From contig NZ_CP041660.1 of assembly GCF_007289895.1 (NCBI RefSeq), forward strand, positions 3,720,001 to 3,784,000: a stretch of DNA of 64,000 nt, in the 5' to 3' direction. Origin of the DNA: Catenovulum sediminis (GTDB taxonomy: Bacteria; Pseudomonadota; Gammaproteobacteria; Enterobacterales; Alteromonadaceae). The position numbers and the translations under genes are program-made. Below the pieces are notes generated by a model. That model ran no database searches. It was not told the DNA's origin and was given only the letters and a program-made list of their open reading frames with translations. Of this stretch, positions 1 through 64,000 are shown piece after piece (the first letter of the stretch is position 1; each line of letters opens with the position of its first letter).

Positions 1-804
1 ATGGCAACTGCCTTGTTTGGGTATACCTGATTTTTCAACATATTGGGCTATGGTGCGTGACAGCCAGTTTTCATTAAACTTTTCACCGAGCCTAGTTAAA
101 AATAATGTGCCATCGTCACTGGCCAGTGCCAGCTCTGGGCGCACTTCGTTTAGGTAGCAGCTTATCCAGTGTGCGGCTCGCTCGCCAAGCGGTAACATGC
201 GGTCTTTTTTGCCTTTGCCTTGGCGTACCAGTATGGTTAACCGCTCTAAATCGATATCAAATACGCTTAGGTTAACCACTTCCATTCGGCGTATGCCGGT
301 TGAATACAGCACTTCCATTACGGCTCTGTCTCGAATACCCAGTGGCTCGGCGCTGTTGGCTTGGCGCATCACTTTTTCAACTTCTTTTTCACTTAATATG
401 GCTTTGGGTAAACGTTGGCGTATTTTGGGTGGCTCTAGTTCGCTGGCTGGGTTATACAGCAGGTAGTTGCTTTTGGTTAACCATTTAAACCAGCTTTTAA
501 GTGGGCTTAATTTAGCCCGTTGTGAGTAGATGGACAGTGGTTTGCCGTCTGCTTTGCGGTATAAATATAAATGCCTTTGGTAGCGCTCTAATATGGGTTT
601 GGTGATTTCTGGCGGTTGGCGCAGGGCTCGGCCATCACACCATTCAATAAAATCTCGTATGTAGCGTTCATTATTCCACAGGGTTTGCTCTGTGTAGTGT
701 TTGATGCGTAGTGCATCTAAATAATGGTGCATAAAGGCAAGCAGGCCATTGGGGTCGGTTGGGTCGCCAACCTGTTTAATAAAACGTTTTTCTCGTTTAG
801 GCAC
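1..804 (-). CDS. Tyrosine recombinase, copy 1 (cut by window edge)
   Basis: This is the first 268 codons of the tyrosine recombinase found complete at 14079-15125, and I saw no difference in the shared part. The reading frame runs off the left edge. The last visible residue is the histidine of the catalytic HxxR motif, so the core-binding domain and Arg172 are visible but the C-terminal catalytic residues lie outside. The GTG start has an AGGAG ribosome site just upstream. In the other copy this start overlaps the end of the primase gene. Here a frameshift ends the primase early, leaving about 60 bases between the two genes, which may weaken translational coupling. Whether this copy is functional cannot be judged. 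Confidence 0.85.
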   Translation of the reverse strand, partial: MPKREKRFIKQVGDPTDPNGLLAFMHHYLDALRIKHYTEQTLWNNERYIRDFIEWCDGRALRQPPEITKPILERYQRHLYLYRKADGKPLSIYSQRAKLSPLKSWFKWLTKSNYLLYNPASELEPPKIRQRLPKAILSEKEVEKVMRQANSAEPLGIRDRAVMEVLYSTGIRRMEVVNLSVFDIDLERLTILVRQGKGKKDRMLPLGERAAHWISCYLNEVRPELALASDDGTLFLTRLGEKFNENWLSRTIAQYVEKSGIPKQGSCH

Positions 805-867
805 GGGCAGCTCCTTTTTGTAGGTACGACAGGATTTGTCCGTTTACCCCTATAGGTTCATTTTCTT

Positions 868-3837
868 CTATTTTGGGTAAAGTGTGCGCCATTGCCTGCG
901 GTTGCTGGCTTGATGTGGGGTGACTACCTGCCGACTTAGTACCGACTTGGGGTGACCAGCCCCCGACAGGTGCGAAGGTTCCCCCGACAGCAAAGCCTGC
1001 AACCCCGACTTGCTTGCATCACACTGGTATTGACTGTTGTTTTCAACGTCTAATAAACCCTGTAAAAACCGCCCTTCATGTTCGCCTGTGTAGAGCAGCT
1101 CATAAATAAATGAGTGTCCGCGACTGCCTCTGTGCACAAGCAGGTATTCCATTTCTTCCAATCGTTTGATGTGTACTTTCAGTTGGGTATTGCCCCAGCC
1201 GCTATAGTCTCGAACAGCTTTGCGGGTAAAGCGGTAATCACTTTGTTGTATTTTTTGGGTTTGGCAGGCATCCAAGACCATTTTATGGATAAAATGCAGC
1301 AGTTTGCGGGTTTGCGGTGGCAGCTCGTCTAAGGTGCGCCCGAGTACTTCATGTGCTAGGTGATTAGCCACTTGAATGTCGCTGTGGGTGACTTCTATGT
1401 ATTCTAGTAGTTGGCCTTTGTGCTCAATGCGTTTTATCTCGCGTTGGTATTGGTGTAATAACGCTATGGCTCGGATAAGTGTTAGGTATTTCATATGGTC
1501 GCGGCGCGTACGGGTTTTATCCGATAAAAAGGTTAATTGCTCGGCATAGGGGTTGGCGACCAGTAAAGGGCGTAATAGTCGTTGGGCATTTTGGTGTAGG
1601 TGTATCACGTCTTTTTTGTTGTTTTCAGCAAGCAGGCCTTCTATGGTTTGGCGCTGGCGCTGCATTTTGTGGATGGCTTCGGTTTGTTCGCGGGTTTCAT
1701 TGACGGATAACACTAAGCAGCGGTTCATCAGTTCTTCATCAATATCTATCGCTGTGGTGGTCATCATTAACATCACAGGCCCTTCTACTTTATATTGCTG
1801 CGTTTCTAAATTGCCTGTGACTGGGTTTTTACCTGTTGAAGCGATACTCACCTCACCTTCTGATTGCAGTAGTTTTAATGCATAGGCGGCTTGGTCTGCT
1901 CCTTCCTCTTCTGATATGGCCAGTATTTTATGTTTTAGGTTGGTTTCGCCCATGTAATACAGGCTTTGGCCTGTCATTGAGCTAAATTGGATGCGCTCTT
2001 CTGTTGGTGTCATATTTAACACTGCATCCATTAATGAGCTTTTGCCTGCGGCGCTGCTAGATTGGATCATAACCGCTAACGGTTTATCGAGCTTGCGACT
2101 AACCGCGGCCAAGTAACCGACAAGCTTGTTGGTTTCCTCTCCAATAACGCCGCAGGCCTCGAAGTCTTGTAAAATGCGGCTAAGAAGAGAAGGTGAATTT
2201 AAAAGTTCAAGGGCAGCTTTGCGCTCTGCTTCGGTTAAATGATTATGCTGACTGGTTTGGGCTTGTTTGTTTTGTTGTTTTTTATCTTGCAGCGATTCAA
2301 GCTTAAGTAATATATGGCCTAAGTCTTTTTTAATGTCATCTTCTGATACGCAGAGTTCTAAGCTGGCTTGTTTGATGTATAAATGTCTGGCACGCGCTGA
2401 GTAAATATCTAAATTATCAACATGGAAGCTATCCTCTAAACTCACCAGTAAATTTACTTTTAGCTGCTCGACACTTTGGTTTTTATCTAAACCTCGGATG
2501 CGGTAACGGCGATTGTCTAAGGTGATGATAAGTTCATTGGATGCACTGGCGTTTTCATCTAAATCGGTTTGCTCTGGCATGTTTTGTTCTGGCGTTGTTT
2601 GTGTGGGCATTGCTTGCTCAGGTATGGCAGCCGCTTCGGTTGGGTACATCTTTTCTGGCCCTACACCTTTTCCTAACCACTGTGCTTTTCTTATCGCAAG
2701 GCCAAGGCTTTTTTGTGCAGGTTTAACTTGTCGGGCATATTCGTTGGCATCCATGCCTTTTGGAAATAATATTCTAAATACTTCAAAGCCTTGATTCATC
2801 AGTTGTTCAGCTAAACTGTCTGCGGCTTTATTGCCTGCATCATCTCTGTCGTAGGCAATTAACACACGTTTAATTTGATGTTGTTTAAAGGCTTGTAAGT
2901 GGTCGTCTATAAAACCATTGGTGCCATAACTTGCGGTGACATTTCTAAAACCATGTACCCAAAAGGTCATGGCATCAATTAGGCTTTCACATAAAATAAT
3001 TTCATCTGTGGCGCTCAGTGCTTGAATATTCCATACCCCTTGATGTGGGCCTGGTAAGTAGGTGTGTTTGGGGGTGCCTTTGCGTAAGTTGTCTAATAGT
3101 TTGCGGCCGTATATTTCGACTATGTGGTTTTGTTCATCGACCACGGGCACCACAATTGAGCCATTAAAATGCTCATGGCCTGATTGTCTTAATATGCCAA
3201 GTTGTTGCAGCTTGCCGCGAATATCAGCCCCTGCTTGGCGATTTTTTTGTGGTAGGCGATAACCGAGCGTGCGATTTGCAAAACCCAGTTGAAAGGTATC
3301 AATCAGCTTTGGGTGTTCAAGGCCGCGCTGTTTTAAATACGCCAAGGCTTCAGGTGATTGTTTGAGCGTTTGGTGATAATAACCCACCACTTGTTGAAGC
3401 GTCGCTTGTGAGTCGGCATCACCACTTAACGGCGTTGGCAATTTTTGTGTGGTGCCATATTTTACCGCCTTTGTCGTTGGCTCAGCCTCACTAGCGACTA
3501 AGGAAGAAATATCTTGCGATGCACATGGATGTGCAAGTGCCGCGTGAGAATGGATATCGGAAGCGGTTAGTATTTCAACTGCATGACGAAAGCTCACGCC
3601 TTGTGTTTTCATCACCCAATCAATCACTGAGCCACTTTCACCGCACCCAAAACAGTTAAACAAGTTTTTAGATGGGGTAATAACACAACTTTCCGTTTTA
3701 TCATCATGAAATGGGCAGCACAGCGCTTTGTCTTTTACGCCATGACTTTTGAGTTTATAGCCTTGTGATTCAACCAAGCGACATAAATCGACTTGTTGTT
3801 TGATTTGGTTGATTAATTCATCTGAAAGTCGTGCCAT
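868..3837 (-). CDS. CHC2 primase / Toprim / ATPase fusion, copy 1, C-terminus frameshifted
   Basis: A 989-residue version of the primase-helicase-like protein described at 15118-18159. The CHC2 zinc finger (C41, H44, C62, C65), Toprim motifs (around E284, D330, D332) and Walker A-like loop (593-601) are all intact. The difference is at the 3' end. The + strand run of G before TGACC near 950 has four G, while the other copy has five. From about residue 957 the frame changes and stops early, so 24 residues are lost and the last 30 or so differ. The core domains are unaffected, so it could still be active. The missing base could also be an assembly or sequencing error. It was probably co-transcribed with the downstream recombinase. 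Confidence 0.85.
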   Translation of the reverse strand: MARLSDELINQIKQQVDLCRLVESQGYKLKSHGVKDKALCCPFHDDKTESCVITPSKNLFNCFGCGESGSVIDWVMKTQGVSFRHAVEILTASDIHSHAALAHPCASQDISSLVASEAEPTTKAVKYGTTQKLPTPLSGDADSQATLQQVVGYYHQTLKQSPEALAYLKQRGLEHPKLIDTFQLGFANRTLGYRLPQKNRQAGADIRGKLQQLGILRQSGHEHFNGSIVVPVVDEQNHIVEIYGRKLLDNLRKGTPKHTYLPGPHQGVWNIQALSATDEIILCESLIDAMTFWVHGFRNVTASYGTNGFIDDHLQAFKQHQIKRVLIAYDRDDAGNKAADSLAEQLMNQGFEVFRILFPKGMDANEYARQVKPAQKSLGLAIRKAQWLGKGVGPEKMYPTEAAAIPEQAMPTQTTPEQNMPEQTDLDENASASNELIITLDNRRYRIRGLDKNQSVEQLKVNLLVSLEDSFHVDNLDIYSARARHLYIKQASLELCVSEDDIKKDLGHILLKLESLQDKKQQNKQAQTSQHNHLTEAERKAALELLNSPSLLSRILQDFEACGVIGEETNKLVGYLAAVSRKLDKPLAVMIQSSSAAGKSSLMDAVLNMTPTEERIQFSSMTGQSLYYMGETNLKHKILAISEEEGADQAAYALKLLQSEGEVSIASTGKNPVTGNLETQQYKVEGPVMLMMTTTAIDIDEELMNRCLVLSVNETREQTEAIHKMQRQRQTIEGLLAENNKKDVIHLHQNAQRLLRPLLVANPYAEQLTFLSDKTRTRRDHMKYLTLIRAIALLHQYQREIKRIEHKGQLLEYIEVTHSDIQVANHLAHEVLGRTLDELPPQTRKLLHFIHKMVLDACQTQKIQQSDYRFTRKAVRDYSGWGNTQLKVHIKRLEEMEYLLVHRGSRGHSFIYELLYTGEHEGRFLQGLLDVENNSQYQCDASKSGLQALLSGEPSHLSGAGHPKSVLSRQVVTPHQASNRRQWRTLYPK

Positions 3838-3872
3838 TTTGGGTGTTTCCTAAAAAACCTGTCAATACCTAA

Positions 3873-3916
3873 AGAGTAAAAATAACTCTGTTGAAGAGTA
3901 CTCTATTTTAGAGTAC
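3873..3916. promoter_or_regulatory. Candidate operator cluster between divergent primase and regulator (copy 1)
   Basis: The 113-base gap between the divergent primase and XRE-regulator genes holds repeated AGAGTA/TACTCT half-sites: AGAGT/ACTCT at 3873-3889, a palindrome AGAGTACTCT at 3895-3904, and TACTCTA-TTT-TAGAGTA at 3899-3915. Clustered palindromes next to an HTH gene are typical autoregulatory operators. The link to this particular regulator is an inference from position. Confidence 0.6.
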
Positions 3917-3950
3917 ATTAAATTGCAAGTTAAAAACAGGGGTTATTATC

Positions 3951-4337
3951 ATGCCATCGATTCATTATTGGACTCGGCATATGCCAACCATAGACAAACT
4001 GTTTTATCAACAATTAGGTCAACGTATTGCTTTTTTTAGGAAAGAAGCGGATTTAACTCAGTCTCAGTTGGCTGAGTTATTGGGTATTTCTCAACAAACT
4101 ATGGCGCACTACGAGGTGGGACGTTTACGTATTTCTGTTGAGCTATTAAGTAAATTGGCACAAACCTTAACCATTGGTATTGAGCAATTACTGCAAGAGC
4201 CTGTGCCGAATCAAACAACTAAGCGTGGACCAACTTCTTTGCTGCAAAAACAAATTGAACAGGTAAGCCAATTGCCCCGAGCTAAACAGAAGTTTGTGAG
4301 TGAAATGCTAGATGCTGTGATACAGCAAAACTCTTGA
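3951..4337 (+). CDS. XRE-family HTH transcriptional regulator, copy 1
   Basis: A 128-residue protein with an N-terminal helix-turn-helix of the Cro/CI/XRE type at about residues 20-78. The recognition region reads SQLAELLGISQQTMAHYEVG, followed by a second conserved segment. The C-terminal 45 residues are basic and helical with no recognised domain. It is divergent from the primase gene, and palindromic repeats fill the shared promoter region. It therefore probably represses the primase-recombinase operon and itself. An alternative start at 3981 would remove ten residues; 3951 has an AGGGG-like site upstream. The sequence matches the copy at 18273-18659. Confidence 0.85.
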   Translation: MPSIHYWTRHMPTIDKLFYQQLGQRIAFFRKEADLTQSQLAELLGISQQTMAHYEVGRLRISVELLSKLAQTLTIGIEQLLQEPVPNQTTKRGPTSLLQKQIEQVSQLPRAKQKFVSEMLDAVIQQNS

Positions 4338-4703
4338 GGTAAAGCGGCTAAGAGATAGCCGCTAAGAAAAAACGGTAGTGCTTAACATTTAGATAAGCGC
4401 ACTCGAATTTAGCCATTAAATTCAATACCTTATCTAAAAACGCGCACCTAACGATTTATATATATATCAGATGAAACGAACCCATTTTTTGTATATATTT
4501 CAAATGCATAACACCTAATGCAGGTGCTGCATAGGGTGTGATAATCATTCTATTCTAAAATCGAAGATTTTTAGGGTCTAAAAACAAGTAAAGCAGCCAA
4601 TGGCTGCTTGCAATAAAATAACTAAATACATCAAGCCTGAAACTTTAATCTTAATCAATTGGTGTAGTGGTCAATTTAACTTGGCGACTACATGAATAAA
4701 GTA
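4338..4703. other. Intergenic region with hairpins (copy 1)
   Basis: No gene was found. Just after the regulator stop is a hairpin AGCGGCTA/TAGCCGCT (about 4343-4363). An inverted repeat TTTAGATAAG/CTTATCTAAA spans about 4388-4440. Near 4592-4610 AAGCAGCC-AAT-GGCTGCTT separates the convergent regulator and lipoprotein genes and may serve as a terminator, although its T run is poor. Confidence 0.4.
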
Positions 4704-5120
4704 TCACTGACCAAGATCACTAATCAGGCAATTAAAATCCAACAAAGGCCTTGTTGCTGTATAACCATACTTACTATAACCATCCCACATCTCAGCAAAG
4801 TGGATTTGAGCGCCATTGCCTGCAACAGTAAAATAATAATTATCCTCAACACCTTCGATCTTTAGATAATACTTCACTGTCGTATGGCCCACATTGTAGC
4901 GAATTGTTGCCACTTCCATACAGCTATAAAAAGTGTTACCTAAAAGACCTTGTTTAAATGGCCGCCCACCAGTTTTTAATTCATTCAAATCTGAGTACAA
5001 CCAAAATTTAGACTCACTAGAAATCCCATTTAAAACATTGCGATATGGATCTAGATTTGGTACACAAGCTACAACCCATAAGCATATGAAGAGCACTTTA
5101 TGTAAACTAAAATTAGTCAT
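4704..5120 (-). CDS. Small lipoprotein, candidate immunity protein (copy 1)
   Basis: About 138 residues from the ATG at 5120. The N-terminus is a lipoprotein signal ending in WVVAC, so the mature protein would be lipid-anchored at Cys. I do not recognise a family. It follows directly after the stop of the toxin-tip gene (intact at 19445-20443), the usual position of the cognate immunity gene in polymorphic-toxin cassettes. A lipoprotein suggests that the toxin acts in the periplasm or at the envelope. In this copy its toxin partner is split by a transposon, so the immunity gene may be kept without its toxin. The sequence matches 19026-19442. Confidence 0.65.
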   Translation of the reverse strand: MTNFSLHKVLFICLWVVACVPNLDPYRNVLNGISSESKFWLYSDLNELKTGGRPFKQGLLGNTFYSCMEVATIRYNVGHTTVKYYLKIEGVEDNYYFTVAGNGAQIHFAEMWDGYSKYGYTATRPLLDFNCLISDLGQ

Positions 5121-5122
5121 TT

Positions 5123-5263
5123 CTAGTCCCATATTTTTTCCCAGATATATCCTGGTATTTCTCTATATTTCAACGTAGTTGGGGATATAGGAGCGCCATA
5201 ACCAAACTGCGTATGACCTTCGATTGTAGGTGTGCCTAATCCCAAAGTAAGCTGGATGCCGGT
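5123..5263 (-). pseudogene. 3' fragment of toxin tip, separated by transposon A
   Basis: This is the last 45 or so codons of the toxin-tip gene, matching 19445-19585 in the intact copy. It is cut off from its 5' part (11819-12778) by the transposon inserted between 5263 and 11819. The bases GCCGGT at 5258-5263 recur at 11819-11824 as the target duplication. No start codon or promoter is expected for the fragment. Confidence 0.85.
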
Positions 5264-5426
5264 TGTAATTTACCTCACTTCTATCGAACGATCCCGCGAT
5301 TTTTTACCAAACTACAATCCACTTCAGCCAATGATTTATAACGCGTAATTCGGTAAATCAAAATTTTTGTCCCACCGCTAAATAATTTTTCTTGAGCCAA
5401 TTCGATATTTTTTGTTTGATGTACGG

Positions 5427-5984
5427 ATGCAAACTTTCTTTCGAAACATCGCCGCTATCGAACGTTATCTAGAGCCTTGTCACCGACACTACACTTTGCG
5501 CTGCAAACATTGTGATTTACAAGGGCATTTGATTAGCCATGGTTTTATCTACAAACAGCTTTCGATGTCCGAGCACAAAGTGGTTGGTAAGCGCGTTGTC
5601 TGCTCTAACCGCCATGGTCACAACGGCTGTGGTCGCACTACACAATTGGTTTTGGCTGAGCACATACCCAATCGACAATACAATGCTCTGCATTTAAGTT
5701 TATTCATTCTGTTATTGCTGGCTAATGTCTCTGTTGTTAAAGCTTATCAGCAGGTCACTCAGCAATTTGAAGCCCGCCATGCTTGGCGTTGGCTTGCGTG
5801 TTTAAAAATCAATATCACCCATTATCGTTTATTGTTGCAATCTTCTTTGCCGTTACATCACTCAAGTGGCACTCAACATCCTATTTTTGCAACCTTGGCG
5901 TCACTTTGTCAGGTGTTTGCTGTAATTTACCTAACTTCTATCGAACGATCCCGCGATTTTTTACCAAATTATCATCAACTTTAA
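5427..5984 (+). pseudogene. Zinc-ribbon/HTH protein of transposon A, interrupted by element B
   Basis: The product begins MQTFFRNI, with zinc-ligand pairs CKHC and C...GCGRT, then a helical region like an HTH (around AWRWLACL). It is a paralogue of 6062-6619. Element B inserted at 5921, so the last visible residues come from transposon DNA. Removing B and one copy of the TTTGC duplication restores a frame continuing at 9064-9115 and ending ...FQFHAQRAFI, close in length to the paralogue. The function is not established. The layout recalls IS1 InsA (zinc finger plus HTH), and a role in regulation or target choice is an inference. I prefer the ATG at 5427 over the TTG at 5412. Confidence 0.8.
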
Positions 5985-6061
5985 ATCCATGATTATTATG
6001 GTAATTTGGTAAACTGAATTTCTGTGTAGAATTTTAACTTTTACTTAAATGGTTAATTTTC

Positions 6062-6619
6062 ATGCAGCGATTTTTTTCTTCACTTTTTGAGTTGGACGTT
6101 TTTACTCAATCGTTAGATAGCTTAAATTCTAATCAAACTTGCCAGCATTGTGCGTGCTCTAACAGTTGGGTATCTCATGGTTTTATTTATCGTCAGTCAG
6201 GATTGAAAGTCGGTAAACGTATTTTGTGTGCCAATCGTTATGGTAAATCTGGTTGTGGTCGTACTTTGGCTTTGTACTTGGCTGATGTCATCCCTAATCG
6301 TCGTTATTCTTTTAGTGTGATTTGGGCATTTGTTTTGTCACTGCTACAAGGCTCAACCGTTGAACTAGCCTATTATTCGGCTATTGGTCATTGTCACTTT
6401 TCGCACAGGCAAGCTTATCGTTGGCTCTCTGTTTTGTATGCTCAATTAGGTTTCTTTCGTAGTTGCTTAGCTCGATTTAATTTAAGATTTTTTGAGTGTA
6501 ATTTTGTGCATTTTCGCTCCGCTCGTTTGGCTGTGTTACTGCCGACGTTGGCAACTTTAGCTCAGCGTTTTACCAATATCTCGTCTATTCAAGCTGGTTT
6601 AAATCACAGATTTTGTTGA
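6062..6619 (+). CDS. Zinc-ribbon/HTH accessory protein of transposon B
   Basis: A 185-residue protein with CQHC, then C-x-N-R-Y-G-K-S-G-C-G-R-T, giving a probable four-Cys zinc ribbon in residues 25-65. The helical remainder contains HRQAYRWLSVL, which resembles an HTH. It is the first gene of a three-gene set with the transposase and ATPase downstream. The same gene order occurs in element A, so it is a conserved part of this transposon type. No catalytic motif is visible. The arrangement recalls IS1 InsA or the zinc-binding target selectors of Tn7-like elements, but assignment to either is only inference. The ATG at 6062 is in a weak ribosome-site context. Confidence 0.7.
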   Translation: MQRFFSSLFELDVFTQSLDSLNSNQTCQHCACSNSWVSHGFIYRQSGLKVGKRILCANRYGKSGCGRTLALYLADVIPNRRYSFSVIWAFVLSLLQGSTVELAYYSAIGHCHFSHRQAYRWLSVLYAQLGFFRSCLARFNLRFFECNFVHFRSARLAVLLPTLATLAQRFTNISSIQAGLNHRFC

Positions 6620-6725
6620 ATTTTCATCTTATTTTCGTTGCAACCGATTTTGTCATTTTGCGAGGGTTAGCCTTGTTTTAGTCTCCTGATGCTTTATTGC
6701 ATTTAATATTTTTAGGAGATTTTTT

Positions 6726-7955
6726 ATGCCCATTCCGTCATTAGAAGTGCGTTTACGTGTACTCGCCGCCGTTGATGCGGCGCAAGGTGCAACGGTTCGT
6801 GAGCGCATTAAACACGTTAGTCAGCAATCTTTTACCTGCCATCAGTCCAATCATGTGTTTAAGTTTACTTGGCGCACCATTAGCACCTGGCTTTACCGAT
6901 ATAAAAAAGATGGTATTACCACGCTTGAGAAGAAGACCCGTGCAGATAAAAATGCGCAACGTAAAGTGCAAGTGGCTGAGCTCGCTGAAGCATTAAGTGA
7001 GGTTTTACCGAGTTTATCAGCCAACAAGGTTGGTGTTGTGCCTAAAAGTACGATTTATCGCGTATTATTGGCACGTAACTATTTTACCCGTGCACAGTTA
7101 GCCCCCACCACCTTTTATCGCTTTGTGCGTGAGCATGAGTTGTTGGATTTAGAGTCAACCAACAAGCTTAGAATGGCGTTTGCGATGTTGCATGCCAATG
7201 AGTTATGGCAGGGGGACACCATGCATGGCCCCGCCATTAAACAGCCTGACGGCAAGTATAAAAAAACCTTTTTCATTGCTTTTATTGATGATGCATCACG
7301 CTTAATTACCCACGCCGAGTTTTTCTACCGTGATGATACACAGAATATGATTAATGCTTTTAGAACCGCTTTGTATAAACGCGGTAAACCTGAGCGTTTG
7401 TATTTTGATAACGGTGCAAATTACACCGCGAAAGAGATTTTACAGGCGTGCGTGCGATTGGATATTCGCTTGTCTCATGCACCCGTTAGAGATGGCGCAG
7501 CTAAAGGTAAAATTGAGCGGTTCTTTCGTGGCTTTAGGGATAGATTTTTAGTCATGCATACTGAGTTTTCTTCGCTTGAGCAGTTAAATCAGTTAGCACA
7601 AGCGTGGGTGGAAGATGAATATAATTCGAAGCCACATTCGGCCATTCAAATGACGCCACTGGATAGGTTTAATTTAGATTATCGGCGCATTCAATATTTA
7701 CCCAATAATGAATTTACCGAGGAGGTGTTTTTTATTGAGGAAGAACGCAAGGTGTCTAAAGTGAATGTGTTTTCTATCAACAGTTGTAAATTTGAATGCC
7801 CTGTCGATTTACGCGGTAAAACCGTACAAATTCGTTATGACCGCAGCGCCCGAGATAGGTTTATTGTTTATTACAAAGACCAGAGAATGGGCGATGCAAT
7901 GCCATTGAACCTGTATTTAAACGCTCAATTGGCAAGGGAGTATAAACATGATTAA
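6726..7955 (+). CDS. DDE transposase (rve core, TniA/TnsB-like), transposon B
   Basis: A 409-residue transposase. The N-terminal part has an HTH region (about 10-70), followed by an integrase-core domain with the catalytic triad D164 (in WQGDTMHG), D228 (in YFDNG) and E264 (in KGKIERFF), giving DX35E spacing. The C-terminal beta-rich part (from about 320, near VSKVNVFSI) matches the Mu/TniA C-terminal barrel type. It would cut the transposon ends and join them to target DNA, working with the ATPase whose gene overlaps its last 8 bases. The start follows a clear AGGAG site. It is closely related to, but diverged from, the transposase of element A. Confidence 0.9.
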   Translation: MPIPSLEVRLRVLAAVDAAQGATVRERIKHVSQQSFTCHQSNHVFKFTWRTISTWLYRYKKDGITTLEKKTRADKNAQRKVQVAELAEALSEVLPSLSANKVGVVPKSTIYRVLLARNYFTRAQLAPTTFYRFVREHELLDLESTNKLRMAFAMLHANELWQGDTMHGPAIKQPDGKYKKTFFIAFIDDASRLITHAEFFYRDDTQNMINAFRTALYKRGKPERLYFDNGANYTAKEILQACVRLDIRLSHAPVRDGAAKGKIERFFRGFRDRFLVMHTEFSSLEQLNQLAQAWVEDEYNSKPHSAIQMTPLDRFNLDYRRIQYLPNNEFTEEVFFIEEERKVSKVNVFSINSCKFECPVDLRGKTVQIRYDRSARDRFIVYYKDQRMGDAMPLNLYLNAQLAREYKHD

Positions 7956-8754
7956 TGCAATTTGGGGCATTCGTGATGTGCCATTTAAGCGAGAGCCAAA
8001 CCAATTATTAAAACAGCAGCAAACCATTTTTGACATCATTCAAATTCATGCCAAACAAGGCGGGTTTTCTGTGGTATTAGGCCAGCCTGGTGTGGGTAAA
8101 ACTGTATTGCGTGAGCATATTGAAAAGTTGGACGCGACACGTGAATCCACTGTCGTTTCTTGCTCGCGTACTATGCATACTTACCGGCAAATTGTTAGGC
8201 AATTAGCCGAAGCATTTAAGTTAGATTGCACTGATAAAACCATTGAAAAAGAGCTCATTAACGCCGCGTTTAGCCAAGTGAAAGCACATAAAACTTTGTA
8301 TATTTTAATTGACGAGGCGCATTTATTGGAAATTGCAGCTTTACGTAAATTACGTTTGTTGTTTGAGCGTTTTCCAAAAAATCATAACTTGGTATTGTTT
8401 GGCCAACCTGAGTTGTTGCATGCGTTATCGCTGACGGCGAATCAAGATATTAAGAGCCGCATTACCTATTCTGCCCACATTAAACCTTTGAATGATGATG
8501 ACCTACAGGCCTTTATTATCCGTGAGCTTGAGCAAGCCAAAATGGGCATAAATACCTTTGATGAAAATGCGATGGCGTTAATTATTCGTTCAAGTGAGGG
8601 CAATTTGAGGTTATGTCGAAACTTATGTTTAGCCAGTTTGATAGAGGCTGCACGAGAGACTAAAAAAACGGTCACCATAACCCATGTTAATCAAGTGCTC
8701 GTGCAGCCGCACTGGCGTAACCACGAGCAACTGATTAAACAACAGGTGACTTGA
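7948..8754 (+). CDS. AAA ATPase, ExeA/TniB-like, transposon B
   Basis: A 268-residue ATPase. The Walker A motif GQPGVGKT is near residues 45-52 and Walker B is ILIDEAH near 120. The profile matches ExeA/GspA and TniB/TnsC ATPases, which in transposons choose target DNA and activate the transposase. The gene overlaps the transposase gene by 8 bases, indicating coupled expression. Unlike element A, no small ORF follows. The 3' end is succeeded by a 12-bp perfect hairpin and a rho-independent terminator. Confidence 0.88.
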   Translation: MINAIWGIRDVPFKREPNQLLKQQQTIFDIIQIHAKQGGFSVVLGQPGVGKTVLREHIEKLDATRESTVVSCSRTMHTYRQIVRQLAEAFKLDCTDKTIEKELINAAFSQVKAHKTLYILIDEAHLLEIAALRKLRLLFERFPKNHNLVLFGQPELLHALSLTANQDIKSRITYSAHIKPLNDDDLQAFIIRELEQAKMGINTFDENAMALIIRSSEGNLRLCRNLCLASLIEAARETKKTVTITHVNQVLVQPHWRNHEQLIKQQVT

Positions 8755-8811
8755 TGCTTGCGTTTAACTTTAACCTTGTTTTGTGATTGAACGATCGAGA
8801 AAACAGGGCTT

Positions 8812-8873
8812 TTAAATGCTCGCTACGCGAGCATTTAAGCAGAAAACACTCAGGGGCGAAAGCCCTTTTTTTT
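8812..8873 (+). terminator. Hairpin plus rho-independent terminator after transposon B genes
   Basis: A perfect 12-bp hairpin occupies 8812-8838 (TTAAATGCTCGC, loop TAC). About 15 bases later GGGC-GAAA-GCCC (8854-8865) is followed by eight T, a textbook terminator for the rightward transposon operon. Confidence 0.85.
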
Positions 8874-9300
8874 GTGTCGAAAAATTAGTTTAAACCCCTA
8901 TCCACAGGGCGTTCGACGCCAATTCGGTTCAAACTATGACAGCAATTTGGCTGAGTTGAAAATTGTTATGATGGTAGCGCGGTAAAGTAGTGTATTTTTT
9001 AGCCGATCGTATGACCGATAATTTGGGAAAAGTTATGATGGGAAAAAAGTACGCTACATTTGCAGGCTTAGTCTGTCTTGAGTTTCAATTTCATGCTCAA
9101 CGGGCTTTTATATAGCTTCTTCATTGGCCTTTTTTTCCTGATTTCCAGATTTTGTCGCCGTGAATTTCCAATATTGTTGTCGCATTGTTTGCTCATCAGA
9201 GCTTCATTTAATTGCCCCACATAAGCGGTCAGTCGGCTGCCTTGTTGTTTTTTATTAAGGTCGCGTGAATCTTTTAATCAATTACAAGGACTTCTCTTTT
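8874..9300. other. Right end of B, tail of the A zinc gene, and leader of the A transposase
   Basis: 8874-9058 is the non-coding right end of element B with A-rich GGTAAA/GGGAAA repeats. 9059-9063 is the second TTTGC duplication. 9064-9115 is the 3' remainder of the interrupted zinc-ribbon gene of A, ending TAG. 9116-9300 is the leader of the transposase gene, with no further gene seen. Confidence 0.7.
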
Positions 9301-10542
9301 ATGACTCAGTTAAAAGCCAACAAACCACCATTAGAAATTCGTTTGCAAGTGTTAAGCGCGGTCGATTATGCAAAAGGCGCGACCATTAAAGCGCGTATTC
9401 AAGATGTCGCGACACGCACTTTTGTAGATAAACAAACCAATATTCACTACCAATTTACTTGGCGTACCATTAGCACTTGGGTGTATCGTTTTAAAAAACA
9501 TGGCGTAACCACGTTAGACAATAAAACCCGCATAGATAAAAACCACTACCGCAAAGTGCAACCTAATGAGCTTGCCGAGGCCATTCATGAGGTACTGCCA
9601 ACCCTTGGTCGCAGTAAAAATGGTCATGTGCCTAAAATGGCTTTATATCGGCGTTTATTAGCCAATGGGTTGTTTAAACGTTCACAATTATCACAAACCT
9701 CTTTTTATCGAATGGTCAGTACACATGGCTTGTTAGACAGTGAGCAATGTCAAAAACTGCGCCAGTCTTTTGCTATGCAGTTTAGCAATGAGTTGTGGCA
9801 GGCAGACACGATGCACGGTATTCGGGTAAAGGATGAACAAGGCAATCTACGCAAAACCTTTTTAATCGCCTTTATTGATGATGCTTCGCGCTTAATTATT
9901 CATGCCGAGTTTTTCTATGCCGACAATACCACCAATATGTGTGATGCCTTTAGAACTGCTTTATTTAAACGCGGTAAACCTGAACGCCTGTACTTTGATA
10001 ATGGCAGTAATTATTCGTCTAAAGAAATTTTACAAGCTTGTGTGCGCTTGGATATTCATCTGTCCCATGCCCCCATTCGAGATGGTGCGGCCAAAGGGAA
10101 AATAGAGAGATTCTTTCGGCGTTTTCGTGACCAGTTTTTAGTGGACAACCCTAACATCACCTCTCTAGATGAGCTCAATGATAAAACCAATGAATGGGTT
10201 GAACACTGTTATAACAGTCAATTTCATTCTGGTATTCAAATGACCCCTTTGGACAGGTTTTGTTTGGACTTAAATCGCATTCAATTTATTGCCGATGATG
10301 AATTTACCGAAGAGGTGTTTTTTGTGGAGCAAGACCGCAAGGTGTCTAAAACCAATGTCTTTTCCATTCATAAACAACAATTCGAATGCCCTGTTGATTT
10401 ACGCGGTAAAACGATACAGGTTAGGTTTAACCGCAGCGCACTAGACAAGTTTATTGTCTATTACCAAGACAAACGCATGGGGCAAGCCAGTTGTTTAGAT
10501 TTACACGCCAATGCCATCAGACATATGCGAGGTGATGCATGA
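9301..10542 (+). CDS. DDE transposase (rve core, TniA/TnsB-like), transposon A
   Basis: About 413 residues from the ATG at 9301, which matches the start of the B paralogue. A start at 9265 would add 12 unrelated residues. HTH region at the N-terminus, integrase core with D in WQADTMHG, D in YFDNG and E in KGKIERFF, and a Mu-type C-terminal beta domain. It is complete and shares most residues with the B transposase. The stop overlaps the ATPase start by 4 bases. It is likely functional, but element A has lost its intact zinc-ribbon gene, so autonomous transposition of A may be impaired. Confidence 0.88.
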   Translation: MTQLKANKPPLEIRLQVLSAVDYAKGATIKARIQDVATRTFVDKQTNIHYQFTWRTISTWVYRFKKHGVTTLDNKTRIDKNHYRKVQPNELAEAIHEVLPTLGRSKNGHVPKMALYRRLLANGLFKRSQLSQTSFYRMVSTHGLLDSEQCQKLRQSFAMQFSNELWQADTMHGIRVKDEQGNLRKTFLIAFIDDASRLIIHAEFFYADNTTNMCDAFRTALFKRGKPERLYFDNGSNYSSKEILQACVRLDIHLSHAPIRDGAAKGKIERFFRRFRDQFLVDNPNITSLDELNDKTNEWVEHCYNSQFHSGIQMTPLDRFCLDLNRIQFIADDEFTEEVFFVEQDRKVSKTNVFSIHKQQFECPVDLRGKTIQVRFNRSALDKFIVYYQDKRMGQASCLDLHANAIRHMRGDA

Positions 10543-11348
10543 TTTCTTCTGTATTTGCCATTACTAAAGAGCCGTTTAATCGCACGCATTTGGCTTTGTT
10601 ACCGCAGCAAAAACACATTGTTGATATTATTAAAATTCACGCCGCGCAAGGCGGGTTTTCTGTCATTATTGGTGAGCCTGGTGTCGGTAAAAGTGTATTG
10701 CGCGAACATATTGAAAGTTGGTGCAATGAGCGTGACACCTCTGTGGTTTCAGTTTCCAGAACCATGCATACTTACTTGAATATTTTAAAGCAATTGGCCT
10801 TATCATTTAAATTAGATGTGCCTGCTAAAGATTTAGAAACTGAGCTGATTAAAGCCGCCTTTGAGCATGTTCGTCAACGTAAAACGCTATACACCTTAAT
10901 TGATGAAGCGCATTTGTTGAACATGGAAACATTACGTAAATTGCGTTTGTTGTTTGAGAAATTCCCGAAAAAACACAATTTAGTTTTATTGGGGCAGCCA
11001 GATTTATTGCACTATCTATCGCTGAATATTAATGCGGATATCAAGTCGCGTATTACTTTTTCTCAAGCTATTAAACCTCTGAATGATGGTGACCTTGAAC
11101 GCTATATTGTAAAGGAATTAGAAGCCGCTAAAATGGGTATCAACACCTTTGATTCTGCTGCCATTGAGGTCATATTACGCTCGGCAAATGGTAACTTACG
11201 TTTATGCCGTAATCTGTGTTATGCCAGTTTGATTGAAGCCTGTCGCGAGGCTAAAAAGATTGTCACCATCAGTCATGTGAACAACGTACTGATTCAACCA
11301 CATTGGCGCAGCCATGAAGAATTGATTAAGCAACAGGTGGTATCATGA
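10539..11348 (+). CDS. AAA ATPase, ExeA/TniB-like, transposon A
   Basis: A 269-residue ATPase with Walker A GEPGVGKS and Walker B TLIDEAH, paralogous to 7948-8754. It overlaps the transposase gene at its start (ATGA) and the 55-codon ORF at its end (ATGA), so the three are probably translated in a coupled fashion. By analogy with TniB/TnsC it selects target DNA and stimulates the transposase. Confidence 0.87.
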   Translation: MISSVFAITKEPFNRTHLALLPQQKHIVDIIKIHAAQGGFSVIIGEPGVGKSVLREHIESWCNERDTSVVSVSRTMHTYLNILKQLALSFKLDVPAKDLETELIKAAFEHVRQRKTLYTLIDEAHLLNMETLRKLRLLFEKFPKKHNLVLLGQPDLLHYLSLNINADIKSRITFSQAIKPLNDGDLERYIVKELEAAKMGINTFDSAAIEVILRSANGNLRLCRNLCYASLIEACREAKKIVTISHVNNVLIQPHWRSHEELIKQQVVS

Positions 11349-11512
11349 AAATACTACAAACCACCCAATACCTAAGTGCGCAAGACGCCGAGCCAATCAT
11401 ACACTTCTTGGATGATATTCGTGAAATGCTAATCACTCATTACGGTGAGGAAATACGCCAACATCATCGTAGTCGCTTAAAACTCGAAGAAAATGAGCAG
11501 AAAAACGAATAG
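11345..11512 (+). CDS. Small 55-residue protein, last gene of transposon A
   Basis: Begins MKILQTTQYLS and ends rich in Glu, Lys and Asn. It overlaps the ATPase stop codon in the ATGA pattern, which supports translation. No counterpart follows the ATPase of element B. It is a predicted soluble, charged, mainly helical protein of unknown function. It may be an accessory factor or a passenger. Confidence 0.55.
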   Translation: MKILQTTQYLSAQDAEPIIHFLDDIREMLITHYGEEIRQHHRSRLKLEENEQKNE

Positions 11513-11818
11513 TTAAACCCCATGCGCCAGAGCATCATACCCCAACGCCTGAGTTAAATACTCGGGCGTTTTACGTTTTATCGAAGTGAAACTTGACCTT
11601 ATTTGGAAAATTGCCTACTCCATCCAATACGACGATAAATTGGTTAAGAGTATGATTCAGCTTGGGAAATTGTATGATTGATACTGGTAAATTGTACGAT
11701 ATGAATTTGGTGACGCTAAAAAATTGTTCGATAACAGTGTGGTAAAAACGTCATATTTTGCCCAAATCTTACGATATTTTGATTGGTAAAAAATATGACG
11801 TTATTTATGTAAACAACA
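11513..11818. other. Right end of transposon A with repeated transposase-binding candidates
   Basis: There is no gene here. At least four related motifs point the same way: GGGAAATTGTATGAT (11664-11678), GGTAAATTGTACGAT (11686-11700), GGTAAAAACGTCATA (from 11741) and GGTAAAAAATATGACG (from 11785). The terminal bases are GTAAACAACA. Arrays of short end repeats of this type are typical transposase binding sites in Tn7- and Mu-like elements. Confidence 0.65.
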
Positions 11819-12778
11819 GCCGGTATGGCTCTTTTGCCCTAGAGAAGGCATAGTCGTAATAGCTTCGACCGTCCCAGAAAATAACGCTGCGACTTGTCCA
11901 CCACTTGCGTTGTACATACCTTCCATAGTGCTAGCCCAATCTGATGTATTAAATAAGGTAAATTCAATGCCAGCATCAACCCCAGGAACTCCAACAGTAG
12001 CGCCACCTTGAGCACTCCAATATCTTCCAAATGACACCTCCTGCCTAGAGAAATCCATATTAAAGAAAATACCTGCGGCACCAGCTCCCCCTATACCAGC
12101 ATCACCGCTGATAGAAGAACCAACAGCAAACGTAAACCCAGAATTTTCAACCGACATCCAATCAATAGATGAATCATTTAAAATAGAGCTTTCTAGATCA
12201 ATACCTTGATCCATCCTCGTTGTATCCATTCCTAAATCAACCCAAGGTGTATATTTAGCAATATCCAGCTCTAAATCAGGTATTAGAGTGTTTTTCTGAA
12301 TCCATTCTGAGTTAGCTAAATCGCTATTTTGGCGATAGTCTTTGTATTGCTCTTCATATGCTTTGAAGTCAGCATCGATGCGCTGCCTCTCAGCAACAGT
12401 GTGTTCTCGGCGCATACTTTCTTTTTGGCTACGAGCTATTTGCAGTACTTCAAAATCCGCATCAAATTTATCTCGTTGCGCTTGGCCTGTTTTGTTGATG
12501 CTGTTTGTTGATTCTTTTTCAGCGCCAGCAGTCGTACTTTTGGCTATATCTGCCATTGGCTCATCAATATTGCCGAGCTTGTCTAAATTAATTAATTTAT
12601 TAGCTCGGTCATTAATGGCTTTTTGCTCTGCTGCCGTTAAATCTTTTTCAGCACTCATCCCCTCAACAATGCTATTCCCCAACGCATTGCCAAAAGCAAT
12701 CACCCCGCCATGCAGTCCTACGCATAGAGGCATTTTCCCTTTTATTTTCAGGTTGTTGTGAGCGGATATCTGGTTCAT
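11801..12778 (-). pseudogene. Orphan toxin tip, copy 1, 3' end replaced by transposon A
   Basis: The same toxin tip as 19445-20443, but the insertion at 11819 replaces its last 45 or so residues with five residues from transposon DNA (CCLHK). The missing part is at 5123-5263. Upstream it differs from copy 2: the frame continues through GLHGGVIAFGNALG to an ATG at 12778, so more of the pre-toxin segment is present. The toxin is probably inactive because its C-terminus is gone. The matching lipoprotein gene at 4704-5120 is now 6.7 kb away. Confidence 0.8.
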
Positions 12779-13418
12779 TTGTGCAGTATCTTACTTTTTT
12801 GCCCTAGATGCACTTTTTTTTCTTAGTGGCGGGTAAATGGCTGGGTTGGCCGTTAGGCCAACATAGCCATTTAACCGTCTATTGCCCCTTGGGGTTGGGG
12901 TTGGGGGTTATAAAGTGTTGGCGCTTGCGCCAGCTTTGTAGGCTTTAGGCAATTTATACATAATGTAAATTATAGGGCGCTAGCGGACTGTACCCAACAA
13001 TGTGGCTCGGCCACTTTATTGGGTACAGCCTATAATTTTTTACATTATGTTAACCCGAAGGGCTTGATTGCCTAAAGCTGGTTAAGCCCTAAGCTTAGGG
13101 GTGAACAGGATTAGCAGAAGTTTACTTCTGCCCTGTGAACACCGAAGCCATGGATGGCGTAGGGTGCCTGGCGTTGCGTAGCAGGACTGTGAAGCTACAG
13201 AAGGCGCATTGGAAGGAGCTTGCGACTGGAGATGTGGGGTTTGGTAAATAAAAAAACCGCAGTGAACCTTTAAGCGTGGGCGCTGGCCTTGCTGCTTTAG
13301 TGCTTAAGTTTGCTAGGGCTTTTGTTGCAAGGCCTGTGACTGCGCTTTAAGGTGAGCAAGCTGCCTTTTTGTTTCTGGGGCTTGCCGATAATGATGATGT
13401 TCGAGTGCCGACTCTATT
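12779..13418. other. Gene-free structured region
   Basis: 640 bases without a convincing gene. 12942-13078 is a large imperfect palindrome (separate entry). Downstream there are further small palindromes, for example GCAGAAG-TTTA-CTTCTGC near 13109-13126 and CCCTAAGCTTAGGG near 13086-13100. The region is richer in G and C than its neighbours and has many short inverted repeats, so it could encode a structured RNA or mark recombination. I do not recognise it. Confidence 0.45.
12942..13078. repeat. 137-base imperfect palindrome with two inverted dif-like sequences
   Basis: The outer arms are GCTTTAGGCAAT (12942-12953) and ATTGCCTAAAGC (13067-13078). The inner arms are CTGTACCCAA...GTGGC (12988-13006) and GCCAC...TTGGGTACAG (13010-13028). 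In between, the minus strand of about 12952-12979 reads as an 11-6-11 site, CCTATAA-TTTACA-TTATGTATAAA, which resembles dif (XerD arm TTATGT..AA). On the + strand CCTATAA...TTATGTTAA (13029-13053) is a second dif-like sequence with a 9-base centre. Paired inverted dif-like sites that fold into a hairpin are known from the CTX-phage attP. The link here is inference. Confidence 0.5.
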
Positions 13419-13745
13419 TTACTCAAACTCTTTTAATATTTGTTTTAAAGCTTCTGCTGTTATATCCGATTGTTCCGCTTTTGAGTATATGGTCACCAGT
13501 ATGCAACGTATGTCTGTTTTAAGGTAATAAATTATTCGGTAACCACCACTTTTACCTCGTTTACTGTCGCTATTTTGCGCTCTAACTTTATACAAGGTGT
13601 AAGGAACACCTGTTATTTGTGAACCTGGTGTTTCACCGTTGACAAGCGCTCGTAAAATTGGACTCACATCTGTTTTTATTCGTTTGTATTTACGTGATAA
13701 ACGTTTTAGCTGGCGTTTAAACCCTTCTGTGTATTCTATATTCAT
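13419..13745 (-). CDS. RelE/ParE-superfamily toxin of a toxin-antitoxin pair
   Basis: A 108-residue basic protein with the RelE-like core: an N-terminal helical part (FKRQLKRLSRKYKRI), then the beta-sheet region KVRAQNSDSKRGKSGGYRIIYYL and ILVTIYSKAEQ near the C-terminus. Members of this family are usually mRNA-cleaving toxins, or gyrase inhibitors in the ParE branch. The branch cannot be told here. Its gene lies 6 bases after the antitoxin gene on the same strand. It sits between the two copies of the long repeat and may stabilise them. Confidence 0.82.
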   Translation of the reverse strand: MNIEYTEGFKRQLKRLSRKYKRIKTDVSPILRALVNGETPGSQITGVPYTLYKVRAQNSDSKRGKSGGYRIIYYLKTDIRCILVTIYSKAEQSDITAEALKQILKEFE

Positions 13746-13751
13746 TTTAAT

Positions 13752-13976
13752 TTAATCAACGTCAATGCCATCCCACAGGGTTTCTATTGGATGCGTTTTA
13801 CCAGCCACGACCTCTTTCCAGCCTTCTTTGAAGCTGGCTTCTGCTGATGGCAAATCAGATGAAACCCCTTCATTAAACGAATGAACAATCCGCAATAGTA
13901 ACGGACGGTATTCTTCAGGAGTTTGGTCGATTTCAGCGTGTAATTGCTTAGTGTAATCAATCATGGTTATGGGCAT
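13752..13976 (-). CDS. Antitoxin partner of the RelE-like toxin
   Basis: A 74-residue acidic protein lying immediately upstream of the toxin gene, the usual antitoxin-first order. The C-terminal segment (ASFKEGWKEVVAGKTHP...LWDGI) looks like the toxin-wrapping tail of antitoxins paired with RelE-type toxins. No clear DNA-binding domain was identified, although the N-terminal part may provide it. The assignment rests on size, order and partner. Confidence 0.75.
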   Translation of the reverse strand: MPITMIDYTKQLHAEIDQTPEEYRPLLLRIVHSFNEGVSSDLPSAEASFKEGWKEVVAGKTHPIETLWDGIDVD

Positions 13977-14078
13977 ACCTATAGCCTCCGATATTCAAGC
14001 CTTTGGTTCAGTGTATGCAATTATACAGTGTTAGTGAAGTTATCTGTCACTTTTGACAGCCTATATTGTTTCGCCCGA

Positions 14079-15125
14079 TTAAATTTCATCTTCTTCATCC
14101 TCTAACATTTGCTGTAATTCGGCCATATCCTCTCCTTCGGCTTCTGAGGCTTTTTTCAGTTTGGCGGGATGGCAGCGTGTGTGAACGTCTTTTAAAGCTT
14201 TGATGCTCACTTGGGTGTATATCTCTGTGGTGCTCAGCTCTGCATGACCTAGCATGGCTTGGATAAAGCGAATGTCTGCGCCATTTTCTAACATTAGCGT
14301 GGCCATTGTGTGCCTAAATAAATGGCAACTGCCTTGTTTGGGTATACCTGATTTTTCAACATATTGGGCTATGGTGCGTGACAGCCAGTTTTCATTAAAC
14401 TTTTCACCGAGCCTAGTTAAAAATAATGTGCCATCGTCACTGGCCAGTGCCAGCTCTGGGCGCACTTCGTTTAGGTAGCAGCTTATCCAGTGTGCGGCTC
14501 GCTCGCCAAGCGGTAACATGCGGTCTTTTTTGCCTTTGCCTTGGCGTACCAGTATGGTTAACCGCTCTAAATCGATATCAAATACGCTTAGGTTAACCAC
14601 TTCCATTCGGCGTATGCCGGTTGAATACAGCACTTCCATTACGGCTCTGTCTCGAATACCCAGTGGCTCGGCGCTGTTGGCTTGGCGCATCACTTTTTCA
14701 ACTTCTTTTTCACTTAATATGGCTTTGGGTAAACGTTGGCGTATTTTGGGTGGCTCTAGTTCGCTGGCTGGGTTATACAGCAGGTAGTTGCTTTTGGTTA
14801 ACCATTTAAACCAGCTTTTAAGTGGGCTTAATTTAGCCCGTTGTGAGTAGATGGACAGTGGTTTGCCGTCTGCTTTGCGGTATAAATATAAATGCCTTTG
14901 GTAGCGCTCTAATATGGGTTTGGTGATTTCTGGCGGTTGGCGCAGGGCTCGGCCATCACACCATTCAATAAAATCTCGTATGTAGCGTTCATTATTCCAC
15001 AGGGTTTGCTCTGTGTAGTGTTTGATGCGTAGTGCATCTAAATAATGGTGCATAAAGGCAAGCAGGCCATTGGGGTCGGTTGGGTCGCCAACCTGTTTAA
15101 TAAAACGTTTTTCTCGTTTAGGCAC
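14079..15125 (-). CDS. Tyrosine recombinase/integrase, copy 2 (complete)
   Basis: A 348-residue phage-type integrase. The N-terminal SAM-like core-binding domain (about 20-125) is followed by the catalytic domain with R172 (STGIRRME), H268 and R271 (CHLFRHTMA), H294 (LGHAELSTT) and nucleophile Y303 (TEIYTQ). The acidic tail (last 15 residues, DEEDEI at the end) is unusual. It starts with GTG after an AGGAG site, and this start overlaps the last 8 bases of the primase gene, so the two are one operon. It probably moves the primase-regulator unit. The cognate attachment sites were not identified. Confidence 0.92.
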   Translation of the reverse strand: MPKREKRFIKQVGDPTDPNGLLAFMHHYLDALRIKHYTEQTLWNNERYIRDFIEWCDGRALRQPPEITKPILERYQRHLYLYRKADGKPLSIYSQRAKLSPLKSWFKWLTKSNYLLYNPASELEPPKIRQRLPKAILSEKEVEKVMRQANSAEPLGIRDRAVMEVLYSTGIRRMEVVNLSVFDIDLERLTILVRQGKGKKDRMLPLGERAAHWISCYLNEVRPELALASDDGTLFLTRLGEKFNENWLSRTIAQYVEKSGIPKQGSCHLFRHTMATLMLENGADIRFIQAMLGHAELSTTEIYTQVSIKALKDVHTRCHPAKLKKASEAEGEDMAELQQMLEDEEDEI

Positions 15126-18100
15126 GGGCAGCTCCTTTTTGTAGGTACGACAGGATTTGTCCGTTTACCCCTATAGGTTCATTTTCTTCTATTTTGGGTA
15201 AAGTGTGCGCCATTGCCTGCGGTTGCTGGCTTGATGTGGGGTGACTACCTGCCGACTTAGTACCGACTTGGGGGTGACCAGCCCCCGACAGGTGCGAAGG
15301 TTCCCCCGACAGCAAAGCCTGCAACCCCGACTTGCTTGCATCACACTGGTATTGACTGTTGTTTTCAACGTCTAATAAACCCTGTAAAAACCGCCCTTCA
15401 TGTTCGCCTGTGTAGAGCAGCTCATAAATAAATGAGTGTCCGCGACTGCCTCTGTGCACAAGCAGGTATTCCATTTCTTCCAATCGTTTGATGTGTACTT
15501 TCAGTTGGGTATTGCCCCAGCCGCTATAGTCTCGAACAGCTTTGCGGGTAAAGCGGTAATCACTTTGTTGTATTTTTTGGGTTTGGCAGGCATCCAAGAC
15601 CATTTTATGGATAAAATGCAGCAGTTTGCGGGTTTGCGGTGGCAGCTCGTCTAAGGTGCGCCCGAGTACTTCATGTGCTAGGTGATTAGCCACTTGAATG
15701 TCGCTGTGGGTGACTTCTATGTATTCTAGTAGTTGGCCTTTGTGCTCAATGCGTTTTATCTCGCGTTGGTATTGGTGTAATAACGCTATGGCTCGGATAA
15801 GTGTTAGGTATTTCATATGGTCGCGGCGCGTACGGGTTTTATCCGATAAAAAGGTTAATTGCTCGGCATAGGGGTTGGCGACCAGTAAAGGGCGTAATAG
15901 TCGTTGGGCATTTTGGTGTAGGTGTATCACGTCTTTTTTGTTGTTTTCAGCAAGCAGGCCTTCTATGGTTTGGCGCTGGCGCTGCATTTTGTGGATGGCT
16001 TCGGTTTGTTCGCGGGTTTCATTGACGGATAACACTAAGCAGCGGTTCATCAGTTCTTCATCAATATCTATCGCTGTGGTGGTCATCATTAACATCACAG
16101 GCCCTTCTACTTTATATTGCTGCGTTTCTAAATTGCCTGTGACTGGGTTTTTACCTGTTGAAGCGATACTCACCTCACCTTCTGATTGCAGTAGTTTTAA
16201 TGCATAGGCGGCTTGGTCTGCTCCTTCCTCTTCTGATATGGCCAGTATTTTATGTTTTAGGTTGGTTTCGCCCATGTAATACAGGCTTTGGCCTGTCATT
16301 GAGCTAAATTGGATGCGCTCTTCTGTTGGTGTCATATTTAACACTGCATCCATTAATGAGCTTTTGCCTGCGGCGCTGCTAGATTGGATCATAACCGCTA
16401 ACGGTTTATCGAGCTTGCGACTAACCGCGGCCAAGTAACCGACAAGCTTGTTGGTTTCCTCTCCAATAACGCCGCAGGCCTCGAAGTCTTGTAAAATGCG
16501 GCTAAGAAGAGAAGGTGAATTTAAAAGTTCAAGGGCAGCTTTGCGCTCTGCTTCGGTTAAATGATTATGCTGACTGGTTTGGGCTTGTTTGTTTTGTTGT
16601 TTTTTATCTTGCAGCGATTCAAGCTTAAGTAATATATGGCCTAAGTCTTTTTTAATGTCATCTTCTGATACGCAGAGTTCTAAGCTGGCTTGTTTGATGT
16701 ATAAATGTCTGGCACGCGCTGAGTAAATATCTAAATTATCAACATGGAAGCTATCCTCTAAACTCACCAGTAAATTTACTTTTAGCTGCTCGACACTTTG
16801 GTTTTTATCTAAACCTCGGATGCGGTAACGGCGATTGTCTAAGGTGATGATAAGTTCATTGGATGCACTGGCGTTTTCATCTAAATCGGTTTGCTCTGGC
16901 ATGTTTTGTTCTGGCGTTGTTTGTGTGGGCATTGCTTGCTCAGGTATGGCAGCCGCTTCGGTTGGGTACATCTTTTCTGGCCCTACACCTTTTCCTAACC
17001 ACTGTGCTTTTCTTATCGCAAGGCCAAGGCTTTTTTGTGCAGGTTTAACTTGTCGGGCATATTCGTTGGCATCCATGCCTTTTGGAAATAATATTCTAAA
17101 TACTTCAAAGCCTTGATTCATCAGTTGTTCAGCTAAACTGTCTGCGGCTTTATTGCCTGCATCATCTCTGTCGTAGGCAATTAACACACGTTTAATTTGA
17201 TGTTGTTTAAAGGCTTGTAAGTGGTCGTCTATAAAACCATTGGTGCCATAACTTGCGGTGACATTTCTAAAACCATGTACCCAAAAGGTCATGGCATCAA
17301 TTAGGCTTTCACATAAAATAATTTCATCTGTGGCGCTCAGTGCTTGAATATTCCATACCCCTTGATGTGGGCCTGGTAAGTAGGTGTGTTTGGGGGTGCC
17401 TTTGCGTAAGTTGTCTAATAGTTTGCGGCCGTATATTTCGACTATGTGGTTTTGTTCATCGACCACGGGCACCACAATTGAGCCATTAAAATGCTCATGG
17501 CCTGATTGTCTTAATATGCCAAGTTGTTGCAGCTTGCCGCGAATATCAGCCCCTGCTTGGCGATTTTTTTGTGGTAGGCGATAACCGAGCGTGCGATTTG
17601 CAAAACCCAGTTGAAAGGTATCAATCAGCTTTGGGTGTTCAAGGCCGCGCTGTTTTAAATACGCCAAGGCTTCAGGTGATTGTTTGAGCGTTTGGTGATA
17701 ATAACCCACCACTTGTTGAAGCGTCGCTTGTGAGTCGGCATCACCACTTAACGGCGTTGGCAATTTTTGTGTGGTGCCATATTTTACCGCCTTTGTCGTT
17801 GGCTCAGCCTCACTAGCGACTAAGGAAGAAATATCTTGCGATGCACATGGATGTGCAAGTGCCGCGTGAGAATGGATATCGGAAGCGGTTAGTATTTCAA
17901 CTGCATGACGAAAGCTCACGCCTTGTGTTTTCATCACCCAATCAATCACTGAGCCACTTTCACCGCACCCAAAACAGTTAAACAAGTTTTTAGATGGGGT
18001 AATAACACAACTTTCCGTTTTATCATCATGAAATGGGCAGCACAGCGCTTTGTCTTTTACGCCATGACTTTTGAGTTTATAGCCTTGTGATTCAACCAAG

Positions 18101-18159
18101 CGACATAAATCGACTTGTTGTTTGATTTGGTTGATTAATTCATCTGAAAGTCGTGCCAT
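15118..18159 (-). CDS. CHC2 primase / Toprim / ATPase fusion, copy 2 (complete)
   Basis: A 1013-residue replication protein. It has a DnaG-type CHC2 zinc finger (C41, H44, C62, C65), a primase core, then a Toprim domain (E284 in CESLIDAM, D330 and D332 in YDRDDAG). A linker with Pro/Gln/Thr repeats (about 400-430) leads to an ATPase-like C-terminal half with a Walker A-like loop SSSAAGKSS (593-601) and an acidic Walker B-like strand (ILAISEEEG). Primase-helicase fusions of this kind are used by satellites, plasmids and integrative elements for self-replication. It is the first gene of an operon with the recombinase and is divergent from the regulator. Confidence 0.88.
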   Translation of the reverse strand: MARLSDELINQIKQQVDLCRLVESQGYKLKSHGVKDKALCCPFHDDKTESCVITPSKNLFNCFGCGESGSVIDWVMKTQGVSFRHAVEILTASDIHSHAALAHPCASQDISSLVASEAEPTTKAVKYGTTQKLPTPLSGDADSQATLQQVVGYYHQTLKQSPEALAYLKQRGLEHPKLIDTFQLGFANRTLGYRLPQKNRQAGADIRGKLQQLGILRQSGHEHFNGSIVVPVVDEQNHIVEIYGRKLLDNLRKGTPKHTYLPGPHQGVWNIQALSATDEIILCESLIDAMTFWVHGFRNVTASYGTNGFIDDHLQAFKQHQIKRVLIAYDRDDAGNKAADSLAEQLMNQGFEVFRILFPKGMDANEYARQVKPAQKSLGLAIRKAQWLGKGVGPEKMYPTEAAAIPEQAMPTQTTPEQNMPEQTDLDENASASNELIITLDNRRYRIRGLDKNQSVEQLKVNLLVSLEDSFHVDNLDIYSARARHLYIKQASLELCVSEDDIKKDLGHILLKLESLQDKKQQNKQAQTSQHNHLTEAERKAALELLNSPSLLSRILQDFEACGVIGEETNKLVGYLAAVSRKLDKPLAVMIQSSSAAGKSSLMDAVLNMTPTEERIQFSSMTGQSLYYMGETNLKHKILAISEEEGADQAAYALKLLQSEGEVSIASTGKNPVTGNLETQQYKVEGPVMLMMTTTAIDIDEELMNRCLVLSVNETREQTEAIHKMQRQRQTIEGLLAENNKKDVIHLHQNAQRLLRPLLVANPYAEQLTFLSDKTRTRRDHMKYLTLIRAIALLHQYQREIKRIEHKGQLLEYIEVTHSDIQVANHLAHEVLGRTLDELPPQTRKLLHFIHKMVLDACQTQKIQQSDYRFTRKAVRDYSGWGNTQLKVHIKRLEEMEYLLVHRGSRGHSFIYELLYTGEHEGRFLQGLLDVENNSQYQCDASKSGLQALLSGEPSHLSGAGHPQVGTKSAGSHPTSSQQPQAMAHTLPKIEENEPIGVNGQILSYLQKGAARA

Positions 18160-18194
18160 TTTGGGTGTTTCCTAAAAAACCTGTCAATACCTAA

Positions 18195-18238
18195 AGAGTA
18201 AAAATAACTCTGTTGAAGAGTACTCTATTTTAGAGTAC
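18195..18238. promoter_or_regulatory. Candidate operator cluster (copy 2)
   Basis: The same AGAGTA/TACTCT palindromes as at 3873-3916, including TACTCTA-TTT-TAGAGTA at 18221-18237. They lie between the divergent primase and regulator genes and probably bind the regulator. Confidence 0.6.
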
Positions 18239-18272
18239 ATTAAATTGCAAGTTAAAAACAGGGGTTATTATC

Positions 18273-18659
18273 ATGCCATCGATTCATTATTGGACTCGGC
18301 ATATGCCAACCATAGACAAACTGTTTTATCAACAATTAGGTCAACGTATTGCTTTTTTTAGGAAAGAAGCGGATTTAACTCAGTCTCAGTTGGCTGAGTT
18401 ATTGGGTATTTCTCAACAAACTATGGCGCACTACGAGGTGGGACGTTTACGTATTTCTGTTGAGCTATTAAGTAAATTGGCACAAACCTTAACCATTGGT
18501 ATTGAGCAATTACTGCAAGAGCCTGTGCCGAATCAAACAACTAAGCGTGGACCAACTTCTTTGCTGCAAAAACAAATTGAACAGGTAAGCCAATTGCCCC
18601 GAGCTAAACAGAAGTTTGTGAGTGAAATGCTAGATGCTGTGATACAGCAAAACTCTTGA
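18273..18659 (+). CDS. XRE-family HTH transcriptional regulator, copy 2
   Basis: Matches 3951-4337 in sequence: 128 residues, XRE HTH at about 20-78, basic helical tail. It is divergent from the primase gene with palindromes between them, so it is a likely repressor of the mobile unit. With two identical regulator genes in the cell, both units would be controlled together. Confidence 0.85.
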   Translation: MPSIHYWTRHMPTIDKLFYQQLGQRIAFFRKEADLTQSQLAELLGISQQTMAHYEVGRLRISVELLSKLAQTLTIGIEQLLQEPVPNQTTKRGPTSLLQKQIEQVSQLPRAKQKFVSEMLDAVIQQNS

Positions 18660-19025
18660 GGTAAAGCGGCTAAGAGATAGCCGCTAAGAAAAAACGGTAG
18701 TGCTTAACATTTAGATAAGCGCACTCGAATTTAGCCATTAAATTCAATACCTTATCTAAAAACGCGCACCTAACGATTTATATATATATCAGATGAAACG
18801 AACCCATTTTTTGTATATATTTCAAATGCATAACACCTAATGCAGGTGCTGCATAGGGTGTGATAATCATTCTATTCTAAAATCGAAGATTTTTAGGGTC
18901 TAAAAACAAGTAAAGCAGCCAATGGCTGCTTGCAATAAAATAACTAAATACATCAAGCCTGAAACTTTAATCTTAATCAATTGGTGTAGTGGTCAATTTA
19001 ACTTGGCGACTACATGAATAAAGTA
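18660..19025. other. Intergenic region with hairpins (copy 2)
   Basis: No gene was seen. It repeats 4338-4703, with hairpins after the regulator stop (about 18665-18685) and a GCAGCC-AAT-GGCTGC hairpin near 18914-18932 between the convergent genes. Confidence 0.4.
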
Positions 19026-19442
19026 TCACTGACCAAGATCACTAATCAGGCAATTAAAATCCAACAAAGGCCTTGTTGCTGTATAACCATACTTACTATA
19101 ACCATCCCACATCTCAGCAAAGTGGATTTGAGCGCCATTGCCTGCAACAGTAAAATAATAATTATCCTCAACACCTTCGATCTTTAGATAATACTTCACT
19201 GTCGTATGGCCCACATTGTAGCGAATTGTTGCCACTTCCATACAGCTATAAAAAGTGTTACCTAAAAGACCTTGTTTAAATGGCCGCCCACCAGTTTTTA
19301 ATTCATTCAAATCTGAGTACAACCAAAATTTAGACTCACTAGAAATCCCATTTAAAACATTGCGATATGGATCTAGATTTGGTACACAAGCTACAACCCA
19401 TAAGCATATGAAGAGCACTTTATGTAAACTAAAATTAGTCAT
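19026..19442 (-). CDS. Small lipoprotein, candidate immunity protein (copy 2)
   Basis: About 138 residues with a lipoprotein signal (lipobox VVAC near residue 19). The ATG at 19442 lies 2 bases after the toxin-tip stop codon at 19445, so the pair is translated together. An earlier TTG at 19454 would overlap the toxin gene. The family is unknown. Position after a polymorphic-toxin tip makes immunity the best guess, and lipid anchoring suggests protection at the periplasmic side of the membrane. Confidence 0.68.
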   Translation of the reverse strand: MTNFSLHKVLFICLWVVACVPNLDPYRNVLNGISSESKFWLYSDLNELKTGGRPFKQGLLGNTFYSCMEVATIRYNVGHTTVKYYLKIEGVEDNYYFTVAGNGAQIHFAEMWDGYSKYGYTATRPLLDFNCLISDLGQ

Positions 19443-19444
19443 TT

Positions 19445-20443
19445 CTAGTCCCATATTTTTTCCCAGATATATCCTGGTATTTCTCTATATTTCAACGTAG
19501 TTGGGGATATAGGAGCGCCATAACCAAACTGCGTATGACCTTCGATTGTAGGTGTGCCTAATCCCAAAGTAAGCTGGATGCCGGTATGGCTCTTTTGCCC
19601 TAGAGAAGGCATAGTCGTAATAGCTTCGACCGTCCCAGAAAATAACGCTGCGACTTGTCCACCACTTGCGTTGTACATACCTTCCATAGTGCTAGCCCAA
19701 TCTGATGTATTAAATAAGGTAAATTCAATGCCAGCATCAACCCCAGGAACTCCAACAGTAGCGCCACCTTGAGCACTCCAATATCTTCCAAATGACACCT
19801 CCTGCCTAGAGAAATCCATATTAAAGAAAATACCTGCGGCACCAGCTCCCCCTATACCAGCATCACCGCTGATAGAAGAACCAACAGCAAACGTAAACCC
19901 AGAATTTTCAACCGACATCCAATCAATAGATGAATCATTTAAAATAGAGCTTTCTAGATCAATACCTTGATCCATCCTCGTTGTATCCATTCCTAAATCA
20001 ACCCAAGGTGTATATTTAGCAATATCCAGCTCTAAATCAGGTATTAGAGTGTTTTTCTGAATCCATTCTGAGTTAGCTAAATCGCTATTTTGGCGATAGT
20101 CTTTGTATTGCTCTTCATATGCTTTGAAGTCAGCATCGATGCGCTGCCTCTCAGCAACAGTGTGTTCTCGGCGCATACTTTCTTTTTGGCTACGAGCTAT
20201 TTGCAGTACTTCAAAATCCGCATCAAATTTATCTCGTTGCGCTTGGCCTGTTTTGTTGATGCTGTTTGTTGATTCTTTTTCAGCGCCAGCAGTCGTACTT
20301 TTGGCTATATCTGCCATTGGCTCATCAATATTGCCGAGCTTGTCTAAATTAATTAATTTATTAGCTCGGTCATTAATGGCTTTTTGCTCTGCTGCCGTTA
20401 AATCTTTTTCAGCACTCATCCCCTCAACAATGCTATTCCCCAA
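19445..20443 (-). CDS. Orphan polymorphic-toxin C-terminal tip (cassette 1)
   Basis: 332 residues from a TTG start. The region before it stays open back to the stop codon of the preceding gene, so the piece has no normal start and looks like a displaced C-terminal end. It begins in the shared motif (AF)GNALGNSIVEGM, continues with a linker of about 100 residues shared with cassette 3 (SAEKDLTAAEQKA, TTAGAEKESTNS), then a unique glycine-rich beta-like toxin part from about residue 160. No catalytic motif is recognised. A lipoprotein immunity candidate follows directly. Such tips recombine onto a full-length Rhs-like effector to change its toxin. Confidence 0.75.
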   Translation of the reverse strand: MGNSIVEGMSAEKDLTAAEQKAINDRANKLINLDKLGNIDEPMADIAKSTTAGAEKESTNSINKTGQAQRDKFDADFEVLQIARSQKESMRREHTVAERQRIDADFKAYEEQYKDYRQNSDLANSEWIQKNTLIPDLELDIAKYTPWVDLGMDTTRMDQGIDLESSILNDSSIDWMSVENSGFTFAVGSSISGDAGIGGAGAAGIFFNMDFSRQEVSFGRYWSAQGGATVGVPGVDAGIEFTLFNTSDWASTMEGMYNASGGQVAALFSGTVEAITTMPSLGQKSHTGIQLTLGLGTPTIEGHTQFGYGAPISPTTLKYREIPGYIWEKIWD

Positions 20444-20470
20444 CGCATTGCCAAAGGCATTTAATTGACA

Positions 20471-21055
20471 TCAAACCGGCTTTAGTTTTTCTTTTTTGAT
20501 TATGTCTTTTTCTGGGTAGTAAACAGAGTCACATAAAAAATCCCACGCACCATTTTCCCCTTCCACTGTTGTGTCATACAAATAAAGTGCTTTTTCCGTC
20601 CCCGGTATTTTACGCAAATAAAGTTGTCTATATAACTCGGTGTAACCTTCTATTGTCTGTTGAACCTTATATGTTTTTCCATCTGTAAAATGAATAATGT
20701 AACCAGGGAAAAATGAATGATAGGCTCGAGATTCTTGATATGGTTCCTGCTTAACCATTTTCACTTCTTCCCAAGAGTGCTCCCCATTTTTGAGCACATC
20801 TATACCCGATTTTGATAGCGTAATTTTTTGTTTTTTTACGTGTCGATAACTACTCCACGCGGTCCACCACATTAAAAGTGCAAAAAAAGCACTTAAAGCA
20901 TCAAATTCCCATTCATTTTCAATACTAAGCGAGTAAATCATCAATCCTGTGGTTGAGGCTATTGCAATCAAATTACGATTCACAAAATGCCAGAACGACT
21001 TAGGCTGGCACCTGTAGGTTTTCTCGAGCAATTGCTTGGTGGGTCGATGCTTCAT
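20471..21055 (-). CDS. Candidate immunity membrane protein for cassette 2
   Basis: A 194-residue protein with two hydrophobic segments (about 25-45 and 55-70) and a C-terminal soluble part. The ATG shares a base with the toxin stop codon (TAATG), so the two are translationally coupled. No family is recognised. A two-helix membrane immunity protein fits a toxin that attacks the inner membrane. Its stop codon is followed within 15 bases by the FGNALGN codons of cassette 1, showing how tightly cassettes are packed. Confidence 0.7.
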   Translation of the reverse strand: MKHRPTKQLLEKTYRCQPKSFWHFVNRNLIAIASTTGLMIYSLSIENEWEFDALSAFFALLMWWTAWSSYRHVKKQKITLSKSGIDVLKNGEHSWEEVKMVKQEPYQESRAYHSFFPGYIIHFTDGKTYKVQQTIEGYTELYRQLYLRKIPGTEKALYLYDTTVEGENGAWDFLCDSVYYPEKDIIKKEKLKPV

Positions 21056-22422
21056 TATTGAGAAACACCATTATTATAAGCTTTACCCAGAAACCAACTT
21101 GAGCCATTATCCAACACACGCTGTAGCTCTTGCTGCGGGAAAAAACGATTGAATTTGTCATTTTGCAAAGTAAATTGGTATTTAGGCGCCCATACACCGG
21201 CGGTCAGTGAGCTTATAACACCAGAATAAAGAATATCGTTTGCGTTAAATCCCTCTCCTGTCATTAACTGCTCTGAAAATTTACTTAAAGCCCCGCCACC
21301 AAAACCACCTATAAATGCAGAGCCAACAACTCCCTTCGAATTTAATAATCGCGTAGTAGAATTTGCTCCAAAACCACCAACAAAACCAGAGCCAAACGAA
21401 ATAGCCAAATCATCTATACCTGCATTGGGATTATACATGCGTTCCAAGCCTGCGTTTAAACTGCCCGAAAGTATACCTGCGCCAAAATCAACAGGTTTAA
21501 TATACGGATTTCGAGCAAGAGCTCCGAGCCCATTATTTAATGTCGCAGCAAATCCTGTGTAATTAACTTGGCCAAGCCTAACTGCGTTTAAACCTCTAGT
21601 GCCATTAAGAGCCAAACCATTCAACTGAGTTCCGCCCGCACCACGCCAGCCGTAGGCTTGAAATTGAGAGTACGCATGACGACCAACATCATCAACCAGG
21701 TTCATTGAAGCTCGGCCTAAAGAAACTAGCCCTCGTCCTGCTAATACGCTAACGCCGCCAAGTAACGGAACTGTCGCAACAGCAGTCATGATATTAATAG
21801 CTGTTGATTGAAGTTGTTGAGTGGTTTTAAAACCTTCATTACGCGCAAAAGCCATTCGTGTAGCTGAATCATTCATATCAATAATTCCACCGGTCGGCCT
21901 ACCAAGATCAACTCTACGCATTCTACTTTCATAAATAGCTTGGCGCTCTGCGGAACTAATTGCTAAGGCATTTTGTTGTGTGTCGATTCTGTGGTGGTAC
22001 ATCATTGAGCTAATCCCCAATGCCGAACCACTTGTCGATAAGTCGTTACCAGCCCAATTTAAGAAGGAACTATGGATCTGCTTCGCAGTATCAAACGTGC
22101 CGTCAATTCGACCTCGGAATATATCACTCATAGCATTACCATCTTTGTATCGGGTAAAATGAACGTTTCCGTCTTTGTCGTAAGCACCGTGAATACCACT
22201 AAATCCACGCTTATCGCTTCCGCCTGATGAGCCAATGTCATCTGAGATATCCTCAAACGACACCCCCTCATCTTCGTACACTTTTTGAATGGCTAATTTC
22301 TTAGTCGTGTCGTCTGCGTCACTATTTTGGATTTCTTGGATTTTTGCTGCAGCCTTGCTACTGCCATCCCCTTTCATCCCCTCAACAATGCTATTGCCCA
22401 ACGCATTGCCAAAAGCAATCAA
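21055..22422 (-). CDS. Orphan polymorphic-toxin C-terminal tip (cassette 2)
   Basis: A 455-residue protein starting MIAFGNALGNSIVEGM, the shared boundary motif. After it the sequence differs from cassettes 1 and 3 (KGDGSSKAAAKIQEI...). The middle has a pre-toxin-like region with hydrophobic and glycine-rich stretches (TAINIMTAVATVPLLGGVS; FGSGFVGGFG; GGFGGGAL). The end (FTLQNDKFNRFFPQQELQRV...) is soluble. The layout resembles the hydrophobic pre-toxin plus tip of Rhs-type effectors. No active-site motif is recognised. The start has no good ribosome site, which fits a silent cassette. Confidence 0.75.
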   Translation of the reverse strand: MIAFGNALGNSIVEGMKGDGSSKAAAKIQEIQNSDADDTTKKLAIQKVYEDEGVSFEDISDDIGSSGGSDKRGFSGIHGAYDKDGNVHFTRYKDGNAMSDIFRGRIDGTFDTAKQIHSSFLNWAGNDLSTSGSALGISSMMYHHRIDTQQNALAISSAERQAIYESRMRRVDLGRPTGGIIDMNDSATRMAFARNEGFKTTQQLQSTAINIMTAVATVPLLGGVSVLAGRGLVSLGRASMNLVDDVGRHAYSQFQAYGWRGAGGTQLNGLALNGTRGLNAVRLGQVNYTGFAATLNNGLGALARNPYIKPVDFGAGILSGSLNAGLERMYNPNAGIDDLAISFGSGFVGGFGANSTTRLLNSKGVVGSAFIGGFGGGALSKFSEQLMTGEGFNANDILYSGVISSLTAGVWAPKYQFTLQNDKFNRFFPQQELQRVLDNGSSWFLGKAYNNGVSQ

Positions 22423-22437
22423 ACTTACAAAGCATTA

Positions 22438-23301
22438 TTAGCTCTGATCTAGCACTTGTTTAGCATGCTCTAATTGTTCAGGTAAAACCATATTAGATTT
22501 CGAATATTCAACCAACTCGGAATAACAATTTCTCGACATTTCTCTATCTTTCATCTGCTCGTAAACACCGCACAAAGCATACATAACACGTCCGGATTTG
22601 CCGTTATTCTGCATGTAACTTAATGCAAATTTAGTTGCTCTCTCTAAACCTCCATGGTCTGCAATAAATTGTATATAAGACTCTAACATCGCTAAATCGT
22701 TGCCATTTTTTTCAAAAGCTTCGATGTAGATCGCATTGGCTTCTTCTAGCCGACCTGCATAAGCCAACGCATCAGCATATTGGATGATGTAATACCGATA
22801 TTGTGGATGTTCAACATATTTAGATACGTCATAATATCTTTCATATACGGCTATCGACTCTTCAAAAAAACCAAAGTCATACAACAAAATTGCATACGAT
22901 ATTAAGTATGAAAAACCATTCAACTCCATAAATGTTCGCAAATTGCGTTGCTTCCCTGAGTTATCGATACTCTTATATACGTCCAACCCCTTTCGCCCCA
23001 ATAAAACAGATGCTCTTACAATTTTCTGGGTATTTTCATCTAGCTCTTGCAAGTTTTTATTTGGCTGTATTTGCGCAGTATTAAAAATAGCAACCATAAA
23101 ATATGGTTCAAACCGTTCAGGATATTCTTTAAGTAGTGTTTCAGCCAATCGCTTAGCACTATACACATCACCTCTAGAATAAAACGCGACTGCTGTTTCT
23201 GCTTGTTCAGCAAATTCAAGATTTTTATCTTTATAATCAGAACAACCAGAAGCTAACAGCAACGACAGTAGAAGAGTAACAACCTTCATTAATTTATACA
23301 T
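22438..23301 (-). CDS. TPR-like lipoprotein, candidate immunity protein for cassette 3
   Basis: 287 residues. The signal peptide with lipobox LLASGC places the lipidated Cys near residue 20. The rest is alpha-helical with repeat spacing like tetratricopeptide repeats (FYSRGDVYSAKRLAETLLKEYP; YAGRLEEANAIYIEAFEKNG). TPR lipoproteins have many roles. Here the gene begins 2 bases after the toxin-tip stop codon, so immunity is the likeliest function. It may bind the toxin in the periplasm. Confidence 0.7.
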   Translation of the reverse strand: MYKLMKVVTLLLSLLLASGCSDYKDKNLEFAEQAETAVAFYSRGDVYSAKRLAETLLKEYPERFEPYFMVAIFNTAQIQPNKNLQELDENTQKIVRASVLLGRKGLDVYKSIDNSGKQRNLRTFMELNGFSYLISYAILLYDFGFFEESIAVYERYYDVSKYVEHPQYRYYIIQYADALAYAGRLEEANAIYIEAFEKNGNDLAMLESYIQFIADHGGLERATKFALSYMQNNGKSGRVMYALCGVYEQMKDREMSRNCYSELVEYSKSNMVLPEQLEHAKQVLDQS

Positions 23302-23303
23302 TG

Positions 23304-24452
23304 CTATTCAAAAAGTCCTCTCGGGCGTATATAAGGGTTTCCATTGCCGCTTTCAGGAATACCAATTCGATAAGCCGCTTGTAACGGAGATAAATAAACC
23401 GCTTGGTTAACGTGCTCTTTTGGATAATACCCTGGTGCAGGATTTAACGAATACTTAAAGTGACCTGAAACATCAGCATGGTTTACTCCAGTTGAATCAC
23501 GATAGAAGTCAATGGTGGTAACTCGATCATTACCCAGAGCTATTTGTCGACTAACATTCGCATATTTGTGAGCCCCAGTAGACAATGCATCAACAGCGCT
23601 AACTACGCCGCGTTTTAAGCTGCGAGAGCTATCCATGTTAGTTTCGGAATTAATATCCCAACTGTTCGGTAACTGACTTGCTGGTTCCATAAACAAAGAT
23701 GAAAAACTTCTTTTGTCTACAAGTGTTGCATAATACGTCAGATCGCCTTTTGAAACTAAGCCTGTATTCAATAATTGTGTCGCTGGAACGTTACTATCAG
23801 CAGCCCCACCTAGCATTGATAAAACAACATTTTCAAAGTCACTGGTAGAGGTGGTTTCAGCATACCTTGTATTATTCAATTTCTGATACAACTCGCCTGC
23901 AGAAGTAAGGTTTTCTGTTTTGAGCATGCGTGGATCGTTTAATACTGGATCACGCACCCACTCTGTGTTCAACAATATGCTGCCTTCTAGATCAAATCCG
24001 TTTGACAACATATCTGGTAGCGCAATTTCTGGCTTAAAGGTATTCTGATATACCCACTCATCAACCAAAGGGACGCTAACTTTTTTCGCGCTCAAATCTG
24101 CATCTAAATTTTGTTTATACGAAACAGTATCACTTCGTCTTTGGCTTTCTTTTTGACTTCTAACAACCTGCGCTACTTCAAAATCAGCATCAAATTTATC
24201 TCGTTGCGCTTGGCCTGTTTTGTTGATGCTGTTTGTTGATTCTTTTTCAGCGCCAGCAGTCGTACTTTTGGCGATATCTGCCATTGGCTCATCAATATTA
24301 CCGAGCTTGTCCAAATTAATTAACTTATTAGCTCGGTCTTCAATGGCTTTTTGCTCTGCTGCCGTTAAATCTTTTTCAGCACTCATCCCCTCAACAATGC
24401 TATTACCCAACGCATTGCCAAAGGCGTCGTAATGATACAGATTTCTTTTCAT
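23304..24452 (-). CDS. Orphan polymorphic-toxin C-terminal tip (cassette 3)
   Basis: 382 residues beginning MKRNLYHYDAFGNALGNSIVEGM. The linker up to about residue 120 is nearly identical to cassette 1, then the sequence diverges into a unique tip. No catalytic motif is recognised. Some segments (TTIDFYRDSTGVNHADVSGHF) look like a folded effector domain. The first residues, including YHYDAFGN, look like a short carry-over of an Rhs/YD-type frame but could be chance. It is the most upstream cassette of the array, with the immunity gene following directly. Confidence 0.75.
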   Translation of the reverse strand: MKRNLYHYDAFGNALGNSIVEGMSAEKDLTAAEQKAIEDRANKLINLDKLGNIDEPMADIAKSTTAGAEKESTNSINKTGQAQRDKFDADFEVAQVVRSQKESQRRSDTVSYKQNLDADLSAKKVSVPLVDEWVYQNTFKPEIALPDMLSNGFDLEGSILLNTEWVRDPVLNDPRMLKTENLTSAGELYQKLNNTRYAETTSTSDFENVVLSMLGGAADSNVPATQLLNTGLVSKGDLTYYATLVDKRSFSSLFMEPASQLPNSWDINSETNMDSSRSLKRGVVSAVDALSTGAHKYANVSRQIALGNDRVTTIDFYRDSTGVNHADVSGHFKYSLNPAPGYYPKEHVNQAVYLSPLQAAYRIGIPESGNGNPYIRPRGLFE

Positions 24453-24702
24453 GTCCTTAGCCCTTTCTGTCTACCCCGTAAACTTCGCTTTATGATCAAT
24501 AGTTTACTGAAATTCTAACCCAGTCACCTAAAATATTTATCAACACATCATACTGATAGGCTTTATAACTGTCTGTAATTTGCCTTGTATAATTACCTAT
24601 TCTAAATTCACGGTTGCTTAGCGCGCTTAGCAGCGCCATAATTGCGCTTTCAGTTTAGCAATTTTGCAATTATAAAAAGCACAGGTATAAAACACTGTAT
24701 TT
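24453..24702. other. Upstream region of the sbcB remnant
   Basis: 250 bases between the divergent toxin cassette and the exonuclease-I-like start. It contains an inverted-repeat-rich stretch (TAGCGCGCTTAGCAGCGCCATAA region near 24617-24640) and AT-rich sequence that may be the original promoter of the truncated gene. No gene was found. Confidence 0.35.
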
Positions 24703-24753
24703 ATGAACAACACTATACAACCTACCATCCTCTGGCATGATTTTGAGATATAA
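24703..24753 (+). pseudogene. sbcB: 5' end of exonuclease I gene (sbcB-like), truncated after 16 codons
   Basis: The frame reads MNNTIQPTILWHDFEI and then TAA. PTILWHDFE matches the start of exonuclease I (SbcB) of marine gammaproteobacteria, where HDxET is the first DEDD exonuclease motif. The match ends at that motif, after which the sequence becomes AT-rich and unrelated. I infer that a host sbcB gene was cut here, by the island or prophage to the right or by a past deletion. The rest of the gene is not in the window. Only about 15 residues support this. Confidence 0.5.
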
Positions 24754-25044
24754 ATAAAAAACCTTAAATATCAAATCATTAAAACAAATATAAAAATAGT
24801 ATACACATTCATATACACATCACTGTATCGTGACTATGTTGACACATTCAATTCACTAAGTTAGCATTTGTTATTGAACAATTTTTAACTCTCGGTATCT
24901 AACTGTTATAAACAGTAGACGAGTTAAAAAATAAAACCAGTTTAGGAATAACATTGTGCGTCAATGTTGATGTTGAAGTGACACTCCAAATAGATGTAAA
25001 CCTCAAATTTGAAATTAACCATTTTATTTTAGAGGAAAGCGAAT
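24754..25044. other. AT-rich intergenic stretch after the sbcB remnant
   Basis: No gene was recognised. It includes direct repeats of ATACACAT-type sequence (about 24798-24822) and a small hairpin TAACTGTTATAAACAGT (about 24899-24915). It may be one end of an inserted element. Confidence 0.35.
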
Positions 25045-25164
25045 ATGACGAGTAAAATTTTAAAAAGCGTGAAAAAAAGAATCGTGGCGTGTCTGAGGGA
25101 TGCTATGGAGCAGATTCTATTTGGAGCGAGTCTCTTAACTGAAAATAAACAAACAATGCCCTAA
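25045..25164 (+). CDS. Small basic 39-residue protein
   Basis: Begins MTSKILKSVKKRIVAC and ends TENKQTMP. A strong ribosome site (GAGGAAA) lies 8 bases before the ATG. The first half is basic and amphipathic and the middle (AMEQILFGASLL) is hydrophobic, so a membrane-active or DNA-associated peptide is possible. The family is unknown. It is followed within 15 bases by a tRNA T-arm-like sequence. Confidence 0.45.
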   Translation: MTSKILKSVKKRIVACLRDAMEQILFGASLLTENKQTMP

Positions 25165-25177
25165 AAGAGCGCTATGA

Positions 25178-25200
25178 GGGGGTTCGACTCCCCCATCTCT
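25178..25200 (+). other. tRNA T-arm-like sequence, possible attachment-site remnant
   Basis: GGGGG-TTCGACT-CCCCC has the 5-bp stem and 7-base loop of a tRNA/tmRNA T arm, followed by ATCTCT where the acceptor strand would be. No matching 5' acceptor or anticodon arm occurs upstream, so this is not a complete gene. Integrative elements often duplicate exactly this 3' part of tRNA or tmRNA genes. It could also be a simple hairpin. Confidence 0.4.
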
Positions 25201-25318
25201 CAATACCAAATGGAATTGATTAATATGTAATTGAATTAAACTATAAACTAAAATATTACAGATTTGATTTGATTATATATTTATTAATAAATGCGAACAT
25301 AAAACGAGACACAAAGGA

Positions 25319-26479
25319 ATGCCCAGTAGAATCAAAAACTTTAAATTATTCAAGCAGGCATTAAACTTATGCAAAAAACCAGAGTTTTATTTCGTGGTTT
25401 TACTAGCTATTTCGATATTACTTCCCTTTATTGAGCTTTTTCAGGCTTCTATTGTTTTCGGCTTTCTAAGCAGCATTCCTGCACTTCTCTTTATTTACAA
25501 AAGACATGGAAAATTGAGTGGCCTAATTTCCTCATTCCTAGTGCCCCTTATTTACTTACCTTACATATTAGGGTTATATTCTTGGTTTTATACTCACACA
25601 GGCTTGCTTTACAATCAGGTACAAGTACATGATTTTTTTAGTGCTTTGTATTTCAGCGTAGTTACATGGACAACACTTGGCTATGGCGATTTTCAACCAA
25701 GCGAACATATTAGGCTTTGGGCTGCAGGCCAAGCAATATTTGGATATTTGTTTATGTCAATATATGTGGCAATTCTTTTCGCTGCGATCACGAAATTTTC
25801 TGAAGAAAAAACAAATAACAAAGCCAAACTGAGAGGCCTTATGTTGATGCTAAAATATACAAATAAAGTTTATGGCTTCTTTATCACGTCCATTGACCCT
25901 AAAATTAGCTCACCTGAAATTAATCGCATTACTTCCCCAAAAATCGAGTTATTAAAAAAAGAGTTACAAGAATTCGTACTAGTACACTCTATGCGTTTGG
26001 ATTTAAGCTTTATTGAGGATTTCGAAAACTTACTTTTAGTATTAGAAAGACTTAATAAAAAATCTCTAGTTTTTTGCCACTTAGGACATAATAGCAACGG
26101 GAGTTATATAGTCCAACCATTAGCCCAACAACCAGTGCAGATTAATAATGGCATAACCGATATAGCGATAGACGATCCATATACTGAAGTTAATGAAACA
26201 TTAGATATAATTCATAGATTTGAAGTTAGATATCCATTTGCATTTAAATCAGGTGATTTAAAAAAGCTTTATACCCCAAATCTTAATAAAGACAACTGGT
26301 ATAAATACTGTAATATTGTAGGTATTCACGAGCAAGAAAAATATTCAGGCACAGCAAAAAATACAGTATTTGTCCTAGATCCTATTGCTTTCAAAAAAGG
26401 ATTTGAAAGTGACGATATATTAGCTTCAATGGCTAAGCATAAAACTAAATTAAAAACTTTTTTTGAAGATCGGAGCTAG
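25319..26479 (+). CDS. Potassium-channel-type membrane protein with cytoplasmic C-terminal domain
   Basis: 386 residues. There are hydrophobic segments at about 24-60 and 66-90, a pore loop with the selectivity filter TLGYGD at 119-124 (SVVTWTTLGYGDF), and a last membrane helix at about 133-158. The remaining 225 residues are predicted cytoplasmic and match no RCK/TrkA or cyclic-nucleotide domain I can recognise. The first segment may be two helices. Ion channels with unknown sensor domains on mobile DNA can act as defence or cargo genes, but nothing here proves that. The start has an AAAGGA site. It lies between the T-arm-like sequence and the prophage. Confidence 0.85.
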   Translation: MPSRIKNFKLFKQALNLCKKPEFYFVVLLAISILLPFIELFQASIVFGFLSSIPALLFIYKRHGKLSGLISSFLVPLIYLPYILGLYSWFYTHTGLLYNQVQVHDFFSALYFSVVTWTTLGYGDFQPSEHIRLWAAGQAIFGYLFMSIYVAILFAAITKFSEEKTNNKAKLRGLMLMLKYTNKVYGFFITSIDPKISSPEINRITSPKIELLKKELQEFVLVHSMRLDLSFIEDFENLLLVLERLNKKSLVFCHLGHNSNGSYIVQPLAQQPVQINNGITDIAIDDPYTEVNETLDIIHRFEVRYPFAFKSGDLKKLYTPNLNKDNWYKYCNIVGIHEQEKYSGTAKNTVFVLDPIAFKKGFESDDILASMAKHKTKLKTFFEDRS

Positions 26480-26668
26480 GATACTTGAATAACATAGCCC
26501 AAATTATTGAAACAATCTATGGGTATACGTGAGCTGAGGTTCGCCCCCTTAATCAGACCTATTAAACTATTTTTTAGGGAAATTATATATGAACACATTA
26601 AACCCATTTTGAGCCTTTCATTTTGAATTTAGTGTAAAGTATTCTGAAATCTTTTCATAAATTAACTT
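26480..26668. other. Short intergenic region
   Basis: I see no gene or clear terminator. It separates the channel and nuclease genes. Confidence 0.3.
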
Positions 26669-27100
26669 ATGCGGATATTTGTAACTATAATGTTGATTGC
26701 TATCTGCATGGATAGCTTTGCAAAAACATACGGAAATATTACAGTTTCAAGAGTAACTAGCATCTACGATGGTGATACTTTTCGAGTTGACATTGATAGT
26801 TGGCCGGATGTTATAGGTAAAAGAGTACCAATTCGTGTAAATGGTGTGGATACGCCAGAAATTCGCGGTAAGTGTGAGAATGAAAAGCAGCTCGCTAGAA
26901 AAGCAAAACAGTTTACTGTAAATCAATTACGTTCAGCTCAAAAAATAGAGCTGAAAAATATCCGGCGCGGCAAATACTTTAGAATTGTTGCTGATGTTTA
27001 TGTAGACAGCGTTAATATTTCTGAATTATTGATCAGCAACAACCTTGCAGTTCGCTATGATGGAAAGCGAACGAAAAAAAATTGGTGTGAGCAGCAGTAA
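26669..27100 (+). CDS. Secreted staphylococcal-nuclease-like (thermonuclease) protein
   Basis: 143 residues with an N-terminal signal peptide (to about residue 18) and an SNase OB fold. Likely catalytic and metal residues are D34/D36 (SIYDGDTF), R56, D61 and E64 (PIRVNGVDTPE), with a second Arg near 106. It would cut DNA or RNA in the periplasm or outside the cell using calcium. It lies next to the left end of the prophage late operon, pointing towards it, and may be cargo brought by the phage. The protein is slightly shorter than typical but keeps all motifs. Confidence 0.85.
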   Translation: MRIFVTIMLIAICMDSFAKTYGNITVSRVTSIYDGDTFRVDIDSWPDVIGKRVPIRVNGVDTPEIRGKCENEKQLARKAKQFTVNQLRSAQKIELKNIRRGKYFRIVADVYVDSVNISELLISNNLAVRYDGKRTKKNWCEQQ

Positions 27101-27107
27101 TTACAAA

Positions 27108-27233
27108 CTACCGCTCAGGTACTTGCAACAGCTTTCTAATCTGTTCTACTGTTGATTCTGTCAGCCGACCGTTTTTTTGCGCGTTCTCCAGATCTTTAAT
27201 TAAATCATCAATAATTTTTTGAGTATCAGTCAT
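27108..27233 (-). CDS. Small 41-residue protein at the end of the late region
   Basis: Reads MTDTQKIIDDLIKDLENAQ... and ends VPER. It is charged and helical with an AGGA ribosome site 8 bases before the ATG. It is convergent with the nuclease gene, with 8 bases between the stops. No family is recognised. The composition and ribosome site make it a plausible small phage protein. Confidence 0.5.
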   Translation of the reverse strand: MTDTQKIIDDLIKDLENAQKNGRLTESTVEQIRKLLQVPER

Positions 27234-27456
27234 TTTTGAATTCCTATTTTCATAACAAAACGATGCTCGTTAGAGCGATTATGAAAAAGCTGGCCAGCTA
27301 ATTTCCGTTAGCAAATTAGCAGAACAAAATTGACTCGTCATTCAGGAGGGACATTATGTATCATACATACAACATATTTCTGATTTGAAAGGGATTTTTA
27401 CAAAAATCCCTATGAATTTTAATATTTTGGTGATGTGATAAATTGGCAGGTTTTAT
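27234..27456. other. Region after the late operon, with a palindrome
   Basis: Contains AGGGATTTTT-AC-AAAAATCCCT (27390-27411), a perfect 10-bp palindrome just past the last tail gene that may be a bidirectional terminator. It also holds a 10-codon ORF with a strong AGGAGG site at 27356, which is probably too short to matter. Confidence 0.45.
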
Positions 27457-27762
27457 TTAATATTTGAAATTAAATATGATGTCATCTATTAGCGTTCGGC
27501 CCTCGTCATTTTCTGCTCTGTGCTCTACTAATCGACCGTTCCACATGCAATTAGTCTCTGTAATAAGCCCAAGTTGAAGATCAACTTGGCCCGTTTTGAA
27601 ATTCACAGCGTTGGTGCTGCTGTCTGCAGTCAATAGCCCGGGAATAACAACTGAAACCTTTGTTATTCCCGCTGCTGTAAAATCGAGGGGTCCGTTTTCA
27701 TCATTTACAGCTATTTCAGCAATATCCGCTTGACCACAATAAACATTAATTGTTAATGCCAT
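27457..27762 (-). CDS. Phage late protein of unknown function (101 residues)
   Basis: Begins MALTINVYCGQADIAEIAV. It is predicted to be beta-rich and soluble. It is the last gene of the leftward late operon, 13 bases after its neighbour. The position after the fibre genes suggests a virion-associated or fibre-accessory protein, but no family is recognised. Confidence 0.6.
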   Translation of the reverse strand: MALTINVYCGQADIAEIAVNDENGPLDFTAAGITKVSVVIPGLLTADSSTNAVNFKTGQVDLQLGLITETNCMWNGRLVEHRAENDEGRTLIDDIIFNFKY

Positions 27763-27775
27763 TTGCGCCCCTTAA

Positions 27776-28171
27776 TTATATAAGTGATAACTCGCGGCTA
27801 AATACCGATAAACCCGGTATTGTAATTGTATCGCCGTCGGCGTTTAAAATGTCTTTATCTACAATATCTTGCACAATTAAAACCTCTTGATTAACTGTGT
27901 CTAATATCGCGGCGGCAATATCATCTGTGTTGACTGCGCTGAGATCTGGATCAACCCCACTTTTTGGGTTGCTTGTAAATTGCAGGTCGTCGCCCACGTC
28001 TGTTAAAAACATATCACCGGTTGCAATAGCCGACTGCGCCAATATCTTGCTTTGGGTTGTCGCCCAGTTATCCGCTTTTAACGGGCCTTTTAGTATGACA
28101 ACCAAATCGCCGTTATCTTTTATGTACTGGTAGCCGTTTCGTTTTACTTTGCTATGCGTGTAATGTGCCAT
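27776..28171 (-). CDS. Phage late protein of unknown function (131 residues)
   Basis: Begins MAHYTHSKVKRNGYQYIKD. It is mostly polar and probably beta-rich with an acidic middle (GVDPDLSAVNTDD). It lies 1 base after the repeat protein gene and before 27457-27762. It may be a virion surface or fibre component. Confidence 0.6.
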   Translation of the reverse strand: MAHYTHSKVKRNGYQYIKDNGDLVVILKGPLKADNWATTQSKILAQSAIATGDMFLTDVGDDLQFTSNPKSGVDPDLSAVNTDDIAAAILDTVNQEVLIVQDIVDKDILNADGDTITIPGLSVFSRELSLI

Positions 28172-28172
28172 T

Positions 28173-29684
28173 TTATTTCACTCTCGCTGTTAGTTGGTTT
28201 TTAATTAAATGTGCTGTGTAACTTGTTTGTACTAAACTCGCTGAATAACTTTTGTTAATCACTTTAGCGCTTGTGATCACAACCGGCGGTATGCCTTCGC
28301 TTAACAATGCGCTAATTGCCTGGTTAAGCTGCTCGGCGGCTTGTATAACAAACTGCATTTGTATGGGGCTTTGCTGCGCGCCGCCCTCGTTTAATTGCTC
28401 TGCAGGCTGCGCCACAAAAACACCGGTTGTGGCCGTGGTTAATTGGGTAAATTGGTTTAGCTGCTCACTTTGCCGCATTACAAAAGTTTGGTTTGCTAAA
28501 CTGCTTAGCTGGCTGGCTTGGTTTTGCTGCTGCGCCGGTTGTATAACAAGATCAAGCGGAGCTATTAGGGTTAACTGGCTGGCTTGGTTTTGCTGCTCAC
28601 CTGCTGACAAGGTTAAACTAATCTGCTCGGCGGCAGATAGTATCTCGCCCTCGTTTAGCTGCTGCGCCGGTTGTATAGCAAACACCTGATTTAATGCGCT
28701 TTGCTGTTGCCCCCCTTCGTTTAACTGCTCACCTGCTGATAAGGTTAAACTAACCTGCTCGGCGGCGGATAATATCGACCCCTCGTTTAGCTGCTGCGCC
28801 GGTTGTATAGAAAACACCTGATTTAATGCGCTTTTCTGTTGACCCCCTTCGTTTAACTGCTCACCTGCTGATAAGGTTAAGCCAACCTGCTCGGCGGCGG
28901 ATAGTATCGACCCCTCGTTTAGCTGCTCACCTGCTGATAAGGTTAAGCCAACCTGCTCGGCGGCGGATAATATCGACCCCTCGTTTAGCTGCTCACCTGC
29001 TGATAAGGTTAAGCCAACCTGCTCGACAGCGGATAATATCGCGCCCTCGTTTAGCTGCTCTGCCGGTTCTAGCGTTACCGTAACCGCTTCGGCGGTATTT
29101 TCCACATGCCAAACGCTACCGTCAGTTGCAAAGCTCTGCCCCGCGGCGTCATAACCGTTAATCAGTTCGGTAACAACCGGCTGACTCCCTGTATTGCTGG
29201 TATCAGAATCATCCGGCGAAAAATGCAAAAACGGGCTACCGTTTACATCAACCTTGAAATACCCAAGCGACATATGCACATTTGCAACCGCATTGCTCTG
29301 TCTAAAAAAGTATTCAAACCTAAATTCACCGCTGATAACCACGTTACTTTTTTCAACAAACACATCATCAATATGCAAGCTGATTTTCATATCAGCACCG
29401 CGCACAAACTTAAATTTAACCAAATCTGTATGCGTATAACTGGGCGAAAAATCGTAAGATGTGCCGCTATGGTCAGTTATGCGGATGGCATCACTGCCGT
29501 TATGCCAGTGCAATATACGAGACACATAACCACTGCCATTGCCAACCACACGCCCGTAATCATTGCTGTTATCAAAACGGAACAAATACTCAATCTCAAA
29601 TTCAGTATTCGCCGCAACAACCGGTGCATAGCCCGCAAAATTTAAATACGAGCTACTAACGGTTTTTTGAATAAGCGTTGCCAT
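28173..29684 (-). CDS. Phage tail-associated protein with LamG-like head and 22-residue repeats
   Basis: 503 residues. Positions 1-200 look like a concanavalin/LamG-type beta sandwich (HWHNGSDAIRITDHSGTSY). From about 205 to 460 a 22-23-residue unit repeats about twelve times, for example GEQLNEGSILSAAEQVGLTL. Copies near the start are almost identical at DNA level (about 28720-29060), and later ones drift. The repeats predict a regular rod or stalk. The C-terminal 40 residues are basic. Its place after the fibre genes suggests a virion decoration or secondary receptor-binding protein. Confidence 0.65.
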   Translation of the reverse strand: MATLIQKTVSSSYLNFAGYAPVVAANTEFEIEYLFRFDNSNDYGRVVGNGSGYVSRILHWHNGSDAIRITDHSGTSYDFSPSYTHTDLVKFKFVRGADMKISLHIDDVFVEKSNVVISGEFRFEYFFRQSNAVANVHMSLGYFKVDVNGSPFLHFSPDDSDTSNTGSQPVVTELINGYDAAGQSFATDGSVWHVENTAEAVTVTLEPAEQLNEGAILSAVEQVGLTLSAGEQLNEGSILSAAEQVGLTLSAGEQLNEGSILSAAEQVGLTLSAGEQLNEGGQQKSALNQVFSIQPAQQLNEGSILSAAEQVSLTLSAGEQLNEGGQQQSALNQVFAIQPAQQLNEGEILSAAEQISLTLSAGEQQNQASQLTLIAPLDLVIQPAQQQNQASQLSSLANQTFVMRQSEQLNQFTQLTTATTGVFVAQPAEQLNEGGAQQSPIQMQFVIQAAEQLNQAISALLSEGIPPVVITSAKVINKSYSASLVQTSYTAHLIKNQLTARVK

Positions 29685-30128
29685 TTATGCAACAAACCCC
29701 ATTCTGCGTTCCCAGTAAAATGTTCGTTTGCAGTGCGACTCATCCCACATAAATATAAAATCAATCACCGCTTCGGCGGCTAACCACCTTAAACTACCGC
29801 TTAACGCCCGCTCACCCACTAAGCCACTGATACTACGGTTTTTTGTGCCATGGCATATCGATGCAATTAACACGTCCCACTGGTATAAAACCTGTGCGCA
29901 GTACGTGCCAAACCCACCCCGTGTAAATGCGCCCACAACCAATAGTGCAAAATAACTCTGCACCAAATACACGGCCGATATGTCAATAAATATCAGTTCA
30001 AAACGCTGTTTAAAAACGGCATTTAAAACGGTATCAGGATGCAAAATCGGTATGTTTACGCCCAGCAAAACCAGACCGCAAAGCAGATAACCCAGTAACG
30101 ATGTGGCAGCTAACAAATAGTTTTTCAT
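29685..30128 (-). CDS. Phage membrane protein of unknown function
   Basis: About 147 residues from the ATG at 30128. A longer frame from 30158 would begin inside the terminator, so the downstream start is preferred. Two or three hydrophobic segments (YLLAATSLLGYLLCGLVLLG; YFALLVVGAF) are followed by a soluble region with conserved-looking HGTKNRS and WDESHCKRTFYWERR. The family is unknown. It follows a terminator, so it may have its own promoter. Confidence 0.6.
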   Translation of the reverse strand: MKNYLLAATSLLGYLLCGLVLLGVNIPILHPDTVLNAVFKQRFELIFIDISAVYLVQSYFALLVVGAFTRGGFGTYCAQVLYQWDVLIASICHGTKNRSISGLVGERALSGSLRWLAAEAVIDFIFMWDESHCKRTFYWERRMGFVA

Positions 30129-30142
30129 TTTGTTTTTCCCAT

Positions 30143-30166
30143 AAAAAAACCCCGACAATGCGGGGC
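30143..30166 (-). terminator. Rho-independent terminator in the fibre region
   Basis: On the minus strand the stem CCCCG-CATTGT-CGGGG is followed by seven T. It ends transcription after the 30198-30827 gene. Confidence 0.85.
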
Positions 30167-30197
30167 TGTTAAGTTTCGCGGTACAAATTAGGTAGTA

Positions 30198-30827
30198 TTA
30201 ACCGTGCGCAAGCCATATATCAGTTTGCGCCTGCCCCGCTAATGCCAAGGCTTGTGCAAGCTGCGTTTTGCTCACGAGCGCAAATTGATTGTCGGCCAAC
30301 TTCCAATTGGTTTCAGTTTGGCCTGCTGCGTCTAGCGCAACAATGGCGCGGGCCATACGAGTTTGTGCGGTTTCGTCACCGTCAAACTGCATGTCATCCA
30401 CCACCACCACAATGTTTTCAATTTCAGTTGAGCGAATCGCTTTTTTCTTTTGCTGTATTACATCAGCAAAAGGCGCTTGCGCCAGTACATCTTCAACAGA
30501 CAAATTAGGCACGGGCTGTAATTCCGGTTCAACCGGCGGCACTTGTACCTGATATTCTTCATCTTCAATGTTATCTGCATTTTCCTGCTCAATACGCAAC
30601 TTTTCAGCTTCGTATTCAGCAAATGCGGCTTTGTATTCGTCCCATACAGACCACTGTAAGTGGTTTATATAAAACTGAGCAAACAGATTAACTAAGTGGT
30701 TTTTCTTGCCGTAATGTTTGTTAATTACAGCAATCAAAGCTTCCTGTGTTTCACACTGGGGGCGCTGTTTTTCAACAACGTCCCCGTCTTCGGTTTGGGT
30801 TTGAAATAGGTTACTGATAAATTGCAT
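30198..30827 (-). CDS. Tail fibre accessory protein, DUF4376-like C-terminus
   Basis: 209 residues from the ATG at 30827, one base after the stop of the fibre gene. An upstream start at 30887 would lie inside that gene. The N-terminal part is acidic, with a Pro/Glu-rich linker at about residues 85-105. The C-terminal segment (MARAIVALDAAGQTETNWKLADN...LAQALALAG) resembles the DUF4376 domain found at the ends of phage tail and fibre-assembly proteins. It is probably a fibre chaperone or minor tail protein. Confidence 0.65.
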   Translation of the reverse strand: MQFISNLFQTQTEDGDVVEKQRPQCETQEALIAVINKHYGKKNHLVNLFAQFYINHLQWSVWDEYKAAFAEYEAEKLRIEQENADNIEDEEYQVQVPPVEPELQPVPNLSVEDVLAQAPFADVIQQKKKAIRSTEIENIVVVVDDMQFDGDETAQTRMARAIVALDAAGQTETNWKLADNQFALVSKTQLAQALALAGQAQTDIWLAHG

Positions 30828-30828
30828 G

Positions 30829-32904
30829 TTAGTAGCTCCAATATTCTGTCTCAACAGTGGCCGTGCCAAACATTTCAGCGTCACCATTAATGTTAGTTCT
30901 AAGGGATAGGCTATCTATAGAATAAAAAACTTGCTCATCTCCATAGTTAGTTCCGTCCCAAACCATCTCATTAAACTCTATATCTAAGTGATAATTTCCA
31001 AACCTATTAGTTACATAACTAAAGTATTTTATAGCAGGGGAAGCACCTGTTATAGAACCAATATCCGCGTGTTTATGGGTAAATAAGGCCGATGAGTCCA
31101 ACGCTCTTTGCCCGTAAGCAGGCACACTTTGCAACCAAGGAAAATCGCCATAGGCTGGATGGGCTACATTGGTTTGTACCTTGCCCAAGATGGATTGACC
31201 TAAATTCCAAGTAAAAGCGCTAGTATCCGCTGTGACTTCGCTTTTCTCAGTTAAATTCAGGTCTCTTGCTGTGAAACTCGTAAACCGCCCTTTGGTTTTG
31301 TAAGTTAGCAAGTATATGTACGTATCTGGTATCTCAATGTTAGGCTCACCACTCGCTTTCAAAGCGTTCATTGTGTTTGATCCAGACGAATACCCACTAA
31401 CTCCCCAATTAACCCCATTATCGCTACTCGCTAAATTCAGTACATCTGCTGCTTGTATGCTCTTTCTGTTTAAGTTCCAGACTTGAGTACCTGGCCCAGT
31501 AAGTTGCGGTATCCATTGCCCCGCCGAACCCTCTGGAAAGGTTGCCTCAAAAACAGAAGGGGTACATATAATATCAGTCCATGTAGGCTCTTCTTGAAAA
31601 TAAGGAACTTTATAGGTAATGAGAACGGGCATACCTCCCGAGTACACATTCCAACCAGAAGCGCTACCTTCTAGTGTGTATCCTGAAACATCTACTACAC
31701 CCAATACCGTAACCTCTTTATTGCCCGGGTCTATTTGAATTACCGTATACTTTTTACCGCCAATAAAAACATAGTCGTAAGCTGCCAGCTTGCTTAAAGG
31801 TTCATCCCCACTCAGCGCGTTATACTGAATCCGTGTATTACCCCCACTCAACGCAGTTTGAAATCTAACATTAGTGTAATTTGTGTCATAAGCCAACGTG
31901 TAGGTAGCTAGAGGTTTTGTGAAGGGCTGAGCTTCCCTCCCTCTTAATGTACTTCCAGCGCTTACCCTATCTTTGTACTCTTTATGAATGTCGTGTGCGG
32001 ATTTTTTCAGCGCTGACTTTCGTAAATCATCTACATCGCTGGCGTAAATTACATCGTAGAATTTTCCGTCTGGTCTGCCTGACACAGTACCGATACGACC
32101 TAACCCAGATACCCCCTCTGCACTGCCAGAGACAACATTAAAGCAGTCTGACAAGCTTACGGGCTGGTATGTGTTTGAATTATACCATTTTCTACCATTG
32201 TCGAAATTAAACCCGCCCTGCGCGACATTTGCGGTTAAGGTGTCACTGCCCGCAACATTATACGTGAGATGATACGCCCCTTTATTACGTCTTTGTACAA
32301 GGCAAATTGGGATGGCCCAGCAATTGCCGTTATGTGCGACCATGTTGCTGGTTTCCTGTGAACCCCACTGAACAACATAATGACTGTCGTCTGCTCTATC
32401 CTTAGTGGGCGAGTTTTCAAGTGCGGTGGTCTTGTTGTAATAAACAGCGTCAGTATATTCAAGCCCCCAAGATGGCGGTGTTGTTTTAATACCTTGGGGT
32501 CTAACAAATTTGCTTGGGGAAGTTCTGAACCTAAGCCCATAACCAGACGACTTAGTTGTTTTGACTTCGGTTAGTCTCCACGCCCCCTCAAGTCCCGCAA
32601 TGGTTCTTATTCTAAATTGGCGCTGGATAATATCGCCATTGTCGGAATAACAGTTGTTGTCCTTGTTTTGCAAAAACTTAACATGCTCTGCGTTATTTAA
32701 ATCAGGTAAAAAGCCTTTACCCTTGGTAACTGTATCACCAACATGATACGCACTGTATCCCTGAGCAACTAAATTATCCGCTAACGCAATGCCAGACCAA
32801 GTACCACCATATTGAACATTACCGTAAGGGTACAAGGGCAACCCGCTTTGTGTAATATTCACATCAAAGGATTCTAAAATACATAAATCCTGTCTGTGAA
32901 TCAC
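30829..32904 (-). CDS. Tail fibre, distal part (downstream of a frameshift)
   Basis: 691 residues by its own ATG, but the frame is open upstream to about 32997 and continues in sense from the gene at 32982-33731 in the -1 frame (APDGLDKADGTGRF bridges them). It is beta-rich with many aromatic and glycine residues, typical of receptor-binding fibres. The middle region contains RTIAGLEGAWRLTEVKTT. The last 40 residues end TVETEYWSY. Taken together with the upstream ORF it would be a fibre of about 970 residues. Either one C was lost from a C run, or the shift is regulated or is a sequence error. Confidence 0.7.
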   Translation of the reverse strand: MIHRQDLCILESFDVNITQSGLPLYPYGNVQYGGTWSGIALADNLVAQGYSAYHVGDTVTKGKGFLPDLNNAEHVKFLQNKDNNCYSDNGDIIQRQFRIRTIAGLEGAWRLTEVKTTKSSGYGLRFRTSPSKFVRPQGIKTTPPSWGLEYTDAVYYNKTTALENSPTKDRADDSHYVVQWGSQETSNMVAHNGNCWAIPICLVQRRNKGAYHLTYNVAGSDTLTANVAQGGFNFDNGRKWYNSNTYQPVSLSDCFNVVSGSAEGVSGLGRIGTVSGRPDGKFYDVIYASDVDDLRKSALKKSAHDIHKEYKDRVSAGSTLRGREAQPFTKPLATYTLAYDTNYTNVRFQTALSGGNTRIQYNALSGDEPLSKLAAYDYVFIGGKKYTVIQIDPGNKEVTVLGVVDVSGYTLEGSASGWNVYSGGMPVLITYKVPYFQEEPTWTDIICTPSVFEATFPEGSAGQWIPQLTGPGTQVWNLNRKSIQAADVLNLASSDNGVNWGVSGYSSGSNTMNALKASGEPNIEIPDTYIYLLTYKTKGRFTSFTARDLNLTEKSEVTADTSAFTWNLGQSILGKVQTNVAHPAYGDFPWLQSVPAYGQRALDSSALFTHKHADIGSITGASPAIKYFSYVTNRFGNYHLDIEFNEMVWDGTNYGDEQVFYSIDSLSLRTNINGDAEMFGTATVETEYWSY

Positions 32905-32981
32905 ACTGGCACTTAATGAGCTACCGCCTGCGGCCTCGGCCTCTGCAATACTTGCAAAACGCCCTGTTCCGTCTGCTTTAT

Positions 32982-33731
32982 CTAAACCATCCGGCGCGGG
33001 GGTAATTTTACTTCGCTTCTACCGTCCAAATATCCGTATAGCCCTGCTGAACCGTTAAGGTTAATAATACAGGCAGCTAGGTATGCAATAGGGTGGTTCG
33101 TTTTGGACGACCCTAGACCAGAGGATGATTCCGACTGATAACCGAGCAAAAATCCATTAGCATAAGTGGCAGATGCAGGCACAGTCCACAAGCCCTCATT
33201 AACACTAGCCTCTCCCGCACTATTAGAATGCTTACCCCACTGATCAAACCCACTACCGGCATACACTCCTTCGTGCCGCGCTTCAAACTCGGCTTTAGTG
33301 GGTAGGCCAAGGCTGCCGATTAGGCTTTGGGCTTGGTCTGCTAAATTTGTAACACGCTGCGCGGTTGAGTAGGTGCGGGTAACCCCGTTGCTGTCTGTTA
33401 TATCAACCGTTTCTTGCTCTGTTGAATATAATTCGTTTTGTTTATTAAATACAGATTTAGCCCATTGGCCTAGTTCGTTTACGTTATCAATGGCCGCATT
33501 AAGCGGGGCGCTGGTCTGCACAATAGCGGCTTCTCGACCGCTAATTGATACGCCTGTATATGGGGCTACCAGTGTTATTTGCTGGTTGCTGCCTGATTGT
33601 ATTTCGAGTGGCAGGTCTGCGCCTGTTACGTGCAGTGACCAACCGGCGCGCAATGTGCTTAAATCAATTGCATCATTTACAGATACAATTGGGCTGTCCT
33701 GCGTTAAATCAACGCTGGTGAGTTTTATCAT
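32982..33731 (-). CDS. Tail fibre, proximal part (ends at a frameshift)
   Basis: 249 residues beginning MIKLTSVDLTQDSPIVSV. The region 60-135 predicts a helical attachment segment (AAIDNVNELGQWAKSVFNKQNEL), and the later part begins a beta-rich fibre. It ends KLPPRRMV at a stop just after a run of five C (coding strand, + coordinates 32998-33002). With six C the reading would continue as KLPPAPDGLDKADG into the next ORF. It follows the hub gene by 17 bases. It is probably the N-terminal end of the same fibre as 30829-32904. Confidence 0.7.
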   Translation of the reverse strand: MIKLTSVDLTQDSPIVSVNDAIDLSTLRAGWSLHVTGADLPLEIQSGSNQQITLVAPYTGVSISGREAAIVQTSAPLNAAIDNVNELGQWAKSVFNKQNELYSTEQETVDITDSNGVTRTYSTAQRVTNLADQAQSLIGSLGLPTKAEFEARHEGVYAGSGFDQWGKHSNSAGEASVNEGLWTVPASATYANGFLLGYQSESSSGLGSSKTNHPIAYLAACIINLNGSAGLYGYLDGRSEVKLPPRRMV

Positions 33732-33748
33732 AAGTTAGCCTCTTGTTT

Positions 33749-36700
33749 TTAATTATTTACGAAACGAATTTTGTTTTCTTGAACGGTGTTGGCGGTTTTG
33801 AATGACAAAATGTGCATTACGCCGAATACATAGGGTGTACCGCTACCACCGCTATCCACTTTTCGGCTGTACCATCGGTAGGTTCTCTTGGTTGAATCTG
33901 CAGGAATGTTGGTTAACGCATGAGATTTACTGCTGTTTGAGTACATATTAGAGTTTGAAACGGTAGTTTCTGTTGCACTACCCTCTTCTACATACCTTAA
34001 CTCACTCAATACCCGTGGGTTTTGTTTGTCTTCATTAAAACCCAAAAAATTTATTGGCGGGTATGAAGCCAGAATTGTTCTATCGAAACTTTCTGTATCC
34101 ACCTCAAATTCACAAATTAACACTTCGTTTGTGTGATTCAGCGTTGGGCCAGACGGTATTTGAAATGCATCCATTTCTACTACGTCACCCGTTATTTTGT
34201 CGGCAAAGAAATTACCGGCAAAGGTTGCGTTTTCACCTACTACTGAATTGGCACGTATTTCATCGGCTACAACTGTACCCTCTATTAATGCGCTGCCGTG
34301 TATATGCAATGCAAAATTAGACCAGCTGCCCGATTGATAAATTTTGGTCGTTTGCGTGTCGGGTTCGGTTGTTTTGTAAATGGTGACTACATCACCTTCA
34401 ACCGGTGTTTGGTTTGGCGTGGCGTTGGTGGCTGTTGTATTACTCCATACCCCGGTGCTTGTGCCGGTTTCATAGCGGCCTGCGCCTCTGCTGCCATCTG
34501 CGCCATCTGCGCCATCTTGCCCGTTTTGGCCGTCTTGCCCGGATGGGCCTTGATCACCCTTGTCGCCTTTTACAACATGCGCTTTAGGTACAGACCAACC
34601 CGAATGCGACCATACGCCTGTATTGGGGTTTTGTGTATATATTGCACGGCTGGCGTATGTTATCTGGCCGTTTACATAGACAGGGGCATCGCTCCAACCT
34701 GTCGGCATAGTTTCATTTGTGCCGTTAAAACCACCGCCACTTGGGGTGCTGGGCTGGCTAAGGGCCGCTTTATAAATAACACTGTAAAAACGGCCATTGT
34801 AAAAATAATCAACGCCCAGTTGTGGGGTGTAGCCGTCTTGGCCGTCTTGGCCCGCTTCGCCGTCGTGCCACTCTATTGTTTCACCGTCTACCGTCATTGC
34901 ATAATTGCCATTACCAAAATCATACAATTCTGGCACTGGTGCATTTTGCCCGTCCCTAACAACAACAGAACCATTCGCGCCGGTAATGGTGTAAACGCCG
35001 GGGCTGGTTTCCGTTACCGTGACACTTTGCCCAGGGTCACCTTTGTCGCCCTTGTCGCCTTTTACAACATGCGCTTTAGGTACAGACCAACCCGAATGCG
35101 ACCATGCGCCTGTATTGGGGTTTTGTGTATATATTGCACGGCTGGCGTATGTTATCTGGCCGTTTACATAGACAGGGGCATCGCTCCAACCTGTCGGCAT
35201 GGTTTCATTTGTGCCGTTAAAGCTACCGCCACTTGGGGTGCTGGGCTGGCTAAGGGCCGCTTTATAAATAACACTGTAAAAACGGCCATTGTAAAAATAA
35301 TCAACGCCCAGTTGCGGTGTGTAGCCGTCTTGGCCGTCTTGGCCCGCTTCGCCGTCGTGCCACTCTATTGTTTCACCGTCTACCGTCATTGAATAATTGC
35401 CATTACCCAAATCATGTAATTCTGGCACTGGTGCATTTTGCCCGTCCCTAACAACAACAGAACCATTCGCGCCGGTAATGGTGTAAACGCCGGGGCTGTT
35501 TTCCGTTACCGTGACACTTTGCCCAGGATCACCTTGGTCGCCCTTGTCGCCTTTATCGCCCTTATCACCTTTTTCACCGTCTAGCGCGCGTATGTCTTGC
35601 TCGCTCCGTACCGGATAATTATCACCGAGTACCAATTCACCAAAAAACTGGGCGCGTTCGGTTTCGGTATCAAATACAAAAATAGGCTCTAACGTATCTG
35701 GTTTTACAATACTGACCCGGTCACCGAGTAATTCAATACTGGCGTTTGACTGGTTGCCCTCTGTATCAGTTACGACCAGCCCAGATACCCTGCCGTTTTG
35801 GTCTAAACCAAAAAACGCGCGTAACGACAATTCGCCCACATCGTTTGTTAGGGCCTGTAAAAAGCTGCCCGCGCTGCCGGTTACAATATCGCCGTTTGGT
35901 TTTTCAAAACTTACCGTGACTTTTTTTTGCGCCTCTGCAAGTGGCAAGCGTTCCCAGGTTCCGCCCGCATCTTCACATGCGCTTTTATCTGTGTGCCCAG
36001 ATATCACATCATCAATTACACAATATCCAACGCTTGCATTGGTGTATTCAACCGCTTCTGATACGGCGTTTGCTTGCGCTTCGTTAATAGACGTTTGCGC
36101 TTCTACTTTGTACTGTGTTAGCGCACTGGCGGTGTTTTGCTGCGCGTTGCTTACAATGTTAATTCGCTCGTAAGCGGTTGATAAACCGCTTTGTGTTTGC
36201 GCAAACAATATGCTGGTTTTTTCAATTTCGGCTAGGTTTTCACTTACACTTGCATTTAACGCATCGGTAACTGCAGCAAAGGCTTGCATTTGGGCGTCTT
36301 GATCGGCTTGATCAAGTATATCTGCTGCCTGTTTTGCTAGTAGCTGCTCTGTTGTTTGTGCGGTTTCTGCCCCCGAAACGCCCAAGGCCATTGTAAACAA
36401 GGTGTTGGCGGTGGCGCTTTGCGCATTGCTGGCAGCCTGTATGCTACTGTTTACAGCCGTAAAATTATCGCCGGTTTCAGCTTTAAATTGCGTTAACTCA
36501 TTGGCCGTGCTGCTTTGCGCATTGCTAACCGATTGTATGCTGTTGTTAACCGTTGAAAAACTATTGCCCGTTTCGGTTTTAAATTGTGTTAGCTCGCTGG
36601 CCGTGCTGCTTTGCGCATTGCTCACCGATTGTATGCTGTTGTTAACCGTTGAAAAACTATTGCCCGTCTCGGTTTTAAATTGCGTTAATTCATTGGCCGT

Positions 36701-39700
36701 GGCGCTTTGCGCATTGCTCACCGATTGTATGCTGTTGTTAACTGTGGATAAGTTATCGCCCGTTTCGGTTTTAAATTGTGTTAATTCGTTGGCCGTGGCG
36801 CTTTGCGCATCGCTCACCGATTGTATGCTGTTGCTAACTGTAGATAAGTTATCGCCCGTCTCGGTTTTAAATTGCGTTAATTCGTTGGCCGTGGCGCTTT
36901 GCGCATCGCTCACCGATTGTATGCTGTTGTTAACCGTTGAAAAACTATTGCCTGTTTCGGTTTTAAATTGTGTTAATTCGGTGGCGGTGCTGCTTTGCGC
37001 ATCGCTCACCGATTGTATGCTGTTGGTTACTGTGGATAAGTTATCGCCTGTTTCGGTTTTAAATTGTGTTAATTCGGTGGCGGTGCTGCTTTGCGCATCG
37101 CTCACCGATTGTATGCTGTTGGTTACTGTGGATAAGTTATCGCCCGTTTCGGTTTTAAATTGCGTTAACTCGCTGGCTGTCGCGCCTTGCGCATCACTCA
37201 CCGATTGTATGCTGTTGGTTACTGTCGATAAATTATCGCCCGTTTCAGTTTTAAATTGCGTTAACTCGCTGGCCGTTGCGCTTTGCGCATTGCTCACCGA
37301 TTGTATGCTGTTGGTTACTGTCGATAAATTATCGCCCGTTTCGGTTTTAAATTGTGTTAGCTCATTGGCCGCTTGTTTTATGTCATTACTGGTTACATTA
37401 ATGGCCTGATATGCTAATGCTAATCCGTTGTTTGTGAGTGCGATTAGCTCTTTGGTTGATTCTATTTCCGCACTGTTTAACTCGGTCGCTGTTTTGGTTT
37501 GCTCGTTTGCATAGGCTAATGATCCGAGCGCGGTTTCTGTGCCGGCTTCAAATAGGGTTTTGGCCGCTTCTGCTGCTAACAAGCGCTCGCCTAGTGATTG
37601 GGTTTCGTCTGCAACGGTTGCAAAGCTGGTTAGTGAGCGTTTAAACAGGTTGCTGTGTAGCACTTCTTCGGCGGCGTTTATGCGGCTTATTTGGTTGTTA
37701 AAATCGGTTTGTGTAACAAAATTTGTTATGCCTAAGCTGTCGATTACACTGCTAACATGGCTCACCGTGGCATAGTCTTTTGCTAGCAAGATCGCGTCAA
37801 CTTGTGATTGTATCGCGTCTGCTGATACAGATAATTCAACTAAATCAATTCGACCTTCTATATCACCCAGTGCGACGTTTAGCTGCTCTGATAAATCACC
37901 AAACAGGGCATTATTTATATCGCCTTTTAACTCTGTTCTTAATGCGGTGAGTTCTATTTTACTGGCGGTCTGCTGTATGTCTGTTAGTGCAACAGACAGG
38001 GTGTTGTTTATGTTGGTAATATCTGCCTGCAGACCTAATACGCGCGCTATATTGTCTCTGTCTGTTAATATCGCCTCTGACACGGCCCCTAGTGTGGTTT
38101 GCAGGGCGTTTTCGGTTTCTTCAATGGCCGAGTGGGTGAGCTGAAATGCATTGTCTAGGCGCTGGGTTTCGTCAACAATAAATTGGTTCGTGCCACTTAA
38201 CGCGCTTTCTATTTGCAATACTTCATCTTCTAGCTTTTGATCAATCAATGATATTTGCTGCGAAAAATCAGTATTGGTTGTTTGTATTGCGTTGTCCAAG
38301 TCGGTTTGCATTTGCGCAACTTGGCTATCTATTTTGTTATCTACATCGGTTATCAGCGTATCGTGCGCGGATAGATTTTCGTTAATTTCTGTAATTAAGT
38401 TGGGTATGTTTGTACCCACCTCAACGCCCAGTTGGTTAATAACATCGCGCGTTTGCGGGTTAATTGCGTTAAAGGGCAAACCGCCGTTGTTTTCGATAAG
38501 GTCGATTATGTCTGACGGGTCGTGTGTTGTTGTCACGCTGGCGTTTGCCCAGTCAGATTGTCCGGCGGGCGTGGTTACTCTAACCCACACAAAATATTGA
38601 GTATTTGATTTTCTGCCGGAAACTATCCAGTGGCCCGATCCGGTACCTAAGTTTTCAGCTGTTTCAAACTCGTTTTCATGGTTAACGAGTAACTCAAACG
38701 CAGTACCTAGATATCCACCTTGAATATGCGCGATAACCGTAAATTCTAAATTACCGGCTATTAATTCTAGCGTTGGCGCCTGCGGTACCCCGATTTCAAA
38801 CGACAGAGTTACTGTATCAGATGTGCCTTTGGGGTTTACGGTTTCTAATTGTATTTTGTAAGCGCCAGAGTTTAAGTTTTGCAGTGTGTAATTGTTTGAG
38901 AATACACGCTCTGTTTTTAGTACATTGTCGTTTTCGTCATACAAGCTAAAACGATAGAAATTAACAAGTGAATTTGGCTTATCCCATGTTACAACAAGCT
39001 CTTTTTTGTCGTTATAGTTAACCGATACGTTTTCAGGCGTTTCTATTTCAATAGGTGTGAAATTAGTATCCGGGTATACGACCGCATTGGTTTTATCATG
39101 CCACGCATAATTCGTTGGCTGGTACTCTATTAAAACCAATTCTACGCTGTCGTCTGCTAATGTTATTTCGTCAACGTAAAATGGTTTTTTGTCCCAGCCG
39201 CGCAGTGGATGCGTTATTGAAATAACATCTAATTCTTCCAGCTTCCATCCTTTTGCACCAATTGCACCTTCAACAATTTCAAACTCGCGTGACGTTCTTG
39301 CTGTTGTTTCAGCCCACTGTAGCGCTTGATGCTGGTTTGTGACAAAGTCTAGATCTTCTTCTAGTCGATTATGAATGTTGTTATCTTCGGCTAACCATTG
39401 CTCGTGTAATTCTGAATTTTCTGGCGGAAAAACAACTTCGTTAACTTCCCAACCCAGCTGTTCGTCTCTATAACGCACGATAACTTGGTTGTATTTATCA
39501 TTGATGCTGTTGGAGCTTACGTTGATACCATCTTTAAAATCGTCAATGTGTAAATCCATTACAACCGGCTTTTCGCGCATGATTTCGATACGAAAGCCAT
39601 TTATCCCGTCTACGGGTCGGCCGTGACAATTGTGCAACATTGTTTCGATGTTGCTAAAAATCGGCTTGCCTGTGTCAATTACGCCGTTGCATCGCATTAG

Positions 39701-40636
39701 CGTCATGTCGCCATCCGGTGTTGGTACCAGTGTATTCATAAACTGAGACATCTCAGCAAATGCGGCTTTGTCTAATTCAGATTCCGGTCGCCCCATTCCG
39801 ACTTCTTCATTTGTTAAATACCAATAAATAACGTCGGCAAAGTTTGGGTAATGTGTGGGCGTGTCGGTTGCGAGACTCATAAACTCGTAGCCCTCCATTA
39901 CCACTTTGAATTCGGGTACACCCTGCGGATAACGTGTGTATTCGCCATCCATGATCAACCATGCGTGAGCAGCTCGTAACCCTTCGTAACGCATATTAGA
40001 AAAGTCGTCGCCCGGATCTATTGGGGTAACCAGCGGATCTATATATTTATCAATAGGTGACCAATAAATTTGGCTGGTACCGTCGTACCCCAACCACCAT
40101 GGCAAACCCGAATCCGGCGTGATATCAAATTCCTCAGAGGCGGTTGGATAAAAATACTTAGTACCGTCGCCTTCATCCCAATTGTCTCCGTTGCTGTTTA
40201 GGTGTTGCCCGACATACCATCTAATCCAATAGCCGGGATTTATTTCGCTTACAACTCCTTCGTTTATGTTTCCGTCCATTTCCTGCCAGTTTGCGTATTT
40301 GAATTTGTTTGCCATGTCAAAATCATCAAAGAAGATTTTTTCAACACGACCACACTTACCAACGGAAAACACCATACTGCCATACCAAACCTCATTATCT
40401 ATACCACCGTTTTTATCTCCCGGCACGTCTACAACAGACTGATACGTGATAATTGGCGCGACTTTAAATTTTCCGACAACGACGGGGATCGGTTCATCTG
40501 TACCAAAGCGGTTAACCTGAAAACCAGCTGATTTATTTTGCTTTGCCGCTTTTTTTGCTGCATTTTTTGCTTTTATAGATGTGTGAACGGAAAATACTGC
40601 AGAAACAATACTTAAAATTGTCCAGAAATCAGCCAT
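33749..40636 (-). CDS. Giant J-like tail hub and fibre protein
   Basis: 2295 residues. The N-terminal 530 resemble lambda gpJ-type central tail hubs (VRYRDEQLGWEVNEVVFPP region). Fibronectin-III-like domains follow at about 535-715 (TWDKPNSLVNFYRFSLYD). Long coiled-coil segments cover about 730-1080. Ten 32-residue repeats (ELTQFKTETGDNLSTV) lie at about 1085-1410, and a DUF1983-like knot follows. Then come collagen-type GDKGDKGD triplets and a 164-residue unit present twice in tandem, and a beta-rich tip. It would bind the host receptor and anchor the tail tip. The gene is much longer than lambda J. Confidence 0.85.
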   Translation of the reverse strand: MADFWTILSIVSAVFSVHTSIKAKNAAKKAAKQNKSAGFQVNRFGTDEPIPVVVGKFKVAPIITYQSVVDVPGDKNGGIDNEVWYGSMVFSVGKCGRVEKIFFDDFDMANKFKYANWQEMDGNINEGVVSEINPGYWIRWYVGQHLNSNGDNWDEGDGTKYFYPTASEEFDITPDSGLPWWLGYDGTSQIYWSPIDKYIDPLVTPIDPGDDFSNMRYEGLRAAHAWLIMDGEYTRYPQGVPEFKVVMEGYEFMSLATDTPTHYPNFADVIYWYLTNEEVGMGRPESELDKAAFAEMSQFMNTLVPTPDGDMTLMRCNGVIDTGKPIFSNIETMLHNCHGRPVDGINGFRIEIMREKPVVMDLHIDDFKDGINVSSNSINDKYNQVIVRYRDEQLGWEVNEVVFPPENSELHEQWLAEDNNIHNRLEEDLDFVTNQHQALQWAETTARTSREFEIVEGAIGAKGWKLEELDVISITHPLRGWDKKPFYVDEITLADDSVELVLIEYQPTNYAWHDKTNAVVYPDTNFTPIEIETPENVSVNYNDKKELVVTWDKPNSLVNFYRFSLYDENDNVLKTERVFSNNYTLQNLNSGAYKIQLETVNPKGTSDTVTLSFEIGVPQAPTLELIAGNLEFTVIAHIQGGYLGTAFELLVNHENEFETAENLGTGSGHWIVSGRKSNTQYFVWVRVTTPAGQSDWANASVTTTHDPSDIIDLIENNGGLPFNAINPQTRDVINQLGVEVGTNIPNLITEINENLSAHDTLITDVDNKIDSQVAQMQTDLDNAIQTTNTDFSQQISLIDQKLEDEVLQIESALSGTNQFIVDETQRLDNAFQLTHSAIEETENALQTTLGAVSEAILTDRDNIARVLGLQADITNINNTLSVALTDIQQTASKIELTALRTELKGDINNALFGDLSEQLNVALGDIEGRIDLVELSVSADAIQSQVDAILLAKDYATVSHVSSVIDSLGITNFVTQTDFNNQISRINAAEEVLHSNLFKRSLTSFATVADETQSLGERLLAAEAAKTLFEAGTETALGSLAYANEQTKTATELNSAEIESTKELIALTNNGLALAYQAINVTSNDIKQAANELTQFKTETGDNLSTVTNSIQSVSNAQSATASELTQFKTETGDNLSTVTNSIQSVSDAQGATASELTQFKTETGDNLSTVTNSIQSVSDAQSSTATELTQFKTETGDNLSTVTNSIQSVSDAQSSTATELTQFKTETGNSFSTVNNSIQSVSDAQSATANELTQFKTETGDNLSTVSNSIQSVSDAQSATANELTQFKTETGDNLSTVNNSIQSVSNAQSATANELTQFKTETGNSFSTVNNSIQSVSNAQSSTASELTQFKTETGNSFSTVNNSIQSVSNAQSSTANELTQFKAETGDNFTAVNSSIQAASNAQSATANTLFTMALGVSGAETAQTTEQLLAKQAADILDQADQDAQMQAFAAVTDALNASVSENLAEIEKTSILFAQTQSGLSTAYERINIVSNAQQNTASALTQYKVEAQTSINEAQANAVSEAVEYTNASVGYCVIDDVISGHTDKSACEDAGGTWERLPLAEAQKKVTVSFEKPNGDIVTGSAGSFLQALTNDVGELSLRAFFGLDQNGRVSGLVVTDTEGNQSNASIELLGDRVSIVKPDTLEPIFVFDTETERAQFFGELVLGDNYPVRSEQDIRALDGEKGDKGDKGDKGDQGDPGQSVTVTENSPGVYTITGANGSVVVRDGQNAPVPELHDLGNGNYSMTVDGETIEWHDGEAGQDGQDGYTPQLGVDYFYNGRFYSVIYKAALSQPSTPSGGSFNGTNETMPTGWSDAPVYVNGQITYASRAIYTQNPNTGAWSHSGWSVPKAHVVKGDKGDKGDPGQSVTVTETSPGVYTITGANGSVVVRDGQNAPVPELYDFGNGNYAMTVDGETIEWHDGEAGQDGQDGYTPQLGVDYFYNGRFYSVIYKAALSQPSTPSGGGFNGTNETMPTGWSDAPVYVNGQITYASRAIYTQNPNTGVWSHSGWSVPKAHVVKGDKGDQGPSGQDGQNGQDGADGADGSRGAGRYETGTSTGVWSNTTATNATPNQTPVEGDVVTIYKTTEPDTQTTKIYQSGSWSNFALHIHGSALIEGTVVADEIRANSVVGENATFAGNFFADKITGDVVEMDAFQIPSGPTLNHTNEVLICEFEVDTESFDRTILASYPPINFLGFNEDKQNPRVLSELRYVEEGSATETTVSNSNMYSNSSKSHALTNIPADSTKRTYRWYSRKVDSGGSGTPYVFGVMHILSFKTANTVQENKIRFVNN
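34560..35543. repeat. 492-base tandem duplication in the fibre gene
   Basis: Two nearly identical units of 492 bases (for example TTTTACAACAT at 34568 and 35060) encode a 164-residue block with collagen-like GDKGD triplets followed by a beta domain. The frame is kept because 492 is a multiple of three. Confidence 0.85.
36417..37376. repeat. Ten 96-base tandem repeats in the fibre gene
   Basis: Ten copies of a 32-residue unit containing ELTQFKTETG and NSIQSVS. Several neighbouring copies are nearly identical in DNA. The + strand is also open across the repeats, which produces a false antisense ORF. The unit predicts a helical coiled-coil stalk whose length could change by recombination. Confidence 0.9.
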
Positions 40637-40639
40637 TAC

Positions 40640-41230
40640 TTACTTAACTCCCAGTGAATCATTACTTTCTGTTTTATTAATTCGGTTACCCTTGCCGCCC
40701 CAATACTGAACCTCTTGTGCTTTATGAGCATATTTAAAACAATCGTCAGTTGGATGGCGGCGGTGGTGGCTTGCGAGTGTAGTTCGCCAAGAATTAGTTG
40801 TTTCGAATGCACCGAATATATTTTTAGCTGTGTATGTTATGAGCAGCTCTTGATCACTGTCTGATCGTTCTGTTGTTTTTCCTTTCCATACATTTTCGTT
40901 GTGTATTACTTCGTTTTGCTCCCCTAAAAAAACGCGATTTATTTGCACATTTCTGTTTTGCCAGTTTTTACTAAACGCAATGCTGACCATTTGTTGATTT
41001 TTAAGTGAAAACGCTAGTTTAATCTCTGTAACAGTTAACGATGCTTGTTTTGACAGCCTGTCTACGCCTTGCAATATATCTGACGAATAGTACGTTACTC
41101 CGTCTGCTTCAATGTCAAACCCTGCGTTTGTAAATGAAAGGGGTATTTCAAAATCGACATATAGTAAATATGCGTGTTTAACATGGCCGGATGCGATCAT
41201 GTCTTCGACAGCTTGCGGATATGTTTTCAT
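40640..41230 (-). CDS. Minor tail protein, DUF2163-like
   Basis: 196 residues. The middle (VTEIKLAFSLKNQQMVSIAF...NVQINRVFLGEQNEV) and the C-terminus (RHHPTDDCFKYAHKAQEVQYWGGKG) resemble minor tail proteins just before the hub gene in siphoviruses (DUF2163/gpL-like). It probably belongs to the tail tip complex. The start overlaps the preceding gene by 4 bases. Confidence 0.6.
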   Translation of the reverse strand: MKTYPQAVEDMIASGHVKHAYLLYVDFEIPLSFTNAGFDIEADGVTYYSSDILQGVDRLSKQASLTVTEIKLAFSLKNQQMVSIAFSKNWQNRNVQINRVFLGEQNEVIHNENVWKGKTTERSDSDQELLITYTAKNIFGAFETTNSWRTTLASHHRRHPTDDCFKYAHKAQEVQYWGGKGNRINKTESNDSLGVK

Positions 41231-41820
41231 AATTTCTCTATAAACTGTGCTGAAAAAGGTTCTGAAAATGAGCCGACGGAACGCGAGTAACTCACAATTT
41301 GCGTATTGGGCTTTAGTATCATTTTAAATGCTACATTTCGTGTGATTACTATCGTGCTAGATGTAACAGCGTGTTTAAGGGGACAGTTAACTTTAACGAT
41401 TGGGTTTGTACCGCTGACATCTTCTACGACCATATAAACTTTATTATGATTGCTAAATTTTAATAAATCGCCAGCGATTAAAAAGTTGTCGCCGAGCGTA
41501 CCCAACAATCTAAACTCTGTTACCCCTGCGTTGTAATCTTGAAAAACCATTGCGTTTGAGTGCGCACTGCCTTGCGGCACACTATGAATGGGTATTTCCC
41601 AATCGAATTCTACTGAGCCGCTTTTTAGCGAGTTTAAAAACACCCACATTTTTCGCTGGTTCTCGGTTCCGTTGATTGGGTTAGACTTATATTCAACTTC
41701 CCAACGATGCGATGGTATGCTCCACGTTTCAATGTGTAATGATTGTGATTCAAAAAAGGTGTTTGGGGTGTTTGATTTAAGCTCTATGCTTCGACAAAAC
41801 TGGTTTAGTATTGCACTCAT
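41227..41820 (-). CDS. Minor tail protein (distal tail type)
   Basis: 197 residues between the tape measure and the DUF2163-like gene. It is beta-rich, with the middle VEFDWEIPIHSVPQGSAHSNAM. The position corresponds to distal tail or baseplate-hub genes of siphoviruses. I do not recognise a specific family. The start and stop touch both neighbours (overlaps of 1 and 4 bases), so it belongs to the same coupled operon. Confidence 0.6.
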   Translation of the reverse strand: MSAILNQFCRSIELKSNTPNTFFESQSLHIETWSIPSHRWEVEYKSNPINGTENQRKMWVFLNSLKSGSVEFDWEIPIHSVPQGSAHSNAMVFQDYNAGVTEFRLLGTLGDNFLIAGDLLKFSNHNKVYMVVEDVSGTNPIVKVNCPLKHAVTSSTIVITRNVAFKMILKPNTQIVSYSRSVGSFSEPFSAQFIEKL

Positions 41821-43841
41821 TATAATCGACGACCTTTTTTATTCATTACAGATTCAACAGCATTAAACACGTACTGATTGTTTTCCATTAGCACTTGTCT
41901 GAAGTCTTTAGCTGAGTTGGTTTTGATATCGTAATTTAATGTTATGTTTACTGGGGTGTTGTTGGTCGTTACAGTGGCATTGTACATTTCGTCTAGCTGA
42001 CGCGCTGAATCCTGCGTATAAACCCGCTCTCCTTTGTCGAGTAGCCAGGTTCCCTCACGCGGGATAGTGTCGATGCCGCTGTGAGCCATGCCCTGTAAAT
42101 TTGTGCCTTGTATTGTGCTAATGACCCCTGCTGTAGTTGCTACAGTAGATGATATTGCAGCTAAATTTTGAGGCCATGGCAATGACGCTGCATTGGCTAT
42201 ACCTTGCTGTATTTTAATAATGGATTCAGCAACAGAGAACGCTTTTGACGCGGCAAACATTGCCCGATACATTCCGCTTTGTTCGCCTTTAAATGATGCA
42301 GTAATTCCGGCCATACCATCAAACAACTGAGAATAGTTTTGTAACTCAACAACACGTTGTTGTGCTTGTTGCAACTGTCTGTTTTTCTCGATGTCGGCTA
42401 TCTTTTGCTGGTGTTGTTCTTCTGCTTGTTCTTTGGCTATTCTGTAATTACTTTCAATTTCAGCTGTCGCTAAATTCTTGCTGCGCAATAGCTCAATTTC
42501 GCGCTCCATTTCTTCTTGCAATCGTTCGTATTTGCGTTCTTCGAGTTCCTGCAATCGTTCTTCTTGCAGTAGCTTTGCATCATATATTTGTTGATAGCGA
42601 TTACGAGCTGATTCAACGAGGCGTTCGTCACTTTTGTTGTCTTTTGAGTCGTCGCTTGTAGACGTAGAAATTGTTGCGCCTAAATTTATGTTGTTCTTTT
42701 TATCATCAGCAATTTTTTGTGCTTCGTATTCAAATTTTTGCTGTACGTCATCAAACCATGCTTTAATTTTTTCACTGGGCATTGGCTCTGCTACTGTATC
42801 TTGCAGCTCTTTTTTGAGTCGTTCTGTTGTGCCAGAAAAGCTTTCAGCAAATTTGTTGATGTGATTTATTGTGCTGCTTTCAAACCCGAAAAATTCAGCA
42901 AGTGCAGCCCCTACTTTAGAGCCAGTTGTACCCAGTTGTATGATTTCGTTTGCAAGCTCTGCAACTGCTTGACGAATCAACATAAATACAACTTTTAAGC
43001 CGCGGCCCGCATCGGATACAAACCCAATTGATGTGACGGTTGCTTTCATTACGTTTTGTGCAATGTTGCCGAAACCGCCAGCTTCCATGGCTGCTTGCGT
43101 AAACATATCTGACAATGCGCCAACAATTGGGGCTGTTGACGTTGTTAATGCATTGCCAAAGCTGCTTGTTGACTTGGTTGCTTTGTCGAATGCGTCGTTG
43201 GCCATTTCTATTTTAGCTAAAGAAAGGCGGTCCATTGCTATACCGAGATCATTAATCTCTTGTTCCATTGCATTTAAGCCTTCACGACCTAAATCTAATG
43301 TATTGACAAGTGATACGCCTTCGCTGTCAAACAACTTCATTGCTAGACGAACTTTATCGCCTTGGTTTGAAACGCCTGACATGGCTTCTGCAATGGCTTT
43401 AAATTGTTCGTCGGGCGACATTTGTGCTAGTTCGGTTGCATTTAAATTGAGTTCTTTTAATGCGCCAACTGCTTCACCTGTGCCTTGTCCGGCTTCTGCG
43501 ACTCGGCGAACCATTCGCTGCAGTGCCATGTTGGTTGTTTCAACACCTACTCCCGTTTGCTCGCCCGCATGCTGCAATGCTTGTAGTTTTTCGGGCAATA
43601 TACCGAGTTTGTCGCTTGTTTTTGCGAGTAAATCTGCTGTTTTAGATGTTTCTACGTAAATGGCAGCCCACGCTGTAACGGCGGTAACCCCCATTGCTGC
43701 AAAGGCTTTACCCGCTGTATTTACAAACGATCTTGTTTTTTCTGACCAGCTTTTTGTTTGCTTGCTTGCTTTTGCGAGATCTGCACGCAATTTTGCGCTT
43801 TGGCCGACCAGATCTATTGTCAGTGTTGCGAGCGTTCCCAT
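41820..43841 (-). CDS. Tail tape measure protein
   Basis: 673 residues. N-terminal coiled coil (LVGQSAKLRADLAKASKQTKSW), a hydrophobic helix at about 45-65 (AGKAFAAMGVTAVTAWAAIYV), then long helices with a charged coiled coil at about 400-490 (LQELEERKYERLQEEMEREIELL). The C-terminus has the GMAHSGIDTIPREGTWLLDKGERV signature seen near the ends of lambda-like tape measure proteins. It sets tail length. It follows the frameshifted tail chaperone genes as expected. Confidence 0.88.
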   Translation of the reverse strand: MGTLATLTIDLVGQSAKLRADLAKASKQTKSWSEKTRSFVNTAGKAFAAMGVTAVTAWAAIYVETSKTADLLAKTSDKLGILPEKLQALQHAGEQTGVGVETTNMALQRMVRRVAEAGQGTGEAVGALKELNLNATELAQMSPDEQFKAIAEAMSGVSNQGDKVRLAMKLFDSEGVSLVNTLDLGREGLNAMEQEINDLGIAMDRLSLAKIEMANDAFDKATKSTSSFGNALTTSTAPIVGALSDMFTQAAMEAGGFGNIAQNVMKATVTSIGFVSDAGRGLKVVFMLIRQAVAELANEIIQLGTTGSKVGAALAEFFGFESSTINHINKFAESFSGTTERLKKELQDTVAEPMPSEKIKAWFDDVQQKFEYEAQKIADDKKNNINLGATISTSTSDDSKDNKSDERLVESARNRYQQIYDAKLLQEERLQELEERKYERLQEEMEREIELLRSKNLATAEIESNYRIAKEQAEEQHQQKIADIEKNRQLQQAQQRVVELQNYSQLFDGMAGITASFKGEQSGMYRAMFAASKAFSVAESIIKIQQGIANAASLPWPQNLAAISSTVATTAGVISTIQGTNLQGMAHSGIDTIPREGTWLLDKGERVYTQDSARQLDEMYNATVTTNNTPVNITLNYDIKTNSAKDFRQVLMENNQYVFNAVESVMNKKGRRL

Positions 43842-43851
43842 TGTTTAACCT

Positions 43852-44049
43852 CTATTGCGTGCGGTTGTTTTTATTCCACGGGCAAGTTTGTAAAAACGCG
43901 TTGCGCTCTGCTTCTTTGGCTTTGCGCTGTGCTTCTATTCGTTTGGTTTGATCGTACGAATACCCAAGCTTGTTCATTTGGTGAACGAGCCTGAGCTCTA
44001 ACTCTTCCGGCGGTAGCTTTTCTGTTAATTCTTGTAAGGTGCAGCCCAA
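43852..44049 (-). CDS. Tail assembly chaperone, frameshift extension (GT-like T part)
   Basis: The frame is open from the slippery site at 44097-44103 down to 43852 and is -1 relative to the upstream chaperone. It probably has no start of its own; the TTG at 44049 lies inside the open frame. The fused product would add about 80 residues (AKQPEVGALIEISASLGCTL...). The charged C-terminus (KAKEAERNAFLQTCPWN) is typical of the T part. The arrangement matches lambda G/GT, where the longer protein bridges the tape measure and the tail tube. Confidence 0.75.
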   Translation of the reverse strand: MGCTLQELTEKLPPEELELRLVHQMNKLGYSYDQTKRIEAQRKAKEAERNAFLQTCPWNKNNRTQ

Positions 44050-44066
44050 ACTGGCGCTTATTTCAA

Positions 44067-44438
44067 TTAAGGCTCCGACTTCGGGCTGCTTTGCGAGTTT
44101 TTTTCGGTTTGCTCTAAATTTTTAACGGTTAGATCGGCCCAGTAATAGCCAGTTGAGAAAATTCGGCTTATTTGTACTTCGTCTAACGAGTCGAGCAGTT
44201 TTTCTGCTTCTTGTTCGTTAGTTTCACCAGATAACATTTGATATACCGAGTTTAGAATTACTTTTTCTACTTCTTCAGCTTCTTTGTCTGTTTTTGGTTT
44301 TTTAGCCATTGCTTGTGCTGCTAGTTTTTGCTGTGCAACTGGCAGTTTTGTGAGCTCTAACTCTCCTATACCGTCTACATTGAACGTGCGCTTTGTGCGG
44401 GCTATTTCGCCCGCGAGTATTGTTGTTAGTGTTATCAT
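44067..44438 (-). CDS. Tail assembly chaperone (gpG-like)
   Basis: 123 residues, mainly helical (QQKLAAQAMAKKPKTDKEAEEVEKVI). It lies between the tail tube and the tape measure. The 3' end carries a slippery A AAA AAC heptamer in the right frame and a stop codon about 30 bases later. The short form is made by normal termination, and the long form by a -1 shift into the frame ending at 43852. It helps fold or coat the tape measure during tail assembly and is absent from finished virions in known phages. Confidence 0.8.
   Translation of the reverse strand: MITLTTILAGEIARTKRTFNVDGIGELELTKLPVAQQKLAAQAMAKKPKTDKEAEEVEKVILNSVYQMLSGETNEQEAEKLLDSLDEVQISRIFSTGYYWADLTVKNLEQTEKNSQSSPKSEP
44097..44103 (-). 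promoter_or_regulatory. Programmed -1 ribosomal frameshift site
   Basis: The coding strand reads GA A-AAA-AAC with the heptamer A AAA AAC in the zero frame, a strong bacterial -1 slippery sequence. The -1 frame is open from here to 43852, while the zero frame stops near 44067. Confidence 0.8.
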
Positions 44439-44443
44439 TTTAT

Positions 44444-44902
44444 TTACACCACTGGTACAGTTGAAAAGGCAACAGTTTGAAGTTTACCGATACAGCCGTA
44501 CATTTGTTTACCCACATCTTTACCTGACTCACCGCTGAAGTGGTCGTGCGGTACAAATACAGCTTCTTGAACTCGTCCCGTTTTTCGCGTTATTTTGATT
44601 GTTATTTCGGTACCGGCTTCTACCAAGTCTGTAAATGTTTTTTGATCTGAATTTGCGGGTACATCTGCAAAAACCAGTTCAAAATCTTGGTCTTCCGGTA
44701 ATGTTTGTTCGCCGTATTTTCGTTTGTCGTCATCTACTGCGGTCACGTCATCGTATGCTTTACCTGAGTTGATTTGCGGTATTGAGCCGATGATGTGTGG
44801 CAAAAATGTGTCGACTGTTCCTATTCCTGACGAGCAAAATTGAAGCGTTGCGCCTTGCGAGTCAATAACGTCGTTGGCTAATTCGGTTGCGGGTGTTGGC
44901 AT
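44444..44902 (-). CDS. Major tail tube protein
   Basis: 152 residues, acidic, beta-rich, with QDFELVFADVPANSDQ and GTEITIKITRKTGRVQEA in the middle and a conserved-looking GCIGKLQTVAFSTVPVV end. The size and place between the tail completion protein and the tail chaperones identify it as the tail tube subunit that stacks around the tape measure. No Ig-like extension is seen at the C-terminus. Confidence 0.78.
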   Translation of the reverse strand: MPTPATELANDVIDSQGATLQFCSSGIGTVDTFLPHIIGSIPQINSGKAYDDVTAVDDDKRKYGEQTLPEDQDFELVFADVPANSDQKTFTDLVEAGTEITIKITRKTGRVQEAVFVPHDHFSGESGKDVGKQMYGCIGKLQTVAFSTVPVV

Positions 44903-44904
44903 GG

Positions 44905-45291
44905 TTATACCTCATTGTAGTAGAGTAAATAATTACACGTCTCGCTATAAAGTCGTGTGTCGTCTTCATAATCTGGGATGCTGGATTGCTTGTATATGGA
45001 CTGTACGCTGGCATATTCATCTTTAAAACTTGCCAGGTTTATCGCTTTTTTTAGTTCTTTTTCCATGTTTTTAACCGTTGCTTTATCTGAACTGAAGCAG
45101 GTTATTTGCAAATCGCTGTCAATTTGAGACTGTTCGCCGTGGTTTGAATACTCAAAGTTATTAAATGTCACGTCGATTTGAATATAGTTGTCACTGGCTG
45201 AATGATTTCGATCTAAATAAACACCGCCCGTTGCTACGTTTAACAGTTCGGGCTTTGAAATTAGAAAATCTCGAATTGATTTTTCTATCAT
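44905..45291 (-). CDS. Tail completion protein, DUF3168-like
   Basis: 128 residues beginning MIEKSIRDFLISKPELLNV, with YIQIDVTFNNFEYSNHGEQ and DSDLQITCFSSD. The pattern fits gp17/DUF3168 tail terminator proteins that cap the tail before joining to the head. It overlaps the upstream gene by 4 bases. Confidence 0.68.
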   Translation of the reverse strand: MIEKSIRDFLISKPELLNVATGGVYLDRNHSASDNYIQIDVTFNNFEYSNHGEQSQIDSDLQITCFSSDKATVKNMEKELKKAINLASFKDEYASVQSIYKQSSIPDYEDDTRLYSETCNYLLYYNEV

Positions 45292-45803
45292 TTTTTAGCC
45301 TTTTGTTTAGCAATGCGCTTGGTTGCCGCTTTTATTTTTTTGTTGAGTTCGGATTCGATTCGCTTCACTGCGGGCTGCGCTTTCGATTTTGCAGCATTTC
45401 TCATAAATGGCTGCGGTTGGTGTTTGGAAGTGCCATATTCAACTTGAACGATGTACGGCACTTTAAAAACCCCAACTCTTACAAGTGATATGTCTTTTTT
45501 TCCAAATCTCTTGTTAATTCGCCCTTTTCGATTTGTTGAGGCTCTTATTTTTATTCGTGATTTCAAAAAGCCGGGTTTTATTTCAACGGTGCTTTTATCC
45601 CGTTTTTTCACAATTCTTATTTTGTTTTCGGGTGACTCTGGCGCGGTGTTTTTTAGCTCTGTTTCAAATTCTTTTGCACCCACCCTTAGTGCGGAAGTTA
45701 AAATACCTGCTGCTTTTGAGCTGCCAATTTCGTCAGCTATGTTTTCGAGGTTTTTGTTTAATTGTTTTAAACCATTTATTTGCAGCGAAATAGAGTTAGT
45801 CAC
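45288..45803 (-). CDS. HK97 gp10-like head-tail/tail completion protein
   Basis: 171 residues, basic, with the early segment INGLKQLNKNLENIADEIGSSKAAGILTSALRVGAKEFE typical of the HK97 gp10 (minor tail component) family. The long Lys/Arg-rich C-terminus is unusual. The gene overlaps its neighbours on both sides (16 and 4 bases). Confidence 0.75.
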   Translation of the reverse strand: MTNSISLQINGLKQLNKNLENIADEIGSSKAAGILTSALRVGAKEFETELKNTAPESPENKIRIVKKRDKSTVEIKPGFLKSRIKIRASTNRKGRINKRFGKKDISLVRVGVFKVPYIVQVEYGTSKHQPQPFMRNAAKSKAQPAVKRIESELNKKIKAATKRIAKQKAKK

Positions 45804-46113
45804 GCGTAACCTCTTTGCACACTAGCAGCATTTCTCGACTTAAACCCCGTACGTTTTGCGGGGGTTGAGTTAACTCTAAGTCTCTATTTTGATAACGAAT
45901 TCTAGATTTGTAGGTAATGTCTTTTCGAAAACGGCATTTGATTTCGTAAACTAGATGTCCTGCTGAGTTGTCGCTAGTTTCAGTGCCGTTTTTAACGTCT
46001 ACATTGGCCCGCACTGTTTGAATAATTTGCCATTTTTTATGTCCGAAGCCATCATCTTCACCGGATTGCGTCACTATACTGATTCTATCTTTAAGCTTGC
46101 CTGCACCTATCAT
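45796..46113 (-). CDS. Head-tail adaptor (SPP1 gp16 / phage head-tail joining family)
   Basis: 105 residues. MIGAGKLKDRISIVTQSGEDDGFGHKKW and FRKDITYKSRIRYQNRDLEL match the head-tail joining family of small beta-barrel proteins. It forms a ring below the connector. It overlaps the upstream connector by 4 bases. Confidence 0.78.
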   Translation of the reverse strand: MIGAGKLKDRISIVTQSGEDDGFGHKKWQIIQTVRANVDVKNGTETSDNSAGHLVYEIKCRFRKDITYKSRIRYQNRDLELTQPPQNVRGLSREMLLVCKEVTRD

Positions 46114-46448
46114 GCGAACGGTATCCTGTATAAGTTGATTAGATGATCGTACGATAGCGGCACTTTTTTAATTGTGAGTTCGCTGGTTGCTTCTCGGTTG
46201 TTAAACCAGTGCCCGACTGTTAATTTACATGCCAGTTTTAGCGTTTCGTTTAACACCATTGCATATTCAGGTGCTTCGGAATCTGCATCTAATTCTTCTT
46301 GTGTTAAATATATTTTGCGGTTGCATTCTCGCTCGATAACTTCGCTGGCCGCTGGTATGAGTGCTGCTATATAGGGGTCATCTAATGTGTCAGATTCTTC
46401 TATATTTAACTGCTGTTTTGCTTCTTCCAACGTGATAAATGCAGGCAT
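46110..46448 (-). CDS. Head-tail connector (HK97 gp6-like)
   Basis: 112 residues, all helical: MPAFITLEEAKQQLNIEESDTLDDPYIAALIPAASEVIEREC is characteristic of the gp6-like connector family. It attaches to the portal and the adaptor. It overlaps the next gene by 4 bases. Confidence 0.82.
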   Translation of the reverse strand: MPAFITLEEAKQQLNIEESDTLDDPYIAALIPAASEVIERECNRKIYLTQEELDADSEAPEYAMVLNETLKLACKLTVGHWFNNREATSELTIKKVPLSYDHLINLYRIPFA

Positions 46449-46451
46449 TGT

Positions 46452-46670
46452 TTATTCTTCCGGTTTATCTTGTTTTTTGTTTTCTGTGCTGTCGGATTTA
46501 CTCAATTCACCGGACAATTCAATATACCCCTGAGAAATACCGTATGCTTTTGCTCCATCTGGCATTTCTGCGTACTCACCGGGTTCATAGGTTTGAACTG
46601 TGCAGTGGTCTTCACTGAATTCAAATTTTTCATTTACCAAGATGGCCGCTGCTATCGCTACTTTTGTCAT
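46452..46670 (-). CDS. Small phage head protein of unknown function
   Basis: 72 residues, with YEPGEYAEMPDGAKAYGISQGYIEL in the middle and a charged tail. It is located between the major capsid and connector genes, where siphophages often have a small decoration or head protein. No family is recognised. It comes after a terminator-like hairpin, so expression may be lower than that of the capsid. Confidence 0.6.
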   Translation of the reverse strand: MTKVAIAAAILVNEKFEFSEDHCTVQTYEPGEYAEMPDGAKAYGISQGYIELSGELSKSDSTENKKQDKPEE

Positions 46671-46690
46671 TCTTTAACGCTCCAAAATAA

Positions 46691-46720
46691 AAAAGCCCAA
46701 TTCATAGGAACTGGGCTTTT
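46691..46720 (-). terminator. Terminator-like hairpin after the capsid gene
   Basis: AAAAGCCCA (46691-46699) pairs with TGGGCTTTT (46712-46720). On the minus strand it is followed by a T-rich run. It may reduce read-through and so raise capsid over connector levels. Confidence 0.7.
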
Positions 46721-46742
46721 ATCAGTGATTAATTAAGTTTGG

Positions 46743-47966
46743 TTAAGCCGCTTTAACGCGCAAGAACTTCATTGCGTTGTAGTTGCGAACCATGTTGCCT
46801 ACTCGTTTTGTGGTGTAAAACTGTACGTATGGTTTGTTGGTGTAAGGGTCGCGCAACATACGAATACCAATGCGATCTAAAATCATCATTGTTCGGCTGA
46901 AGTCACCCAATGCAAGCGCATTCGCATTAGCTGCAACACCCGGCATGTAATCATTTTCGATATACTCACGATTTCGCAATGTTGATGATTCACCCACTTC
47001 TAAACCTGGGCGCCATAAGTAATTGTCATTACCATCTTTAAGCACCATTAAATTTGCAAGTAAGTCAGTTGAGCCCATCCATTTAGCCATACCACGATAA
47101 CGCTGTTTAAGCATAAACGGCGCTTTAACAATATCATCAGCGGTAACCTGACCAACGGTGGATGTTTCTCGGTACTGAAACGCATTCCAAGCTCGCACAC
47201 CATCCGCTTCGGTTGCCATGGTATGCGTTAACAAGCCTTTTGGTTTGTTTGTACCGTCACCGATTGTGAATGCTTCATCTTCTTTGTCTGAAAACTCCTC
47301 TTGAATAGAGTCAATTAACCATTGTTCAACATTGAAATAAATATCATCCAATGATTTTTGTGTTGCCGCTGGATTAGCGTATATTTCACCAAAGTTTGCA
47401 GATAATTGCTTTAATTGCGGGCTATTGGTACCGGGTCTAGCATCGGTTTCACCAACCCAACCTGATGTGGTACCGCCAATGTCCATCAACTGTTTGTAAT
47501 CTTCTGTGCCGATAGTCATTTGACTACAAACACCACGCATAACAGACATATTTTCAGTTGCTTTAAGTATATTTCGATTCCATTCTTCTGGTACTGCAAA
47601 GCCACCATCTTCATCTGTACCCAAATTCAGCGCTTTGGTTTCAAGTTCGGCTAATCCATCTTCAGAGCCTTTGCGCATAAACTTGGTATAAGCTTTTTCA
47701 TGTTCAATCGCATCTTTAGATTTAGCATTTGCGCCCGAGTTTATCCGATTTGATTTAAGTTGAATCTCGTCTAATTGCTTTTCGAGATCAATTTTAATTT
47801 TCTCAAAGCTTTTTAACTCTGTTGTTAGTGTTTCAACCTGACCTGCTAGTTTACCTTTTTCAGATTCAACTGCGTCAAAACGTTTGTCATTGGTTGTTTT
47901 AAATTCTTCAAACTTATGTTTAATTTCGTCAGCGACCAGCTGAACATCTTTTAATTCTACAGGCAT
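46743..47966 (-). CDS. Major capsid protein (HK97 fold)
   Basis: 407 residues. The N-terminal 105 or so residues are a coiled-coil delta scaffold (FEKIKIDLEKQLDEIQLKS), which the neighbouring protease would remove. The body shows the HK97 gp5 family pattern: DEDGGFAVPEEWNRNILKATENMSVMRG, a middle with EAFTIGDGTNKPKGLL, and an end VGNMVRNYNAMKFLRV. It forms the icosahedral shell. The gene is directly downstream of the protease. Confidence 0.9.
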   Translation of the reverse strand: MPVELKDVQLVADEIKHKFEEFKTTNDKRFDAVESEKGKLAGQVETLTTELKSFEKIKIDLEKQLDEIQLKSNRINSGANAKSKDAIEHEKAYTKFMRKGSEDGLAELETKALNLGTDEDGGFAVPEEWNRNILKATENMSVMRGVCSQMTIGTEDYKQLMDIGGTTSGWVGETDARPGTNSPQLKQLSANFGEIYANPAATQKSLDDIYFNVEQWLIDSIQEEFSDKEDEAFTIGDGTNKPKGLLTHTMATEADGVRAWNAFQYRETSTVGQVTADDIVKAPFMLKQRYRGMAKWMGSTDLLANLMVLKDGNDNYLWRPGLEVGESSTLRNREYIENDYMPGVAANANALALGDFSRTMMILDRIGIRMLRDPYTNKPYVQFYTTKRVGNMVRNYNAMKFLRVKAA

Positions 47967-47980
47967 GGTTATTTCTCCAG

Positions 47981-48634
47981 TTAGAAATTGATTGATTTTA
48001 GTAATTCAAGAGCTTGCGCCGTTTCATCCTCAACATCTCGCTGGGTAATTGCGCTGTATCCGCCAGACATGAATGCCTTGGCTTGTTTTTGACTCATGCC
48101 CACGTCTCGTAAGGCACGCTCAAGTTCTTTGGGTTTGGGTATCTCGCCCAATTCAAAAGAACTTTTTACATTATTAATTCTGCTTTCGTCATTTGAGGGG
48201 AACGTAACCAATGAAACTTCGCGTAAATCGATTTCTTTTAACCGCCACGCTTCCATTTCTTTATCATATTCCCAATCCATTAACCGATAACCGATTGACA
48301 AACCACTTATTGAGCCTGCTTTCATGTGCGCATGAGCACGTTTAGCCAGCGGGTCATCATCTACTAATAGCTTTCCTTTAACATATAGGCCGTAGTCGTC
48401 TTCTTTTATTTCGGTGTAAACCCCGATAGGCTCGTCTCGCTTGTGTTGCCATAGCAAACTTGGCATTCGTCCTTTGCTTTTCCATTCAGCAATGCTTTTA
48501 CTAAACGCGCCCTTTACGATTACGTCATCGTGTGAGTCTTTATTACCAAAAACAGATGCATATCCTTCAAATTCACCTGTTTGTTGTACTGATTTAACCT
48601 CAAAAGGCGCTTCGAATTTAGTTTTTAGAGTCAT
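47981..48634 (-). CDS. Prohead protease (HK97 gp4-like, U35 family)
   Basis: 217 residues. GEFEGYASVFGNKDSHDDVIVKGAF is the standard opening. The catalytic residues are likely the His in WQHKRDEPIG and the Ser in GSISGLSIGY. It cleaves the capsid delta domain during head maturation. It overlaps the portal gene by 17 bases. Confidence 0.88.
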   Translation of the reverse strand: MTLKTKFEAPFEVKSVQQTGEFEGYASVFGNKDSHDDVIVKGAFSKSIAEWKSKGRMPSLLWQHKRDEPIGVYTEIKEDDYGLYVKGKLLVDDDPLAKRAHAHMKAGSISGLSIGYRLMDWEYDKEMEAWRLKEIDLREVSLVTFPSNDESRINNVKSSFELGEIPKPKELERALRDVGMSQKQAKAFMSGGYSAITQRDVEDETAQALELLKSINF

Positions 48635-49823
48635 CTTGCTGTCCTGGTTTGTTTGTCATATTAAGTGGAACAAGGTAGACGTCGCCGCCATCTCGTGGGT
48701 TTTCATCTTCAAAGTCTCGAATATCATTTGATGAATAAGCACCTACGTTAAACATTTTTGTGTAAAAATCGGCTCGGGCTTTCATATCGCCCCGCAATAA
48801 AGCCCGTTCATTAAATTTAAAAAATTTGTTTCCAATTTCATTTTCATTAAGCAAAGAAATGTTTAAACGCTCTTCTATTCGGATGCAGTACGGCATGAGT
48901 GATGAAGTAACAAAGTCGAGGCCCTGATGCTCTATGTTTGAGAAAGTCGCTTTGTCTAATATGCCTATTTTGTGTGGTGGTACCCGATAAATTCCGCATA
49001 TTTCAGCTTGCTGAAAAGCTCGCGTTTCTAAAAACTGTGCGTCTTCGCTTGTCATGGTTACGGTAAACCACTTTAGGCCACCTTCTAGGATCAGGTTTTT
49101 ATGATTACCCTCGCCTTTAAATTCATCCATTTGAGATTTTAGACGGTTGAATTGTTCATCCGTTAGTTTACCTTCGGTGCTATAACCGCCACTCGGCATT
49201 GCCGCATTTTTAAACAATAAATTACCGTGGCGTTCGGTGGCTTTTGCTAGACCAAACGTGTTTGCACAGTAGCGAACTGGACTCATACCCGTTAAGCCAT
49301 CTTCACTAAATATTTTTATGTGTAGTATTTCGTCTTTACTGAGCATTTCAACATGACCGTTTGGGAAAGTAACTTTGTATTCAACTTCCCAGTTTTCGTC
49401 CATTTTAGGTTCGACGTTGTCCGGGTTTAGCGGTAAAAGTTCGCGGGCTACACCGTTAATTTTATTAATGTAGCTGTAATGATTTCCGCGAAAACACAAA
49501 TGTGTAACGACTAGCTCTTTCCACTCGATCGGTGTCATAAAACCATTTGGTTTAGAGTGAACTAGCTTGTGCAGTTTGTGGCCGGTTAGTGTTTCTTTTA
49601 CTCGGCCTTTTTGCTCTTTTAAGTTAAGTGGCAACATACCGATTGATTCAGAAAGCACACGAACACAACTAAATACTGTTGCAATGCGTTTTACATTTTC
49701 AGGTGTCACTGAAATACCCGCGTCACTTAGTACGCTATTAATTTGGGCTAACAGCTCAGCCGAAGTATTGATTGGTTCGCTCTTGGTGTTGTTTGAACCA
49801 AATATCTTGTTAAAAAAACCCAT
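48618..49823 (-). CDS. Portal protein (HK97 gp3-like)
   Basis: 401 residues of the HK97 portal family: FSCVRVLSESIGMLPLNL, HKLVHSKPNGFMTPIEWKELVVTHL and GLTGMSPVRYC are conserved blocks. It forms the dodecameric vertex through which DNA is packaged and to which the terminase and connector bind. It overlaps the terminase and protease genes by 1 and 17 bases. Confidence 0.9.
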   Translation of the reverse strand: MGFFNKIFGSNNTKSEPINTSAELLAQINSVLSDAGISVTPENVKRIATVFSCVRVLSESIGMLPLNLKEQKGRVKETLTGHKLHKLVHSKPNGFMTPIEWKELVVTHLCFRGNHYSYINKINGVARELLPLNPDNVEPKMDENWEVEYKVTFPNGHVEMLSKDEILHIKIFSEDGLTGMSPVRYCANTFGLAKATERHGNLLFKNAAMPSGGYSTEGKLTDEQFNRLKSQMDEFKGEGNHKNLILEGGLKWFTVTMTSEDAQFLETRAFQQAEICGIYRVPPHKIGILDKATFSNIEHQGLDFVTSSLMPYCIRIEERLNISLLNENEIGNKFFKFNERALLRGDMKARADFYTKMFNVGAYSSNDIRDFEDENPRDGGDVYLVPLNMTNKPGQQDDSKN

Positions 49824-51541
49824 TATAAGACTCGTATTGATGGTTGAGCGCTAATTTCTGCAGCGTTAATCATTGCTCTGTTCATGGCGGTGAATAGGCC
49901 AACGGGGCCGTCTATTTTGTTTTCGCTTTTATTATCTGCTTTGCGTGGAAATACGTTACCGTTTAGATCTGGCTTAACCTGCAAATTACCGATCATCCAA
50001 TTCATCATTGGGTTGTTGTCGTGAATAAGCTTCTGCTCAAATACCAATGCTTCAGTGAATTTCATGGATTCACTAAAGTTTTTAACCGTTTGCGGTACAT
50101 GTACTGCATCTAAACCTTTATCATCTAACCGCGCGGTTAGCTGGTATGTATTCCACGGGTCCAGATTGATTTCTTTAACGTTGGGGTGAGTTTTGAGCTC
50201 AAGTATTCTTGCTTCAACTGTGTCTAAGTCCATCATTGAACCAGCCACTGTTTTTAAGTGGCCGGAATGTTCCCAGCGCTTAAATTTGGTTTGAATGGCC
50301 TCAGGTAGTTCGTCAATGCTATTTGTTGCGTAGTAAAACTCGCTTTTTACGTAAAATTTTCCGCTGCTTTGGTCGCTGTATAGCAATATTACAGCTGTCA
50401 CATCGTGCATTGGGGCGTAATCAACACCTACCCAGCACGGTAGTTCGTGTACATTTTCTGGAAATTCTTGTGCACAATTTTGCCATTTGATACTGTCTAT
50501 CCATTCAACTGCTGCGTCTGTCCAGTAATCCAAGTGTTTTATTAAGAAGTTTATCTTTGCTTCACCGGATATTTGCGCTTGTTTGGCCTCTGAACGCATG
50601 GTTTTTAGCTTTTTTGATTTACCCAGGTTTGGGTTTGCTTTAAACCAGTTTGATTCATCATAAGGATCGTCGTTGTCGTCTATGGTGTAAATAACACCAA
50701 AGTAACTATCGTCCTCTATTTTGCCTTTTAATATGCTGGCAACGTATTCTCTTTGTTGGTAGCAAATCCCCTCACGATTGGTACCGGCGGTTGTGATTGC
50801 AGCTGTTAATGGTTGCGTTCGAGCGGCGGTACCGTTGATTAAAACGTCCCATAGTTCACGGGTTTTATGTGCGTGTAGTTCGTCGACAATGTTGCAGTGG
50901 CTGTTTAAACCATCGAGCGAGTCTGCATCACGCGCTAACGGTCTAAACCTGCTAAAACTCGACTCGACCGTTAATTCAATTTTTTGAACTGAGAATATTT
51001 TTTTAAGCGCTGGACTTTTTTTAACCATTTCGGCGGCAGCATCAAACACAATCTTGGCTTGGTCTTTTTTGGTTGCTGCAGAATAAACCTGTGCACCGCC
51101 TTCACCGTCAAACGCTGTCATGTAAGTGCCAATGCCGGACAGCAACATTGATTTAGCGTTTTTTCGAGGTACTTCTAAGTACAATTTGTCGAATCTACGT
51201 ACCCAGCGGTCAAGTTCATCATCAAACCGGTACCAGCCAAAAACATTTATTAAGACAAATGACTGCCATGGCTCTAAATAGATCGGCTGACCGGATAACT
51301 CGCCCTCTACATGCACACAAAAGAACGGGAAATACGTTAGTATTTTTTCTGCATGCTGGCGCGAAAAAGCTAATCCTCGCTCTTGGCCGTGGTGTAAGTC
51401 ATTTAAAAAACGCTGTGCGGCCTGACGAACATAAACACATTGATTTGAGTCTGGTTTTGCGGCATCCATTGCATATTGAATACCATCGTCAACCGTTGCG
51501 TTTTTTTCCAGTGCAGATTCAATATTGTCTATTAAGTCCAT
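49823..51541 (-). CDS. Terminase large subunit
   Basis: 572 residues. The ATPase domain has the variant Walker A VPRKNAKS (about 134-141) and a Walker B-like region near NIVDELHAHK. The nuclease domain starts near WVGVDYAPMHDVTAV with its metal-binding Asp. It belongs to the Terminase_1 (HK97/P27-linked) family. It packages DNA into the prohead and cuts at cos. It overlaps both neighbours by 1 base. Confidence 0.92.
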   Translation of the reverse strand: MDLIDNIESALEKNATVDDGIQYAMDAAKPDSNQCVYVRQAAQRFLNDLHHGQERGLAFSRQHAEKILTYFPFFCVHVEGELSGQPIYLEPWQSFVLINVFGWYRFDDELDRWVRRFDKLYLEVPRKNAKSMLLSGIGTYMTAFDGEGGAQVYSAATKKDQAKIVFDAAAEMVKKSPALKKIFSVQKIELTVESSFSRFRPLARDADSLDGLNSHCNIVDELHAHKTRELWDVLINGTAARTQPLTAAITTAGTNREGICYQQREYVASILKGKIEDDSYFGVIYTIDDNDDPYDESNWFKANPNLGKSKKLKTMRSEAKQAQISGEAKINFLIKHLDYWTDAAVEWIDSIKWQNCAQEFPENVHELPCWVGVDYAPMHDVTAVILLYSDQSSGKFYVKSEFYYATNSIDELPEAIQTKFKRWEHSGHLKTVAGSMMDLDTVEARILELKTHPNVKEINLDPWNTYQLTARLDDKGLDAVHVPQTVKNFSESMKFTEALVFEQKLIHDNNPMMNWMIGNLQVKPDLNGNVFPRKADNKSENKIDGPVGLFTAMNRAMINAAEISAQPSIRVL

Positions 51542-52089
51542 TAATTAATGGCCCGTTCGGCGGGTAATGTTGCTGTAACTGAAAACATGTCGTTTTGTTT
51601 ACCCGTGTTTTGAAATTTATTGCTAAACATGTCAAGTAACATGGTGGCCGCATCAGTCTCGCTATTCATTTTTGCAATAGATGATCTGGCAGCTGGCGTT
51701 GCACCAAACTTTGCTAAATGTTCGGACAGTCGTTTATCCCAATCACGCAACGCTTTTGCGGCTGGATTTTCTTTTATAATTTTATGGCCGCTGGTACTGG
51801 TGGTTTCGTAAAACTCACCCATATCATCAACCATTTTTTTTGTCTTGTGCCACTGAACAAATGCATTGGCAAGTTGGCGAAGCGCAATAGAATCTTCGCG
51901 ACCAGCAATCCCTGCATGCTGAAACATTTCAGAGAGCTTACTATAAACAACTTTTTCGTCTGCAAGCTCGGTATGCGAATAAGGGGCAATCCCTTCTGTG
52001 CTTTTCATTTCGTCAATTTTGCGATCAGCCCTTAAAGTGCCTGACGCAGCTTTAATGGCATCAGGTTTTCTTGGTCTACCTCCTGCCAT
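51541..52089 (-). CDS. Terminase small subunit (P27 family)
   Basis: 182 residues beginning MAGGRPRKPDAIKAASGTLRADR, which is diagnostic of the P27-type small terminase. Helical DNA-binding protein that recognises the packaging site and recruits the large subunit. It is followed directly by the large subunit, and the HNH endonuclease is upstream, the usual cos-phage set. Confidence 0.88.
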   Translation of the reverse strand: MAGGRPRKPDAIKAASGTLRADRKIDEMKSTEGIAPYSHTELADEKVVYSKLSEMFQHAGIAGREDSIALRQLANAFVQWHKTKKMVDDMGEFYETTSTSGHKIIKENPAAKALRDWDKRLSEHLAKFGATPAARSSIAKMNSETDAATMLLDMFSNKFQNTGKQNDMFSVTATLPAERAIN

Positions 52090-52198
52090 GTTAGTTACCT
52101 CTCAATAATTAAATTAACTCTCAAAAAAAAGTTTTAGTTTTGGCATTTACGTAAGAAAAATTATGGCGGCGGTACTAGGCCAAAAGGCTGTAGAGATT

Positions 52199-52215
52199 TG
52201 ACCCCGCCCCCCTAT
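52199..52215. other. Candidate cos site
   Basis: The sequence GACCCCGCCCCCCTATA is a sharp GC-rich block in an AT-rich 146-base gap between the HNH and small terminase genes. Phages with P27-type terminase and an adjacent HNH commonly have GC-rich cos ends at this position. The exact cut cannot be given from sequence. Confidence 0.4.
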
Positions 52216-52235
52216 ATTTGAATTGAAAAATGGGT

Positions 52236-52595
52236 TTATCTTAATCTTTCAGTAGCTGTCTTGGTGTTGTGGCATGCATTGCATAACGATTGTAAGTTTG
52301 AATCGTCATCCGTTCCGCCATGCTCTTTGGGTATGATGTGATCAACACAGTCAGCTGGTACCGCAATGCCAAGCTTACGATGCTCAACACATAAATAATC
52401 ATCACGCTTTAAAACTCTTGGACGAATCACATTAGACCAATGATTACCATAACCTCTTTGATGTCTATTACCCTTGTCTCGTTCGTTCTTGTGCCAGCCT
52501 GCCTTATCCTTGTGCTTATCACAGTAACCATTGTTTGCTTTACCACTTACAGTATTACGGCAACCTGTTTGTCTGCATGGGCGCTTAATCGCCAT
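52236..52595 (-). CDS. HNH endonuclease (terminase-associated)
   Basis: 119 residues. The HNH motif runs from VDHIIPKEHGGTDDDSNLQSLC to NACHNTKTATERLR, with zinc-binding Cys residues. The N-terminal CRQTGCRN...YCDKHK adds another Cys pair. In HK97-type phages, HNH proteins next to the terminase are needed for cos cleavage. It lies just upstream of the small subunit gene. Confidence 0.88.
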   Translation of the reverse strand: MAIKRPCRQTGCRNTVSGKANNGYCDKHKDKAGWHKNERDKGNRHQRGYGNHWSNVIRPRVLKRDDYLCVEHRKLGIAVPADCVDHIIPKEHGGTDDDSNLQSLCNACHNTKTATERLR

Positions 52596-52701
52596 AACGC
52601 TTTAACCTTTGCCTATTGTCATCGTTTAACTGCAGCTCACGACAAACAATCATTAGCAGAACTATTAGTAAGTTCAGCTCAATGATTGCTAACAGAATCA
52701 T
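52585..52701 (-). CDS. Small membrane protein of the lysis region (38 residues)
   Basis: The frame reads MILLAIIELNLLIVLLMIV, then a polar tail CRELQLNDDNRQRLKRYGD. The ATG shares a base with the stop codon of the preceding holin-like gene (TAATG), and its own stop overlaps the HNH start, so expression is coupled. One membrane helix with a charged tail suggests a spanin- or holin-type lysis accessory. The family is not recognised. Confidence 0.5.
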   Translation of the reverse strand: MILLAIIELNLLIVLLMIVCRELQLNDDNRQRLKRYGD

Positions 52702-52904
52702 TAGAATCCTAGAGCCGTAATGAATGTTACAGCGGCCTCAACCGCTTCTGGTGGAACAGTAACGCCTGCAATCCCCAGCACTAATGAAATAACAACCGCT
52801 TTACCCTTACGAGTTTTTAAGAATCTTTTAATAGTTTCCACGATAATAAACCTAGTTAAATTAGACAGGCCATAGCGCATGGCCCAAGCGACTAACCAGT
52901 GCAC
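52701..52904 (-). CDS. Holin-like small membrane protein
   Basis: 67 residues with a basic middle (IKRFLKTRKGKAVV) and a hydrophobic segment (VISLVLGIAGVTVPPEAVEAAVTFITALGF). The size, charge and position after the endolysin candidate suggest a holin or antiholin. The start overlaps the end of the endolysin gene by 13 bases. Confidence 0.55.
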   Translation of the reverse strand: MHWLVAWAMRYGLSNLTRFIIVETIKRFLKTRKGKAVVISLVLGIAGVTVPPEAVEAAVTFITALGF

Positions 52905-53404
52905 AACTGCTCTGATTGTGGGATGTAATGCGCATAACGCTTAGCATTCTCTATGTACTCAGATGGCTTACCTTTACCAGCTTGAGTGTTGTAATGCTGC
53001 TTCCAATATCTGGCACGCCAATTAACGCTGGTCGGAATGGGATTAGGCACAACCAAATAACGAATACGACACACAATGAACGCAAGCAATGGTGATTGGT
53101 CCAGCTCTTCCCATTGCACTTGCATGAGATCAACACCAAAAGCATGCTTAACCTTTGCTTGATAACGTTCGAACTTTTCATTTTGTAACCAATTGAATGT
53201 AGAGAAATCGACTTGAGTTAACCCCATGCCAGCACTTCGCCAGGTATGATCTAAGTAATGACCTAACTGTGTTTCTTGAGCAGCTGTTTCTAAAATTAAT
53301 ACATGAGCATTGTTATTGCTGCCGTAACCCAACACATCACAAACCGCAACCGCAACAGATTCAGCGTGAGTTGCATCAACCAAGCCATACAATGCAATAT
53401 TCAT
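52892..53404 (-). CDS. Endolysin candidate (lysozyme/transglycosylase-like)
   Basis: 170 residues. The segment LETAAQETQLGHYLD followed by AGMGLTQVDFSTF resembles the Glu plus GLxQ pattern of lytic transglycosylases (likely catalytic Glu at 39 or 44). The rest (LLAFIVCRIRYLVVPNPIPTSVNWRARYWKQHYNT) fits phage endolysins. There is no signal peptide, so export would need the neighbouring holin. This is a family-level inference without a database match. Confidence 0.6.
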   Translation of the reverse strand: MNIALYGLVDATHAESVAVAVCDVLGYGSNNNAHVLILETAAQETQLGHYLDHTWRSAGMGLTQVDFSTFNWLQNEKFERYQAKVKHAFGVDLMQVQWEELDQSPLLAFIVCRIRYLVVPNPIPTSVNWRARYWKQHYNTQAGKGKPSEYIENAKRYAHYIPQSEQLCTG

Positions 53405-53407
53405 GTG

Positions 53408-53782
53408 TTACCTCTGATCCTTACGCTGGTCATAAAACTGCACGCGATACTCTGCAAGCGCAGCTCTTAGCTCAAGTTTTAATTGAGAGACAGTTTCAAT
53501 TCTGTCTCGCTCGAAACGTTCATCTAACTGATTTAAAAACTCTGCAAACTCGGTTCGTGGTAAGTAGGTACCGGCGAATTCGAGCTCAAGCTTTTCGGTT
53601 TTTTTCTCAACTGCTGCAATGTATCGATTGTTTTCATCAGCCAACTTTTCAATCGCATTTAAACGCTTATCAGTTGCTTCATACTCACGCTGCTTAGTTC
53701 GCGAGATAAAATTACTAACAACCTGAAACACAGCGATTAGAAGCGGGATTAACCAAGCCATATTCGCACTGTCTAACGCCAT
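53408..53782 (-). CDS. Membrane-anchored coiled-coil protein of the lysis region
   Basis: 124 residues. One N-terminal membrane helix (about 8-25, AWLIPLLIAVFQVVSNFI) followed by a long charged helix, which predicts a coiled coil. The form resembles i-spanins (Rz-like) or pinholin-type accessory proteins, although an Rz1 partner was not found. It is the first gene after the Q-controlled terminators, so it is probably an early lysis gene of the late operon. Confidence 0.6.
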   Translation of the reverse strand: MALDSANMAWLIPLLIAVFQVVSNFISRTKQREYEATDKRLNAIEKLADENNRYIAAVEKKTEKLELEFAGTYLPRTEFAEFLNQLDERFERDRIETVSQLKLELRAALAEYRVQFYDQRKDQR

Positions 53783-53796
53783 GAAAACAATCCTTA

Positions 53797-53895
53797 GAAA
53801 CGAAAAAGCCCCGCTGGCATAAGCCGAGCGAGGCTAAGGGGTAAATTTATAGTGATGCAGAAACGAAAAAGCCCCAGCAATTTGCTAGGGCTTTA
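53797..53895 (-). terminator. Tandem terminator-like hairpins downstream of Q
   Basis: Two hairpins, each built on the repeated sequence GAAACGAAAAAGCCCC (53797-53812 and 53860-53875) with GC stems. On the minus strand AAAGCCC...GGGCTTTTTC at 53868-53894 is a clear terminator. They lie between the Q-like gene and the first lysis gene, where a lambdoid phage has its late promoter and the terminator overcome by Q. Confidence 0.65.
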
Positions 53896-53954
53896 AATAC
53901 ATTTCTTCTCAGATTTTGCCATACTTTAAAACTATCATGTTCAACATGCAACCC

Positions 53955-54350
53955 CTACGCTGCTAAATTTTCAAATTCGTTAAAGCAAGATAAAAAACCA
54001 TTAAGCCACCGCTCGCCATTTCTAACGTCTTCAGACGCTTTAATACGACAACGATAAGAACTGATCTTTTTCTCTTTGTAAATTATATTACCGACATACT
54101 GCATCGAATGCTTATCAACGTAATACAACAACAACGCTTGATAACAAATCAAATCTCGTTTTTTCAACACATTCAACGCCCTGTCAACAACAATCGCCAA
54201 ATCATCACCCAGCGGCTCAACATCACCTGAACTTGCATGAACGTTATCACGAATCAAACAAGCCATGGGCGCACCATACCCCAGCGAACCGCGCCCATCT
54301 TGCCTCACCCAAACAGCCCAACGCTCAAGTAACACCCCAATATTCCCCAC
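53955..54350 (-). CDS. Phage antitermination protein Q-like
   Basis: 131 residues from a GTG. LLERWAVWVRQDGRGSLGYGAPMACLI is the conserved opening of the small Q antiterminators of lambdoid phages. The middle region (VDRALNVLKKRDLICYQALLLYYVD) is an HTH-like helix set. It lets RNA polymerase read through the terminators into the late genes on the same strand. Tandem terminators directly follow, which supports the assignment. Confidence 0.75.
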   Translation of the reverse strand: MGNIGVLLERWAVWVRQDGRGSLGYGAPMACLIRDNVHASSGDVEPLGDDLAIVVDRALNVLKKRDLICYQALLLYYVDKHSMQYVGNIIYKEKKISSYRCRIKASEDVRNGERWLNGFLSCFNEFENLAA

Positions 54351-54362
54351 AGCGCCCCCTAA

Positions 54363-55097
54363 TCAGCTAGCTTTTAGAAACGGAAATTTCTCCCGTAACT
54401 CTTCAATCTTAGATAAATTTTTCTGCCGATGTGCATCATCACAAACACCCAATCGAGCGACAGGTTTAGAGCGAGGATCATTAAAATTACAACCATTAAT
54501 CGCCCGACGTACATACCAGAGATACACCCGCTCAACAGCATGAAATTTAGCTTTATAGCGCTTAGTGTCTGGCGAACAACGACCCGCAGCGACAATCTCG
54601 CTATGATGCAAATTAGGGTCTTTACCGCACGCGATGAAAAACGCAAACAAATGCACCTTCGTCCAATCATCATGCGCATAAGGATTTATCAGCTGCTTCC
54701 AGATTTGGTCAACAGAAGGATAGCCGAAATCCGTAGGTACCGGCTCACACGCGCGCAAAAACTCAGGTAACGACAGAGGCCAGATTGTTTTATCGGCTTG
54801 AGTAATCAAAATAACACGCTCAACATCAGCAATCGAAATACGATGTTTTTCTAACGTATTAAACCAGTCACTTTTCGCAGAATCTAACTGCTCGACTGAA
54901 TCAAATTTAGACGTGAACTTTGCATCCCAAAAATTTACTGAAAACTCAAACCAGCGATCAACCGCCAGTTTAGACTCAGCGAACACAGGCCTAGTTGACG
55001 TCGATGATTCTGTTTTGGCTGCTGGCATAGATGGCGGCTTTAACTGCTTGCTTGTTCGACTGACTGCTGTTGTGTTTTGAAAAGTCTTGATTTGCAT
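54363..55097 (-). CDS. Replication protein P-like (helicase loader)
   Basis: About 244 residues from the ATG at 55097. A longer frame starts at 55151 but lies within the O-like gene. FSVNFWDAKFTSKFDSVEQLDSAKSDWFNTL and WPLSLPEFLRACEP are like lambda P-family replication proteins, which bring DnaB helicase to the phage origin. It overlaps the end of the O-like gene by 107 bases and sits just before Q. Confidence 0.75.
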   Translation of the reverse strand: MQIKTFQNTTAVSRTSKQLKPPSMPAAKTESSTSTRPVFAESKLAVDRWFEFSVNFWDAKFTSKFDSVEQLDSAKSDWFNTLEKHRISIADVERVILITQADKTIWPLSLPEFLRACEPVPTDFGYPSVDQIWKQLINPYAHDDWTKVHLFAFFIACGKDPNLHHSEIVAAGRCSPDTKRYKAKFHAVERVYLWYVRRAINGCNFNDPRSKPVARLGVCDDAHRQKNLSKIEELREKFPFLKAS

Positions 55098-55860
55098 GAT
55101 GACCCCTCTGATTACTCTGATTAGCTTTCCAACTTGCGCAATAGCCGACAAAAAGCTTGCGCCAATGCTGGATAGGTTTTAACTGGTTAAAAAACTTCTC
55201 TTGCGATTGAAACTTAACGAGAACAGTTTGAAGAAAATCTTTATCAAAATTTATCGCTGAGATTTTTAATTGATTTAACAACAAATCATCAATCTGAAAA
55301 TCATCAACTGAAATAGACGAAACACCCTCGCGCGCGTTAGAGAGAGTATTATTACTAGATATACTAGATATGCCCCCGTCATCGGTGTTTTTAGCGCCCC
55401 CCTTCATGCCCCCTTCATTGCTCGCCTGATTACGATAAGCATCTGAATTTAAATGATTATTTTTAAATTCTTCCCCCCCGTCATTACCGCCCCTTCCGCG
55501 CCCCTTCCGCGCCCCTTCCTCGTTTGGACGGAAAAATGCAGAGTCGACCAATTCCAGCCTAAACTGCATAGGAATAGCATTGCCTAAATGATCTAACCGA
55601 CGACTAATCCAACCACGCGCCACGGCACGTTCACACATTTTTTCAACCTGTTTGTTAGTCAATTTAAGGGGGGGAAGCTTGCTGCCCCGATCTGGAATAA
55701 ACTCAAACGCCGCAGCAATAGTAGACTGACGAATAGCACAATGAACGCCAATAGTTTTTGTAGCGTAATCGCTCACAACATCGCGCAAGTAGTGATAAAA
55801 CAAACGATCGACCAGCGGTATATTGTTTTGCCAAACGGCGGCTATCTCAGCTTGGTTCAC
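54991..55860 (-). CDS. Replication protein O-like, with DnaT-like C-terminus
   Basis: 289 residues. The N-terminal winged-helix-like part (PLVDRLFYHYLRDVVSDYATK...WISRRLDHLGNAIPMQFRLEL) is followed by a low-complexity linker rich in Gly, Asn and Ser (about 115-175). The C-terminal part, with the conserved-looking FQSQEKFFNQLKPIQHWRKLFVGYCASWK, resembles DnaT. It probably binds origin DNA (often inside the gene) and the P-like loader. It overlaps the exonuclease gene by 4 bases. Confidence 0.7.
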   Translation of the reverse strand: MNQAEIAAVWQNNIPLVDRLFYHYLRDVVSDYATKTIGVHCAIRQSTIAAAFEFIPDRGSKLPPLKLTNKQVEKMCERAVARGWISRRLDHLGNAIPMQFRLELVDSAFFRPNEEGARKGRGRGGNDGGEEFKNNHLNSDAYRNQASNEGGMKGGAKNTDDGGISSISSNNTLSNAREGVSSISVDDFQIDDLLLNQLKISAINFDKDFLQTVLVKFQSQEKFFNQLKPIQHWRKLFVGYCASWKANQSNQRGHHANQDFSKHNSSQSNKQAVKAAIYASSQNRIIDVN

Positions 55861-56546
55861 GCCGCCCCCTCAAGCTTAGGATTAACAAAATCACTAGGAT
55901 CGACCTGCATAGAAGGGTTAAACGCCGCAAGCCAGCCTAGCCGGCTTGTATCGAAGTCTTTGGAACAAATAACAAAACGGCTATAAACAAAATACTCTTT
56001 AATCGACTCAAAAATGTCGCTTAACGCCTCGTGCTTATAGGTTTTATGCTCCACAGCTAAAGCCTCAAGCTCAGGCCGAGAGAATCGACACATTAACGCC
56101 ACCGCCGACACATCTAACATTCTATAATGCAAATAACTATGCAACTTTGGCATTTGACAACGAATAAAATTACGGTCAAACCCAATACTATTACCCGCCA
56201 AAACCGCGCCTGTTTTAGCTGCTCTGTCATACGCATCACAACCGTTCGATGCCAGCCAGTTCAAAACAATGCGCTCGGCTTTATCTAACGTAATGTCAGA
56301 CTGCATACACTCAGCCAGCAAACCCGACTCATGATGCGTTTGCACGGCCCAGTTAGACAATTTATTTAACTCAGACTCCGGCTGAAATAGCGGAATACGA
56401 ATCGCACTAACCGGATTTAAATTGGTATCGGTTAACACACACGCAATTTCTAAAATTGGGTAAAACTCCATCCCCAACTTGCCATTATCTAACCGGCCAT
56501 CCAACCCGCCGGTTTCTAAATCAAGCCACAAAATAAACTGACTCAT
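55857..56546 (-). CDS. DEDDh 3'-5' exonuclease, oligoribonuclease/DnaQ-like
   Basis: 229 residues. Exo I motif LWLDLETGGLDG (D9, E11), exo II near AGNSIGFDRNFI, exo III near YKHEALSDIFESI (His and Asp). The overall pattern resembles oligoribonuclease with an extended C-terminus. A phage role in nucleotide recycling or replication is inferred. It starts the leftward replication operon. Confidence 0.82.
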   Translation of the reverse strand: MSQFILWLDLETGGLDGRLDNGKLGMEFYPILEIACVLTDTNLNPVSAIRIPLFQPESELNKLSNWAVQTHHESGLLAECMQSDITLDKAERIVLNWLASNGCDAYDRAAKTGAVLAGNSIGFDRNFIRCQMPKLHSYLHYRMLDVSAVALMCRFSRPELEALAVEHKTYKHEALSDIFESIKEYFVYSRFVICSKDFDTSRLGWLAAFNPSMQVDPSDFVNPKLEGAA

Positions 56547-56636
56547 AGCACCCCCTTAAAACGATAGAGATCACCCCTTGAGTCTGCTAATGTTATAAGC
56601 GCCAACCAACAACAAAACCCAAACCAAGAGGTGAAA

Positions 56637-56879
56637 ATGAGTAACGAAATACAAGAACTAAGCGATCGCTTAGCAAGGTTAGAAACGACCGCCAATGTCC
56701 ACCAAACAGTGATAATGTCACTTATGGCAATGCTTAAAGCGGTGAAAATGGACACAGACAAACACTTAGAGACGCTGGCAGTTCCATTTTTAGAAAGTGA
56801 AACAGTTTCAGAAGAGTTTAAATCAGAACTGAATGAGTTTCTAAAAATGGCAAAAAATGGCCTATCAGGCTTTAAATAA
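56637..56879 (+). CDS. Small coiled-coil protein on the opposite strand
   Basis: 80 residues from the ATG at 56637 with a good AGAGGT site. A GTG two codons earlier is less likely. The N-terminus is a heptad-like coiled coil ([20 protein letters not shown]). The rest is acidic and helical. It is on the rightward strand among leftward genes. The opposite strand is also open, but its product looks like a shadow. Function is unknown. Confidence 0.6.
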
Positions 56880-56898
56880 CCAAGACTTACAGGGACTT

Positions 56899-57063
56899 TC
56901 ACAACCGCCGTCCCCGCTCCGTAATTGAGATATTAATCGCGTCATAAAGAGTTTCGTTATGACGCGTTAAATTCACATTAACTTCCCGATTGCACACACA
57001 ACATCGACACTTAAACCAGCGTCTAAAATCTAATTTTCTAAAGTCTGGAAATCTGAATTTCAT
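56899..57063 (-). CDS. Small Cys-rich protein (54 residues)
   Basis: Begins MKFRFPDFRKLDFRRWFKCRCCVC and contains a Cys cluster (CRCCVC) that could bind zinc. It is very basic at the N-terminus. A GGGG ribosome site lies 5 bases before the ATG. Leftward orientation puts it at the start of the replication operon, after Cro. The function is unknown. Confidence 0.5.
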   Translation of the reverse strand: MKFRFPDFRKLDFRRWFKCRCCVCNREVNVNLTRHNETLYDAINISITERGRRL

Positions 57064-57152
57064 ACTTACCCCTGTTTATTCATACACCAAATCAAAAAAC
57101 ATAAAAAACATGCTGCCCCCCTAAACTAAGTGCAATGAAAAAAGGAGGCAGC

Positions 57153-57278
57153 ATGAAAAACAAATCGTTAAGCCGCGTCTTGTTGCGGCGGCAATTTTGG
57201 TCGAAGAACCGCAGGCGATTCAACGCAGTATCCCGCTTGCGCGAGCGCGTCTTGGTCACACGAAACCAAAAGAAATGA
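57153..57278 (+). CDS. Small, highly basic peptide (41 residues)
   Basis: Begins MKNKSLSRVLLRRQFW; 14 or so of 41 residues are Arg or Lys. It has a perfect AGGAGG site 6 bases before the ATG. It is convergent with Cro (1 base between stops). It may bind nucleic acid. The strong ribosome site on the strand opposite the leftward operon is unusual. Confidence 0.5.
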   Translation: MKNKSLSRVLLRRQFWSKNRRRFNAVSRLRERVLVTRNQKK

Positions 57279-57279
57279 A

Positions 57280-57510
57280 TTAAGCCGCCTTAGCTGGTTC
57301 ATCCTCAGGTGGAAATACATCATCTAATTCACAATTAGCACCATGTTTGTTTAATGCTGAAACGATGTTTCTGCATTCTTTCATGTTTGGGGTCCTTAGC
57401 CCGAGCTCATAATTAGATATTCGAGCCTGACTACCAGACCATCCACAGGCAGACGCCAGTTGGCTTTGAGTGAGATTAAGTTTAATTCTTAAGCTTTTAA
57501 TATTGTTCAT
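57280..57510 (-). CDS. Cro-like XRE regulator
   Basis: 76 residues from the ATG at 57510. HTH: LTQSQLASACGWSGSQARISNYELG, similar to the HTH of the divergent CI. The acidic tail ends EPAKAA. It is leftward, at the start of the replication region, and divergent from cI, with a perfect 11-bp inverted repeat between them. It would compete with CI for the same operators and switch the phage to lytic growth. Confidence 0.78.
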   Translation of the reverse strand: MNNIKSLRIKLNLTQSQLASACGWSGSQARISNYELGLRTPNMKECRNIVSALNKHGANCELDDVFPPEDEPAKAA

Positions 57511-57530
57511 TTCACCGACCAAATACAACA

Positions 57531-57559
57531 CGTTTCGTTATATTTTGCATAACGAAACG
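57531..57559. promoter_or_regulatory. CI/Cro operator, perfect inverted repeat
   Basis: CGTTTCGTTAT (57531-57541) and ATAACGAAACG (57549-57559) form a perfect 11-bp inverted repeat with a 7-base centre between cro and cI. A further half-site, ATAACGTTTTG, lies at about 57571-57581. Confidence 0.82.
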
Positions 57560-57598
57560 TTTATTGTCAACTATAACGTTTTGTTGTTTTATTCGCTT

Positions 57599-58225
57599 AT
57601 GAAAAAAATTTCCGAAAACATAAAAGCTGCCCGCAAAAAAAAGGGGTGGACACAAAAACAATTAGCCGATCACTGCAAATGGGATGAAGGCCAAGGTCGT
57701 GTATCCAATTATGAGCGTGACTTTAGGCAACCGAGTGTTGATGATTTATATACAATCAGTAAAGCACTAGGTGTTGGTATCCAAGAGTTAACTGGTGATT
57801 ATTCAATAGCAATGGCGACACCAAAGGTGAAAAGTTCAGTCCCACTGATTAGCTGGGTGCAGGCAGGAGCATGGCACGATATAATAGATGTTTTTCAGCC
57901 AGGGGATGCAGATGAATATTACCCATGCCCAGAAAACCACAGTCCCTATACCTATGCTTTAAAAGTTGTTGGTGAGTCAATGTCTCCCGATTTTATAGAG
58001 GGTGAAATCATATTTGTTGATCCAGAAGTTGAGGCTAGACATGGGTCGTGCGTAATTGTTAGGCAAAATGGAAATACAGAATCGACATTTAAACAATTAA
58101 TAATTGACACTGACGGAAAGCGACTGAAAGCCCTGAATCCCGACTGGAAACCTAAGTATATTGAACTGCTGCCCGATGCTGTGATTAGCGGAGTTGTGAT
58201 TGGCAGTTATAGAAAAAGAATTTAA
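57599..58225 (+). CDS. CI-type repressor, LexA/S24 peptidase family
   Basis: 208 residues from the ATG at 57599. A longer reading from 57470 would cross the operator. The HTH lies at about 16-45. The self-cleavage site is A89-G90 (WVQAGAWHD). The catalytic Ser127 (GESMSP) and Lys165 (STFKQL) are present. It keeps the prophage silent and is cleaved when RecA is activated. It is followed closely by a lipoprotein gene on the same strand. Confidence 0.9.
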   Translation: MKKISENIKAARKKKGWTQKQLADHCKWDEGQGRVSNYERDFRQPSVDDLYTISKALGVGIQELTGDYSIAMATPKVKSSVPLISWVQAGAWHDIIDVFQPGDADEYYPCPENHSPYTYALKVVGESMSPDFIEGEIIFVDPEVEARHGSCVIVRQNGNTESTFKQLIIDTDGKRLKALNPDWKPKYIELLPDAVISGVVIGSYRKRI

Positions 58226-58252
58226 TAAATTATCAAACTAAAGGAGTAGCAC

Positions 58253-59209
58253 TTGAAGCATCAAAATTTCCACATTCTGTTGATAGGGCTTGTCTTAATG
58301 GGCTGTCAAGCCACTGGGCCCACCAGTCAAAATACTTATACCAGCAAGTCAACGGCTAAAAACTTAAATGACTGCACGTCGGAAAGTTACAATAATTTGC
58401 CCGGCCCTGAATTTTCTTACACTGGCGAAGCGAGATATGTAAACCATTATTTTAACGTCGTCCCTGATAGCTCAAATTATAAATATGGAAAGGATTACTA
58501 CACACCTTTGATTGAAAGTAAATTCAAATTTACCGGGGATTTAGCTCCAAATGAATTCAAATACCACAACCCATACATTAAGGTTTTAGAAGTTGACGGC
58601 GTTGCCGTTCAGTTTAAATCAAATGTAAATAGTTTGGTTGTTACTGAGTCCTGCAAGCCATTTTGGTTTAGCGGGCATGTTAACTATAACAATACTTTAG
58701 GAAGAGGGGCTCAAATATTTAAAAAGACTGACGGTTCAAGAGTAGATTTGAATGACTTTCAGTTTATCTACGGAAAAAGCAATGTCACACCGTATGAAGC
58801 AACCGCAGTAGTTGATATAGATAAATTCTCCAAAAGAGCGACTATTAAAACAAAGTATACTGATGGTTTAATGCTGAGAGCTTGGAGTGACAGCGAGCTA
58901 TCTAAAAAGCCAGACCAAATTCAAGTTTATAAAGAAATATCTTTAAAAGATTGGTCTTATTTTGATAGGGCTATTAGTGATGATGGTCAAGCGAGAAAAC
59001 TAGTCAAGATAGACACTGATGTTAGGGATTGTGATGGCACTTTCGGTTGCTGGGTTTATGAAACAATCGGCGTGACCGTTCCTTTGGATTATGTAAAAAA
59101 CAACAAAGATGGATTCGAAATACAGGTTTACGGTAAGCAAAAATCTATAATAAAAGTCCCCAAATATCAAATATCAGCAATGCTAAAGTTTTTAGAGAGT
59201 ATCAAATAA
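58253..59209 (+). CDS. Lipoprotein in the repressor operon, probable lysogenic-conversion gene
   Basis: 318 residues from a TTG start with GGAG 8 bases upstream. The signal has lipobox LVLMGC. The mature part is beta-rich with several Cys (DCDGTFGCWV). The gene starts 27 bases after cI on the same strand and is followed by a strong terminator, so it is expected to be expressed in the lysogen. Lipoproteins in this position often block superinfection or alter the cell surface. That role here is inference, because no family is recognised. Confidence 0.65.
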   Translation: MKHQNFHILLIGLVLMGCQATGPTSQNTYTSKSTAKNLNDCTSESYNNLPGPEFSYTGEARYVNHYFNVVPDSSNYKYGKDYYTPLIESKFKFTGDLAPNEFKYHNPYIKVLEVDGVAVQFKSNVNSLVVTESCKPFWFSGHVNYNNTLGRGAQIFKKTDGSRVDLNDFQFIYGKSNVTPYEATAVVDIDKFSKRATIKTKYTDGLMLRAWSDSELSKKPDQIQVYKEISLKDWSYFDRAISDDGQARKLVKIDTDVRDCDGTFGCWVYETIGVTVPLDYVKNNKDGFEIQVYGKQKSIIKVPKYQISAMLKFLESIK

Positions 59210-59234
59210 CCCAACCTAACATTAAATTTCTTAT

Positions 59235-59259
59235 AAACCGCCATCATGGCGGTTTTTTT
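59235..59259 (+). terminator. Rho-independent terminator after the lipoprotein
   Basis: AAACCGCCAT-C-ATGGCGGTTT is a perfect stem followed by seven T. It ends the cI-lipoprotein unit. Confidence 0.88.
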
Positions 59260-59331
59260 ATACCTAAAATTTTAGTTATTTAGACTACCCCTAGCTTAAA
59301 TTCAAAAAAAAATACATTCAAACACTAAAAT

Positions 59332-59374
59332 ATAACGATTCGTGTTGACATAAAATAACACGCTGCGTTATATT
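59332..59374 (+). promoter_or_regulatory. Early rightward promoter with CI operator
   Basis: -35 TTGACA (59345-59350), 18-base spacer, -10 TATATT (59369-59374). Flanking half-sites ATAACGATTCG (59332-59342) and CGCTGCGTTAT (59361-59371) match the cro-cI operator repeat, so CI can block this promoter. Confidence 0.8.
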
Positions 59375-59404
59375 TGATGAAGAATTGACATTTAGAGACA
59401 AGTA

Positions 59405-59800
59405 ATGGAAAGAACACCTACAGGCTATCGCTACGACAAAGTAGAAGTTGACATAAAAAACCGACTCAGCCCGCGCAGCGCGCAAGCATTAACACTTGCA
59501 GCAACGGGTATGCCGCGCAAGCAAATAGCAAAAGAATTGGGATTAAAACAATCCTCAATTAGCAGCTTGTTTGATGCACTTTATTTTCAGCTGGGCGCAA
59601 GAAACATCATAGACGCCATCTACATAGCGGTAACCCAAGGTTACATGCGCTACCTGTGCGCCATATGTTTAGTGCTGTTTAGTTACATGCAAACAGACCA
59701 ACCCATACGCAACCAAACGGCGCGCGTTCGCATCGGTTCGCGGCACGTTCGAAACAACAGAACACGCCGCCGCGAAAACTTAAACAACACAATTGCATAG
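59405..59800 (+). CDS. LuxR/GerE-type HTH protein with membrane segment
   Basis: 131 residues. The N-terminal half has a LuxR-like HTH (LSPRSAQALTLAATGMPRKQIAKELGLKQSSISS). A hydrophobic segment (YLCAICLVLFSYM) and a very basic tail follow. It is the first gene of the early operon, 31 bases after the CI-controlled promoter. It probably regulates early or late gene expression. The membrane segment is unusual for this role. Confidence 0.65.
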   Translation: MERTPTGYRYDKVEVDIKNRLSPRSAQALTLAATGMPRKQIAKELGLKQSSISSLFDALYFQLGARNIIDAIYIAVTQGYMRYLCAICLVLFSYMQTDQPIRNQTARVRIGSRHVRNNRTRRRENLNNTIA

Positions 59801-59811
59801 GAGCATCAAAA

Positions 59812-59958
59812 ATGGCTCAAGTAATCGCACTACCCACATGCAACAAAAACCGAATTCAACAGTTAGCTGCTGTTACCACCGTGTTTTGCGTAAACAAGCG
59901 CAAAGCACCTAAAAAACCAACACCGCCAACCCCGCCATTTGGCGGTGATGCGGCATAA
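59812..59958 (+). CDS. Small early protein (48 residues)
   Basis: Begins MAQVIALPTCNKNRIQ and ends in a Pro-rich tail. It has a GGAGC ribosome site about 8 bases upstream. The family is unknown. It is the second gene of the early operon. Confidence 0.5.
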   Translation: MAQVIALPTCNKNRIQQLAAVTTVFCVNKRKAPKKPTPPTPPFGGDAA

Positions 59959-59960
59959 CC

Positions 59961-59985
59961 AACTGTTCGGAAATTCCGAATAGTT
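59961..59985. repeat. Palindromic element, copy 1 in the early operon
   Basis: AACTGTTCGGAA-A-TTCCGAATAGTT is an almost perfect 25-base palindrome in the leader of the 60007 gene. Related palindromes occur at 61634-61666 and 61685-61701. Confidence 0.65.
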
Positions 59986-60006
59986 CAAAAACAAAGGGGT
60001 AAACAA

Positions 60007-60270
60007 ATGAAGCATTTACAACAAATGCGCTCTGTTAAAGAGCACTTTCAAGGCCTAGCAACACAAATGCCGCACGGCAAGCAATTAGACGTGCGCACTG
60101 TCGATGATGGACTGATTTACGTTTGCTTAAGCGCTGGCCCAACGCCCGGGACAATCATTGCAGAAAAAACGTTTGATTTTAATCAACCACAAGCGCACGA
60201 CGCCGCGATGGATTTTGCAGCGCGCCACTTATACAGCCAAGTTGTAATTGGAATGAGTGTAGCGGCATGA
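60007..60270 (+). CDS. Early phage protein of unknown function (87 residues)
   Basis: Begins MKHLQQMRSVKEHFQ. The middle, VDDGLIYVCLSAGPTPGTIIAEK, is beta-like. AGGGG lies upstream of the start. It overlaps the next small gene in ATGA. No family is recognised. Confidence 0.6.
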   Translation: MKHLQQMRSVKEHFQGLATQMPHGKQLDVRTVDDGLIYVCLSAGPTPGTIIAEKTFDFNQPQAHDAAMDFAARHLYSQVVIGMSVAA

Positions 60271-60398
60271 ACAAACGACTAAAACGCATACTAAAAGCTT
60301 ACGTAACGTGCGTATGTGTTGTGTTATCGCTTATCACGCTGTTAGCGATAGACGCAAAGTTAAATGAAGAAAAGGTAACAGTAGGAATACAGCAATGA
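60267..60398 (+). CDS. Small membrane protein (43 residues)
   Basis: Begins MNKRLKRILKAYVTC and has one membrane helix (VCVVLSLITLLAI). It overlaps both neighbours by the ATGA pattern, so it is coupled with them. Unknown early function, possibly superinfection-related. Confidence 0.5.
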   Translation: MNKRLKRILKAYVTCVCVVLSLITLLAIDAKLNEEKVTVGIQQ

Positions 60399-60763
60399 CA
60401 GAGCAAAAACCAACGCTTTCAACGGTTCCAAAAGTTGAGCCAAAAAACAACGACACCGACATTAACGACTTTTTAAGCGAGTTAAATGCAGGTGTATACA
60501 AAGACAAAGTACAGCACGTACTGAGCCAAGTTGCACTAGCCGTCGTGAATCACGGCGGCAAAGGCAAAGTGACACTAGAGTTTGATTTTAAACAAATCAA
60601 CAACTCAGACCGCGTACACATAGACCACAAACTCAAGTACACAGCCCCCCGACGTACTGGGAAATTCAGCGAAGAAGACACCACAAGTACACCAATGTAC
60701 GTGGGCCACGGCGGCAAAATCACCCTATTTAGTGAAACTCAAAACGATATGTTTGAGCGCTAA
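60395..60763 (+). CDS. Early phage protein of unknown function (122 residues)
   Basis: Begins MTEQKPTLSTVPKVEPK, then a conserved-looking core (HGGKGKVTLEFDFKQINNSDRVHIDHKLKYTAP). This type often precedes a DUF2303 gene in gamma phages, as here. The function is unknown. Confidence 0.6.
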   Translation: MTEQKPTLSTVPKVEPKNNDTDINDFLSELNAGVYKDKVQHVLSQVALAVVNHGGKGKVTLEFDFKQINNSDRVHIDHKLKYTAPRRTGKFSEEDTTSTPMYVGHGGKITLFSETQNDMFER

Positions 60764-60797
60764 TTTTTTAACCTAACCAAAAGAGAGAGAATACAGT

Positions 60798-61628
60798 ATG
60801 TCAATGGATCAATCAGCAATTTTACAGATTCAAAAAAGCGAAACATCGAGAGCACTAAATGGAGACTTACTCGAGTTAGTCGATAATGCCGCCATTGCGG
60901 TACCCAACGACTTTTCAATTAAAAGTATTGAGCAGTATCAACCGACTCGACAACGCTTTCGCGGAAAATTTAACACACTGTCATTAGATGCGTTTACAGA
61001 CTACGTAGCAAAAAAAGCAAAAACAGAAACAAACAGCACCGTTTTTATTGACGACATACGTATGACAGCCAGCTGCATATTCGACCTAGGCGGCAGTGTA
61101 AACCCGCTGCACTGCGAACACAAAGCGCATTTAGATTTACCCAGAACAGCGCCGTACAGAGCCCTGCTTGAATTTAACGGCGAAACGTTAACTCAATCTG
61201 AATTTGCCGAATTTTTAGAAGATTGGCGTCACAACATAAAGTGCTTTGATATTTTAGAAGACGAAATAAACGTAATAGCCGCGATTGCCCGGGTGCGCAA
61301 AATTACCATCGACAGCGCCCGCTCAATAGAAAGCGACGTGCAAAACTTTAGCAGCTCAGCCAGTGCAATGGAAAGAGTAGAAACGCGTAATGCCGAAACA
61401 CTGCCCGCCACTATACTTTTTTGCTGTATCCCCTATGCAGAGCTAGAAGAACGCGTCTTTGAATTACGCATCAGCTTAAAAACTGGCGGCACCCAACCCA
61501 TGCTAGTCGCCCGCGTAATTGGGTTTGAAGCGGTAAAAGAAGAACTGGCCGAAGAATTTAAAAACGTGCTAGACGACAAATTAACCGAAGCCGAGGTACA
61601 TACGTTTATCGGCACATTTTCAAGCTAA
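60798..61628 (+). CDS. DUF2303 (YfdQ-like) early phage protein
   Basis: 276 residues. FRGKFNTLSLDAFTDYVAKKAK and HKAHLDLPRTAPYRALLEFNGE are typical of the DUF2303/YfdQ family, seen in many prophages but without a proven activity. Five bases of AGAGA precede its start. It ends just before a strong hairpin. Confidence 0.75.
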   Translation: MSMDQSAILQIQKSETSRALNGDLLELVDNAAIAVPNDFSIKSIEQYQPTRQRFRGKFNTLSLDAFTDYVAKKAKTETNSTVFIDDIRMTASCIFDLGGSVNPLHCEHKAHLDLPRTAPYRALLEFNGETLTQSEFAEFLEDWRHNIKCFDILEDEINVIAAIARVRKITIDSARSIESDVQNFSSSASAMERVETRNAETLPATILFCCIPYAELEERVFELRISLKTGGTQPMLVARVIGFEAVKEELAEEFKNVLDDKLTEAEVHTFIGTFSS

Positions 61629-61633
61629 CACCA

Positions 61634-61701
61634 ATCGAACTATCCGGAATTACCAGATAGTTCGATTTCCTTCAACTTTCACATGTTCGGAAAAACCGAA
61701 C
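61634..61701. repeat. Palindromic elements, copies 2 and 3 in the early operon
   Basis: ATCGAACTATC...GATAGTTCGAT (61634-61666) is a perfect 11-bp inverted repeat, and GTTCGGAAAAACCGAAC (61685-61701) is a second palindrome. Both resemble the element at 59961-59985 and lie in the leader of the 61718 gene. Confidence 0.65.
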
Positions 61702-61717
61702 AACTGGGGAACACGCA

Positions 61718-61948
61718 ATGAAAAATCTATCCGCAAAAATAGACGTGCAATTAGAAGAAAATGAAGCCCCTTGTATATGGGGTGAAATATTCTCAGCGCC
61801 CATGTCTGGCGTTGATGTCGCAAAACTAATTACGAAAATTAACGACGTAAAAATTGTGACCTACTTTTCAAGTGACGAACACCTAATTGCATGCTGTAAA
61901 GCGCATCAATTTGAAGTTGATGACAAACGAATGAGAGCTGCAGCATGA
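61718..61948 (+). CDS. Early phage protein of unknown function (76 residues)
   Basis: Begins MKNLSAKIDVQLEENEAPCIWGE. It is acidic and probably a small alpha/beta protein. It is preceded by palindromes related to 59961-59985 and overlaps the next gene (ATGA). Confidence 0.55.
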   Translation: MKNLSAKIDVQLEENEAPCIWGEIFSAPMSGVDVAKLITKINDVKIVTYFSSDEHLIACCKAHQFEVDDKRMRAAA

Positions 61949-62112
61949 TTCACCTGAGCGCCAACCAAACAAAAGCCATGCTGAAAATGTTATCGCTGAT
62001 AGAAACGCGAGACATGCTTAATGCTGGCATGACCAAGCACGAAATAACACTTGTACAAGAAAGCTACATTGAACTGAAAAAACAGGAAAAACGCTATGAC
62101 AACGCAGCGTAA
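61945..62112 (+). CDS. Small early protein (55 residues)
   Basis: Reads MIHLSANQTKAMLKMLSLIE...YDNAA. It is helical and charged. It overlaps the genes before (ATGA) and after (17 bases). Function is unknown. Confidence 0.5.
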   Translation: MIHLSANQTKAMLKMLSLIETRDMLNAGMTKHEITLVQESYIELKKQEKRYDNAA

Positions 62113-62329
62113 CGTTTTAGATGTTTTTGACGTAGCAGAACACTGCGAAGTGTGCATACGGGACACCGAAACGGGCGAAATGATTCAGCTTTCTGCATCT
62201 GATAACACAGTAACAGCACTCAGAGCAGCCAAAAAACAACTATCGCGATACATGAAAATCTGTGATCAACTTATTAAATCAGACGAACCGACAGAACCGG
62301 CCAGTCAGATTGAAGCAAATGAAATTTAG
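62096..62329 (+). CDS. Early phage protein of unknown function (77 residues)
   Basis: Begins MTTQRNVLDVFDVAEHCEVC. It is acidic and may contain a small alpha/beta fold. It is part of the coupled early operon. Confidence 0.5.
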   Translation: MTTQRNVLDVFDVAEHCEVCIRDTETGEMIQLSASDNTVTALRAAKKQLSRYMKICDQLIKSDEPTEPASQIEANEI

Positions 62330-62338
62330 GAATTTATT

Positions 62339-62746
62339 ATGAGCTTTAAACCCTCGCTACTCGAACTAAAAATAATCGCTGCATTGACAAACAGACCAAT
62401 GCTAACAGCTGATTTGTTTCACGAAGTAACAGAACTGGAGAGCCAGCACCAAGCTGCAATGTGCATCGGCAATTTAGTTAAGGCAGGTGTAGTGAAAAAG
62501 CTAAATTCAGACAACGGTTTTACATTAACAGATTTGTATCGTGAATATTCGCGCCTAGCGTTTGTTGTTGACTTACTCGTACAATCAAAACACAGCAACA
62601 AACACTCGCTAGACGTGAAAACAAGAGTTTTGCAGCACTTTATTACAACATGTCGTGACGATGTGGCAGATGTATTAGAAAGCATTGTTGAAGATTTGAA
62701 CGTGTTAAATAACCTGCAAGGTTCTAGCAGCAAGGAGGCCGCGTGA
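62339..62746 (+). CDS. Winged-helix-like early protein (135 residues)
   Basis: The first 75 residues look like a winged helix (LELKIIAALTNRPMLTADLFHEVTELESQHQAAMCIGNLVKAGVVKKL...GFTLTD). The rest is helical. It may be a DNA-binding regulator of the early region. The ribosome site is AGGA. It overlaps the next gene by 4 bases. Confidence 0.6.
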   Translation: MSFKPSLLELKIIAALTNRPMLTADLFHEVTELESQHQAAMCIGNLVKAGVVKKLNSDNGFTLTDLYREYSRLAFVVDLLVQSKHSNKHSLDVKTRVLQHFITTCRDDVADVLESIVEDLNVLNNLQGSSSKEAA

Positions 62747-62970
62747 TGCGCCCCACCAGATCAGAGCGGTTAGATACTAGCCGACAACAGCAAAGCTTAC
62801 CGAATGATATAGCGCAAGATAAAAACGGCCACCTGTATTGCGGCGTCGCTTGTCTTGTTTGCACGGGTGAAAACGAGTGGACCCAACCCGGCGGCAAAGT
62901 TATTAAAGATAAACTGCAAGCGTTCGCAAAAGTTAGAAATATGAATTACAAAATGAGTAAAGTGGCATGA
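62743..62970 (+). CDS. Small early protein, possible zinc binding (75 residues)
   Basis: Begins MMRPTRSERLDTSRQQQSL. The segment HLYCGVACLVCTGENEW has a Cys pattern. It overlaps its neighbours by 4 bases. The function is unknown. Confidence 0.5.
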   Translation: MMRPTRSERLDTSRQQQSLPNDIAQDKNGHLYCGVACLVCTGENEWTQPGGKVIKDKLQAFAKVRNMNYKMSKVA

Positions 62971-63425
62971 AATTTAATCAACAGAACAGTTTTGTATTTA
63001 ACGGCACGTACCATCGATATCGATGGTTTTTAACTGCGATTGTTGCGGAAGATAAAACTAATTATTGGCATTCTGCAAATGAGATATTAGATCCACGCCC
63101 CATTGAAGATATATGTGCGATTTTGGCAACTCACTACTCCGAGCCAAATAAAGCAATACAGCTTATGAAAAAAGGAAATATTCTTACATTACGAGAAACG
63201 CTTAAAAGTTCAGATGTAGATAATAACTATCATCAATTCAGTAACCAGCCCGATGCATATTGTATACATCAATACAATGTGCATGACTCTAACGAAAGTT
63301 TATTTTGGCAAAGAAAAATAAACTTTATCGAGTTCACTGGCACTAATTGGCGTTCGTCTTTATTGCCTGATGAATTCTTTAAACCTAAAAATGTTACGCA
63401 ATTTGAATTGGGATTTTTGATGTGA
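62967..63425 (+). CDS. Early phage protein of unknown function (152 residues)
   Basis: Begins MKFNQQNSFVFNGTYHRYRWF. It has many aromatic residues and is mixed alpha/beta. No family is recognised. It overlaps both neighbours by 4 bases. Confidence 0.55.
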   Translation: MKFNQQNSFVFNGTYHRYRWFLTAIVAEDKTNYWHSANEILDPRPIEDICAILATHYSEPNKAIQLMKKGNILTLRETLKSSDVDNNYHQFSNQPDAYCIHQYNVHDSNESLFWQRKINFIEFTGTNWRSSLLPDEFFKPKNVTQFELGFLM

Positions 63426-63604
63426 AAAAACTATTAATCAAACAATGCCCTGATCCGCTTCGCTGGTACCGAAGGTTAATCGGACAAACTGTACCGTTTT
63501 TGGGTGATGTTGGTACCGAATACAAAAGCAAAGAACCCGAGGGTTACATTAATTTTGTTCAGTATGAAGATGCTGAAATTATTGAAGGTGATGAAAATGG
63601 CTAA
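63422..63604 (+). CDS. Small early protein (60 residues)
   Basis: Begins with GTG as MKKLLIKQCPDPLRWYRRLIG and has an acidic tail. The stop lies inside the start of the excisionase-like gene. The function is unknown. Confidence 0.5.
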   Translation: MKKLLIKQCPDPLRWYRRLIGQTVPFLGDVGTEYKSKEPEGYINFVQYEDAEIIEGDENG

Positions 63605-63803
63605 ATTACTTGATAAAAAAGAATTTATGCAGCGTTTACACTGTGGAACTACTAAGTTTTGGCAAATCTCTAAGCAAGATCCAAATTTCCCAGAACCACA
63701 TGTAACCATAGGTACGACGAAACTATGGCTAGACGAACAGGTAGATGATTACATTGTAAATGGATTAAAAGGAAAAGAGATTATATTGAAAAAGGCGGCT
63801 TAG
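63597..63803 (+). CDS. AlpA-like HTH protein, excisionase candidate
   Basis: 68 residues from the ATG at 63597. LLDKKEFMQRLHCGTTKFWQISKQDPNFPEPHVTIGTTKLWLDEQVDDYI matches the MerR-like winged helix of AlpA/excisionase proteins. Such proteins regulate integrase and excision. The gene is the last of the early operon, and the integrase would be expected just to the right. Confidence 0.75.
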   Translation: MAKLLDKKEFMQRLHCGTTKFWQISKQDPNFPEPHVTIGTTKLWLDEQVDDYIVNGLKGKEIILKKAA

Positions 63804-63811
63804 CCGCCTTT
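63791..63811. terminator. Bidirectional terminator between convergent genes
   Basis: AAAGGCGGC-TTA-GCCGCCTTT is a perfect 9-bp stem with T on both sides. The loop contains the stop codon of the AlpA-like gene. Confidence 0.8.
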
Positions 63812-63813
63812 TA

Positions 63814-64000
63814 CTAATTAATAGAGTTTAAAAGAATATCATCCATTTTTTTAAGCAACTTTCTATCTTTTTCATTTATTGTAACTGTTCCCTTAGAAAC
63901 TGGACTCTGCCCTAGTCTCTTTAACTGCCTAATTTCATAAGCCGCATCGATGGGACTAGCACAAACAGCCCCGGCATTACGAGCGATTTTATCCAATTCG
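63814..64000 (-). CDS. C-terminal part of a leftward gene (cut by window edge)
   Basis: The frame stays open to the right edge, and the visible TTG at 63996 is probably internal. The visible end contains IDAAYEIRQLKRLGQSP and KLLKKMDDILLNSIN. It is charged and helical. It could be phage or host, and I do not recognise it. It is convergent with the early operon across a terminator. Confidence 0.45.
   Translation of the reverse strand, partial: ELDKIARNAGAVCASPIDAAYEIRQLKRLGQSPVSKGTVTINEKDRKLLKKMDDILLNSIN

What the first reader, a model, noticed from the sequence alone, without database searches (positions are those of the whole stretch)
12942..13078. Inverted dif-like pair in a large palindrome
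A minus-strand sequence with 11-6-11 layout (CCTATAA, TTTACA, TTATGTATAAA) and a + strand one (CCTATAA...TTATGTTAA) lie inside nested inverted repeats. CTX-phage attP is a folded single-stranded hairpin made from two inverted dif-like sites, so this could be an attachment site for XerCD-dependent or single-strand integration, next to a toxin-antitoxin pair.
Basis: partly seen in the sequence, partly recalled or inferred. Interest (0 to 1): 0.62.

Follow-up and report, generated by a model that had tools for sequence, protein, structure and literature searches.

The report
Folded recombination site beside toxin arrays
A large DNA hairpin built from two mirror-image sites that resemble the chromosome-resolution site dif sits beside a gene for a XerC-like DNA recombinase, in a mobile-looking unit that lives among bacterial toxin cassettes, and it may be the handle by which such units are cut out and moved.

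Summary
The palindrome is real and by far the strongest hairpin in the window. It lies in noncoding DNA 3' of a module: HTH repressor, CHC2/Toprim primase, XerC-type tyrosine recombinase (NCBIfam NF002331) and a toxin-antitoxin pair. The module sits in arrays of orphan Rhs-type toxin modules. Three identical copies and two decayed palindromes occur in this genome, all in such arrays, none at host dif. Relatives of the module in several phyla sit in similar arrays. In 17 of 75 regions 3' of the recombinase (window included) a hairpin with the same stem base (ACATAA:TTATGT) was found; 25 permuted motifs averaged 1.6. In E. coli/Shigella and several other Gammaproteobacteria one arm is close to dif, and spacers are often unequal (9 and 6), the architecture of the CTX-phage folded attP. 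The boxes covary across 15 arm pairs. Two circular plasmid records consist essentially of such units (assembly artefact not excluded). So a dif-like, folded recombination site is well supported. Integration of a phage into dif by XerCD is not: the unit encodes its own Xer-type recombinase and is not at dif. Strand exchange at the hairpin, its crossover point and the enzyme used remain inferred.

The parts
12942..13078 (.). whole palindrome / folded site, outer stem GCTTTAGGCAAT
   Evidence: identical in 3 genome copies
12953..12980 (-). dif-like arm B: GCGCCCTATAA-TTTACA-TTATGTATAAA (11-6-11)
   Evidence: sequence; relatives
13025..13055 (+). dif-like arm A: ACAGCCTATAA-TTTTTTACA-TTATGTTAACC (11-9-11)
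   Evidence: relatives
12988..13028 (.). apical hairpin (loop part, variable in relatives)
   Evidence: inverted repeat I2; relatives
12825..13418 (.). structured noncoding region of the unit between toxin core and TA pair; left limit approximate
   Evidence: 12780-13418 folds with z -12.9 against 20 shuffles; L028 and L037 share sequence only up to about 12815-12824
13419..13745 (-). RelE/ParE-like toxin of the TA pair
   Evidence: Pfam, below gathering cut-off
13752..13976 (-). antitoxin (RelN-like, weak)
   Evidence: NCBIfam NF050107 31 bits, cut-off 70
14079..15125 (-). XerC-type tyrosine recombinase (int)
   Evidence: NF002331 453 bits, cut-off 371; best solved relative XerD 1a0p, E 4e-45
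15118..18159 (-). CHC2 zinc-finger/Toprim primase, 1013 aa
   Evidence: Pfam
18273..18659 (+). HTH repressor, RstR-like, divergent from the primase
   Evidence: NF041951 65 bits, cut-off 80
12655..12698 (-). 44-bp core (encodes AFGNALGNSIVEGM) near the start of orphan toxin modules
19026..20443 (-). orphan module X: presumed immunity gene 19026-19454 and toxin CT 19445-20443
   Evidence: ORFs; position and core; no family match for the immunity ORF

Best explanation
The palindrome is the folded, dif-like recombination site of a small integrative unit made of HTH repressor, primase, XerC-type recombinase and often a TA pair. As a single strand it folds so that a XerD-like box (ACATAATG/CATTATGT) lies at the stem base and a XerC-like box further in; the central stretches of the two arms are unequal here (9 and 6 nt) and leave a 3-nt bulge. 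The unit resides in arrays of orphan Rhs/Cdi-type toxin modules. I infer that it, with neighbouring modules, can leave as a circle copied with the help of the primase, and that the element's recombinase, perhaps with host XerC/D, acts at this site in excision, integration or circle resolution. Shown: the structure, its recurrence and covariation in part of the relatives, the gene module, the toxin-array setting. Suggested: circles. Not shown: strand exchange at the hairpin, the enzyme used, the crossover point.
For: Hairpin. Same module in relatives: 76 loci from the best 80 of 187 stretches; a piece of the primase found in 69 of the 76. Motif CATAA-N5-9-TTATG in those 76 loci: 19 hits in 86 kb within 1.5 kb 3' of int (14 loci), 1 in 137 kb further on, 0 in 292 kb of int+primase, 2 in 211 kb upstream. 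Hairpins with an ACATAA:TTATGT base (one change allowed) in 17 of 75 regions, window included and some regions closely related; 25 permuted motifs gave 0-6, mean 1.6. Stem boxes of 15 distinct arm pairs: 96% of cells paired, 8 of 15 pairs with changes on both sides, covariation 0.364 against 0.112 shuffled, 0 of 500 as high, slid registers at most 0.126. CTX attP: two inverted dif-like sites about 90 bp apart, spacers 12 and 7 (6 in one variant) (PMC3089051 passages). RHS core, home-made profile, in 30 of 76 loci, each hit on the int strand. Own arrays: C1 order Int-X-V-W, C2 order W-Int-X-V, a circular permutation of about 11.7 kb at >99% identity. Circular records of 8,758 bp (Shigella) and 11,289 bp (Lonsdalea) carrying recombinase, HTH and hairpin.
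Against: No junction was found that breaks inside the hairpin and could mark a crossover; the intact copies read keep the hairpin whole and internal, unlike an integrated CTX. 58 of 75 regions gave no such hairpin, the Pseudomonas ones among them. Unequal spacers are not universal: equal in L072, L111, L123 and L128, 4 of the 18 hairpins. The second arm is often a poor dif match (E. coli arm B 14 of 22). The circular permutation and the circles can be explained by RecA acting on the 44-bp core, on shared toxin sequence or on tandem units, and the circular records may be assembly artefacts of tandem repeats. Host-dif tracking is inconsistent: the window follows its host's unusual dif in part, L118 and L111 do not follow theirs. 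On the recombinase tree the hairpin needs about 6 changes, at least 4 forced, so it is either old and often undetected or lost, or gained repeatedly.
Confidence: 0.62

Rival explanations
1. Resolution site of a plasmid-like unit (cer/psi-like): the recombinase or host XerCD turns circle multimers and tandem copies into monomers; integration into rhs loci is by RecA through the toxin core.
For: Tandem or repeated units in several loci. The Shigella circle corresponds to one tandem unit, 97-99% identical. The hairpin stays whole in the chromosomal copies read. Homology in the core suffices for RecA.
Against: An inverted folded pair is not the layout of cer-type sites (recalled; the passages of PMC5357621, describe cer as a 280-bp region acting with two further proteins); a stem kept by covariation is not needed for a duplex site.
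Confidence: 0.2
2. Single-strand origin or primase start hairpin for the element's own primase.
For: A piece of the primase gene in 69 of 76 loci; strong hairpin in noncoding DNA that recurs in relatives.
Against: One arm is close to dif in several hosts (20 of 22 in E. coli, 19 of 22 in L110), which primase sites would not need.
Confidence: 0.08
3. CTX-type attP used by host XerCD to enter dif.
For: Same two-arm layout; XerD box TTATGTTAA identical to host dif1 and dif2 in 9 of 9.
Against: None of the copies in this genome is at dif; own recombinase encoded; phage records gave 12 matches, all below 60% identity; the window's arms are no closer to host dif than two chance sites.
Confidence: 0.05
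4. Structured RNA or terminator without a recombination role.
For: Further hairpins flank it.
Against: No Rfam match in this region at E up to 1; the three weak hits of the search lie elsewhere and below gathering score. The boxes are dif-like in relatives and the position is tied to the recombinase gene.
Confidence: 0.05

Closest known systems
CTX phage attP (attP1/attP2 folded single-strand site; IMEX)
   Same: Two inverted dif-like sites, unequal spacers, about 90-nt span, one large hairpin; an RstR-like repressor gene (below cut-off) in the unit
   Different: Own XerC-type recombinase and primase, no phage genes seen in the unit, not at dif, hairpin whole in the integrated state
Integron attC/IntI
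   Same: Xer-related recombinase beside a folded two-box site with bulge and variable loop (attC features recalled); cassette arrays
   Different: Boxes are dif-like, hairpin beside the recombinase rather than on every cassette, recombinase below the integron-integrase cut-off
Orphan Rhs/CdiA CT-immunity arrays
   Same: Setting of the unit; [quoted passage not shown]
   Different: No recombination site or defined element in the passages read
Polyimmunity loci adjacent to XerC/D recombinase genes (PMC3482391 passage)
   Same: Same kind of recombinase near immunity genes, recombination role suggested
   Different: No primase in the text held; no hairpin or circle in the passage read
cer/psi/pdif sites
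   Same: Xer-type arms
   Different: No inverted folded pair (recalled)

Membership tests
CTX-type IMEX attP | two inverted dif-like sites with unequal spacers folding into one ~150-nt hairpin | tested here: met
   layout, spacers 9 and 6, 137-nt hairpin; definition. The dif likeness of the window's own arms is at chance level and rests on relatives
CTX-type IMEX attP | element lacks a dedicated recombinase and uses host XerCD | tested here: not met
   int at 14079-15125, NF002331
CTX-type IMEX attP | integrated at host dif | tested here: not met
   dif1 C1:3526411, dif2 C2:532087; copies at C1:3718614, C1:3732935, C2:730267
CTX-type IMEX attP | recombination by XerC on the single strand | not testable with these tools
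   needs an assay
Integron | IntI with integron-specific model score | tested here: not met
   TIGR02249 131 bits, cut-off 265
Integron | a folded site attached to every cassette | tested here: not met
   in this genome whole palindromes lie only beside the three intact int genes; motif rare away from int in relatives
XerC subfamily PRK01287 (NF002331) | score above the curated cut-off | tested here: met
   window 453 bits; 10 of 10 relatives tested 391-531 bits; cut-off 371
Rhs polymorphic toxin array | full-length RHS gene carrying the module core, plus orphan modules | tested here: inconclusive
   on C2 a 3133-aa ORF with RHS repeats is followed by a separate 1097-aa ORF that holds the core and has no Pfam match; 19 places match a core-and-pretoxin peptide

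The most novel reading that the evidence does not exclude
A dedicated, integron-like recombination system for polymorphic toxins: a XerC-type recombinase, a primase and a folded dif-like site that excise toxin-immunity modules as replicating circles and re-insert them, with the hairpin seen mainly in Pseudomonadota and relatives of the gene module in Acidobacteriota, Verrucomicrobiota, Planctomycetota, Myxococcota and others.
Probability: 0.3. Interest if true: 0.86.

Novelty: new variant of a known kind. Interest (0 to 1): 0.62.

Why it matters
How displaced toxin/immunity modules move and stack up in Rhs, CDI and T6SS loci is open: a Vibrio study that drew the integron parallel stated that so far no evidence existed that insertion is helped by an integrase (PMC5361080 passages). 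Here is a concrete candidate with a gene module and a recognisable site, found in a small share of E. coli (55 of 5426 complete genomes), so it can be tested in a laboratory strain. It would also be a self-encoded Xer-type enzyme acting on a folded dif-like site, between CTX attP and integron attC.

Tried and rejected
Rejected: dispersed intergenic repeat; known RNA family; phage-borne element; host-dif co-evolution as proof of XerCD use (window suggestive, L111 and L118 contrary). Permuted motifs that overlap the real one were not clean controls (ATAAC, 6 hits; ACATA, 16, more than the 14 of CATAA itself); one search left such permutations out. No crossover was found: pGD27-37 looked like a junction in the hairpin but is an insertion holding ISKpn21 with a 9-bp overlap. 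The decayed copy at C1:3091445 has lost the middle of the hairpin at a 5-bp repeat and left TTTATACATAA-TGTAAA-TTATGTTAACC, which slippage explains. The ends of the whole element were bounded only roughly. The recombinase tree lacks L130 and L171, whose sequences were overwritten in my script by alignment rows of the same name; its bootstrap had not settled. One search was a first hand-made arm alignment with filler letters and slips and is not used; one search misregistered L086/L087 by one base, mended by hand. A search for inverted repeats in the two L118 regions at the default threshold found none, although the folds show the stems.

Rows and choices: one search used 15 distinct arm pairs from the 18 hairpins (identical ones merged: L110/L124, L118.0/L116, L075/L111). 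L084 is in the arm set and was labelled as having the hairpin in the tree, but its right arm kept it out of the 17. The L128 arms are those of the hairpin at +1436, not of the one at +212 that picked. The arms were chosen because they fold, so the percentage paired leans towards the structure; two-sided changes are the better evidence. The 75 regions are not independent (two pairs come from one contig, several are close kin).

Not-in-print statements rest on the ten library searches, open-licence papers only. Of papers I saw listings, and passages of PMC2731167, PMC3089051, PMC5357621, PMC3482391, PMC10210955, PMC4927057 and PMC5361080; none was read whole.

Full report
Observation. The nested palindrome at 12942-13078 is present as described. 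It folds as single-stranded DNA to -48.7 kcal/mol (z -8.8, 0 of 200 shuffles), and a 140-nt scan of the window ranks it first at -41.9 against -28.7 for the next. Arm B is a true 11-6-11 28-mer on the minus strand; arm A on the plus strand has a 9-nt spacer. Against the host's own dif sites (ATATCCGATAA-TGTATA-TTATGTTAAAT, and a second with TGATGA in the middle) arm A matches 17 of 22 and arm B 14 of 22 bases; two other sites in the window also reach 17. From this window alone the dif reading would be no better than chance.

Setting. The genome has two replicons, 4.11 and 0.76 Mb. The palindrome belongs to a unit: 44-bp core, about 720 nt of noncoding DNA, toxin and antitoxin, XerC-type recombinase, CHC2/Toprim primase, divergent HTH gene. 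Three copies are identical over the palindrome. Decayed copies lie near C1:3.09-3.11 Mb, two of them with palindrome remains, and at C2:0.65 Mb without. They lie in arrays of orphan modules that carry the same core; 19 places match a core-and-pretoxin peptide. On C2 a 3133-aa ORF with RHS repeats is followed by a separate 1097-aa ORF that holds the core. Between C1 and C2 the order of unit and modules is circularly permuted (Int-X-V-W against W-Int-X-V, >99% identical). Among 395 genomes of the family, 37 had a recombinase match at E up to 1e-50, and only this genome's and G347's listed matches were above 50% identity.

Relatives. A scan of genome contigs gave 187 stretches that encode a relative; the best 80 were kept, 76 loci, 44-60% identical. 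A piece of the primase was found in 69 of 76. In 30 of 76 a home-made RHS-core profile matched, each hit on the strand of the recombinase, many about 6 kb upstream of its end or 0.2-2.6 kb downstream (range about -11 to +8 kb). Of nine neighbouring ORFs sent to Pfam besides the window's, six matched: ParD and ParE and AHH (L103), DUF6883 (L080), a DNA/RNA endonuclease (L171), RES (L076) and C39 (L172) are the families; two ORFs of L118 and one of L170 matched none. TA genes lie just 3' of the recombinase in L103, L171, L172, L173 and L174 as well. Ten of ten further recombinases tested belong to NF002331.

The site. The window palindrome aligns with the hairpin 3' of the recombinase in L110 (65% over 125 nt, E 1e-5). 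In L072, L075, L084, L110, L111, L122 and L124 the arms are clear dif-like sites, e.g. ACTGCGCATAA-N9-TTATGTTACAT and GCGCCGCATAA-N6-TTATGTGTAAA in L110. In E. coli/Shigella arm A has 20 of 22 bases of E. coli dif and arm B 14. The motif CATAA-N5-9-TTATG is concentrated within 1.5 kb 3' of the recombinase (19 in 86 kb; 3 in the other 640 kb examined). Hairpins with an ACATAA:TTATGT stem base occur in 17 of 75 regions; 25 permuted motifs give 0-6. Over 15 distinct arm pairs, 8 of 15 stem pairs show changes on both sides, and the covariation score beats all 500 shuffles and all slid registers. In the window both XerC-like boxes differ together from the commonest form (TTATAGG instead of TTATGCG), keeping the stem. 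Spacers are unequal in most of the 18 hairpins but equal in L072, L111, L123 and L128. In L118, two neighbouring units carry mutually inverted hairpins with some 10-15 bp of flank, unexplained. 58 of 75 regions gave no hairpin, and on the recombinase tree its presence needs about 6 changes (L130 and L171 missing from the tree).

Circles and E. coli. Two PLSDB records are circular and consist essentially of the unit with orphan-array genes: Shigella flexneri SWHIN_104 unnamed3, 8,758 bp (annotated: xerC, HTH, SymE, ISEc1, two hypothetical genes; the primase would span the record start), and Lonsdalea populi N-5-1 unnamed1, 11,289 bp (two nuclease-type toxin genes, immunity genes, SymE, HTH, primase, xerC, TA); both carry the hairpin. 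The Shigella circle corresponds, at 97-99% identity, to one of two tandem units at the T6SS rhs locus of E. coli CREC-2 and SCU-113, so an assembly artefact or RecA excision cannot be excluded. A query of recombinase plus noncoding region matched in 55 of 5426 complete E. coli genomes (52 over at least 80% of it), and the hairpin in 55, none on a plasmid of that collection. Of seven E. coli stretches read, five hold the unit at the rhsE-like locus, one in IH5 holds a fragment elsewhere, and K-12 rhsE holds none.

Mechanism. CTX attP comprises two inverted dif-like sites about 90 bp apart, spacers 12 and 7 (6 in one variant), that fold into a 150-nt hairpin used by XerC (PMC3089051 and PMC5357621, passages). 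The site here has that anatomy with spacers 9 and 6. The unit differs by its own XerC-type recombinase, which aligns with XerD through the regions of the catalytic residues (the residues themselves recalled), its primase, its place in toxin arrays, and a hairpin that stays whole after integration. I therefore hold it to be a folded recombination site of this unit, most likely for its own recombinase, used in excision, integration or circle resolution. No crossover inside the hairpin was seen, and RecA acting on core sequences could explain the array rearrangements.

Known background. Orphan arrays with intervening integrase and transposase genes are described (PMC4927057, passages), polyimmunity loci next to XerC/D genes are noted (PMC3482391, passage), and a Vibrio study stated that evidence for an integrase in such insertions was lacking (PMC5361080, passages). 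In ten library searches I saw no paper that by title, abstract start or passage describes the primase-recombinase-hairpin unit; open-licence papers only.

Noticed in passing
window 5264-11818: A transposon (IS481-like rve transposase 9265-10542, below cut-off, plus AAA ATPase 10539-11348) has cut one copy of toxin module X and sits between a direct repeat of about 6 bp, judged from alignment ends.
   Followed up: partly
L118:7570-8080 and 13640-13900: The dif-like hairpins of two neighbouring units are inverted relative to one another, including 10-15 bp of flank, while sequence further out keeps its orientation.
   Followed up: partly
L077 and L078, about 0.6-1.0 kb 3' of int: Myxococcota units carry short, nearly perfect palindromic sites such as GGTTCGCATAATGCGCATTATGCGATCC, more like duplex recombination sites than the long hairpin.
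   Followed up: no
G000 C1:3732699-3744422 and C2:727979-739750: The two toxin arrays are circular permutations of one another over about 11.7 kb at more than 99% identity.
   Followed up: partly
L182:2384-5133 (IncHI2 plasmid pGD27-37) and L180: Remnants of this region, with ISKpn21 inserted in the hairpin, occur in an IncHI2 plasmid; a recombinase fragment with the region lies beside a MobH relaxase gene in E. coli IH5.
   Followed up: partly
window about 36404-37371: Direct repeats in tandem with a spacing of about 96 bases, 82-90% alike.
   Followed up: no
G000 C1:3091445: A decayed copy has lost the middle of the hairpin between the arms, leaving one 11-6-11 palindromic site.
   Followed up: yes
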